Shown piece after piece: positions 1 through 34,783 of a stretch of DNA of 34,783 nt. The notes beneath the pieces are model-generated. The model worked only from the letters and a program-made list of their open reading frames with translations. It was not told where the DNA came from and did not search any database. The position numbers and the translations under genes were made by a program. Source of the DNA: Ruminococcus sp. (GTDB lineage: Bacteria; Bacillota; Clostridia; Oscillospirales; Ruminococcaceae); NCBI GenBank assembly GCA_017470535.1, contig JAFUYP010000053.1, forward strand, positions 1-34,783, in the 5' to 3' direction. Numbering within the stretch: the stretch's first letter is position 1; each line of letters starts with the position of its first letter.

Positions 1-170
1 AACACCGCACGACCACCGGCTCACGCCTTTGTGTGCCATCTGCTTGCCGGATTTCCGTCATAATACCCAATTTTACCTTGTCTTACGCCAGTAAAACTGC
101 GGCAAAAATGGGCATTCTGACGAAAATTCGGACGGCGCATTTGACACACAATGGTCGTGCGGTGTTGCCT
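1..170. repeat. MITE-like palindromic repeat, family 1 (left end cut by window)
   Basis: Positions 152-170 are the exact reverse complement of AGGCAACACCGCACGACCA; the matching left arm starts here without its first four bases, which lie outside the window. Inside, 40-90 and 97-145 form a long imperfect inverted repeat around a core resembling GATTTCCGTCATAATACCC. Positions 1-133 recur at 34651-34783 in the same orientation with one mismatch (128 versus 34778). No reading frame is present. A diverged relative lies at 6153-6313 and short derivatives at 7976 and 16268. Confidence 0.85.
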
Positions 171-174
171 AAAA

Positions 175-205
175 CAAAAACCGAGGGCTTTTGAAAGTCC
201 TCGGT
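175..205 (-). terminator. Intrinsic terminator after ddh
   Basis: CCGAGG (181-186) pairs with CCTCGG (199-204), and the leftward strand then carries a T-run (A's at 176-180). It starts just beyond the ddh stop codon and lies between ddh and the repeat. Confidence 0.8.
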
Positions 206-210
206 ATTTT

Positions 211-1200
211 TTATAACATCTTAGCTCTTAGCTCCTCGCCGGTCAGCGATGAGAGATAAGCAGGCGGTATGTCAAATATCGTCCTGCACCCTGTCATGCC
301 CTCGGAAGACATTCTTGCAATAGCCCTTGCAAAGCATACCAGCACGCTTGCGGTAAATTCCGGGTTCGAGCCGAGCTTTATCGAATACTCTATCATCTGG
401 CTCGTTTCCCTGTTCTCACCGGTAACGCCGCTTCTCATGACAAATCCGCCGTGCGGCATTTTCGTGTGGTCCTTTTCAAACTCCTCCTCCGATATAAAAT
501 GCACAGTCGTGTCATATTCATCGAAGTAGTTTTTCATGCCTTTTATTTCCTGCTCTATCTTTGAAATGTCAGCGCCGTCATGCGGCACTACAAAACACTC
601 TCTTGTGTGCTTCTGCCTCGTGGTAAGCTCCGGCTGCGAGCCGCTCCTTACCTCTTCAAGTGCCTTCTCCACCGGGCAGGTGTACTGTATGCCACGCTTG
701 ACGCCCTCAATGCGCCTTATAGCGTCAGAATGTCCCTGGCTGACACCCTTGCCCCAGAATGTATAGCTTTTGCCCTGCGGCAGTATGCTCTCGGCATATA
801 AACGGTTAAGCGAAAACAGTCCCGGGTCCCACCCGAGCGAGATAAACGCAAGATTACCGCTCTCACGGCTCGCCCTGTCAACATTTTCAAAATGCTCAGG
901 TATCCGTGCGTGTGTATCAAAGCTGTCTATGACGTTGAACATCTTAGCAAGCTGCGGTGTCTGCTGCGGCAGATCGGTCGCACTTCCTCCGCAGAGGATA
1001 AGCACATCCGCCTTGTCCTGTATCATCTTCGCATCACCAATGCTGTATACCGGCACACCCGGCGTGAGTATCTTCACGCTTTCAGGGTCACGCCTTGTGA
1101 GTACAGCCACAAGCTCAGTATCGGGGTTCTGCCTTATCGCCAGCTCTACGCCCCTTCCAAGATTTCCGTACCCTGCTATCGCTATCCTTATCTTTTCCAT
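211..1200 (-). CDS. ddh: meso-diaminopimelate D-dehydrogenase
   Basis: NADPH-dependent enzyme (EC 1.4.1.16) that makes meso-diaminopimelate directly from tetrahydrodipicolinate and ammonia, a one-step branch of lysine and peptidoglycan-precursor synthesis in the cytoplasm. The 329-residue product matches the family length. A Rossmann motif GYGNLGRG is at residues 10-17, and the family segments LGWDPGLFS and WGKGVSQGHSDA(I/L)RR are present. The start at 1200 is chosen because GGAGG lies 8 nt upstream; a further upstream start has no ribosome site. Only 58 nt separate it from the GTPase gene upstream, without a clear promoter or terminator, so it is probably the last gene of the G3E GTPase operon. 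Identity is recognised from sequence; co-transcription is inference. Confidence 0.93.
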   Translation of the reverse strand: MEKIRIAIAGYGNLGRGVELAIRQNPDTELVAVLTRRDPESVKILTPGVPVYSIGDAKMIQDKADVLILCGGSATDLPQQTPQLAKMFNVIDSFDTHARIPEHFENVDRASRESGNLAFISLGWDPGLFSLNRLYAESILPQGKSYTFWGKGVSQGHSDAIRRIEGVKRGIQYTCPVEKALEEVRSGSQPELTTRQKHTRECFVVPHDGADISKIEQEIKGMKNYFDEYDTTVHFISEEEFEKDHTKMPHGGFVMRSGVTGENRETSQMIEYSIKLGSNPEFTASVLVCFARAIARMSSEGMTGCRTIFDIPPAYLSSLTGEELRAKML

Positions 1201-1258
1201 TTGTTTTCGCCTCCGTGGTATGATCATATGATTTTATTGGAAAAATATGCTCCGTCAT

Positions 1259-2218
1259 TTAAAAGAATGTTGCAACTTCCTTTTCAGGCGGTGTCGCCAT
1301 TGAAACATCAGTCACTTTCAGTACCGGACCCTTGCCCCTGTACAGCTTGTTCTTTTCATATGCTATCGTACCCGTGACCTTTATCCAGTCACGGTTTTTG
1401 AGATTTCTGACACCCTTCCATTCTGCCGCCATGCCCATGTACTGTATATCCTCGACACAGCAGGTCATAACGTGCCTGCCGACTGCAAATGTATTCTCCG
1501 GGAACTTAGCATCTACTGCGACTATCCCTTTGAACTTCATCTCCTTGCCGACATACTTCTGCGGCTCCTCCATGATGTCCCTGTACCACAGCGCATAGTC
1601 GTTGTCATCAAGCGCTATCTTCGGTGCATTCACATCAAACGGCAGCGGGTCTTCGATGTCGTCGTATTTTACTCTGCCGTCAGTGTATTCGTAGGCGATG
1701 TTAATGCCCCTGCTCACACCACGGCATATCTTGTGCAGCTCCAGCATATCTATGCTGTCTGAGTATCTGTTGAATATTATAAGCTCTGCCGTTTGCAGCT
1801 TGTCTACTACAAGACTTCTGATGTTTGCGTTCATATTCACAAATGTAGAAGCGTCCGCTAAGCATATCTCCTGGTATATACCAAAATCCTCCGGCAAAGC
1901 ATTGAAAAGCTCGGACAGCTGCCACATACCGTTGTACTCTATAAGCACACGCTGTGCGTCGTTTTCATCGACAAGACGGTTTATGTTCTGCTCGTTGAGA
2001 TCTGCCGGGTCGTCTATAACTGCGACACTGACGTCCTTTGAGGACATCTTTGATGTATCAAGCTCCTCCTCGCCCTCCTCGCAGAGTATAACAAGAGTGC
2101 TTTCACCTGTGTTGAACCGCTGATCCTCAAGCGTCTGCTGGATAAACCTCGTCTTGCCTGCTTCCAAAAAGCCTGTAAACAGGTAAACAGGTATCCTTAT
2201 CTCGGGTGTACCGGGCAT
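1259..2218 (-). CDS. G3E (CobW-type) GTPase fused to YcgQ/DUF1980-like C-terminal domain
   Basis: The 319-residue protein starts with a G3E P-loop GTPase domain (GFLEAGKT, residues 16-23) and an NKxD-like base-recognition site NRYSD (150-154). The metal-binding CxCC motif typical of the family is absent. Residues about 222-310 look like the C-terminal domain of YcgQ-type proteins (DUF1980), with the signature R-x-x-x-TCCVED around 252-257 and a WIKVTGT strand. YcgQ proteins accompany YcgR permeases, so a metal or cofactor role is plausible but unproven. ATG at 2218 follows the upstream gene by 3 nt, with its ribosome site inside that gene's end, so the two are translationally coupled. The domain assignment at the C-terminus is by pattern recognition only. 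Confidence 0.75.
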   Translation of the reverse strand: MPGTPEIRIPVYLFTGFLEAGKTRFIQQTLEDQRFNTGESTLVILCEEGEEELDTSKMSSKDVSVAVIDDPADLNEQNINRLVDENDAQRVLIEYNGMWQLSELFNALPEDFGIYQEICLADASTFVNMNANIRSLVVDKLQTAELIIFNRYSDSIDMLELHKICRGVSRGINIAYEYTDGRVKYDDIEDPLPFDVNAPKIALDDNDYALWYRDIMEEPQKYVGKEMKFKGIVAVDAKFPENTFAVGRHVMTCCVEDIQYMGMAAEWKGVRNLKNRDWIKVTGTIAYEKNKLYRGKGPVLKVTDVSMATPPEKEVATFF

Positions 2219-2221
2219 AGC

Positions 2222-3325
2222 TTACGCCTCCTCAACGCCGAACAGCTCGGCGATAGCCTTTTCATTTATCTTTGAGCCTATTACACAAAGTCTGCCTGTT
2301 ACGCCGGCAGAGCCGCTCCTTACATCGGGTGTTCCGGGTATATAGTCATAATGTATCCAGCTGCCGTCTGCTGCCGGAACTATACCCTTTGCACGCAGTA
2401 TAACACCGTATTTTTCTTCATCTTCAAGAGCATTAAGTGCTGCAAGTATCTCTTCCTTTGTGAACTTCTTAGCACTCTCAGCGCCCCAGCTTGTGAATAC
2501 ATCATCAGCATGGTGGTGATGATGATGCTCGTGGTCGTGATCGTGGTCGTGGTCATGATGTTCATGGTCATGTTCATGGTCATGATGATGTTCATGCTCA
2601 TCGTGGTCATGGTGGTGATGCTCGTGGTCATGCTCATCATGGTCATGGTCGTGATGATGATGTTCATGCTCGTGCTCTTCGCTCTCCTTCTTAGCCTCTT
2701 CAAGAAGTGCAGCAAGCTCGTCATCAAGGGTATTCTTCATCGTCATAGCCTCAACGATAGCGCTGCCCGAAAGCTCGTCCCAGTCGGTAGTAACGACGGT
2801 CGCCTTGTCATTGAGCGCTTTTAACCTTGCCACGCAGTCATCGAGCTTGTCCTGTGCAAGACCCTTTGTGTGACTGAGTATCAGACAGCTCGCATAGGTT
2901 ATCTGATTGTTGAAAAACTCACCGAAGTTTTTCTGATACATCTTGCATTTCTTTGCATCTACAACAGTTGTAAAGCCGTCAAGCTCCACGTCCTTCGAGT
3001 CAATATTCTGAACAGCTCTTATAACATCGGACAGCTTGCCGACACCCGAAGGCTCTATAAGTATCCTGTCAGGGTGATACTGAGTCAGCACCTGCTCCAA
3101 AGCCTTGCCGAAGTCACCCACCAGCGAGCAGCATATACAGCCGGAGTTCATTTCAGTTATCTGAACGCCTGCCTCCTGCAAAAATCCGCCGTCAATGCCT
3201 ATCTCACCGAATTCATTCTCTATAAGCACTAACTGCTCGTTATTAAAGCCGTCTGCGATGAGCTTTTTGATAAGGGTCGTTTTGCCAGCCCCGAGAAAGC
3301 CTGAAAAAATAGTGATCTTTGTCAT
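2222..3325 (-). CDS. G3E GTPase metallochaperone with long His-rich metal-binding segment
   Basis: CobW/YeiR/ZNG1-type GTPase of 367 residues. The P-loop GFLGAGKT is at 9-16 and the metal-binding CICC motif at 63-66. A segment at 218-272 consists almost only of His, Asp and Glu, typical of zinc- or nickel-storing metallochaperones. A CobW C-terminal domain follows at about 275-365. The NKxD site is degenerate (SHTK at 151-154). It is the first gene of a three-gene leftward operon with its own strong promoter at 3368-3396. Likely role: GTP-driven delivery of zinc, or another transition metal, to client proteins. I see no obvious Zur-type operator. The His codons make the DNA at 2500-2690 look like a simple repeat. 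Confidence 0.88.
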   Translation of the reverse strand: MTKITIFSGFLGAGKTTLIKKLIADGFNNEQLVLIENEFGEIGIDGGFLQEAGVQITEMNSGCICCSLVGDFGKALEQVLTQYHPDRILIEPSGVGKLSDVIRAVQNIDSKDVELDGFTTVVDAKKCKMYQKNFGEFFNNQITYASCLILSHTKGLAQDKLDDCVARLKALNDKATVVTTDWDELSGSAIVEAMTMKNTLDDELAALLEEAKKESEEHEHEHHHHDHDHDEHDHEHHHHDHDEHEHHHDHEHDHEHHDHDHDHDHEHHHHHHADDVFTSWGAESAKKFTKEEILAALNALEDEEKYGVILRAKGIVPAADGSWIHYDYIPGTPDVRSGSAGVTGRLCVIGSKINEKAIAELFGVEEA

Positions 3326-3367
3326 AAATAACTACTTCCTTTCAAGAATTTATTTTTACAAAAATAT

Positions 3368-3396
3368 ATTATACCACTTTTGTCTGCATTAATCAA
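3368..3396 (-). promoter_or_regulatory. Sigma-A promoter of the G3E GTPase-ddh operon
   Basis: On the leftward strand TTGATT, 17 nt, TATAAT. The -10 is about 42 nt upstream of the first start codon. Confidence 0.8.
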
Positions 3397-3446
3397 GTGT
3401 TTTTTATGAATGGAAATTGACCTTTAAATAATTTTTTAAAAAAATC

Positions 3447-3475
3447 TTGACAAGAGGTAAGATATGTGCTATAAT
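3447..3475 (+). promoter_or_regulatory. Consensus sigma-A promoter of the tRNA-Leu gene
   Basis: TTGACA, 17 nt, TATAAT, with an extended -10 (TGC directly before TATAAT). It matches consensus at every hexamer position and points toward the tRNA. Confidence 0.88.
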
Positions 3476-3481
3476 ATTATA

Positions 3482-3567
3482 GTCAAAGTGAGCTTTGACA
3501 TTAATGTGGATCAGTGCGAAAGTCACCCACCTCGCCGAAATGGGGCGTGTAAAAGTACCATTTATAT
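3482..3567 (+). other. Structured 5' leader of the tRNA-Leu transcript
   Basis: About 86 nt lie between the expected transcription start and the mature tRNA. The leader begins with a perfect stem GTCAAAG-TGAG-CTTTGAC (3482-3499). A second hairpin (GTGG...CCAC with inner GTG/CAC) and a third (CGCC...GGCG) follow. It presumably is removed by RNase P; no other role is evident. Confidence 0.45.
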
Positions 3568-3653
3568 GCAGGAGTGGCGGAATGGCAGACGCGCTGGCTT
3601 CAGGTGCCAGTGATCGCAAGGTTGTGTGGGTTCAAGTCCCATCTCCTGCACCA
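3568..3653 (+). tRNA. tRNA-Leu (anticodon CAG), CCA encoded
   Basis: Acceptor arms GCAGGAG (3568-3574) and CTCCTGC (3643-3649) pair fully, with discriminator A at 3650 and encoded CCA at 3651-3653. The anticodon stem CTGGC/GCCAG encloses the loop TTCAGGT, giving anticodon CAG, which reads CUG codons. The T-loop GTTCAAGTC and a long type-II variable arm (around 3611-3626) fit leucine tRNA. It is flanked by its own promoter and terminator. Confidence 0.95.
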
Positions 3654-3658
3654 AAAAA

Positions 3659-3689
3659 GCGAGCTAAGCAAAGCTTAGTCCGCTTTTTT
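3659..3689 (+). terminator. Terminator of tRNA-Leu
   Basis: A ten-base stem with a two-base internal mismatch (3659-3668 with 3674-3683) is followed by six T's. It starts 5 nt after the CCA end. Confidence 0.85.
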
Positions 3690-3690
3690 G

Positions 3691-3735
3691 TATTATTCAC
3701 TATTCATTATTCATTCTTCATTATTCACTTTTCAG
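3691..3735. repeat. Short AT-rich tandem repeat (TTCATTAT-like units)
   Basis: Roughly five imperfect copies of ATTCA(T/C)T lie in tandem. There is no gene here. Together with the following terminator (3783-3808) and unremarkable sequence to 3909, this fills the gap between the tRNA and the acetolactate decarboxylase gene. Confidence 0.5.
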
Positions 3736-3782
3736 TAAAAACAAATGATTTCCTGCTGTCATCTTTTCCGTTTTCCACTTAC

Positions 3783-3808
3783 AAAAAGCTCGTATTTACG
3801 AGCTTTTT
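3783..3808. terminator. Bidirectional terminator-like hairpin without an obvious gene
   Basis: AAAAAGCTCGTA and TACGAGCTTTTT form a perfect 12-bp stem with a 2-nt loop and T-runs on both strands. No gene ends directly next to it; it may back up the tRNA terminator. Confidence 0.6.
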
Positions 3809-3909
3809 TCTTTTGCCCGTTGACTGCTGTCACAGCCGCACTTGAAGGCAAAGAGCAACCGCTATCTTGAACCACCAACGACATCTCAGTTGTTTCATAT
3901 CTTCGGAAA

Positions 3910-3937
3910 CAAAAACAGCCGGTCACACGACCGGCTG
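3910..3937 (-). terminator. Terminator of the acetolactate decarboxylase gene
   Basis: CAGCCGGTC and GACCGGCTG form a 9-bp stem with loop ACAC. On the leftward strand it is followed by a T-run (A's at 3911-3915). It lies 11 nt beyond the stop codon. Confidence 0.9.
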
Positions 3938-3948
3938 CTGCATTATTA

Positions 3949-4914
3949 TCAGTCCTTTGTTTCTACCTTTTTGATGTCATCTGACTGGTCTATCGTAAGA
4001 TCAAGTGTCGGGAACATCTCTGTGTCCGGCAGCTGCATATTGAAGCCCTGTGTAGCGTCGATCTTCAGCTTAGCTGTATCCACCTCAAGGTCAAGCACAT
4101 GACCGCCGAGCTTCTTATCCTCTGAGATAAAGTGCAGATGCCACCCTACTGCGTTAAGATCCTCCATATACTGCGGACAGTAAAGAGCAACTACCGTACC
4201 CTCTATATCGTCCCAGCTGAATTCACGCTGATCTGTTGCAAGCGCTTCTGCAAGCGGCTTGTAGGGGAGCTCCTGCTTTAACTCACTGCGTGCGTGCATC
4301 TTTTTGAATTTGCCGTCTATCCTTACCATATAAAACTGATTCTTGCCGAGCTTTTCCACCTTTTCATCGAGCAGCTTTTTAACATCGGCAATGCTTGAAA
4401 TGCCGCTTATATCCTCAGTTTCATCAGCATCAAAGAACGTCACATTTGAAAACGGTATAGTTTCGTCATCGGGTGCTTCCTCGACAGAACCGTCCGAAGT
4501 AGCTCTGTAAACATTTCCGTCTACCATTATAAGCTCGCCGTTTACTCCCTCAAATGTACCGATGCCTGTATCGCCTTTCTCTTTGAGGTCCTTAACACTT
4601 ACGCTTCCGTAATAGTCACCGAGCGTCAGTCCCTGTAAAAGCGATACCTGATAGATTGTTTCTCTGTCAGTGTCTGATGTCACGTCTGTCGCATCAGTCT
4701 CGTCGTCTGACAACTCTGTTATCTCAGTTTCGCTTTCAGCTGCGGATGAGCTTCCCTCTGCTGCACTGTCAGCCGTGGAAGAGCTTTCCTCTGCTGCCGA
4801 TGAGCTTTCCGCCTTTGAAGTCTCGTCTGCCTTGCTGCTTGATGATGAACTGTTACCGCACGATGTGAGCATTGCCAGTGCCAGTGTACACATTATCAGC
4901 ATTCTTTTTTTCAT
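3949..4914 (-). CDS. Alpha-acetolactate decarboxylase, predicted surface lipoprotein
   Basis: The enzyme converts alpha-acetolactate to acetoin (EC 4.1.1.5). Residues about 86-297 carry the family's segments: HGD-like KGDTGIGTF, DGELI-like NGELIMVDG, and FYMVRIDG. The three metal-ligand histidines H259, H261 and H272 have the spacing (2 and 11 residues) known from Brevibacillus AldB. Residues 1-19 form a lipoprotein signal peptide ending in LTSC, followed by a Ser/Glu/Ala-rich linker to about 85. The protein should therefore be anchored outside the membrane, which is rare for this family. The start at 4914 has GAGGT 8 nt upstream. It is a single-gene unit with its own promoter and terminator; no acetolactate synthase is nearby. 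Confidence 0.88.
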   Translation of the reverse strand: MKKRMLIMCTLALAMLTSCGNSSSSSSKADETSKAESSSAAEESSSTADSAAEGSSSAAESETEITELSDDETDATDVTSDTDRETIYQVSLLQGLTLGDYYGSVSVKDLKEKGDTGIGTFEGVNGELIMVDGNVYRATSDGSVEEAPDDETIPFSNVTFFDADETEDISGISSIADVKKLLDEKVEKLGKNQFYMVRIDGKFKKMHARSELKQELPYKPLAEALATDQREFSWDDIEGTVVALYCPQYMEDLNAVGWHLHFISEDKKLGGHVLDLEVDTAKLKIDATQGFNMQLPDTEMFPTLDLTIDQSDDIKKVETKD

Positions 4915-4961
4915 AATAATTACCTCACATTTCTTGTTTTTAACAATTATTAACAAATTGT

Positions 4962-4990
4962 ATTATACAACAAATCGGGCAACTTGTCAA
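4962..4990 (-). promoter_or_regulatory. Promoter of the acetolactate decarboxylase gene
   Basis: Leftward TTGACA, 17 nt, TATAAT, both hexamers perfect. Confidence 0.87.
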
Positions 4991-4992
4991 TG

Positions 4993-5006
4993 ATTGATTA
5001 ATCAAT
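4993..5006. promoter_or_regulatory. Candidate operator next to the -35 of the decarboxylase promoter
   Basis: ATTGATTAATCAAT is a perfect 14-bp palindrome starting 3 bp upstream of the -35 hexamer. The position suits an activator or repressor site. No regulator gene adjoins it. Confidence 0.4.
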
Positions 5007-5047
5007 AATACACAAATCAACTATGCGGTTTTTGTACAATATCACCA

Positions 5048-6139
5048 TCAGGCTTCCTTGACCCATTCAAGCAGTCTTTCTCTTGCATCGGGTATATCCT
5101 CGCAGTAGATGCTCATGACCTCCTTAACATCTGCACCGTCTGCGAGCTTCTTCACAGTATCGGTACTTGCACCGAACCCTGCACTGCCCTGCGTTGCGAT
5201 AAGGTGTATCGTTTTGCCGGAGAGATCATTCTGTTCAAGGAATGTCGCCACCGGCATAGGTATATCTCCCCACCACAGCGGATAGATAAGTATTATGTCA
5301 TCATAGCCGCTTATGTCTATGCTCTCTATCTCCGGGCGTGCAGAGGAGCTTTTTTCATCTCCTGCGACTGAAACAGTATCAGCATAGCTTGACGGGTACT
5401 TTTTGCCTGTGAGTGTGATAGCCTTGCTTTCAAGCCCCGTGATGTCGCAGAGCATATCCGACAAAAGCTCATCACTTCCCATAAGCTCACCGTCAGCCTT
5501 CAGAAGCGATGCGCCCGATACTGCATCTATGTCCTCTTCAAAGTCGGTATTCCCGACCCTTGTGAAATAGACCACCAGCGCCTTGCCGTCCCAAGCCGCT
5601 TTCTCGCCTGTGACCTTTTCATCATAGCTTATCTCGACCATCTTTAAATGCCTGTTCATGTACGGCACAGCCGCAAGCCCTATCGCTAAGCACGCTGCAG
5701 CGATAACTGCTGTGAGGATAACGGCTTTCTTCTTTTTCTTAGCCCTGAAAACAAAGTGCATCATGCCGTGTACAGCGCCGAGCGTGAGCACCGACGTTGC
5801 AAGATACCTGTGAATATCCACGCTCTGGAAATGCTCGAACCACGGGAATATCGTCCTTGAAACGCCCATGCCGCTGATAACCATGGCGATAATGCTCAAA
5901 AGCAAAAGTATCGTTACTATGTCAAAGAATATCCTCTCCGGCTTTTTGTTTCTCAGTACCGCCTTGCGCCACCAGCTTTTCATGATAATATGAGCGATAA
6001 GGCATACAAAAAACGCTATCCCCATAAACTCATGGATAAGACTTCCTGTAAATACTATCATCATCTGTGCAAGCAATAGTACATACATAAGTATGTCGAT
6101 AACGATGCCTGCTGTCTTTTTAAGTTTGTTTTTTTCCAT
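5048..6139 (-). CDS. DUF4405-type membrane protein with C-terminal flavodoxin domain
   Basis: The 363-residue protein has five predicted membrane helices (about 11-31, 38-54, 72-92, 112-131, 139-158). Histidines in the helices and loops (H36, H49, H103, H110, H124, H128) resemble the cytochrome-b-like DUF4405 fold. Residues 184-363 form a flavodoxin-like domain: the FMN phosphate loop is YFTRVGNTD (191-199), and the aromatic loop and core are YPLWWGDIPMP. Positive-inside clustering (KNKLKK, RKAVLRNKK, RAKKKKK) places the flavodoxin domain outside the membrane. It may pass electrons across the membrane to an external FMN domain; this is inference. The start at 6139 has AAAGGAG upstream. Its promoter lies beyond a repeat element, which is thus in its 5' UTR. 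Confidence 0.75.
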   Translation of the reverse strand: MEKNKLKKTAGIVIDILMYVLLLAQMMIVFTGSLIHEFMGIAFFVCLIAHIIMKSWWRKAVLRNKKPERIFFDIVTILLLLSIIAMVISGMGVSRTIFPWFEHFQSVDIHRYLATSVLTLGAVHGMMHFVFRAKKKKKAVILTAVIAAACLAIGLAAVPYMNRHLKMVEISYDEKVTGEKAAWDGKALVVYFTRVGNTDFEEDIDAVSGASLLKADGELMGSDELLSDMLCDITGLESKAITLTGKKYPSSYADTVSVAGDEKSSSARPEIESIDISGYDDIILIYPLWWGDIPMPVATFLEQNDLSGKTIHLIATQGSAGFGASTDTVKKLADGADVKEVMSIYCEDIPDARERLLEWVKEA

Positions 6140-6152
6140 AAATACTCCTTTT

Positions 6153-6313
6153 AGGCAATACCGCACAAAGATTGTGATACAGATACGCAGTCAGATTTTT
6201 CGTTAGATTGCCCAAATTTACCGCAGGAATACTAACGTATTTCAAGGTAAATTTGGGTGATATGACGGAAAATCTGCAAGTATATGTGCCGCAATCTTTG
6301 TGCGGTGTTGCCT
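6153..6313. repeat. MITE-like palindromic repeat, family 1 variant, in a 5' UTR
   Basis: Terminal inverted repeats of 22 bp (AGGCAATACCGCACAAAGATTG and the complement of the right end, AGGCAACACCGCACAAAGATTG) differ at one base. Inner arms repeat the family core: CAGATTTT(C/T)CGT, then CCCAAATTTACC on each side of a short loop. The element ends about 5 nt before the ribosome site of the flavodoxin-domain gene. Its own promoter is on the far side, so the hairpin is transcribed. Confidence 0.85.
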
Positions 6314-6338
6314 TTAGCTCGACCTTTTGTGTGAAATG

Positions 6339-6367
6339 ATTATACCATAAATTTGTATTTTTTGCAA
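6339..6367 (-). promoter_or_regulatory. Promoter of the DUF4405-flavodoxin gene
   Basis: Leftward TTGCAA, 17 nt, TATAAT. The predicted transcript starts about 6332 and crosses the whole repeat at 6153-6313 before reaching the start codon at 6139. Confidence 0.75.
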
Positions 6368-6448
6368 TAGCATAAAGCTTTTTTCACGTTTGGCTACACA
6401 TTGAGTGATAGTTGTAGTTAAAGCTACAAAAGCGCAGAAAACTGACTA

Positions 6449-6477
6449 TTGTATTTTTTTATGGGTCGTGTTATTAT
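6449..6477 (+). promoter_or_regulatory. Promoter of the small signal-peptide-like gene
   Basis: TTGTAT, 17 nt, TATTAT. It lies 42 nt upstream of the start at 6519 and is divergent from the promoter at 6339-6367. Confidence 0.55.
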
Positions 6478-6518
6478 ATAGACACAGCAAAACGAAACAC
6501 AAAAAGGAGCGGATAAAA

Positions 6519-6617
6519 ATGAAAAGAAAGTCAAACACATTACTCGCAGCGGCAACTACACTTTTACTTGCAGCCGCAGCACTCAGCACATTCACATCAT
6601 ACGCACATACAGCGTAA
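6519..6617 (+). CDS. 32-residue secreted or membrane peptide, unknown function
   Basis: The peptide begins MKRKSNTLLAAATT, continues with a Leu/Ala-rich hydrophobic core and ends SYAHTA. The whole product therefore looks like a signal peptide with a possible cleavage site after SYA, leaving only three residues. A strong ribosome site (AAGGAG, 8 nt spacing), a promoter and an immediate terminator make it a complete minigene rather than a chance frame. It might be a precursor of a small signalling peptide, a membrane-acting peptide, or the remnant of a secreted protein gene. I do not recognise a family. Confidence 0.55.
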   Translation: MKRKSNTLLAAATTLLLAAAALSTFTSYAHTA

Positions 6618-6659
6618 AAACCCAAACCACCTACACACATTATAATAGATCTCCCCCAC

Positions 6660-6690
6660 CCCCCTGTTTTGTCAACAGGGGGACTTTTTT
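6660..6690 (+). terminator. Terminator of the small peptide gene
   Basis: CCCCCTGTT and AACAGGGGG pair perfectly around TTGTC; T's follow at 6685-6690. Confidence 0.88.
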
Positions 6691-6710
6691 GTCTTGAGGC
6701 AGTTACAGCA

Positions 6711-6739
6711 TTGACACGAAAGCAGTGATATGATATAAT
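6711..6739 (+). promoter_or_regulatory. Promoter of the zinc-ribbon protein gene, -10 inside a palindrome
   Basis: TTGACA, 17 nt, TATAAT. The -10 hexamer is the outer end of a perfect 12-bp stem, TATAATGAATGC (6734-6745) with GCATTCATTATA (6750-6761), so the hairpin arms also present a -10-like hexamer on the other strand. Confidence 0.75.
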
Positions 6740-6855
6740 GAATGCAAAAGCATTCATTATAAATTATTTCAATGCCCTTGCAGATACGCAAATCAAAGAT
6801 TTGCTCCCTGCATATCGGGCAATTATATCATAACGCTGCGCTTTTATGATATAAT
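6729..6855. repeat. Nested palindromes carrying TATGATATAAT three times
   Basis: TATGATATAAT occurs at 6729-6739 and 6845-6855, and inverted at 6822-6832. Between them lie the stem 6734-6761, the stem GCAAATC-AAA-GATTTGC (6788-6804) with outer TGCAG/CTGCA pairing, and the 12-bp stem ATTATATCATAA/TTATGATATAAT (6822-6855). The arrangement looks like a third small palindromic element placed in the 5' UTR of the zinc-ribbon protein gene. Confidence 0.6.
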
Positions 6856-6896
6856 CAGAATAAGACAGAATAAGATCATATAAGAGGTGATAAGTT

Positions 6897-7976
6897 ATGT
6901 TCTGCCCCGAATGCGGAAAACGGATAGATGATGCTTCAAATGCCTGCCCCGGATGCGGTCATTCCTTTGAAACAAATGCACCTGTCGTGCAGCCCGTGAT
7001 ACCGGTGATACCCGAACAGCCGCCCGCACAGGTAAGCGGCACAAGCTCTGTCAAGGTGTTCCTGATAACGGTGTTTATCGGTCTTGCAGCGCTCGCAGCA
7101 TTGATACTTTTCGTAACTCCCGGCTATCTGTTAAATAAGGACAGCGGCGACAGCAGCAGTATCAGCGGTGATGCCGTTTCGTCATCATCAGCAGACAGCA
7201 GTGAGCCGGAGACTACTACCACCACAGCACCGCCCGAGACCACTGCAACGACAACCACTGCCGAGACCACCGATACAGTGTCCGAAACGACCACTAAAAA
7301 AACAACATCTGAAACTACTGCAACATCAAAGACAACTACTACATCATCAGAAACTACTACTGCAACATCAGAAACTACCACCAAGCCCCAGACGACTACC
7401 AAAAAAGAGCAGGTCACCAACGTCACCAAAAAGACTACCAAAAAAGACAGCGGCTCTGATAAAGACAATACTGTAAAGCTGTTCACAGATCAGGAGCTTG
7501 CATCGTTTGATGATTTTGACTGGTGCTACGGTCAGGACAGTCTTGTGGCTTTCCCGCCGGAGGACGCACAGATGCTTACCCAGCCTGACGATTATACCGG
7601 CTCGTGGAAGGGCTTTATGGTATTTGACCCGACAGAACAGACAGAAGATCAGCTCCGTGAAACGCTGAATGTCAGCATTACATATGATAAGACCGACAGC
7701 AAGATAAAAGTAGTCTTAGACCCCTACTATATGCAGGCAGGAAAAACAGGCGGCGGCTTGGATCAGGAGTATGTGGAGGACGATATAGTCTTCAAAGGCA
7801 GCACGACCGGATCCGGGGGGATAATGGCAAACAATTCATATGAAGACGCAACGCTTCTTATAAACAGCATCTATGAGATAGACTCACAGCAGTACGCACT
7901 GGGGCAGATACAGTTCAATGACGCTTCAGGCGATATGGTATATATCTATTTCGCACTTACAAGAAATAAAGGATAA
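6897..7976 (+). CDS. Zinc-ribbon membrane protein with Thr-rich stalk and extracellular domain
   Basis: The 359-residue protein begins with a zinc ribbon (C3, C6, C17, C20; CPECG...CPGCG). A proline-rich stretch and one membrane helix follow at about 53-76, then a Thr/Ser-rich stalk at about 82-185 and a C-terminal domain at about 200-359. The zinc ribbon is cytoplasmic and the last domain is outside. The stalk repeats TTT and ETTT units, typical of wall-spanning linkers in this group of bacteria. The C-terminal domain is not one I can name. GAGGTGATAAGTT precedes the ATG. The stop codon overlaps the first base of a family-1 repeat remnant. Function unknown; a sensor or surface role is a guess. 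Confidence 0.8.
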   Translation: MFCPECGKRIDDASNACPGCGHSFETNAPVVQPVIPVIPEQPPAQVSGTSSVKVFLITVFIGLAALAALILFVTPGYLLNKDSGDSSSISGDAVSSSSADSSEPETTTTTAPPETTATTTTAETTDTVSETTTKKTTSETTATSKTTTTSSETTTATSETTTKPQTTTKKEQVTNVTKKTTKKDSGSDKDNTVKLFTDQELASFDDFDWCYGQDSLVAFPPEDAQMLTQPDDYTGSWKGFMVFDPTEQTEDQLRETLNVSITYDKTDSKIKVVLDPYYMQAGKTGGGLDQEYVEDDIVFKGSTTGSGGIMANNSYEDATLLINSIYEIDSQQYALGQIQFNDASGDMVYIYFALTRNKG

Positions 7977-7993
7977 GGCAACACCGCACGACC
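7976..7993. repeat. Family-1 repeat terminal remnant at a stop codon
   Basis: AGGCAACACCGCACGACC equals 18 bases of the family-1 terminal repeat. It starts on the last base of the preceding stop codon, and its end forms the left arm of the terminator. Confidence 0.75.
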
Positions 7994-8021
7994 GGAGAGG
8001 GCAGCTTCTCCGGTCGTTTTT
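7988..8021 (+). terminator. Terminator of the zinc-ribbon gene, built partly from repeat DNA
   Basis: ACGACCGGAGA (7988-7998) pairs with TCTCCGGTCGT (8007-8017), and T's run to 8021. Confidence 0.88.
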
Positions 8022-8104
8022 GCGTTTACTCACAAAATAAACAAATTAAACTATACTAAATTTGTATGTAATAAAGAATTATCAATTCACAGCGTTAAAA
8101 CCTA

Positions 8105-8133
8105 TTGACACGGTAGGTGATATGTGCTAAAAT
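8105..8133 (+). promoter_or_regulatory. Promoter of the Gcl-GATase-Suf operon
   Basis: TTGACA, 17 nt, TAAAAT, with TGC before the -10. The leader to the first start codon is about 50 nt, too short for a T-box or a large riboswitch. The spacer and -10 (GATATGTGCTA) match those of the tRNA promoter at 3447. Confidence 0.82.
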
Positions 8134-8189
8134 ATATATAATTCATACAGGCTAAATAGGAATATATTGGAAAATTTGGAGTGAATATC

Positions 8190-9575
8190 ATGACTAACGA
8201 CCAGCTAAACGAAGCACTATACACCAAATATATCTCCCCCACCAAAAAGCAGCGTGATGACAGCATAGGCATCGAGATAGAGATGCCGGTATCAGATCTG
8301 TCAGGCGGCGCCGTCTGTGAGGAAAAGATAATAGACGCAGCATCTGCTTTCAGAGAGCATTTCAGCTTTGAAGTCACAGGGCGTGACAACGACGGCAATG
8401 TAAATTCCATGACAGACCCGGTGACAGGCGATAATCTTTCCTTTGACTGCTCATATTCAAATTTAGAGCTTTCAATGGGCAAGGGGAATGATCTGCACAT
8501 TATCCACGACAGATTTAAAAAATACTACACATATATCCAGCAAAAGCTCTCACCGCTCGGCTATACGCTTACCGGTATGGGCATAAACCCGGGGTATAAT
8601 AAGAACCACAACAAGCCCGTTCCCAACGAGCGTTACAGAATGCTTTATCATTATCTTCATTCCTATCAGAGGTATGAAACAGCTGTCAATATGCGCTTTC
8701 ATGAGCGCCCTGATTTCGGCACGTTCACAAGTGCGTCGCAGGTGCAGCTCGATGTGGCATATGATGAGATTATTGATACTATAAATATATTCGGGCTGTT
8801 AGAGCCTTATAAGGCACGGCTTTTTGCAAATTCATATCTTCCTGAATACCCAGAGTATCTGTGTGTGAGAAATATGCTCTGGGAGCGCAGTATGCAGGGC
8901 TTCAATCCGCATAATGTCGGAATGTTTCAGGGCAGGCTTTCAAATATCGACGAGCTGCTCGAATATATAAAATCCCAGTCTGTCTACTGCACTATGCGTG
9001 ACGGCAGGTATATTGATTTCAAGCCTGTGTGCGTGCGTGATTATTTTGAGCTTGACAAGGTAAGCGGCGAATACTATGACGGCACAGACTACCGCAGAAT
9101 AGATTTTACACCCGAAAGCAGTGACCTTGAGTATCTCAGGACCTTCAAGTTTGAAGACCTCACCTTCCGTGGCACTATCGAATACCGCAGCTCCTGCTGC
9201 CAGCCGATAAGTGATGTCATGACGGTCTCAGCTTTCCATACAGGTCTTGCAGGCAAGCTCTCAGAGCTTAAAGAGCTGCTTGAAAATGATAATGTGTTAT
9301 ACACTCACGGTTACAGCGCAGCCGAGCTTCAGGATATGCTCTCAAAGCGCACGCTCCCGGCATTTATTGACAAGAGCGCACTTACCTGTCAGCTCAGAAG
9401 GATACTTGACCTTGCAGCAAGCGGTCTGAAAGCAAGGGGCAGAAACGAGGAGCATTATCTTGACGCTTTGTATGAAAGAGCAGAAAAGAACTCAAACCCT
9501 GCCCTTGAAATGGTGACAGGGCTTGAAAAAGGCGAAAGCATCAGAAAATATATCGAAAAATACTCGCAGGAATGA
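8190..9575 (+). CDS. Glutamate-cysteine ligase-like protein (GCS2 superfamily, EgtA/plant-like)
   Basis: The 461-residue protein has the ATP-dependent carboxylate-amine ligase start IGIEIEMPV (about 27-35). Around 165-215 it has an active-site region MRFHERPDFGTFTSASQVQLD...RLFANSY that resembles the M-x-x-T-x-x-Q-x-x-x-D and ALFANS segments of plant-type and EgtA ligases. The expected reaction joins glutamate gamma-carboxyl to cysteine (EC 6.3.2.2) or a related amine. The start at 8190 is preferred because GGAG lies 7 nt upstream; an in-frame GTG at 8181 has no room for one. It is the first gene of an eight-gene operon and stands 71 nt before a second, different ligase gene. The exact substrate cannot be read from sequence. 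Confidence 0.75.
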   Translation: MTNDQLNEALYTKYISPTKKQRDDSIGIEIEMPVSDLSGGAVCEEKIIDAASAFREHFSFEVTGRDNDGNVNSMTDPVTGDNLSFDCSYSNLELSMGKGNDLHIIHDRFKKYYTYIQQKLSPLGYTLTGMGINPGYNKNHNKPVPNERYRMLYHYLHSYQRYETAVNMRFHERPDFGTFTSASQVQLDVAYDEIIDTINIFGLLEPYKARLFANSYLPEYPEYLCVRNMLWERSMQGFNPHNVGMFQGRLSNIDELLEYIKSQSVYCTMRDGRYIDFKPVCVRDYFELDKVSGEYYDGTDYRRIDFTPESSDLEYLRTFKFEDLTFRGTIEYRSSCCQPISDVMTVSAFHTGLAGKLSELKELLENDNVLYTHGYSAAELQDMLSKRTLPAFIDKSALTCQLRRILDLAASGLKARGRNEEHYLDALYERAEKNSNPALEMVTGLEKGESIRKYIEKYSQE

Positions 9576-9646
9576 TCTTTTCTCTACGGGCATCCATGAA
9601 AATACACATATCAGCGATATTTTTTAATATTACGAGGTAACAATAT

Positions 9647-10789
9647 ATGAAACATACTATATATGACGGCTTTTTCGGTCTTGAACGTGAAACGCTCAGG
9701 GTAGACAAAAACAGCCGGCTCGCACAGTCCCCCCACCCGTTCGGAGATAATGAAATCATCACCAGAGATTTCTGCGAAAACCAGATAGAGCTTATAACCC
9801 CTGTGTGCAGCAGCATAGACGAAGTAATGGATAAGCTGTCACAGCTTGATAAAGAAGTCAGAGATGAGCTTTCAAAAAACGGTGAACGTATATGGCTCTA
9901 CTCAAATCCGCCGTACTTTAAATCTGAGGACGAGATACCGGTCGCAGATTTCAAAGGCGAGTATTCCGGCAAGCGCAGCTACCGTGAGCAGCTGCAGCGC
10001 AGGTACGGCAAACGCCTTATGCTCTTTTCAGGGATACATTTTAACTTCTCTTTCTCTGATGAATACTTGAAGTCTATATCAGACTGTACAGATTTTCGTA
10101 CATTTAAAAATAGCTTCTATATGCGCCTGTATAAGCAGCTTAGTATCCACAGCTGGCTGCCGCTGCTGCTGACAGCATCGAGCCATATCTGCGAACGCTC
10201 ACTGTATAAAGACGGCGACAGCGGCGTGCTTGCAACTCCATACGCATCTATACGAAGCGGCAAAGAGGGCTACTGGAACGAGTTTATCCCCGTCCTTGAC
10301 CATACCGATATAGACAGCTTTATAGCAAGTATACAGAACTATGTCGATAAGGGCGCACTATTCTCGGCAAGCGAGCTTTACCTGCCTGTAAGATTAAAGC
10401 CCGTCGGTGTCAATTCACTTGACAGCTTTAAAAACGGCATCAGCCACATAGAGCTCAGAATGTTTGACTTAAACCCGTTCACTCCGCTCGGCATTGATGA
10501 GAGAGATCTTCGCTTCACTCATCTGCTGATAATGTATCTGTCCCAAAAAGAGGACTTTGATTATACAGAGGATATGCAGCGCCGGGCACTTGCAGAGCAT
10601 CAGAGCGCTGCACTTTACGACCTGTCGGAAGTTATGATAGGCAATACACCTATCATAGAGAAGGCAAAGGAGATAATAAACAGCATGAGAGCTTTCTTTG
10701 CAAAAGATGAAAACGCACAGAAGGTACTTGACCATGCAGAAAGCAGGCTTGATAACAGGCTTTGTGAAAAAGAGATAAATATATACTGA
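9647..10789 (+). CDS. Glutamate-cysteine ligase (GshA/GshF-N type)
   Basis: The 380-residue protein carries the GCS1-type signatures GLERETLRV (11-19), SPHPFG (28-33) and ITRDFCENQIELITPV (38-53), then LFSGIHFNFSF. These match the N-terminal ligase module of bifunctional GshF and stand-alone GshA. It is shorter than E. coli GshA (about 518 aa) and has no ATP-grasp glutathione synthetase module. It should form gamma-glutamylcysteine from glutamate, cysteine and ATP. GAGGTAACAATAT precedes the ATG; the next gene follows after 23 nt. No glutathione synthetase gene is visible in the window, so gamma-glutamylcysteine itself may be the product used. Confidence 0.85.
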   Translation: MKHTIYDGFFGLERETLRVDKNSRLAQSPHPFGDNEIITRDFCENQIELITPVCSSIDEVMDKLSQLDKEVRDELSKNGERIWLYSNPPYFKSEDEIPVADFKGEYSGKRSYREQLQRRYGKRLMLFSGIHFNFSFSDEYLKSISDCTDFRTFKNSFYMRLYKQLSIHSWLPLLLTASSHICERSLYKDGDSGVLATPYASIRSGKEGYWNEFIPVLDHTDIDSFIASIQNYVDKGALFSASELYLPVRLKPVGVNSLDSFKNGISHIELRMFDLNPFTPLGIDERDLRFTHLLIMYLSQKEDFDYTEDMQRRALAEHQSAALYDLSEVMIGNTPIIEKAKEIINSMRAFFAKDENAQKVLDHAESRLDNRLCEKEINIY

Positions 10790-10812
10790 TACAAAAAAGG
10801 AGGGGGCAGAAA

Positions 10813-11562
10813 ATGTGTGAACTCCTCGGGTTCTGCTCTGCCAGACCCGAAAACATAAAAGACCAGCTGAGGGAATTCTACTCCCACAGCGAACAGCACA
10901 GACACGGCTGGGGCATAATGTACCCGGGGCTGTGTGAAAAGGGCGCAGACAAGGCAAACGACAGCGAAAAGCTGAAAAAGATACTTCAAAGCCTTGAACC
11001 GCAGTCGGTGCTGCTCGGGCATATACGCTTTGCAACAGTAGGCTCGGTCAAAACAGTCAACTGTCACCCGTTCACAGCCCGTGACAACACCGGACGTGAG
11101 TGGACTCTCATACATAACGGCACTATCTATTCAGGCAGCCAGCTTATGGAGTTTCTGAGCCGTCAGTCGGGCGATACCGATTCGGAGCGGCTGTTTTTGC
11201 ACCTTTTAAAGAAGCTAGACTTGGCACAGCAAAACGGCGCACTTGACGAGCGTGGCAGATTTGAACTGATAGACGCACTTGTCCGTGAGATGTCGCCGAG
11301 AAATAAGCTCAACCTTATGATATATGACGGCGAGATAATGTATATCCATAAGAACATGAGCGACACGATGAAGTATAAAAAGACCCCGTTCGGATATTTG
11401 TTTTCGACTGCCGCACTTGATAACGGCGAGTGGAAAAGCGTTCCCACCGCACAGCTTTTAGCGTTCAGAGACGGGAAAAAAATATTCACCGGGGAAAAGC
11501 ATAACGGCGTGTTCATACCCACGCTGCAATATATCAAGGCATCAGATGCCATGAACATTTAA
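10813..11562 (+). CDS. Class II glutamine amidotransferase, YafJ/EgtC family
   Basis: The Ntn-hydrolase fold is shown by Cys2 as nucleophile (MCELLGF), HRHGWGI (29-35), GHIRFATVG (69-77), NCHPF (83-87) and IHNGT (100-104). These are the hallmarks of stand-alone glutaminase-like proteins such as YafJ and EgtC. EgtC hydrolyses a gamma-glutamyl amide bond in ergothioneine synthesis. Here the protein follows two gamma-glutamylcysteine ligases by 23 nt and precedes sufC by 12 nt, so a gamma-glutamyl hydrolase or transferase acting on their product is a sensible hypothesis. The ribosome site AAGGAGG is strong. No synthetase domain is attached. Length 249 aa is normal for the family. Confidence 0.85.
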   Translation: MCELLGFCSARPENIKDQLREFYSHSEQHRHGWGIMYPGLCEKGADKANDSEKLKKILQSLEPQSVLLGHIRFATVGSVKTVNCHPFTARDNTGREWTLIHNGTIYSGSQLMEFLSRQSGDTDSERLFLHLLKKLDLAQQNGALDERGRFELIDALVREMSPRNKLNLMIYDGEIMYIHKNMSDTMKYKKTPFGYLFSTAALDNGEWKSVPTAQLLAFRDGKKIFTGEKHNGVFIPTLQYIKASDAMNI

Positions 11563-11574
11563 AGGAGAAAAGCA

Positions 11575-12324
11575 ATGGCAAGTTTACTTAAAGTCGAGGA
11601 CTTAAACGTCACAGTCGGGCAGACAGAGCTTCTGCACGGCATTGATCTTTTAATAGACCAAAACGAAACTCACGTCCTTATGGGACCAAACGGTGCAGGA
11701 AAATCCACCTTGGGCTCTGCGATAATGGGCAGCCCGGAGTATACTGTCACAAACGGCAGGATACTCTTTAACGGTGATGATATAACTCATCAGACAGCAG
11801 ACAAGCGTGCAAAGAAGGGGATATTCCTCTCCTTCCAGACGCCTGTTGAGATACCCGGGATAACAATGACCGAGTTTTTAAGAAACGCCTGCGAACAGGT
11901 CAGCGGCAAGCGCATGAAGCTGTGGGATTTCAGAAAAAAGCTCAAAGCCACCATGCAGCTGCTCGAAATGGACGAGGAGTACGCCGAAAGAGAGCTTAAC
12001 GTAGGCTTCTCCGGCGGCGAAAAGAAAAAAGCAGAGATATTGCAGCTGCTTATGCTCTCACCAAGGCTTGCGATACTTGACGAAACAGATTCAGGTCTTG
12101 ATGTAGACGCCGTCAGGACAGTGTCAAAGGGAATAGAGGAATTCAGGCGAACCACAGGCGGCTCGCTTTTAGTCATCACCCACAATGTCAAGATACTTGA
12201 CTCTTTAAGCGTTGACAAAACACATATACTTGTAAGCGGCAGCATAGCCGAAAACGGCGGCAGCGAGCTTGTAGCAGACGTGCTGCAAAACGGATTTGAA
12301 AGATTTATAAATAAGGAAAGCTGA
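11575..12324 (+). CDS. sufC: Fe-S cluster assembly ATPase SufC
   Basis: ABC-type ATPase of the SufBCD scaffold that assembles Fe-S clusters in the cytoplasm. Walker A GPNGAGKST is at 37-45, the signature FSGGEKKK at 145-152, and Walker B LAILDE at 165-170, followed by TDSGLD. The EKK after the signature is typical of SufC. Length is 249 aa. AAAGGAG precedes the ATG by 7 nt. It starts the suf part of the operon, 12 nt after the amidotransferase gene and 2 nt before sufB. Confidence 0.97.
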   Translation: MASLLKVEDLNVTVGQTELLHGIDLLIDQNETHVLMGPNGAGKSTLGSAIMGSPEYTVTNGRILFNGDDITHQTADKRAKKGIFLSFQTPVEIPGITMTEFLRNACEQVSGKRMKLWDFRKKLKATMQLLEMDEEYAERELNVGFSGGEKKKAEILQLLMLSPRLAILDETDSGLDVDAVRTVSKGIEEFRRTTGGSLLVITHNVKILDSLSVDKTHILVSGSIAENGGSELVADVLQNGFERFINKES

Positions 12325-12326
12325 AA

Positions 12327-13736
12327 ATGGCAGAGAAGATAAAAGTAGATGACATCGACCGCTCGATGTACGATTTCAGGTATGAGGACAACGTAGAGGA
12401 TCACCTTACCACAGGTATCTCACCTGAGATGATAGAAGAAATATCCAAAGAGAAAAACGACCCCGACTGGATGAGGGAGCTAAGGCTCAAATGCCTTGAC
12501 ATCTACAACAAGACCCGTATGGTAAACTGGGGTCCGTCAATAAAAGAGCTGAGTGTCGATGAGATAGTAACATACATAAGACAGAAAAACCGTATGAAAG
12601 AAAACTGGGATGAAGTGCCCGAAAATATCAAGGAGACTTTCGAGCGCCTGGGCATACCGCAGGCAGAAAGAGAGAGCCTTGCAGGTGTTGGCGCACAGTA
12701 CGACTCCGAGCTTGTGTATCACAATGTCAGGAAAGAGGTCGCAGAATCGGGTGTTGTGTATACCGACCTTGAAAGTGCTATGCACGATGAGCGCTATAAA
12801 GACATGATAAAGTCGCACTTCATGAAGCTCGTTCCCCCGACAGACCATAAGTTTGCAGCACTGCACGGTGCTGTGTGGTCGGGCGGCAGCTTTGTGTATG
12901 TGCCGAAGGGCGTTAAGCTCGATATACCGCTTCAATCATATTTCAGATTGAATGCCAAGGGCGCAGGACAGTTTGAGCATACGCTCATTATCCTTGAAGA
13001 GGACAGCTACCTGCATTTTATCGAGGGCTGCTCGGCTCCTAAATACTATAAAGCCGGACTGCATGCAGGCTGTGTCGAGCTGTATGTCGCAAAGGGTGCT
13101 AAGCTCAGATACTCCACTATCGAGAACTGGTCAAAGAATATGTATAACCTGAACACCAAGCGTGCCTTAGTCGAAGAAAACGGCTCGGTCGAGTGGGTGT
13201 CGGGCAGCTTCGGCTCTCATGTGAGCTACCTCTACCCTATGAGCATTTTAAACGGCAGGGGCGCATCGGCAGAGTTTACCGGCATAACCTTTGCAGGCGA
13301 GGGTCAGGAGCTTGATACGGGTACAAAGATAATACACAACGCCCCCGATACATCATCATATGTAAATACAAAATCAATAAGCAAGTCAGGCGGTGCAAGC
13401 ACCTTCAGAAGTGCGATAGTCGTCAAAGAAAACGCTGTTGGCTCCAGATCATCAGTCAACTGCGAGTCGCTGATGCTTGACAGCATCTCACGCTCCGATA
13501 CAGTGCCTGTCATGGATATACGCACCAAGCACGCTGATGTCGGGCATGAGGCAAGGATAGGAAGGATCAGCAGCGATGCTGTATTCTACCTGATGTCAAG
13601 AGGGCTCAGCGAGGAGGAAGCAAAGGCTATGATAGTCAGGGGCTTTGCAGACAATGTTTCAAAGGAGCTGCCGCTTGAATACGCAGTCGAGATGAACAAT
13701 CTCATAGGTCTTGAAATGAACGGGAGTGCAGGATAA
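12327..13736 (+). CDS. sufB: Fe-S cluster scaffold SufB
   Basis: Scaffold subunit of 469 residues, normal for SufB. It contains the family stretches GVVYTDLESAM, FVYVPKGVKLDIPLQSYFR and FEHTLIILEEDSYLHFIEGCSAP, and the terminal region TKHADVGHEA-x-IGRISSD-x-x-FYLMSRGLSE. It forms a beta-helical core with SufD and is driven by SufC. The stop codon abuts the sufD start (TAA-ATG), so translation is coupled. Gene order C-B-D-S-U differs from the C-D-S-U-B order of Bacillus. Confidence 0.97.
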   Translation: MAEKIKVDDIDRSMYDFRYEDNVEDHLTTGISPEMIEEISKEKNDPDWMRELRLKCLDIYNKTRMVNWGPSIKELSVDEIVTYIRQKNRMKENWDEVPENIKETFERLGIPQAERESLAGVGAQYDSELVYHNVRKEVAESGVVYTDLESAMHDERYKDMIKSHFMKLVPPTDHKFAALHGAVWSGGSFVYVPKGVKLDIPLQSYFRLNAKGAGQFEHTLIILEEDSYLHFIEGCSAPKYYKAGLHAGCVELYVAKGAKLRYSTIENWSKNMYNLNTKRALVEENGSVEWVSGSFGSHVSYLYPMSILNGRGASAEFTGITFAGEGQELDTGTKIIHNAPDTSSYVNTKSISKSGGASTFRSAIVVKENAVGSRSSVNCESLMLDSISRSDTVPVMDIRTKHADVGHEARIGRISSDAVFYLMSRGLSEEEAKAMIVRGFADNVSKELPLEYAVEMNNLIGLEMNGSAG

Positions 13737-14609
13737 ATGGAAAACATAAAACTTAATACCCTGCCCGTGCCGACCTTCCGCTGGCTCGGGGTAAACTTCG
13801 CTGACAAGGCTGTGCAGCATATAGACGCTCCCTCCGCTGAAATAGATTTTTCAGACGGCGAGACCGTCAGGATAGATGTCAGGGACAGCACGCATATAAA
13901 CGCAGATGTCCCCGACAACAGCACAGGCACGCTGATACTTTACTGTGACGCTGACAGCGAGATACGCCTTAGCGGCAGTATAAATGTCGGTGCATACAGT
14001 GATGTAAAGATAGTGCAGATCTTTAACGGCGCTGCAAGTACAGTCGGCGGACTGCGCATCAAAGCCGCAGACGGCGCATCTGTCAGACTGGTGCAGCTTT
14101 TTATCGGCGGCGGACAGAACATAAGCGAAACAGACGTTACCCTTTCGGGCTATAAGTCAAAGCTCGTGACAGATATAGGCTATCTGCTCTCTGATAATGA
14201 TAAGCTCGATATAAACCTTATCGCAAGGCACGCCGGCAAAAAAACTCAGAGCGAGATAAATGTAAAAGGCGTTATGAACGACGAGAGCGAAAAGACCTTC
14301 AAGGGGACTATCGACTTTCTGTGCGGTTCATCCGGCGCTAAGGGAGCAGAAAAAGAGGACGTTATGCTGCTTGGCGATAAGGTGCAAAACAAGACCGTCC
14401 CCCTTATCCTGTGTGCAGAAGAAGATGTTGAGGGCGAGCATGGCGCATCAGTCGGCAGGATAGATGATGAGCTTATGTTCTATATGCTCTCCCGTGGTCT
14501 TGATGAACAGACAGCGATAGATCTGCTTGCACGCTCAAAGATAAGCAGCGTCATCTCAAAGATAGACGACGAGCAGACCGTAAAGCGCCTTGACAGTGAG
14601 CTTTTGTGA
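13737..14609 (+). CDS. sufD: SufD-like Fe-S assembly subunit (short form)
   Basis: The 290-residue protein shows the SufBD beta-helix pattern. A C-terminal block ASVGRIDDELMFYMLSRGLDEQTA resembles the end of SufB/SufD and is followed by a short tail. It is much shorter than Bacillus or E. coli SufD (about 420-440 aa) and lacks the long N-terminal helical part, a form common in Clostridia. It directly follows sufB with no gap and ends 10 nt before the sufS start. Role: partner of SufB and SufC in the scaffold. Confidence 0.88.
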   Translation: MENIKLNTLPVPTFRWLGVNFADKAVQHIDAPSAEIDFSDGETVRIDVRDSTHINADVPDNSTGTLILYCDADSEIRLSGSINVGAYSDVKIVQIFNGAASTVGGLRIKAADGASVRLVQLFIGGGQNISETDVTLSGYKSKLVTDIGYLLSDNDKLDINLIARHAGKKTQSEINVKGVMNDESEKTFKGTIDFLCGSSGAKGAEKEDVMLLGDKVQNKTVPLILCAEEDVEGEHGASVGRIDDELMFYMLSRGLDEQTAIDLLARSKISSVISKIDDEQTVKRLDSELL

Positions 14610-14619
14610 GGTGAGAGCA

Positions 14620-15843
14620 ATGAGTGACGCAAAAAACTATAAAGCTGATTTTCCGGTTTTTTCCGGCAACAAAGACTTAGTTTACCTTGACAGCTCAGCC
14701 ACCACGCAAAAGCCGCAGGCAGTGCTCGACGCTGTTAATAAATATTACCATGAGGAAAACGCAAACCCCCTGCGTGGGCTTTATGAGCTGAGCGTCAGGG
14801 CGACCGATGCTTATGATAACGCAAGAGAAACAGTAAAACAGTTCATAGGTGCAGGCAGTAAAGAGGAGATAGTATTTACACGCAACGCCACCGAGAGCTT
14901 AAACCTTGTAGCTTACAGCTACGGGCGTGAGTTTATAAACGAGGGCGACGAGATACTTGTAGCTATTTCAGAGCATCACAGCAATTTCCTGCCGTGGCAG
15001 CAGATAGCCTTGCAAAAGGGCGCAAAGGTAAGATTTTTAGAAACAGACCATACAGGTCTGTATACCAAAGAGCAGCTTGAAGCCGCACTAACGCCAAAGA
15101 CAAAGCTCCTTGCGATAGCGCAGATCTCAAATGTATTCGGAAGACTTAACCCCATAAAGGACTTTGCAGACATCTGCCATAAAAACGGCACGCTCATAGT
15201 CTGCGATGCCGCCCAGAGTGCGCCGCATCTTAAAATAGACGTAAAAGACCTTGATGTGGACTTTTTAGTGTTCTCGGGGCATAAGATGCTTGCTCCTATG
15301 GGGATAGGCGTGCTTTACGGCAGACGTGACCTGCTTGAAAAAACGCCTCCGTTTCTCTACGGCGGCGAGATGATAGAATATGTCACCCGTGACGGAGCGA
15401 CATTCGCTCCCCTGCCGCATAAGTTTGAAGCAGGTACAGTAAATGTCGGCGGCGCAGTCGGGCTGAAAGCAGCTATCGACTATATAAACGACAATGACTT
15501 TGATAAACTTATAGACCGTGAGCATGAGCTTACCGCTTATGCCTTTGACCTTATGAAAAACATACCCTTCGTAAACATCATAGGCGGCGATAAGGCAGAG
15601 CATCATCACGGGATAATAACATTCGCAGTCGAGGGTGTCCATCCTCATGATATAGCGGCGATATTTGACGCAGACAATATAGCGATAAGGGCAGGGCATC
15701 ACTGCGCCCAGCCGCTGCATAAAACTCTCGGCGTGCCGTCAAGCGCAAGAATGAGTCTGTCGTTCTATAATGACGAGCAGGATATAGACAGATTTATCTC
15801 CACACTTAAAACGATAAGGGGGCGTATGGGATATGGCGGATAG
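14620..15843 (+). CDS. sufS: Cysteine desulfurase SufS
   Basis: PLP enzyme that takes sulfur from cysteine, giving alanine and a protein persulfide (EC 2.8.1.7). In the 407-residue product the PLP lysine is K222 (FSGHKMLAPMG) and the persulfide cysteine C362 (RAGHHCAQPLH), with NATESLN and DAAQSAPH nearby. These fit group II desulfurases. The start at 14620 has GAGGTGAGAGCA upstream; a TTG further upstream would overlap sufD and lacks a ribosome site. Its last 11 nt overlap sufU, its expected sulfur acceptor. Confidence 0.97.
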   Translation: MSDAKNYKADFPVFSGNKDLVYLDSSATTQKPQAVLDAVNKYYHEENANPLRGLYELSVRATDAYDNARETVKQFIGAGSKEEIVFTRNATESLNLVAYSYGREFINEGDEILVAISEHHSNFLPWQQIALQKGAKVRFLETDHTGLYTKEQLEAALTPKTKLLAIAQISNVFGRLNPIKDFADICHKNGTLIVCDAAQSAPHLKIDVKDLDVDFLVFSGHKMLAPMGIGVLYGRRDLLEKTPPFLYGGEMIEYVTRDGATFAPLPHKFEAGTVNVGGAVGLKAAIDYINDNDFDKLIDREHELTAYAFDLMKNIPFVNIIGGDKAEHHHGIITFAVEGVHPHDIAAIFDADNIAIRAGHHCAQPLHKTLGVPSSARMSLSFYNDEQDIDRFISTLKTIRGRMGYGG

Positions 15844-16267
15844 CTTTTACGGCGAGGTGCTTGCAGATCATAACCTCCACCCGCTGCACAGGCATGAGCT
15901 TGCAGACGCAACACACGTCTGTAAGGGGTTAAATCCCACCTGCGGCGACGATATAGAGCTTCACCTTGATATAAAGGACAATATCATCAGCGACGGGTCT
16001 TTCACAGGTATAGGCTGTGCTATCTCTCAGGCAAGTGCGGATATAATGCTCGAGCTTGTTATAGGAAAGACTCCGGACGAAGCAAAACACTTAACAGCAC
16101 TTTTCAGAAAGATGATAGGCGGCGAAATAAGTGATGATGAGCTTGAAGAGCTTGAAGAAGCCGGTGCATTGCAGACAATATCAAAGATGCCTGCAAGGGT
16201 GAAATGTGCCACCCTTAGCTGGAACACACTTGAAAGGCTGCTTGACGAAAGCACACATGAGCATTAA
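15833..16267 (+). CDS. sufU: Sulfur-transfer protein SufU
   Basis: Zinc-dependent sulfurtransferase that accepts persulfide sulfur from SufS. Of 144 residues, C37, D39, C62 and C125 match the zinc and sulfur ligands of Bacillus SufU (PTCGDD, GIGCAIS, VKCATLSW). An 18- to 20-residue insertion between the second and third cysteines, as in SufU but not IscU, is present (ISDDELEELEE region). It overlaps sufS and is the last gene of the operon; a bidirectional terminator follows. Confidence 0.95.
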   Translation: MADSFYGEVLADHNLHPLHRHELADATHVCKGLNPTCGDDIELHLDIKDNIISDGSFTGIGCAISQASADIMLELVIGKTPDEAKHLTALFRKMIGGEISDDELEELEEAGALQTISKMPARVKCATLSWNTLERLLDESTHEH

Positions 16268-16298
16268 GGCAGCACTGCGATCTTTGTGCGGTGATGCC
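16266..16298. repeat. Deleted family-1 repeat remnant after sufU
   Basis: AAGGCAGCACTGC (left-arm-like) is directly joined to GATCTTTGTGCGGTGATGCC (right-arm-like). These correspond to the ends of the 6153-6313 element with the interior lost. As at 7976, it begins within a stop codon. Confidence 0.65.
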
Positions 16299-16331
16299 AA
16301 AAAAAGGGACTGCGCCATGCAGTCCCTTTTT
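16299..16331. terminator. Bidirectional terminator between sufU and ilvE
   Basis: GGGACTGC (16306-16313) and GCAGTCCC (16319-16326) pair around GCCAT, with A's before and T's after, so it serves both converging genes. Confidence 0.92.
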
Positions 16332-16346
16332 CATATGATCATATCA

Positions 16347-17414
16347 TCAGTCTACCTTAACGACCCAGCCGAACTTGTCCTCTATCTTGCCCCACTGTAT
16401 ACCTGTCATGGTATCATAAAGCATCTGCGAGATCTTGCCTATCTTGTTGTCGTTGATAGTCATTACCTTGTCGCCCCACTTCAAGTGACCAACAGGTGAG
16501 ATAACTGCCGCTGTGCCGGTGCCGAATACCTCGTCGAGCTTGCCGGCATCATAAGCATCTGCGACCTCCTGAATGGTTATCCTGCGCTCGGTAGCCTTGA
16601 TGCCCTTGCTCTTACATACTTCGAGAGCGCTCTTTCTTGTGATACCCGGCAGTACAGAGCCTGTCAGCTCAGGAGTTATTACCTCGCCGTCTATAACAAA
16701 GAAGATGTTCATAGAGCCGACCTCTTCAATGTACCTCTGCTCAACACCGTCGAGCCACAGTACCTGCTCGTAATCCTGATCGTGAGCCTCGTCCTGACCC
16801 TTTAAGGATATAGCGTAGTTTGCAGCAGTCTTGGCAAAACCGGTACCACCTCTTACTGCACGGACATACTTCTGCTCAACATAGATCTTAACAGGATCAA
16901 GACCAGTCGAATAGTACGGACCTGAGGGAGAGAGTATTATCAGGAACAGATAATGGTCTGCCGGCTTAACGCCAACATACGGATCTGTTGCAAAAATGAA
17001 GGGTCTGATGTAAAGCGATGCACCGTCAGTGTGCGGTACCCAGTCCTTCTCGATGCTGATGAGCTTCTTGGTAGCCTCGATCATGAACTGCTCATCTATC
17101 TTAGGAATTACCATACGCTCAGCAGAAACGTTCATTCTCTTGTAGTTCTCGTCAGGTCTGAAAAGCTGAACTGTGCCGTCAGCTGTTCTGTATGCTTTAA
17201 GACCCTCAAAGATCTCCTGACCATAATGCAGGCACATAGCCGCAGGTGAGAGAGTAACATTGTCAAAAGGAACTATCCTTGCATCATGCCAGCCCTGACC
17301 TGCATCATAATTCATTGCAAACATATGGTCTGTAAAGATATGACCGAATCCGAGCTTGCTCTCATCAGTAGGCTTTGCCTTGGGTGTTTTGGTCTGTTCA
17401 AACCTTATTTCCAT
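16347..17414 (-). CDS. ilvE: Branched-chain amino acid aminotransferase
   Basis: Class IV PLP aminotransferase making valine, leucine and isoleucine from their keto acids (EC 2.6.1.42). In the 355-residue product the PLP lysine is K195 in GGTGFAKTAANY. The motifs LHYGQEIFEGLKAYR, EEVGSMNIFFV and FGTGTAAVISPVG are those of the eukaryote-like long BCAT group. It stands alone with its own promoter; the leader is about 28 nt, so there is no T-box or peptide attenuator. Confidence 0.96.
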   Translation of the reverse strand: MEIRFEQTKTPKAKPTDESKLGFGHIFTDHMFAMNYDAGQGWHDARIVPFDNVTLSPAAMCLHYGQEIFEGLKAYRTADGTVQLFRPDENYKRMNVSAERMVIPKIDEQFMIEATKKLISIEKDWVPHTDGASLYIRPFIFATDPYVGVKPADHYLFLIILSPSGPYYSTGLDPVKIYVEQKYVRAVRGGTGFAKTAANYAISLKGQDEAHDQDYEQVLWLDGVEQRYIEEVGSMNIFFVIDGEVITPELTGSVLPGITRKSALEVCKSKGIKATERRITIQEVADAYDAGKLDEVFGTGTAAVISPVGHLKWGDKVMTINDNKIGKISQMLYDTMTGIQWGKIEDKFGWVVKVD

Positions 17415-17449
17415 GATTTTTTCCTTCTTTCAAAAATAATTCTTTATAT

Positions 17450-17478
17450 ATTATAATACTTTTTAAAGCATTTTTCAA
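17450..17478 (-). promoter_or_regulatory. Promoter of ilvE
   Basis: Leftward TTGAAA, 17 nt, TATAAT. Confidence 0.82.
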
Positions 17479-17590
17479 GCCCTTTTATGAAAAAAATGAA
17501 TTTTTTTGTTTTCAAACTTTCATTTTCGGGTCATTTACGCCCCTGCCGCTCCTGAAAAGTGCCGTGAATAGCGGAAAATCCTCCCATACA

Positions 17591-17619
17591 TTGACAAATC
17601 GACAAAAAAGGATTATAAT
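17591..17619 (+). promoter_or_regulatory. Promoter of the DUF3048 lipoprotein gene
   Basis: TTGACA, 17 nt, TATAAT, both hexamers perfect; 57 nt upstream of the start codon. Confidence 0.87.
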
Positions 17620-17675
17620 AGTTATAGTACCGGCATATACCGGATAAGCAAATGCTTTTGAGGAGAACGATATCA

Positions 17676-18812
17676 ATGAGAAATATATATATAAAGGCAG
17701 CGGTGTGTGCAATGCTCTGCCTTGCGATAACAGCAAATATCACTGCCTGCGGTAAAAAGCCCGAGGAATTAAAGCCTGACGAGACAACTACCACTGCACA
17801 GACCACAACAGTCACCACTGCTCAGACAGAGAAAGCCACCACCACCACGACCACTTCGACCGCTAAAAAGAAAAAAAAGAAAGCCAAAGAGAAAAAGGAA
17901 AACTATAATCCTCTTACCGGTCTTTTCGATGTAGCTAACAAGTCAAAGGGCAGGCGTCCTGTCGCAGTAATGGTCAATAATATCGTGGACGCACTGCCTC
18001 AGTACGGTATATCAAAGGCTGACATAATATTCGAGATACCTGCTGAGGGCGGCATCACAAGGCTGATGGCTGTCTACGGCGATGAGTCGGATATACCTGA
18101 TGTATGCTCTATAAGGAGCGGCAGATATTATTTTGCTTTCTTTGCACAGTCATTTGATGCTGTCTATATGCACTGGGGCATTGACAAAAAGCTCGCTCTC
18201 CCGCTGATAGAGGAGCTGGGTATAGATCATATAGATGACTCTTACTACGGCACACTCTTTGAGCGTGACCCTGACAGATCATATATGTCAATGGAGCATA
18301 CCGGCTATCTTATCGGTGAAAATGTCATGAGTACGATAGATGCGTCCGGCATCAGGAGCAATACAAAGGACGGCTACAACAGCTTCTTCAAGTTCTATGA
18401 TGAATTCACAAAGCCGAAGGGCGACAAGTGTACACAGGCGATAGTCAACTTCTCCGACTGGTATGTGTCGCAGTTTGACTATGACAAAAAGACCAACACC
18501 TATAAAAAACTCCACAACGGTGAAAAGCATATGGACAGCAAGGCAGACAAGCAGCTTGAATTCAAAAACCTCCTGCTGCTCGAAAGCGAGGATATGCACG
18601 TCATCAGAGAGGATAACGGTCTTATAAGCGTTGACTGGAAGGGCGGAAACGGCTATCTTGTGACTGCCGGCAAAGTCCAGCCGATAACATGGAGCAAGGA
18701 GGACGAGTTTGCAAAGCTCATCATCAAGGACGAAAACGGCAAAAAGATAACCTTAAACACCGGCAAGACCTATATCGGCGTTACCAAGAAAGGTACTATA
18801 TCACTCAACTGA
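17676..18812 (+). CDS. DUF3048 (YerB-type) lipoprotein
   Basis: The 378-residue protein has a lipoprotein signal peptide ending ITAC at about residue 25, a Thr-rich linker with a lysine block (about 40-75), and a YerB/DUF3048 domain. That domain starts at NPLTGL and contains RPVAVMVNN, DIIFEIPAEGGITRLMAVY and CSIRSGRYYF. Members are extracytoplasmic and of unclear biochemical role, possibly in the cell envelope. The start at 17676 has AGGAG upstream at a somewhat long spacing of 10 nt; an ATG at 17652 has none. It converges on the LCP gene, and a shared hairpin lies between them. Confidence 0.85.
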   Translation: MRNIYIKAAVCAMLCLAITANITACGKKPEELKPDETTTTAQTTTVTTAQTEKATTTTTTSTAKKKKKKAKEKKENYNPLTGLFDVANKSKGRRPVAVMVNNIVDALPQYGISKADIIFEIPAEGGITRLMAVYGDESDIPDVCSIRSGRYYFAFFAQSFDAVYMHWGIDKKLALPLIEELGIDHIDDSYYGTLFERDPDRSYMSMEHTGYLIGENVMSTIDASGIRSNTKDGYNSFFKFYDEFTKPKGDKCTQAIVNFSDWYVSQFDYDKKTNTYKKLHNGEKHMDSKADKQLEFKNLLLLESEDMHVIREDNGLISVDWKGGNGYLVTAGKVQPITWSKEDEFAKLIIKDENGKKITLNTGKTYIGVTKKGTISLN

Positions 18813-18827
18813 ATATAAAACCTGTAC

Positions 18828-18857
18828 AAAAAGGACTGCGGTTTTCCGCAGTCCTTT
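18828..18857. terminator. Terminator between the DUF3048 and LCP genes
   Basis: AAAGGACTGCGG (18830-18841) and CCGCAGTCCTTT (18846-18857) form a 12-bp stem. The T-run is stronger on the leftward strand (A's at 18828-18832), so it mainly serves the LCP gene but can stop both. Confidence 0.85.
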
Positions 18858-18862
18858 GACAT

Positions 18863-20734
18863 TTATTGTGGCTGTTCGTTGTTGGTATTGTTGGCATTAG
18901 CGCCCCATTTTCTGTCATCAACACCGTCACCGTCAAGATCGAGCAGGTTGTCGTCCACTCCGTCGCCGTTGTTGTCAACGTAGTAGTCGTTCACACCGTC
19001 GCCGTCCTCGTCAGCGTACTGACCGTGCGACTGCTGCCCATCGATGTTTGTCTTGCCATAGATCTTCTCCTGAAGTATCTGCGCATTTGCCGTAAAGTCA
19101 ACGCTCAGACAATCAAGACCGTCTATTATCTGATTTGAGAAGGTATCCGTTGCCGGTATCTGCTGCTGCTCTATATCGTAGCCCATATAGGTGAATGCAC
19201 CCAGTATAAGACCTGCGACCTCATTTTCGGTGATGTCCGTCTTTACCTGACTTGCCACCTTTTCAGCCAGCTTGTCAAGCTCTGAGAACGACAGCTTTTT
19301 AGCCTTATTTATAATCTCGGCTATCGCCTCACGCTGTCTTGACGTTCTGCCGTAGTCGTCGCCGCAGCCGTAGCGTATACGGGCGTAAGCAAGTGACTGG
19401 TTGCCGTCAAGATGCAGCTTTTTGGAGTTATCCTGCTCTGAGTTGTACTCGATGTATGTCCTCAGCTTGTCAGCCTCATAGTCGGTGTAGAGGTCAGTGC
19501 CGTCCTTGCCGTACTGGTCGAAGTCTACATATCCGCTGCCCTCATCATACCCAAGATAATGATTCTGCTCGTTGAGCGGATCTCTCATAGCGACCGCTTC
19601 GGTGTAGCTGACATCAAAGTCAAGTCCGCCGACCGCCTCAACTATCTCAATGAACGAATAGAAGTTCACGATAACATACCTGTCTATGTTTATAGCGTAG
19701 TCCTGCTGTAAAGTCGCACTCAGAAGCTCCACGCCGCCGTAGCCGTAAGCCGCATTGAGCTTGCTGGCGTTCCAGCCGGGGATCTCTGTGTATGTGTCAC
19801 GCAGGAACGATGTCATAACTATCTTCTTTGCATTGTCATTGATAGATATTAGCATCATAACGTCGGTGTTGCCACGCTCTTCAAGAGCCGTGTCACGAAT
19901 ATCCTCACCGATAAGCAGGATATTCTGCACCCCGTCCTCGCTCATTATAGACTGTGCATTCTTTTCAAGCTCTGCCTTTATCCTGTCCTCTTCTGCCTGC
20001 TTGTCGATAGTGTTGCTCGAGCTTGTATCTATCTTTACCTGATAGTTTGAATCCACCTTGCCGTCATCAGTCTTTAAAAGCCCGTGCCACTTGTGGAAGA
20101 ACCCGTATGCCACCAAAAACAGTATAAACAGACACAGGAAGATTATACCGCCTATGACTAATACCTTCTTGCGCTTCGTCCACTTTTTCTTTTTCGGCAC
20201 AGCTGCTGCCCCCTGAGAGGAATTAGCCTCTTTCACCTTGCTTGTAAGCTCACGGCGCTTTTGCTCAGCTGTCGGGATACTATTTGAAACATTCCTCTTA
20301 GGCACACTGCCGGACTTAGCTCTTGCCGACTGCCCCGTGCTGCCTGCTGAAGTTCCCTGCCTGCCGTCACCGTTTGCCTTTTTAGGTGCAGAGGACCTGT
20401 TTGCATTTGCCGCAGGTCTTGCTGTATTCCTTGACGCATCAGAAGCTTTGCCGGACTGAGCATTGCCGGGCTCCTTCCTGCCGCCGTTTAAAAGATCTAC
20501 CGACTTTACCTTTTCAGGCTCAGCCTTCTTCTGCTGTGATGTATTGTCAAGGTCTATTACAAAATGCTCTTCCTTGTTCACTTTGTCTATCTGCTCTACG
20601 AGCCTATCGTCCTTGTTCTGCTTTGCCTTGGAAATAGCATCGACCACCTTGAGCTGCAAGGTGCTTGACAGATCTTCCTGCTCTTTTTTAAAGGTTATAT
20701 CCGGTATACCGGTCTCCTTTTTATTATCTTCCAT
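18863..20734 (-). CDS. LytR-CpsA-Psr family protein with calcium-binding-type C-terminal repeats
   Basis: The 623-residue protein has a long, charged, low-complexity cytoplasmic part (1-185), one membrane helix (about 190-213) and an LCP domain (about 267-480). LCP motifs are NILLIGEDIR, NTDVMMLISIN, SFLRDTYTEIPG and YARIRYGCGDDYGRTSRQR, with its arginine cluster. LCP enzymes transfer anionic polymers from lipid carriers to peptidoglycan. After a further domain to about 560 the tail carries three DxDGDGxxD repeats (575-583, 587-595, 599-607) at a 12-residue period, like thrombospondin type-3 calcium repeats. Such a tail is unusual on an LCP protein. The start at 20734 has AAGGA upstream. Confidence 0.88.
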   Translation of the reverse strand: MEDNKKETGIPDITFKKEQEDLSSTLQLKVVDAISKAKQNKDDRLVEQIDKVNKEEHFVIDLDNTSQQKKAEPEKVKSVDLLNGGRKEPGNAQSGKASDASRNTARPAANANRSSAPKKANGDGRQGTSAGSTGQSARAKSGSVPKRNVSNSIPTAEQKRRELTSKVKEANSSQGAAAVPKKKKWTKRKKVLVIGGIIFLCLFILFLVAYGFFHKWHGLLKTDDGKVDSNYQVKIDTSSSNTIDKQAEEDRIKAELEKNAQSIMSEDGVQNILLIGEDIRDTALEERGNTDVMMLISINDNAKKIVMTSFLRDTYTEIPGWNASKLNAAYGYGGVELLSATLQQDYAINIDRYVIVNFYSFIEIVEAVGGLDFDVSYTEAVAMRDPLNEQNHYLGYDEGSGYVDFDQYGKDGTDLYTDYEADKLRTYIEYNSEQDNSKKLHLDGNQSLAYARIRYGCGDDYGRTSRQREAIAEIINKAKKLSFSELDKLAEKVASQVKTDITENEVAGLILGAFTYMGYDIEQQQIPATDTFSNQIIDGLDCLSVDFTANAQILQEKIYGKTNIDGQQSHGQYADEDGDGVNDYYVDNNGDGVDDNLLDLDGDGVDDRKWGANANNTNNEQPQ

Positions 20735-20806
20735 AAATATGATTCCTTAATTAAAGATCGTTATTCTCAAACTACCGTGTCTGCATACTTACAGACCGCC
20801 TAATCT

Positions 20807-20835
20807 ATTATACATTATTTTAAACTTATTTTCAA
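20807..20835 (-). promoter_or_regulatory. Promoter of the LCP gene
   Basis: Leftward TTGAAA, 17 nt, TATAAT. The leader of about 65 nt contains the small hairpin GTCTG...CAGAC (20779-20796). Confidence 0.8.
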
Positions 20836-20932
20836 CGATTAATTGTAACAAATTTTACTCTTTTAAATGTGTTCTTTTGCTCATATTTCCATAACTTTCA
20901 GCTGTTTATCACAAAAAGCAGCATTTTCCTGC

Positions 20933-20971
20933 AAAAAAAATGCCCGGAGAACAGCACCATGCTGCCCCGGG
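20933..20971 (-). terminator. Terminator of the HPt gene
   Basis: CCCGG (20943-20947) with CCGGG (20967-20971) and inner CAGC/GCTG; the leftward strand then has eight T's (20933-20940). No gene lies between it and the LCP promoter. Confidence 0.8.
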
Positions 20972-20976
20972 TAGAT

Positions 20977-21321
20977 TCAGGCATTATTTATCGCATCGAC
21001 CGCCGCCTTGTAGCAAGCCTTTATCTTGTCCATAAGTGCGTCCGTGCCTTTGAGCTGAGCAGACCTTATCGCCTCGACCATGTCATGTGTAGCGTTGTAA
21101 AGAGAGGTCATATCAAGTGTACCTGCCGTGCTTTTCATAGTATGAAGGGATCTGAAAACTGCGTCCATATCCCCTTTCTCGTAATCCTCAAAAGCCTTCT
21201 CATAAAGATTATCATTCGGGAAGTTTCTGAGCAGCTTTTCATATACAGACGCATTGTTCATAAACCTCTCGACCCCGTGATCGTAGTCTATCCCACCGCT
21301 GATAAGAAGATCTCTGTTCAT
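20977..21321 (-). CDS. HPt (histidine phosphotransfer) domain protein
   Basis: The 114-residue protein is a single HPt four-helix domain. The phospho-accepting histidine is H60 in RSLHTMKSTAGTLDM, matching the LHxLKGxAxxLG signature. HPt proteins shuttle phosphate between response-regulator receivers and hybrid kinases. No kinase or receiver gene is in the window, so the partner is elsewhere. It is a single-gene unit with its own promoter and terminator. Confidence 0.88.
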   Translation of the reverse strand: MNRDLLISGGIDYDHGVERFMNNASVYEKLLRNFPNDNLYEKAFEDYEKGDMDAVFRSLHTMKSTAGTLDMTSLYNATHDMVEAIRSAQLKGTDALMDKIKACYKAAVDAINNA

Positions 21322-21351
21322 AATACCACCCCTTTATCTAATTCATTTATA

Positions 21352-21380
21352 ATTATACCACATTTTATTCACAATTTCAA
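21352..21380 (-). promoter_or_regulatory. Promoter of the HPt gene
   Basis: Leftward TTGAAA, 17 nt, TATAAT, with GG before the -10. Confidence 0.8.
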
Positions 21381-21446
21381 CCCATTTACGATTATTTAGT
21401 GATTTTGTATATTTTATAAAAAATTTTTATGACATATTGCCAAAGC

Positions 21447-21478
21447 AAAGACCTCCGGCTATCACACCGGAGGTCTTT
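21447..21478 (-). terminator. Strong hairpin downstream of the SPFH gene
   Basis: AAAGACCTCCGG and CCGGAGGTCTTT form a perfect 12-bp stem. The trailing T-tract is short on both strands. It is the only terminator-like structure after the leftward SPFH operon. Confidence 0.65.
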
Positions 21479-21495
21479 CCCCCTATAATTTTTTC

Positions 21496-21583
21496 TATGG
21501 AGTATTTCCCATATGTAAGTATCGGAAAGGGGCGGGTGTAGAACAGATCCCTCAGTTTTTTGGCGATCTAACGCCCCTGTCCG
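21496..21583. other. Structured intergenic segment, possible RNA element
   Basis: Three nested pairings lie between the SPFH stop codon and the hairpin at 21447: CGG/CCG (21523-21525, 21581-21583), AGGGGCG/CGCCCCT (21528-21534, 21572-21578) and AGATC/GATCT (21545-21549, 21565-21569). A separate TATGG/CCATA stem lies at 21496-21513. On the leftward strand it is the 3' UTR of the SPFH operon. No known RNA family is recognised. Confidence 0.4.
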
Positions 21584-21595
21584 TTTACTATTTTA

Positions 21596-22483
21596 TCATT
21601 CAGCGCTCTGCGCCTTCTGCTGCTCTTCAAGATCAATGGATATGAGAGGATTTGCAGAAGATGCCACCTTCGGCATCGTGCCGTCCCATTTATCTATCGT
21701 CTTGTACTTGATTAGGTCTGAGTTAAGGCTCTCAGCGATAGTCTTGTTAGCCTCTGCCTGAGCGTCAGCCTTAGCCTTTATGCTCTCAGCCTCTGCCTTA
21801 GCGTCGATCTTTATCTTTTCAGCCTCTGCCTCAGCTTCAATTACCTTCTGCTCCTTTTCAGTCTGCGCTCTGAGCTTGTTCTGCTCAGCGACCTGCTTCT
21901 GCTCGATAGCTGCATTGAATTCAGCCGAGAAGTCAAAATTAATGATGTTGAATTTCTCTATCTGTATTCCGTACTCGCTCACCTTGCCTTCGAGCAGCTC
22001 CTTTATCTCCTGCCCCACCTTGTTTCTTTCGGTGATAAGCTCTTCTGCAGTGTACTTTGCAGTAATGCTCTTCATTGACTCCTGCGCCGCCGGTGTCAGT
22101 ATAACGCCCTGGTAATCAGCGCCGATGTTCTTGTAGATAGATGCGGAGTAGTCGGGGCGGACCCTGAAGTTTATAGCTATCTTTGAGTTTACCGTCTGCA
22201 AGTCCTTTGATACCGCCGACGCATCAGTTTCGTATACCTGTATCTTGTTTGATACTATCACCATCTGCTGCGCTACCGGTATTTTCAGGTGAAATCCCTC
22301 ACTGTAAGTATCCTCGCTCACCTTTCCGAAGGTCGTTATAACGCCCGTCGAGCCGGCAGGCACTATCGCTGCCGATGAGATAAGTACAAACACAGCGATG
22401 ATAAGGACAATGACTGCCACAGCTATCTTTACGCCCTTGTTATTGCTGTTTTTTCCGATGTCTACAACTTTTGATTCGTTCAT
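21596..22483 (-). CDS. SPFH / band 7 (prohibitin-like) membrane protein
   Basis: The 295-residue protein has a short cytoplasmic N-terminus, a membrane helix at about 19-40 and the prohibitin-type start VPAGSTGVITTFGKV. A band-7 domain extends to about 190 and a long alanine/glutamate-rich coiled coil (EAEAEAEKIKIDAKAEAE region) to about 250. Such proteins oligomerise at membrane microdomains and often control membrane proteases. The ATG overlaps the stop of a 52-residue membrane peptide gene (ATGA), which suggests coupled production in fixed ratio. It is the last gene of a three-gene operon headed by a DUF1836 regulator. Confidence 0.9.
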   Translation of the reverse strand: MNESKVVDIGKNSNNKGVKIAVAVIVLIIAVFVLISSAAIVPAGSTGVITTFGKVSEDTYSEGFHLKIPVAQQMVIVSNKIQVYETDASAVSKDLQTVNSKIAINFRVRPDYSASIYKNIGADYQGVILTPAAQESMKSITAKYTAEELITERNKVGQEIKELLEGKVSEYGIQIEKFNIINFDFSAEFNAAIEQKQVAEQNKLRAQTEKEQKVIEAEAEAEKIKIDAKAEAESIKAKADAQAEANKTIAESLNSDLIKYKTIDKWDGTMPKVASSANPLISIDLEEQQKAQSAE

Positions 22484-22638
22484 ATATCAATGTTCCTTTC
22501 TATGTATCTGTCTTCTGTGAGCTTATGTGCGAGCACAAGTCTGACCACGCCGAGCAGCAGCGTTATCACCGACAGAATGACAAGCCCTCTCTCCTGCCGT
22601 CTTTCCTCCTCGGTCTTTTCTCTTTTTATCTTTGCCAT
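22480..22638 (-). CDS. 52-residue single-span membrane peptide coupled to the SPFH gene
   Basis: The small protein has a highly charged N-terminus (MAKIKREKTEEERRQERG), one hydrophobic span at about residues 19-37 and a polar tail ending RNIDI. The start at 22638 has AAAGGTGG upstream. Its TGA stop shares bases with the SPFH ATG, so the two genes are translationally coupled. The N-terminus should stay in the cytoplasm. It may be a small regulator or accessory subunit of the SPFH complex; this rests only on the coupling. No family recognised. Confidence 0.75.
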   Translation of the reverse strand: MAKIKREKTEEERRQERGLVILSVITLLLGVVRLVLAHKLTEDRYIERNIDI

Positions 22639-22698
22639 TTTCGGTACCACCTTTCAATGTTTATTCTTGTCTCCTGCCCTACACATTTTTTATCTTCG

Positions 22699-23274
22699 CT
22701 AAAGCGTCTTGTAAAGCGCATAAGCCTCATTTTTCAGCACCGCCGAGCGGTATGCCAGCAGCATTATCGCAAGTGCCTTTCTCAGCTTGTCCCTGACCTC
22801 ACCGCTTATGCTTGCCGGTATCATCTTCTCAGATATGTCAAGCACATTCTGTGAGTCTATCCTGACATTCCTTCTGTCGTTCAGCATTATCACCGAGCTG
22901 CAAAGCAGATTAAACAGATCCTTGTCATGCAGTATGTCGTCCGACTCGTCCTCAACGTCACCGTTTATGTACTCCATCAGCTTGACAATGTCCTCGAGCT
23001 TCATAGAAGCCCTCAGTACATTTATAAGCAGTATCCTTGCGACGTGCTTTTCTGTGTATTTTTTTGTACTGTTAGATGCTACCCAGCCACGCTTTATCCA
23101 GTTTTGTATCGTAGAGCCTTCAAGCCCTGTGAACCTTGCCATCTGTGAGAGTGTCACACCGCCGGTCGCCGAAAGTATCGGCGAGATAAGTGAATCGAAC
23201 GCCTGCCCCTGACTTATCCTTTCCTTAGCCCAGTCGGTAAGCGGCAGCACAGTACCGGGAACGTGTTCCGTCAT
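22699..23274 (-). CDS. DUF1836 family HTH regulator
   Basis: The 191-residue protein has a MerR-like helix-turn-helix at about 38-75 (LSQMARFTGLEGSTIQNWIKRGWV), the KKYTEKHVARILLINVLR segment and an all-helical C-terminal half. This pattern is that of DUF1836, uncharacterised Firmicute proteins related to MerR DNA-binding domains. AAAGGAGG lies 5 nt before the ATG. It heads the operon with the 52-residue peptide (60 nt gap) and the SPFH gene. A palindrome within the promoter spacer suggests autoregulation. Confidence 0.78.
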   Translation of the reverse strand: MTEHVPGTVLPLTDWAKERISQGQAFDSLISPILSATGGVTLSQMARFTGLEGSTIQNWIKRGWVASNSTKKYTEKHVARILLINVLRASMKLEDIVKLMEYINGDVEDESDDILHDKDLFNLLCSSVIMLNDRRNVRIDSQNVLDISEKMIPASISGEVRDKLRKALAIMLLAYRSAVLKNEAYALYKTL

Positions 23275-23322
23275 TTTTTAACCTCCTTTTCTGTTCACTT
23301 GTTGTTTCCTGATGTTGTAATG

Positions 23323-23351
23323 ATTATACCATAAGTTCATATGAACCGCAA
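23323..23351 (-). promoter_or_regulatory. Promoter of the DUF1836-SPFH operon with spacer palindrome
   Basis: Leftward TTGCGG, 17 nt, TATAAT. TTCATATGAA (23336-23345), a perfect 10-bp palindrome, fills the part of the spacer next to the -35, where a bound protein would block or twist the promoter as MerR-type regulators do. Confidence 0.65.
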
Positions 23352-23516
23352 GTGCGATTTTGTGATTGTTTTTAACGGTTTAGTGTTAGTTTTTAATATA
23401 TCTCGCTCATTCTCTGCTTTTCTTATATTTTCTCATAATATCGCTCATTTTCGTGCTTTCAGTCGCACATCGCAGCTGTATGCCCCCAAATGCCCGATAA
23501 ACCGGCGGATAAACGA

Positions 23517-23549
23517 AAAAGACACTCCTGCCGTATCACAGCAGAAGTG
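23517..23549 (-). terminator. Terminator of the small lipoprotein gene
   Basis: CACTCCTGC and GCAGAAGTG pair with one mismatch; T-run on the leftward strand (A's at 23517-23520). The sequence between it and the DUF1836 promoter (23352-23516) shows no gene. Confidence 0.8.
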
Positions 23550-23565
23550 CCAAACTTAGGTTACA

Positions 23566-23925
23566 TTATTCCTTTTCAAGATAGACCTTTTCGCCATCAA
23601 TGTCGAGAACGAGCTGATCGTCTTTAAGAGTGGCCTTCTCATCATCGCCGTCAACCGTTAATGTGATAGTATCGCCGTCATATGACCACTCCATATCCTT
23701 GTTTTTGCCGTTAGCTGTTATCTTGCCCTCGCCGCCTTTTTCCACCTCGATAGTCATAAAATCCTTAACGATGTCACCGGTGAGCTCATCGTCCTTTGTC
23801 ATCGTCTGACCGTTGCTTTCGAGCTTGACGCTTTTCCATGTTCCGACAAACTGGCTGCCGCCGCATGATGTGAGCATACCACAGCTGAGAACAACACTTG
23901 CAGCAATTGCTAAGATCTTTTTCAT
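23566..23925 (-). CDS. Small lipoprotein with lipocalin-like beta domain
   Basis: The 119-residue protein has a lipoprotein signal peptide ending LTSC (C21). The mature part begins FVGTWKSVKLE and alternates short strands (ITANGKNKDMEWSYDGDTITLTVDG), as in lipocalin-like proteins whose GTWK opening is typical. Function unknown; it should sit on the outer face of the membrane. AGGAGGAGTATAGT precedes the ATG. It is a single-gene unit with promoter and terminator. Confidence 0.8.
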   Translation of the reverse strand: MKKILAIAASVVLSCGMLTSCGGSQFVGTWKSVKLESNGQTMTKDDELTGDIVKDFMTIEVEKGGEGKITANGKNKDMEWSYDGDTITLTVDGDDEKATLKDDQLVLDIDGEKVYLEKE

Positions 23926-23968
23926 ACTATACTCCTCCTATAAATGTGTATTGTTTTCCTGCAATTAA

Positions 23969-23997
23969 ATTTTAACATAATATCTTAAAAAAGTCAA
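23969..23997 (-). promoter_or_regulatory. Promoter of the small lipoprotein gene
   Basis: Leftward TTGACT, 17 nt, TAAAAT. Confidence 0.75.
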
Positions 23998-24042
23998 TAC
24001 TATTTTTTAAAAAATATTATACTTTTTAAAAAAACAAGCATG

Positions 24043-24067
24043 AAAAAGCCGGAGCATATCTCCGGCT
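24043..24067 (-). terminator. Terminator of the yaaO-darA-holB-ricT operon
   Basis: AGCCGGAG and CTCCGGCT pair around CATAT, with five T's on the leftward strand. The right arm touches the stop codon of the phospholipase-C-like gene. Confidence 0.88.
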
Positions 24068-24687
24068 CAGATATTCAGGTTTTCAAATTCCTCATAGCAC
24101 GCTGTTTCTACGTCACTAATCATCTTCACATTGCATATCCGGGGCGGCTCGTCAATGGCTTTTTTGTTCATGTAGTCGGTGCAAAGATGCTCGGCGTAGC
24201 GTTTTAAAAGCTCCTCAGTCACAGTCGTGACAGGGATAGGCTTTGCCGCTCTGAGCTTTGGCAGCACCTCCTTGTACAGCCAGTCGCCCTGAAGAGAATT
24301 ATTGAATCTGTATAGCTCCTGCCATTTAAGCTCTCTTAACTGCTCCTCAGCCGCACCATTTGCCCTTAGTGCCGCAAACAGCACGGGCTGAGCCAGCTCG
24401 TCCCAGTAAATGTCCGTAAAAACGTGCAGTAAAAATCCCTTTAAAAAGTCCGTATCATCTTTGCACAGACTTTTGCCGAGCTTGCAGAAATCACGGACAT
24501 TGCGCTTCCATTGCTCGTAATCAAGGCTTCTGATATGTGCAGGATACCTGACCGACTGGTCTGCAAAGCCGTCAATGTTCACAGCGTCGGGAGATACAGC
24601 CCCAAGATAAAACTGTCCTTGATCTTGTATGTTTAATTTTTCAGCCATATCATAGGCAGCTTTAAGATGAACTATCGCAGACGGCAT
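24067..24687 (-). CDS. Zinc-dependent phospholipase C-like protein
   Basis: The 206-residue cytoplasmic protein starts MPSAIVHLKAA and has GAVSPDAVN, RYPAHIR and GFLLHVFTDIYWDE. Its histidines and aspartates (H7, D34, H51, H88, D92, D96) fit the ligand pattern of the zinc-dependent phospholipase C/S1-P1-like superfamily. There is no signal peptide, and the substrate is unknown. The start at 24687 has GGAGG upstream; a GTG at 24717 would overlap ricT further and is less likely. It is the last gene of the operon, 1 nt after ricT. Confidence 0.7.
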   Translation of the reverse strand: MPSAIVHLKAAYDMAEKLNIQDQGQFYLGAVSPDAVNIDGFADQSVRYPAHIRSLDYEQWKRNVRDFCKLGKSLCKDDTDFLKGFLLHVFTDIYWDELAQPVLFAALRANGAAEEQLRELKWQELYRFNNSLQGDWLYKEVLPKLRAAKPIPVTTVTEELLKRYAEHLCTDYMNKKAIDEPPRICNVKMISDVETACYEEFENLNI

Positions 24688-24688
24688 A

Positions 24689-25546
24689 TCATTTGTCCTC
24701 CAGTCCTTTGAGCGCACGCAGCTCGTTTCGGTCGAGCTTTATAACAGAGTCCCTGATAAGCTCGACCTCATCCTTTTTTAGCGTTACAACTGCATCGGTC
24801 TTATCCATTTTGATAGTCAGCTTGCCTGTCAGCAGGTTTGAGTCGGTAACAACGCCCTTGCCCTCCGGCGTTCTTACGATAGCGCCGACCTTCGGGGTGG
24901 TCTTTAACAGATCCTCATATGCCTCCTGCTCGTATTTCAGACAGCACATAAGTCTGCCGCAGGTGCCTGATATTTTCGTGGGGTTGAGCGAGAGCGACTG
25001 CTCCTTTGCCATTTTGATAGATACCGGCTGGAACTCTCCCATATACCTCGAACAGCAAAACGGCTGACCGCATATGCCAAGACCGCCCAGCATCTTAGCC
25101 TCATCACGCACACCTATCTGCCTTAGCTCTATCCTTGTGCGGAAAACGCTTGCAAGATCCTTTACAAGCTCTCTGAAATCCACCCTGTTCTCCGCCGTGA
25201 AATAAAACAGCAGCTTGTTGTTGTCAAAAGTACATTCAGCATCAATAAGATTCATTTTAAGACCGTGCGCTGCTATCTTCTGCTCGCATATCCTGAATGC
25301 TTCCTTTTCTCTCGCCTTGTTCTTTTCTATCACAGCAAGATCCTTTTCGTTGGCTATCCTGATTATCGGCTTTATATCGCCGTAGTTGTCGGGATTTATC
25401 TCCCTGTCAACAAGTACAGCCTCGCCGCACTCTATGCCTTTTACCGTTTCGACTATCACCTTGTCACCTACGGAAACTTTAAGCCCCTTCGGGTTAAAGT
25501 AGTATACCTTTCCTACGCTTTTAAAGCGTACACCTATTATCTTCAA
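24689..25546 (-). CDS. ricT: RicT (YaaT/PSP1) Fe-S regulatory protein, TTG start
   Basis: PSP1-type protein of 285 residues. Six cysteines (C159, C164, C165 in GICGQPFCC; C196, C201, C202 in GTCGRLMCC) match those of Bacillus RicT, which with RicA and RicF binds 4Fe-4S clusters and controls RNase Y processing. It starts with TTG at 25546, preceded by AGGAGG at a 7-nt spacing; no ATG is available near it. It lies between holB (16 nt gap) and the phospholipase-like gene, as holB-yaaT in Bacillus. Confidence 0.93.
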   Translation of the reverse strand: MKIIGVRFKSVGKVYYFNPKGLKVSVGDKVIVETVKGIECGEAVLVDREINPDNYGDIKPIIRIANEKDLAVIEKNKAREKEAFRICEQKIAAHGLKMNLIDAECTFDNNKLLFYFTAENRVDFRELVKDLASVFRTRIELRQIGVRDEAKMLGGLGICGQPFCCSRYMGEFQPVSIKMAKEQSLSLNPTKISGTCGRLMCCLKYEQEAYEDLLKTTPKVGAIVRTPEGKGVVTDSNLLTGKLTIKMDKTDAVVTLKKDEVELIRDSVIKLDRNELRALKGLEDK

Positions 25547-25562
25547 GAGCTGTCCTCCTATT

Positions 25563-26537
25563 CTATATCTGTGCTATCGCAGCGCTTATGCCGTTTATCA
25601 CAAGCGCCTTTGAGCAGTTCTGGTCTGTCTTTTTTATATATCCGCATATGAGCCTGTAAAGCCGCTCACATCTTGCAGCTCCAAATCGTGCAGAGAGCTT
25701 TTGAGCGCTTTCACGGCTCGCACCTATCACCTCACTGCTGCCGAGCGATAATGCCGCAGCGTCCCTTGTGATGATACTGAGTGTGACGAGCGTTTCACGC
25801 AAAAGCCCTTTTTTGCTGTCGCAGGCGGTGATAGCTTTTAGCAGAGCGTAATCATCGCCCTGCGTCATAGCATCGACTATGCTCACCGCAGCCTGAGCTG
25901 ACAGATAAGCCATGCCCTTTTCAAGGTATTCTATACACCTGCCTATATTGCCGCCCGAGGCACTTACTGCCTGCGCTATCTCACCGTACCGGTATTTTCC
26001 GCTCATGCCGAGATACTGCGCACACTCATCCTGAGTGCAGGGAGCAACGCCGAAAGCCACCGTCCGTGAGAGTATAGTCTGTAAAAAAGCGTCCTTTGAA
26101 TCCGCCGTCAGTATCACTGCCGTGTGGTCGGGCGGCTCCTCAATCAGCTTTAACAGTATATTCTGCACCTGCTCGCCGGTAATCTTCGAGCGGTCAACGT
26201 CAGGGATAATATATACCTTTACCCTGCCCTCGTTAGGCGTCACTATCGCATCTGATACGACCTTTCTTATGTCGTCTACCGCATAGTTGCCGTTTTCGTT
26301 GGGCGTTACCATTATGACATCAGGGTGAAGCCCGTCTGTGACCTTCCTGCAATGCCTGCATACGCCGCACGGAGTACCGCTGCCGCTCTCACAGAGCATT
26401 GCCGCTGCGATGTACTTAGCAGCCGTCCTGCGCCCAAGCCCGTACTCACCTGTTATCATGATCGAATGAGGTTCACGCCCCTTCCGGATCATGGCGGCGA
26501 TAGTGCCTTTGAGCCTGTCATTTCCTGCAAGTATCAT
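25563..26537 (-). CDS. holB: DNA polymerase III delta-prime subunit
   Basis: Clamp-loader subunit of 324 residues. The P-loop is degenerate (GEYGLGRRT, 30-38), as expected of the non-hydrolysing delta-prime subunit. A zinc-binding set C49, C57, C60, C63 (TPCGVCRHC) follows. HPDVIMV, NILLKLIEEPPDHTAVIL and the SRT-like LSRTVAF arginine-finger region are conserved. Its start overlaps the darA stop by 4 nt. Weak sequence at the C-terminal end is normal for Firmicute HolB. Confidence 0.93.
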   Translation of the reverse strand: MILAGNDRLKGTIAAMIRKGREPHSIMITGEYGLGRRTAAKYIAAAMLCESGSGTPCGVCRHCRKVTDGLHPDVIMVTPNENGNYAVDDIRKVVSDAIVTPNEGRVKVYIIPDVDRSKITGEQVQNILLKLIEEPPDHTAVILTADSKDAFLQTILSRTVAFGVAPCTQDECAQYLGMSGKYRYGEIAQAVSASGGNIGRCIEYLEKGMAYLSAQAAVSIVDAMTQGDDYALLKAITACDSKKGLLRETLVTLSIITRDAAALSLGSSEVIGASRESAQKLSARFGAARCERLYRLICGYIKKTDQNCSKALVINGISAAIAQI

Positions 26538-26857
26538 ACCTGCTCAAATCTTTCTATATCGGTAACGAATATCGTAGCACCGCCGATAGTTACCTCGACT
26601 GTGTTAGTATCACCTATCTCACGCCCCATAACGGACGACATACTTACAGTCTGCTTTCTTTTCTTTGAGTATTCCTTGCAGATGCCGATAACATTATCCA
26701 CCTGCTCGTCCTGACAGCATATCATATATGTAGTGTTGCCTTTTAAAAGGAACCCGCCCGTGGTAGCGAGCTTGGTAGCCCGTATCCCGGCAGCCTGCAA
26801 CCCCTTGCTGACTGCATATGTATCATCATTATTAACTATCGCATAAACTAACTTCAT
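26534..26857 (-). CDS. darA: PII-like c-di-AMP receptor DarA (PstA, YaaQ)
   Basis: The 107-residue product begins MKLVYAIVNNDD and includes LATTGGFLLKGNTTYMICCQDEQVDNVI, the DarA signature with the cyclic-di-AMP-contacting TGGF loop, and ends VTIGGATIFVTDIERFEQV. It is a trimeric PII-like receptor sensing c-di-AMP, with targets unknown. AAGGAG lies 10 nt upstream. It precedes holB as in Bacillus, where yaaR separates them; here they overlap by 4 nt. Confidence 0.94.
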   Translation of the reverse strand: MKLVYAIVNNDDTYAVSKGLQAAGIRATKLATTGGFLLKGNTTYMICCQDEQVDNVIGICKEYSKKRKQTVSMSSVMGREIGDTNTVEVTIGGATIFVTDIERFEQV

Positions 26858-26876
26858 ATCCCTGTATCTCCTTAAT

Positions 26877-26933
26877 GCGCCAAAGGCGCTTATTCTTCCT
26901 GCTTCTTGCCTCTTACCTCTTGCTTCTATTATA
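26877..26933 (-). promoter_or_regulatory. Possible internal promoter and leader hairpin before darA
   Basis: An extended -10, TGCTATAAT on the leftward strand (26928-26936), lies at the end of the yaaO-like gene without a good -35. The leader holds a purine-rich stretch and the hairpin GCGCC-AAA-GGCGC (26877-26889) directly before the ribosome site; no T-run follows, so it is not a terminator. Confidence 0.35.
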
Positions 26934-28269
26934 GCACAACTATCTCAAAAATGCTATACCTTTTTAAAATTTTTATTATTTCGTCTGTTATCAGCTCGCC
27001 GCTGACCGCCAGAGGTATGGACGGCTGGCAGCAAACAGCAGTCCTGCCGCAGATAAGACCCTTTGCATCATCGACATTTACTCTTCGTGAGAGCGAAAAT
27101 GCCGCCTGACGGATAGACATTGCCACGACCGGCTCCGGCAGAGCCGGCAGCTCAGACTCTATCGCCCGGCGTTTATTCAGCAATGACAGCGCAAAAAGCA
27201 GCCTGTCGTAGTCATCTTCGCTGTTATATACCGACGGCATCAGCACTAATGCAAATGGGTCTGAGTATTCGCATTCGATGTCGTTTTCCCTTAAATGCTC
27301 AGCAAGCTCATCGCCCGTATAGCCAAAGCTGCCGGGGAGAATAGTTATCTTCATAGGCTCATCGCCGCCGAGGGCGTAGCCCATTTCGGTGATCTCATTT
27401 TTAACTGTGTTTACCCTTGAGACAGCTTCTTCAAGCTCTGTCGGGAAGGTGGTGCTTAGTAAAGCATTGCAAAGATCAAGCGACTGCATTATAATATATG
27501 AAGGGCTCGTCGATGCAAACATCGACATAAGCGCCTTTGCATTCTTTACAAAACGTGTGTCTGCATTGCGGCTTATGTGCAGATAGCCACCGCCCGTATA
27601 GACAGGAAGTGTCTTATGTGCCGAATCACAGCACATATCCGCCCCCAGATCTATCGGGTGAAGGCTCTTGCTCAAGAATTTAAGATACGCCCCGTGTGCG
27701 TTGTCAACAAGCAGCGGCAGGGAGTATTCCCTGCACACACGGCTTATCCCCTCTATATCAAGCATATTGCCGCAGTAGTCGGGGCTTGTGACATATACGG
27801 CTATTGGCTTATCCGGCATGGCTGCAAGAGCATTCTCAACATCTGCGGGGGCTATGTCGCAGCTGCATATGTTCTTGTCATCTGTGCCCGGCATGAGCCA
27901 TTTGACATCGAAGTCTATCAGCGCTGCCGCATCTAAAAACGCCTTGTGTGCGTTCCTGCCTGCGAGAATGACAGGACGCTCACCGTCCTTTTTAAGTGTA
28001 GTGACGGCTGTGGCGAGCATCGTTTTTATCGACAGCGACGAGCCTTCGGTGGAATAGAGGGTCCTTTCGGTGCCGAAAAGCATGGAAGCGTTCCTCTCAC
28101 TCTCTGCTATTATCCCCTCATCGGAATAAAGATACCCGGCACCGTTTATCTCGGTGATGTCAAGCGGCTCTGCGCCGTGAATGGATACGCCCTTGTGACC
28201 GGGCATATGAAAGCGCACCTTGCCGCTTAACGCATAGCTTGTTACAAAGTCACATATCGGGGTGGTCAT
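26929..28269 (-). CDS. Orn/Lys/Arg decarboxylase family PLP protein (YaaO-like)
   Basis: The 446-residue fold-type I protein has the opening RFHMPGHKG (19-27), EINGAGYL and VTSPDYCGNMLDI. The PLP lysine is K219 in CDSAHKTLPVYTGGGYLH, as in Bacillus YaaO and SpeA-like decarboxylases. It may decarboxylate arginine, lysine or another basic amino acid; the substrate is not readable. Its location before darA-holB-ricT is the Bacillus arrangement. TAGGAGA is upstream. It follows the sigma-like gene by 11 nt. Confidence 0.87.
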   Translation of the reverse strand: MTTPICDFVTSYALSGKVRFHMPGHKGVSIHGAEPLDITEINGAGYLYSDEGIIAESERNASMLFGTERTLYSTEGSSLSIKTMLATAVTTLKKDGERPVILAGRNAHKAFLDAAALIDFDVKWLMPGTDDKNICSCDIAPADVENALAAMPDKPIAVYVTSPDYCGNMLDIEGISRVCREYSLPLLVDNAHGAYLKFLSKSLHPIDLGADMCCDSAHKTLPVYTGGGYLHISRNADTRFVKNAKALMSMFASTSPSYIIMQSLDLCNALLSTTFPTELEEAVSRVNTVKNEITEMGYALGGDEPMKITILPGSFGYTGDELAEHLRENDIECEYSDPFALVLMPSVYNSEDDYDRLLFALSLLNKRRAIESELPALPEPVVAMSIRQAAFSLSRRVNVDDAKGLICGRTAVCCQPSIPLAVSGELITDEIIKILKRYSIFEIVVL

Positions 28270-28280
28270 AAACAGTTCTC

Positions 28281-28619
28281 CTAATCAAGAAAAGAATCTC
28301 TGACAAGCCTGTACAGCTTCATCCTCGACGCTTTGAGCGTCCGTGAGACTGTGGAGCGGTTGACGCCCATTTTCAAAGCTATCTCCTCCATCGTCAGCCT
28401 GTCCCTATAATATAACATTATATAACATTTCTGGCGTTTAGTCAAACTGTTTTGCAAAAGCTCATGCAAAAGCCTTATCTTAAATCTCGTTACCTGATAA
28501 TAAGCATCATACTCCTCCTCGTCAGAGAGCTTGTCAAAGACCTCGTCCTGAGCAGTCTTATCGGCGCTGAGCATATCAAGCACTCCGTGGGCAAGCGTTC
28601 TTTTTCTTGCGTATTTCAA
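28281..28619 (-). CDS. Sigma-70 region 4-like DNA-binding protein
   Basis: The 112-residue protein has a C-terminal helix-turn-helix LTKRQKCYIMLYYRDRLTMEEIALKMGVNRSTVSRTLKASRMKLYRL, the layout of sigma region 4, but no region 2. It could be a free-standing regulator, an anti- or co-sigma-like factor, or a phage-derived late regulator. Its ATG overlaps the stop of the coiled-coil gene by 4 nt, and the decarboxylase gene follows after 11 nt. Not assigned to a named family. Confidence 0.75.
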   Translation of the reverse strand: MKYARKRTLAHGVLDMLSADKTAQDEVFDKLSDEEEYDAYYQVTRFKIRLLHELLQNSLTKRQKCYIMLYYRDRLTMEEIALKMGVNRSTVSRTLKASRMKLYRLVRDSFLD

Positions 28620-28849
28620 TTGACCGCCGCCTCTCGTCTTATAGATGCTCTGGGGCGCTCATCAACATACTTGACCATGTCATGAAGTGCAGCTATAAGA
28701 TCATTGTATTCTTCCTTTAATGTATCCCTCCTCTGCTCGAGCATTTTCCTGTCCTTGCCTGTGTACAGCTTTATCATGTCGTTGATAACTGCTATCCGGT
28801 CCTCTATCATCGTTATCTGTGTCTGATAGTTTTTAAAAAGCTTTTTCAA
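28616..28849 (-). CDS. Small coiled-coil protein paired with the sigma-like gene
   Basis: The 77-residue protein begins (L)KKLFKNYQTQITMIEDRIAV and is helical and charged, with heptad-like spacing through about 60. A TTG start at 28849 is preferred because AAGGAGG lies 5 nt before it. A GTG at 28882 in the same frame has no ribosome site and starts inside a palindrome. It overlaps the sigma-like gene by 4 nt, suggesting that the two proteins work together. Function unknown. Confidence 0.65.
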   Translation of the reverse strand: MKKLFKNYQTQITMIEDRIAVINDMIKLYTGKDRKMLEQRRDTLKEEYNDLIAALHDMVKYVDERPRASIRREAAVN

Positions 28850-28879
28850 TTTTTCCTCCTTGGTTATAGTCTTGCTTTT

Positions 28880-28967
28880 CACCTGCCCGGGTACAGGTGA
28901 AAAGCCGGATAATGCGAATAAAACATATGTTCTAATATTATGATAACATATTTTTGCAAAAAGTCAA
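28880..28967 (-). promoter_or_regulatory. Promoter and operator region of the coiled-coil/sigma-like operon
   Basis: Leftward TTGACT (28962-28967), 16 nt, TATCAT (28940-28945). An inverted repeat ATATGTT, 13 nt, AACATAT (28925-28951) covers the -10. Further down, CACCTG and CAGGTG arms enclose CCCGGG (28880-28899) in the leader. Either palindrome could be an operator. Confidence 0.5.
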
Positions 28968-29038
28968 GAGGAAGGGCAAAAATTTATTTTTTTGTGAGAG
29001 TTGTGGGGATTTAATTGGACTGTTTGTGCAAAATAACG

Positions 29039-29067
29039 TTGACAAGAGGAAAATTTTGTGGTATAAT
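29039..29067 (+). promoter_or_regulatory. Consensus promoter before the candidate RNA
   Basis: TTGACA, 17 nt, TATAAT, with TGG before the -10. The nearest rightward gene starts 286 nt downstream, and a terminator comes first. Confidence 0.85.
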
Positions 29068-29073
29068 AGGTGA

Positions 29074-29299
29074 ACAGACAGTAAAACAGTTGCCCGAATT
29101 TTCGTGATAAATAAAAATAAAACTACAAAAATTCGTACAGCGAAAAGAGTTTGATTGTTTGTACAGCTTTTTCAAGTGGGTAAAAAAACAAAAATAAAAA
29201 CCGCTTGCTAAGCAAAAATGTGTGTAAAAATTTTCAAGATGAGATGTGCTTCCCGAGGTGTAGATTATTTCGAGGGCATTATTTGGTGTCCTCTTTTTT
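29074..29299 (+). ncRNA. Candidate structured RNA or attenuated leader (about 226 nt)
   Basis: A perfect promoter ends at 29067 and an intrinsic terminator at 29299, with no convincing coding frame between. Visible pairings are CGAATTTT with AAAATTCG (around 29096-29134), CAAGTGG with CCGCTTG (around 29174-29207) and a GCTT/AAGC hairpin. A second GAGG (29255-29258) could compete with the terminator arm for CCTC, as an antiterminator would. It may be an independent small RNA or a leader controlling the DUF896-WYL operon. It does not obviously match tmRNA, RNase P, SRP or a T-box; 6S RNA cannot be excluded by eye. The stretch 28968-29038 before the promoter shows nothing. Confidence 0.5.
29272..29299 (+). 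terminator. Terminator or attenuator upstream of the DUF896 gene
   Basis: GAGGGCA (29272-29278) and TGTCCTC (29287-29293) pair with one G-T, then six T's follow. It is 54 nt before the next start codon. Confidence 0.8.
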
Positions 29300-29352
29300 A
29301 ATTTTCACAGGGGGAATATGCGCATTTTATCAGGTAATGGTGGTAAAAATTT

Positions 29353-29580
29353 ATGGAGAAAAGCAAGCTCGACCGCATAAGCGAGCTTTCAAGGATCGCA
29401 AGAGAGCGAGAACTGACAGAGGACGAGCATATCGAGCGTCAGCTGCTGAGAAATGAATACAGACAGTCGGTAGTCGGCAATCTCAGAAGTCAGCTTGAAA
29501 GCATCACTATCGTAGAGCCGGACGGTTCTAAGGTGGCGCTCAGCGAAAGGATGAAAAATGATAAGGGGAGGAAAAGCTAA
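29353..29580 (+). CDS. DUF896 (YnzC-like) small protein
   Basis: The 75-residue product has the family core KLDRISELSRIARERELTEDE...QLLRNEYR near the start and QLESITIVEPDGS at about 47-59. These give the helical hairpin known from Bacillus YnzC, whose role is unclear. The ribosome site is weak (GGTGG, about 9 nt). The stop overlaps the next start by one base (TAATG), coupling it to a WYL regulator. Confidence 0.88.
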   Translation: MEKSKLDRISELSRIARERELTEDEHIERQLLRNEYRQSVVGNLRSQLESITIVEPDGSKVALSERMKNDKGRKS

Positions 29581-30572
29581 TGGCAAGTCAGGCAAAACAA
29601 AAGCAGAAGCTCTTGTTTATGAAAAAGCTGTTTGAAAGGAGATCGGACGAGGAGCATCCCATAACCGGTGTAAAGATCATAGATATACTCGCACAGCAGA
29701 ATATAAAGTGCGAAAGAAAGACTGTCTATGATGACATAGATACCCTTAAAAACTCGGGCATGGATCTTGTGACCACTAAGGTCGGACATTCAAATGCCTA
29801 TTATTTAGGAGAAAGGCTTTTCCAGGACGAGGAATTGTTCGTGCTCGTTGACTCGGTAGCATCATCAAGATTTCTGACGATAAAGAAATCAAATGAGCTT
29901 ATTGACAAGCTGATGACACTTACAAGTGAGTTCAAAGCCCCGGCGCTCAGGCGTTCGTTCTTTATCAGGAACAGGTCAAAGACCTTCAACGAGCAGATAT
30001 ACTACTGCATAAACGCTATCAACGAGGGCATAAACAACGACAAGGACATAGAGTTCAAATACTATGAATACACCCCCGAGAAGAAAAAGCAGCTGCGTCA
30101 CGGCGGCGAGATATATCATGTATCGCCGTACTATCTTGTATGCAACGACAACAACTACTATCTTATATGCTACAACTATAAGCGTGAGCAGATCTCGTAT
30201 TTCAGGGTAGACAGAATGACCAAGGTAGAGGTCATAGAGCAAAAGCGCAGGGTGCTTACCGATGCCGAGGAGGCAAGAGCAAAGGAACAGCGCTATGCTA
30301 TATTCGATATGTACCCGGGCGAGGCTGTCACAGCTGAGATAAAGTTTGACAATACGCTTATAAATGCAGTGATAGACCGCTTCACAGAGCGTGTTGTTAT
30401 TGAAAAGGTAGACGAGCAGAATTTCAAGGTGACTGTCGATGTGCAGCTCTCCCCGACATTCTATGGCTGGCTTTTCAATTTCGGCGACAAGGCAGAGCTT
30501 TTATCACCTGCAAATGCAGTTGAGCAGGCAAGACAGATAGTTGACGGATTGAGCAAGCTGTATAATAAATAA
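29580..30572 (+). CDS. WYL-domain transcriptional regulator
   Basis: The 330-residue protein has an N-terminal winged helix (KLLFMKKLFERRSDEEHPITGVKIIDILAQ...KTVYDDIDTLKNSGMD, about 9-62). The WYL domain is around 160-215 (HVSPYYLVCNDNNYYLICYNY...FRVDRM), and a WCX-like C-terminal extension reaches 325. WYL regulators sense nucleotides or nucleic acid and are often autoregulated or linked to DNA damage or defence. A GGGAGG ribosome site lies in the end of the DUF896 gene. No defence genes adjoin it here. Confidence 0.92.
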   Translation: MASQAKQKQKLLFMKKLFERRSDEEHPITGVKIIDILAQQNIKCERKTVYDDIDTLKNSGMDLVTTKVGHSNAYYLGERLFQDEELFVLVDSVASSRFLTIKKSNELIDKLMTLTSEFKAPALRRSFFIRNRSKTFNEQIYYCINAINEGINNDKDIEFKYYEYTPEKKKQLRHGGEIYHVSPYYLVCNDNNYYLICYNYKREQISYFRVDRMTKVEVIEQKRRVLTDAEEARAKEQRYAIFDMYPGEAVTAEIKFDNTLINAVIDRFTERVVIEKVDEQNFKVTVDVQLSPTFYGWLFNFGDKAELLSPANAVEQARQIVDGLSKLYNK

Positions 30573-30579
30573 ACATCAA

Positions 30580-30609
30580 GGAGCTGACCTTACCGGTCAG
30601 CTCCTTTTT
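30580..30609. terminator. Terminator between the WYL regulator and the ABC exporter operon
   Basis: GGAGCTGACC (30580-30589) and GGTCAGCTCC (30595-30604) pair perfectly and are followed by five T's. The leftward strand has fewer T's, so it serves the WYL gene best but is also the only hairpin after the ABC operon. Confidence 0.88.
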
Positions 30610-30613
30610 CAGC

Positions 30614-31789
30614 TTATCCTTTTGCGGCTGCCGTTTTTGCTATCCCCGGCAGCTTTTTTGTCTGTCTTACTTTGATAACTGCAAGTGCCGCCAGGAACAT
30701 CGCCAGCGCAAATGCAAGCTGTATGCCTATGCACTTGACCATCAGCGCTGTGCTGTACGGCTCGCTGCCGTTGCCTGCTACTGCATAGTTGAGGATCTCA
30801 TACCAGTATGCAGGCATGAACATACCTACCTTCTTTATGCCGTCAGACAATACCTCAAGCGGTACGAACACACCGCACAGGAAGCTCATTCCAAGTCCTA
30901 TGACGTTGCCTATCATCGAGATGAGCTGCGGCTTTTCCACTATGTTCGAGATAAAAAGCACAAGTGATGCCGTGAATATAGTGAATGCAAGTGAATTGAG
31001 CATCATTATCATAAGGTCGTGGTTCACCTCTGCCCCGAGTACAAATACAGGAATTATAACACAGCACACCAGATAGATGACTAAAATGAACGTTCCGACT
31101 CCGAGTGCTATCTCGGCAAGAAATCTTGTGGGGCTTATGCCGGAGCTGAATGTACGCATCTTTATCTCTTTTTTCGTCATGATGATTATGACGTTGCAAA
31201 GTGACATTATGATAGCACTGAGCAGCAGATACGGCAAAAACCTGTAATATGAATCTATCCCGACAGATACCTCTTCGTTCAGCATTGTTACCTCTGCTTT
31301 TTCGTCAAGTGTCTTTGAGGCGTTTTTAAGTGCTGTCAGAGCATCATCGCCCGAAGCGGTGTACGCCTTTGCGGTGGATAAGTACATATCTATGTTTGAG
31401 TCCATCAGCCGCTCGTCCATAGAGCCGTCCATCGCCTTGTGAGTTATGATGCCCTCTGTATCACCCGACGCAAAACGCTCCTCAAAGCCTTTTTCTATCT
31501 CAATATAATATCCAAGCTGGAGATAATACATCTTGTCTGTCATCTCTTCATCTGTCAGGGTGTCATATGACACCACGCTGATGCTTTCAAGGTAGCTGCA
31601 AAGCTCCTTAGATGCGTCTGTATCATCAAGGTCGTTTATAAGCACATTAGGCTTTGAGTCCTCAAACTCCGTCTGCGTATGTACGCTTTTCGCATTGGCT
31701 ATACTGATAAAGAGGAATATGCTGATATACATTATAACGACACCGCAGTTCTTGAACAGTATCTTATAAAAGGTGTTAAACACTTTCAT
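30614..31789 (-). CDS. ABC-2 type transporter permease (second)
   Basis: The 391-residue membrane protein has one helix near the N-terminus (about 15-33), a large external loop (about 34-190) and five to six helices to the end. This is the ABC-2 layout of drug, bacteriocin or polymer exporters. The segment with SGISPTRFLAEIALGVG and SFLCGVFVPLEVLSDGIKKVGMFMPAYWYEI is typical (FAPL-like switch, P-x-x-W). It overlaps the first permease gene by 14 nt with AGGAGGAAG upstream. It forms a heterodimer with the first permease. Confidence 0.87.
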   Translation of the reverse strand: MKVFNTFYKILFKNCGVVIMYISIFLFISIANAKSVHTQTEFEDSKPNVLINDLDDTDASKELCSYLESISVVSYDTLTDEEMTDKMYYLQLGYYIEIEKGFEERFASGDTEGIITHKAMDGSMDERLMDSNIDMYLSTAKAYTASGDDALTALKNASKTLDEKAEVTMLNEEVSVGIDSYYRFLPYLLLSAIIMSLCNVIIIMTKKEIKMRTFSSGISPTRFLAEIALGVGTFILVIYLVCCVIIPVFVLGAEVNHDLMIMMLNSLAFTIFTASLVLFISNIVEKPQLISMIGNVIGLGMSFLCGVFVPLEVLSDGIKKVGMFMPAYWYEILNYAVAGNGSEPYSTALMVKCIGIQLAFALAMFLAALAVIKVRQTKKLPGIAKTAAAKG

Positions 31790-32906
31790 ATCTCTTCCTC
31801 CTTGTTGTGATAAATCCTAACAGTGTGAATAAAACGGTTATTGCTAACATCGTGAACAGCTTTACCAGATACCTGTCATAGCTCCTGTCTACATTGAGAA
31901 CATACAAAGCGTCGCATATGACTGCTGCCGGGTTTATATTGTTGAAAAACGGTACTTTCTCCATGCAGATGATCTTCATACCCCCCAACATAAGTCCGGA
32001 GAGGAAGCACAGAAGCATCGAGAATGCGATAGACAGACCGGCTCTTGCAGCCTCGCTGAATTTGCCGATAGTCCCAAAGAAGAAACCCATCGCCACACCC
32101 ATCCAGCTGCCGACCGTTACTGTGAGCGCCGCCATAGGGAAGCTCACGCCGAGATCGTCACGAAGTACGAAAACTATATACACAAGTGCTATCAACGCAC
32201 ATACCGTCTGTACTGCACAGCCTGATGCCAGACCTGCAAAGTTCTTTATCAGCTTGCTGCTCGGCGCTAAACAGTTCCTCATGCCGAGTGCGGAGAGATT
32301 AGCCTCGTTGTTCATAGCAATATATATGCCCACTGTCGTGCCGAGCACGCAGACCATTGCAAGAAGGTTATACATATATGTCATATAAGTATTGAGGTTT
32401 CCGTCTGACAGCGGCTTTGATATGTTGGCTTTAAGGTCGTCAGAAAACGCAGCTGTTACCTTCGGGATATTCATAGGGTCTTCCATTGCAGTCTTTGTGA
32501 TGACCGCTTCGGTGGTGCTGTAACGCTCAACAAAACTCTTTATCACCGTCTGCCCGATACCGCTGCTGTTTACTGTGAGTGACAGCTTGGGGTCAACGTA
32601 TAGTATGCCCTTTACCGTATCGTTTGTGAGCTTTTCCTTAGCGTCCTCCTCGCTGTCGTAGCTTGTTTCAAACAAAGCATCATCGCCCTCGCTCACCTGA
32701 TCCATGACAGTTCTGAAATTCGGGTTTTCCGTCTTTACCACTACCGAAACGGGGATAGATGAGAATTTCACCTGCTTGTCATACACCCCTATCAGGACTG
32801 CGTGGAAGAATGTGCCGAGTATTATCGGGAACACCATGAGCCAGAATATAACGCTCTTTTGTCTTAGGGTAGACAGGGTATAGTATTTAAAATAGTGAAA
32901 AAACAT
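31776..32906 (-). CDS. ABC-2 type transporter permease (first)
   Basis: The 376-residue protein has one helix (about 18-40), an external loop (about 41-170) and five to six C-terminal helices; CFLSGLMLGG and INPAAVICDALYVLN are the conserved ABC-2 region. It is related to its neighbour in layout but not closely in sequence, so the two likely make a heterodimeric channel. It starts 14 nt after the ATPase gene. AAAGGAAGAAGC lies upstream. Confidence 0.87.
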   Translation of the reverse strand: MFFHYFKYYTLSTLRQKSVIFWLMVFPIILGTFFHAVLIGVYDKQVKFSSIPVSVVVKTENPNFRTVMDQVSEGDDALFETSYDSEEDAKEKLTNDTVKGILYVDPKLSLTVNSSGIGQTVIKSFVERYSTTEAVITKTAMEDPMNIPKVTAAFSDDLKANISKPLSDGNLNTYMTYMYNLLAMVCVLGTTVGIYIAMNNEANLSALGMRNCLAPSSKLIKNFAGLASGCAVQTVCALIALVYIVFVLRDDLGVSFPMAALTVTVGSWMGVAMGFFFGTIGKFSEAARAGLSIAFSMLLCFLSGLMLGGMKIICMEKVPFFNNINPAAVICDALYVLNVDRSYDRYLVKLFTMLAITVLFTLLGFITTRRKRYESV

Positions 32907-32920
32907 ATTGCTTCTTCCTT

Positions 32921-33868
32921 TCAGTTCTTATCTCTGAGTTCCTTGCCTGTAAGCTCCAGGAACACAGTATTGAGCGTAGGCTGCTCACTTGTTACCTTGC
33001 CGATGTGGATATTCTGTTCCTGCAAAAGTGTGAGAAGTCTTACAACATTGTGCTTGCCGCCCGAGCATTTTACCACAAGCTCACCGTTTTCAAGTGTCGC
33101 CTCAAAAACATGGTCAAGTTCTCTTATCTCGTCAAGTATGCTCTCATCAGCGTCACGGACACCGACTGTTATCTTTTCCGAGCAGGTAACGTTTGACCTC
33201 AGCTCATCGAGCGTTCCCTGAGTTATCAGCCTGCCCTTGTCCATTATGGCTATCTTTGAGCATATCTGCTCGACCTCCTCCATGTAGTGGGAGGTGTAGA
33301 TCACCGTTGCACCCTGCTTGTTAAGCTCTATTATACCTTCAAGTATCTTGTTTCTTGACTGCGGGTCAACAGCGACTGTCGGCTCGTCAAAGATTATCAG
33401 CCTTGGCTTATGTGCGATACCGCAGGCGATGTTTAGTCGTCTTAATAGACCGCCCGACAGCTTTTTGGGGTGGAATTTTTCAAACTCCTCAAGCCCCGTG
33501 AAGGCTATCGCCTCGTTTACGAGCTTACGTCTTTTCTCCTTGTCCTTGATGTACAGTCCGCAGAAGTAGTCGATGTTCTCTCTGACTGTCAGCTCCTCGA
33601 ATACTGCAACGTTTTGCATAACAACGCCTATGTTGCTTTTTATGTCGTAAGCAGTGGGCGACATCGGCTTTCCGAATATCGAAATATCACCCTTGTCAAA
33701 TGACAGAAGCGACAAAAGGCAGTTGATAGTTGTCGTCTTGCCCGAACCGTTAGGACCTAACAGCCCGAACACCTCGCCCTCCTTGATCTCCAGCGACAGG
33801 TGATCGACTGCCACAAGCTCCTTATAGCGTTTTACAAGTTTGTCTATTTTAACGATAGTTTCCGGCAT
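32921..33868 (-). CDS. ABC transporter ATP-binding protein (DrrA/CcmA-like exporter)
   Basis: The 315-residue ATPase has Walker A GPNGSGKTT (38-46), Q-loop VVMQN, signature LSGGLLRR (137-144), Walker B LIIFDEP (157-163), and the H-loop in YTSHYMEEVE. A C-terminal domain of about 95 residues follows, as in daunorubicin-type exporters. Its operon encodes two ABC-2 permeases, and no substrate biosynthesis or regulator gene is adjacent. Likely export of a small toxic compound or peptide. GAGAGGT precedes the ATG at 33868. Confidence 0.93.
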   Translation of the reverse strand: MPETIVKIDKLVKRYKELVAVDHLSLEIKEGEVFGLLGPNGSGKTTTINCLLSLLSFDKGDISIFGKPMSPTAYDIKSNIGVVMQNVAVFEELTVRENIDYFCGLYIKDKEKRRKLVNEAIAFTGLEEFEKFHPKKLSGGLLRRLNIACGIAHKPRLIIFDEPTVAVDPQSRNKILEGIIELNKQGATVIYTSHYMEEVEQICSKIAIMDKGRLITQGTLDELRSNVTCSEKITVGVRDADESILDEIRELDHVFEATLENGELVVKCSGGKHNVVRLLTLLQEQNIHIGKVTSEQPTLNTVFLELTGKELRDKN

Positions 33869-33900
33869 GGTACATTACCTCTCTTTCATTTTCTGTATCC

Positions 33901-33929
33901 ATTATACCACGCCCGAAATCGTTTTTGAA
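33901..33929 (-). promoter_or_regulatory. Promoter of the ABC exporter operon
   Basis: Leftward TTCAAA, 17 nt, TATAAT. The -35 is weak, which fits an activator-dependent promoter. Confidence 0.65.
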
Positions 33930-33950
33930 GTGTAAAATGTAACTTTGTGC

Positions 33951-33968
33951 ATATGACAAAAGTCATAT
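33951..33968. promoter_or_regulatory. Candidate operator upstream of the ABC exporter promoter
   Basis: ATATGAC and GTCATAT form a perfect 7-bp inverted repeat around AAAA, centred about 30 bp upstream of the -35. It also borders the family-2 repeat, whose first base it shares. Confidence 0.45.
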
Positions 33969-34130
33969 TATTGCTCCACCAACTAAACCTTGCCGGAAAG
34001 ACGCAGGCAAAAATAAAAAATATCAAGGCGCAAAAGCGCAGATGGGCTATCGCCCTTCAAGTTTTTGCAACGCAGAGATTTTTTATTTTTGTCAAGTATT
34101 TTTGGCAAGGTTTAATTGGGGGAGCAATAA
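33968..34130. repeat. MITE-like repeat, family 2, copy A (complete)
   Basis: Terminal inverted repeats of 27 bp begin TTATTGCTCC(A/C)CCAA and continue (C/T)TAAACCTTGCC; the two ends differ at 2 of 27 bases. The interior has A-rich arms and the palindrome GGCGCAAAAGCGC. There is no coding frame. An inverted, shorter copy lies at 34534-34646, on the other side of the toxin gene. Confidence 0.82.
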
Positions 34131-34133
34131 AGC

Positions 34134-34166
34134 AAAAAAGCCGTGAGAAAGATCCCTCACGGCTTT
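34134..34166 (-). terminator. Terminator of the EndoA-like toxin gene
   Basis: AAAGCCGTGAG and CTCACGGCTTT pair in an 11-bp stem, with six T's on the leftward strand. It sits between the stop codon and repeat copy A. Confidence 0.88.
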
Positions 34167-34169
34167 GTG

Positions 34170-34517
34170 TCACAGCCCGAAGCTTATAGTCAGGGCGGAG
34201 TTTATCTGATTCATCGAATTACTGTCGAGCTTGCCCATTCGCTCACGCAGACGGCGCTTGTCAAGTGTGCGTATCTGTTCGAGCAGCACGACCGAATCCC
34301 TTGAAAGCCCGCACCCCTTGCCGCCTATCTCAATGTGAGTCGGCAGCTTTGCCTTGTCATGCTTAGAGGTTATCGCCGCCGCTATCACCGTCGGTGAATG
34401 CTTGTTGCCCACATCGTTCTGCACAATAAGTACCGGTCGTATACCGCCCTGCTCCGACCCTACAACAGGGCTAAGGTCTGCAAAGTATATCTCTCCACGT
34501 TCTACATTTGATGTCAT
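34170..34517 (-). CDS. ndoA: EndoA/MazF-type mRNA interferase toxin, no adjacent antitoxin
   Basis: The 115-residue product has the family line [23 protein letters not shown], with the catalytic R27 and T50 (AAAITS) at the positions of R25 and T48 in Bacillus EndoA, and [13 protein letters not shown] near the end. MazF toxins cleave mRNA at short sequences. The start at 34517 has GGAGGT 6 nt upstream; an upstream frame extension enters repeat DNA and has no ribosome site. No antitoxin gene precedes it: the region up to the window end is repeat DNA. The gene lies between inverted family-2 repeats, copy B ending 16 nt from its start codon. Confidence 0.92.
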
Positions 34518-34533
34518 TTCACTACCTCCGTTA

Positions 34534-34646
34534 TTATTGCTCCTCAGGCTAAACCTTGCCAAAAATACTTGACAAAAATAAAAGATCTCTGCGCCTTTGC
34601 GCCTTGATATTTTTTATTCCTGCCTGCATCTTTCCGACAACGTTTA
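34534..34646. repeat. MITE-like repeat, family 2, copy B (inverted, shortened)
   Basis: It begins TTATTGCTCCTCAGGCTAAA and shares CCTTGCCAAAAATACTTGACA and TCTGCGCCTTTGCGCC with the reverse complement of copy A, with about 30 interior bases missing. It ends at ACGTTTA, where copy A would continue GGTTTA and a terminal repeat; family-1 repeat DNA starts there. The promoter for the toxin gene should lie within or beyond it. Confidence 0.75.
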
Positions 34647-34783
34647 AGGCAACACCGCACGACCACCGGCTCACGCCTTTGTGTGCCATCTGCTTGCCGG
34701 ATTTCCGTCATAATACCCAATTTTACCTTGTCTTACGCCAGTAAAACTGCGGCAAAAATGGGCATTCTGACGAAAATCCGGAC
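34647..34783. repeat. Family-1 palindromic repeat at the right edge (cut by window)
   Basis: It starts with the full AGGCAACACCGCACGACCA arm and matches 1-133 at 132 of 133 positions. Its right part is outside the window. It abuts copy B of family 2. Confidence 0.88.

Follow-up and report, generated by a model that had tools for sequence, protein, structure and literature searches.

The described systems closest to the gene set reported here are the glutamate-cysteine ligases of the GshA/GshF type and of the plant type (2gwc)/EgtA, the gamma-glutamyl-hercynylcysteine sulfoxide hydrolase EgtC and, at the level of control, the CymR-CysK regulon of Bacillus subtilis, in which the CymR regulon is expected to be on under cysteine scarcity. 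Furthermore, one account describes how the yeast glutathione GATase Dug2p-Dug3p frees glutamate from gamma-glutamyl sulfur peptides (PMC7617739), and another describes the Dug degradation system as restricted to fungi (PMC7340319). The locus that we compare with these systems lies in a stretch of 34,783 nucleotides from a Ruminococcus sp. (contig JAFUYP010000053.1), called the window below. The open-licence literature yielded no paper about its gene set by title or abstract start. Comparison of sequences suggests, on balance, that its first three genes, ligA, ligB and gat, probably constitute a module of the cysteine regulon whose enzymes make and hydrolyse a gamma-glutamylated form of cysteine, most probably gamma-glutamylcysteine.

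Eight rightward genes in the window follow a single promoter, as the initial annotation had claimed. This plus-strand promoter (TTGACA-17-TAAAAT with a TG, 8105..8133) matches the consensus at 11 of 12 positions. The first, ligA (8190..9575, + strand), encodes a carboxylate-amine ligase of the GCS2/plant-GCL type from a conserved family (42 rows). Its start is most likely ATG 8190, giving 461 aa, rather than the GTG 8181 of the ORF list, because GGAG at 8178-8181 overlaps that GTG. It is followed, also on the plus strand, by ligB (9647..10789), a GshA/GshF-N-type ligase of 380 aa that lacks the ATP-grasp part found in the C-terminal half of GshF, and by gat (10813..11562), a putative gamma-glutamyl amidohydrolase with the class II (Cys2) glutamine-amidotransferase fold, related to YafJ, EgtC and GATase_4. 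The remaining plus-strand genes are sufC (11575..12324; TIGR01978, 299 bits), sufB (12327..13736; TIGR01980, 670 bits), sufD (13737..14609; TIGR01981, 160 bits, below the cut-off of 222), the cysteine desulfurase gene sufS (14620..15843; TIGR01979, 538 bits) and sufU for a sulfur-transfer protein (15833..16267; TIGR01994, 157 bits). The SUF set of SufB, SufC, SufD, SufS and SufU is complete, with four members above their NCBIfam cut-offs and SufD recognized by its Pfam core (SUFBD_core). The ORF coordinates reproduce every gap given earlier (71, 23, 12, 2, 0, 10 and -11 nt), taking ATG 14620 as the sufS start where the ORF list has TTG 14590.

The one terminator claimed also agrees with the sequence: a hairpin with a 13-bp stem and a 5-nt loop lies after sufU (16301..16331) and is probably bidirectional, being convergent with a minus-strand gene at 16347-17414. 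A 56-nt stretch there folds with -22.6 kcal/mol (z -3.9), and the consensus scan did not pick up the hairpin. A promoter or terminator isolating sufC from the upstream genes had been named as evidence against a common operon, and none lies between gat and sufC. Plus-strand scans of the operon gave two promoter-like sites at 10/12, both inside sufB (12496, 13477), two weaker ones at 9/12 (8764, 15960) and three weak terminator-like sites (11744, 12869, 12974). Over 6000-18500 on both strands, there were 27 promoter-like and 13 terminator-like sites, against 19.6 and 11.3 in shuffles.

Gene 1 had been read as GCS2/EgtA-like; the family assignment holds, in a divergent GCS2/plant-type form, and the EgtA model was not reported for this gene. 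Likeness to plant-type ligases is seen in the LigA profile, which aligns with 6gmo/2gwc over 25-446 of 459 positions and scores 55.8 bits against plant GCL, whereas similarity is very low and the score against the plant GCL model TIGR01436, 39.2 bits, is below the equivalog cut-off of 463.15. LigA is very distant from proven ligases, even as a profile. It was found in all seven genomes of the genus, in only one of 30 others from the family and in none of 24 from the order. A third ligase type, LigC, is also found beside gat and is closer to the plant-type enzyme (2gwc, 124 bits).

The assignment of gene 2 as a GshA/GshF-N-like ligase is borne out by profile matches: LigB matches the 3ln6 ligase domain across its residues 5-306 (140 bits), although both NCBIfam equivalog scores are below cut-off (NF002688, 265.9 against 425; TIGR01434, 135.7 against 393.3). 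Residues E13, E15, D41, E48, H131, R203, E269 and R271 are invariant among LigB rows, as are the positions aligned with E. coli GshA E27, E29, D60, E67, H150, E328 and R330, which we take to be catalytic. LigB differs from GshA/GshF in several respects. Six positions that are invariant, or almost so, within each group separate LigB, with its signature R40, N45, N87, M125, A177 and H267, from 19 GshA/GshF proteins; at two of the six, LigB has M and H where E. coli has Q144 and Y326. The family forms a separate clade with SH-aLRT 100 in a quick tree, where long branches meeting at that point call for caution; the 57 LigB rows of both comparisons include the window protein twice. It stands apart also in the missing ATP-grasp half, and no glutathione synthetase was found alongside it in the genus genomes searched. 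Because the fixed changes lie near the active site, cysteine as the presumed LigB acceptor may be wrong.

Gene 3 had been described as a class II enzyme of EgtC/YafJ type. The class is upheld: the N-terminal Cys2 and glutamine-pocket residues of class II (Ntn) amidohydrolases are present, and M1, C2, R72, H85, N102, G103 and D123, to which we ascribe the functional roles usual for the class, are kept in 39 of 39 rows. A role of Gat in freeing NH3 directly from Gln was also considered and set aside. The EgtC match is distant. Gat shares the class II Cys2 family with EgtC and matches 4zfj (26.4 bits), but it reaches 44.9 bits against an EgtC cut-off of 218.65 and is nearer to 1te5 (86.6 bits), a conserved hypothetical protein presumably of the YafJ kind. 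EgtD (PF10017) gave no match above cut-off and one weak match in seven genus genomes, three of which are at least 90% complete; from this, and from the low EgtC score of Gat, an ergothioneine pathway was rejected. Glutathione synthesis was likewise rejected, since the window's own genome has no match to glutathione synthetase PF02955, and the GshF C-terminal half gave only weak matches, all below 30 bits, in the seven genus genomes.

Conservation of the neighbourhood in relatives had been proposed as a test, and a conserved neighbourhood was found. Among the best 80 of the 126 relatives found, ligB and gat are adjacent in 75 loci and ligA is near them in 49; LigB is present in three loci (L044, L061 and L062) where ORF clustering had missed it. 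Gene order differs (ligA-ligB-gat, ligB-gat-ligA, gat-ligA-ligB) with adjacency maintained. Across 372 genomes of the class Clostridia, ligA, ligB or ligC is found in 15 of 17 gat carriers versus 3 of 355 non-carriers, under score thresholds for all four families that were chosen post hoc, after wide gaps were visible, and with Fisher tests, here and for the sulfur neighbours below, that take no account of relatedness among genomes or of adjacency among ORFs. By type, gat accompanies LigA in 8/8, LigB in 8/11 and LigC in 5/5 of these genomes. The suf genes lie directly 3' of gat in only 8 of the best 80 of 126 loci (in 68, gat has at least 1 kb after it), so Suf linkage was rejected as a defining feature, and the suf-linked label switches five times across the LigB tree (8 of 46 named rows). 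The conserved unit is the ligase or ligases plus gat, without Suf linkage as part of it.

The pairing of two ligases raises the doubtful but tenable alternative that they act in sequence to give a low-molecular-weight thiol not described before (such as gamma-Glu-Cys-X or a bis-gamma-glutamyl compound), which Gat would trim of gamma-glutamyl like EgtC. LigA and LigB occur together in 6 of the 372 class genomes, they are close in the 49 loci counted above, and one genome has a natural LigA-LigB fusion of 887 aa that adjoins gat. The fixed LigB signature points the same way, as do an ATP-grasp protein after ligB-gat in L082, a locus from a genome in which no LigA was found, and an M20-peptidase cluster gene after gat in L049 and L057 (typed in L049 only). 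This last gene, together with the GATase itself, is also the likeness to Dug2p-Dug3p, a system set alongside by description only and with which we know of no paired ligase. However, a single ligase type beside gat occurs as ligB in L169 (genome G334, without LigA), as ligA in L156 and as ligC in five loci, and no other tailoring enzyme is constant. Retention of the two ligases and the fixed changes near the LigB active site keep the alternative tenable. In a more elaborate form, which we consider rather unlikely, LigA and LigB would be a two-step or two-subunit machine whose product, a gamma-glutamyl thiol not yet described, would be the main low-molecular-weight thiol of Ruminococcus, opened on demand by Gat to supply SufS with cysteine, with a CysK-sensing CymR-type repressor over all.

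The reading of the trio as a cysteine-regulon module draws on its promoter. An exact dyad operator, CCTATTGACACGGTAGG (8101..8117), of the form CCTATTGACA-N3-TAGG, overlaps the -35 box of the ligA promoter as a putative Rrf2/CymR-type site; it is a new finding of this analysis. In the best 80 of 126 loci, CCTA-N9-TAGG occurs at 46 sites versus 21 over 15 other spacers: 30 are before ligA or ligB (24 loci), 5 before cysK, 3 before sufS (one shared with Rrf2) and 2 before an Rrf2-ligB-gat run. Similar dyads lie upstream of sufS and Rrf2/CymR-like genes in other loci and, in four of five ligC-gat loci, upstream of ligC or of a gene run containing it. The form CCTATTGACA-N3-TAGG is found twice each in the window's genome (G000), G004 and G005, once ahead of ligA and once ahead of cysK, and at those two places in G006 too, among the matches listed. 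A -10-like hexamer follows TTGACA by 17 nt in 25 of the 36 distinct sites listed. The bare dyad has no genome-wide enrichment in G000 (13 versus 27 for the reversed pattern), and the exact dyad is found in none of eight loci titled R. flavefaciens. An R. albus assembly (G427) has TTGACA-type copies before cysK and a CGL-family gene, not before its trio. An operator common to the module and cysK places the module in the cysteine regulon.

Comparison of the candidate Rrf2 regulators with CymR gives a mixed picture. The Rrf2 proteins of Ruminococcus loci lack the IscR cysteine triad and eight of nine end in MYYI, in an alignment from which two unrelated L217 ORFs of similar size were disregarded; those at L070, L076, L169, L217 and L222 carry the triad and in this respect resemble IscR. 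A search of the window's own genome, which is 76% complete, gave no Rrf2 relative at E 1e-20. One account (PMC12895370) names CymR as a partner of CysK bearing an Ile motif at the C-terminus. The C-terminal ...YYI tail and cysK under a common operator recall the B. subtilis regulon, whereas here gamma-glutamyl ligases, gat and suf are included, the CymR model NF047409 scores 94.6 bits, below its cut-off of 195, and the operator sequence was compared among our own loci only. If the regulator is CymR-like, the operon would be on when cysteine is scarce, which would fit retention or mobilization better than storage of an excess.

Sulfur genes also neighbour the trio, and include those for CysK, cystathionine gamma-lyase, LuxS and SufS-SufU; a hexapeptide-repeat neighbour protein may be CysE. 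In 17 loci that have LigA, LigB or LigC they account for 16 of 172 ORFs, versus 0 of 287 in 28 control loci of same-family ligases without gat, using a reference set that was built from clustered loci and so may miss divergent genes. Eleven of the 17 loci have no sulfur neighbour. The stretch analysed contains gat in 11 of the 17; it is absent in L155, where gat is on another contig, and in L154, L167, L168, L170 and L227. Four gat-only loci (L215, L219-L221) have no sulfur gene among 47 ORFs.

These neighbours allow a further explanation, which we think improbable, in which gamma-glutamyl is a temporary protecting group for salvage of another sulfur amino acid (homocysteine, S-substituted cysteine or methionine) from which cysteine would be obtained, much like the Bacillus N-acetylation route under CymR. 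Cystathionine gamma-lyase, LuxS, MTHFR, MetN and MetI near the trio would suit it, as would a cluster that weakly matches FMN reductase (41 bits, cut-off 164) upstream of ligA in L006, L008, L084 and L085, and a CymR-like regulon acting in cysteine shortage, but no enzyme is constant between ligation and hydrolysis. The operator that the module has in common with cysK and sufS and the lack of sulfur neighbours in the 28 control loci argue against the ligases acting on sulfur-free amines with an incidental place in the cysteine regulon, a very improbable reading for which the remoteness of LigA from proven GCLs and the M in place of Q144 in LigB may be cited.

The evidence supports the ligases and hydrolase as one conserved unit in cysteine metabolism. 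In the favoured reading, gamma-glutamylcysteine would be made by LigA and/or LigB, which, judging by family and conserved residues, would spend ATP on linking glutamate, through its gamma-carboxyl, to the cysteine amino group; Gat, from its family, would strip the gamma-glutamyl group and give cysteine back. Such a pool may hold scarce cysteine in a less reactive form, retained in the cell, from which protein synthesis could be supplied and, in loci with linked suf genes, SufS as well. A CymR-like repressor of the Rrf2 family on the -35 dyad may co-control the operon and cysK: the operator is shared, and the protein and the sign of control are presumed. For the two ligases, the leading guess is that they serve different acceptors or act together as a complex. 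The initial annotation had proposed that the trio may store cysteine and release it for SufS, or make an undescribed thiol. Its placing in cysteine metabolism agrees with the operator and neighbours, and release for SufS is not supported as stated; with suf directly downstream in so few loci, this would be at most one use, although feeding of SufS by the trio is plausible.

The open papers searched say little about thiol chemistry in Clostridia of the gut and rumen, and this operon suggests an undescribed cysteine management in Ruminococcus-like gut bacteria. Through the common operator, the idea can be tested in R. albus and R. flavefaciens, both of which are culturable. If true, it would be a bacterial counterpart of the gamma-glutamyl cycle without glutathione synthetase, with three alternative ligases and a regulated ligase-hydrolase pair, and it would link the control of cysteine directly with the assembly of Fe-S clusters.

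A conserved ligase-hydrolase module shares its operator with cysK, and in the window organism its operon takes in the suf genes. One sigma-70-like promoter (8105-8133, plus strand) lies ahead of eight rightward genes, and a terminator hairpin with a 13-bp stem (16301-16331) marks the operon end. Gene 1 (ligA) belongs to the GCS2 family (26.8 bits), gene 2 (ligB) to the Glu_cys_ligase family (195 bits), and gene 3 (gat, encoding a class II amidohydrolase) to the GATase_4 family (105 bits); genes 4 to 8 are, by family, SufC, SufB, SufD, SufS, and SufU. All seven gaps between these genes, as claimed in the initial annotation, agree with the ORF list, given ATG 14620 as the start of sufS. For ligA, the ATG at 8190 is preferred over the listed GTG because the Shine-Dalgarno sequence GGAG overlaps the latter. 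The source assembly of the contig is 2.1 Mb and 76% complete.

A LigB scan of genome contigs gave 126 relatives, and the best 80 of these were taken as loci. Within these best 80, ligB adjoins gat in 75. A ligA gene is found no more than 1.5 kb from ligB or gat, in the same orientation, in 49; in six more it is elsewhere within the fetched stretch. The neighbourhood is conserved in relatives, a check that the initial annotation had proposed, the unit being a ligase plus gat, with adjacency kept across loci. Linkage to suf is not general: suf directly follows gat in eight of the best 80, a count for which 68 have at least 1 kb of sequence after gat; in locus L017, suf is nearby on the opposite strand. 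The search was extended to whole genomes for 24 of the 31 loci that lack a ligA neighbour on the same strand; several of these genomes are metagenome assemblies of unstated completeness. LigA matches were found in 13 (weak in two, G431 and G450) and not in the other 11. LigA was found in 7/7 genomes of the genus, 1/30 other genomes of the family, and 0/24 of the order.

Among 372 genomes of the class, the strong sets number 8 for LigA, 11 for LigB, 5 for LigC (an alternative ligase type), and 17 for gat, and overlap with gat is 8/8, 8/11, and 5/5 for the three ligases. Across these 372 genomes, gat stands without any of these ligases in just two, G387 and G404 (the latter encodes a GshF-like protein), and a ligase without gat in just three, G308, G366, and G377. 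In all five genomes having LigC, ligC is immediately 5' of gat; other gene orders seen are ligA-ligB-gat, ligB-gat-ligA, gat-ligA-ligB, and gat-ligA. In one genome (G321), LigA (residues 4-458) and LigB (479-856) are fused in a protein of 887 aa whose gene adjoins gat (L151:1778-4438, minus strand); the fusion is known from this genome, and G135, with the same genus code, has the two separate. A distant LigC relative lies within an 864-aa protein (L276, G159:C20), and a second fused ligase of the superfamily therefore exists.

A quick tree separates LigB from 19 GshA/GshF proteins by one branch (SH-aLRT 100), with a warning that long branches meet at this split. LigB retains the aligned catalytic positions. 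It departs from GshA/GshF at six positions that are fixed or nearly so, with R40, N45, N87, M125, A177, and H267 in place of T, S, M, Q, G, and Y, respectively. By alignment, M125 corresponds to E. coli GshA Q144, which we take to contact the cysteine moiety, and H267 to Y326. The LigA profile matches plant GCL with 55.8 bits, spanning 25-446 of 459 positions, and LigC is closer to it (124 bits to 6gmo). Gat is closer to the conserved hypothetical protein 1te5 (86.6 bits) than to EgtC (26.4 bits). Membership of Gat in EgtC was also tested and rejected. A family distantly resembling LigA (about 400-495 aa; L099-L118) is seen in other genomes of the class; gat and sulfur neighbours were absent from all nine of its loci examined (L158-L166).

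Neighbours were compared at loci outside the first 80, with 28 same-family ligases without gat as controls. Sulfur genes account for 16 of 172 ORFs around 17 LigA, LigB, or LigC loci (in six of the 17), against 0 of 287 around the 28 controls; they number 0 of 47 in four gat-only loci and, where Ruminococcus-type genomes have LigA at a separate locus (six such loci), 9 of 64. Various other neighbours were observed. A gene for a PF00144 beta-lactamase-family protein (typed in L035:7080-7964, minus strand) is found there and in 18 other loci, antisense just 5' of ligB in most of the 19 and often between ligA and ligB. At nine loci, the gene for a small protein ends between 10 nt upstream of the start of ligA or ligB and 8 nt past it; the protein was typed in L031 (6328-6573, plus strand), where its ACT-domain score is right at the cut-off. 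Immediately 3' of gat in L049 (8024-9163) and L057 (3657-4363), both plus strand, is a gene for an M20-family peptidase (typed in L049), which recalls the peptidase partners of yeast Dug3. In one Erysipelotrichaceae locus, a 396-aa ATP-grasp protein follows ligB-gat (L082:3639-4829, plus strand), and LigA was not found in that genome. A rhodanese-TusA-DsrE fusion gene overlaps the end of ligA in L071 (5253-6341, plus strand), and homologues, with ThiF genes, are near separate ligA genes in the R. albus-type L223 and L233. In the window, 5048-6166 (minus strand) encodes a flavodoxin fused to a membrane-type DUF4405/cytochrome-b561-like region (weak matches).

The dyad CCTATTGACACGGTAGG (8101-8117), upstream of ligA, contains the -35 box. 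Its pattern, CCTA-N9-TAGG, has 46 sites in the 80 loci (1.04 Mb; best 80 of 126 LigB relatives), and the same half-sites at 15 other spacers combined have 21. By manual count, 24 loci hold 30 of the 46 ahead of ligA or ligB; the remainder lie before cysK (five), sufS (three, one shared with Rrf2), and an Rrf2-ligB-gat-CGL run (two; CGL, cystathionine gamma-lyase), or elsewhere (six). The 28 control loci (347 kb) hold three dyads, none with TTGACA, and the dyad is absent from 8/8 loci titled R. flavefaciens. The bare dyad is not over-represented genome-wide, with 13 in the window's own genome (G000) versus 27 for the reversed pattern. The form CCTATTGACA-N3-TAGG has two sites, one ahead of ligA and the other ahead of cysK, in each of G000, G004, and G005; G006 has at least these two. 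In R. albus (assembly G427), the two such sites are ahead of cysK and a CGL-family gene, with none ahead of its trio; in G446 one lies ~200 nt ahead of a CysK-CGL pair. Loci of other families carry the dyad ahead of ligC (L214, and L216, there inside an over-long ORF), ahead of sufS of a sufS-sufU-ligC-gat run (L217), and 237 nt ahead of CGL of a CGL-CysK-MetN-MetI-ligC-gat run (L222); it was looked for and not found in L218, the fifth ligC locus. A repeated element (core CCTAYSYGTAGCGTAGG or close) is present in many copies on contig C2 of G005 and accounts for most dyad matches there. An operator copy with two mismatches lies at window 6663-6679 within a hairpin; a different, 12-bp hairpin overlaps a perfect 12/12 sigma-70-like promoter at 6711-6761.

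Rrf2 genes are present in 12 of 88 clustered loci and in all six other genomes of the genus searched; none was found in G000 (76% complete) at E 1e-20. The Rrf2 proteins of Ruminococcus loci are without the IscR cysteine triad, and eight of nine end in MYYI. Those at L070, L076, L169, L217, and L222 have the triad, and the regulator type is therefore not uniform. One paper lists CymR among CysK partners bearing a C-terminal isoleucine motif (PMC12895370), and another describes stabilization of CymR on DNA by CysK (PMC4961446).

No paper about the ligase-gat gene set was found, judged by titles and abstract openings. The two systems nearest to it in logic are EgtA-EgtC of ergothioneine synthesis and yeast Dug2p-Dug3p (PMC7340319, PMC7617739). 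The ligase product would be gamma-Glu-Cys, with cysteine as the putative acceptor, and Gat may be its hydrolase; SufS is a possible recipient of the cysteine. Repression of the module may be CymR-like. If so, the genes would be on when cysteine is scarce. The initial annotation had proposed, as one option, storage of cysteine and its release for SufS; under CymR-like control, retention or mobilization of cysteine would be favoured over storage of excess.
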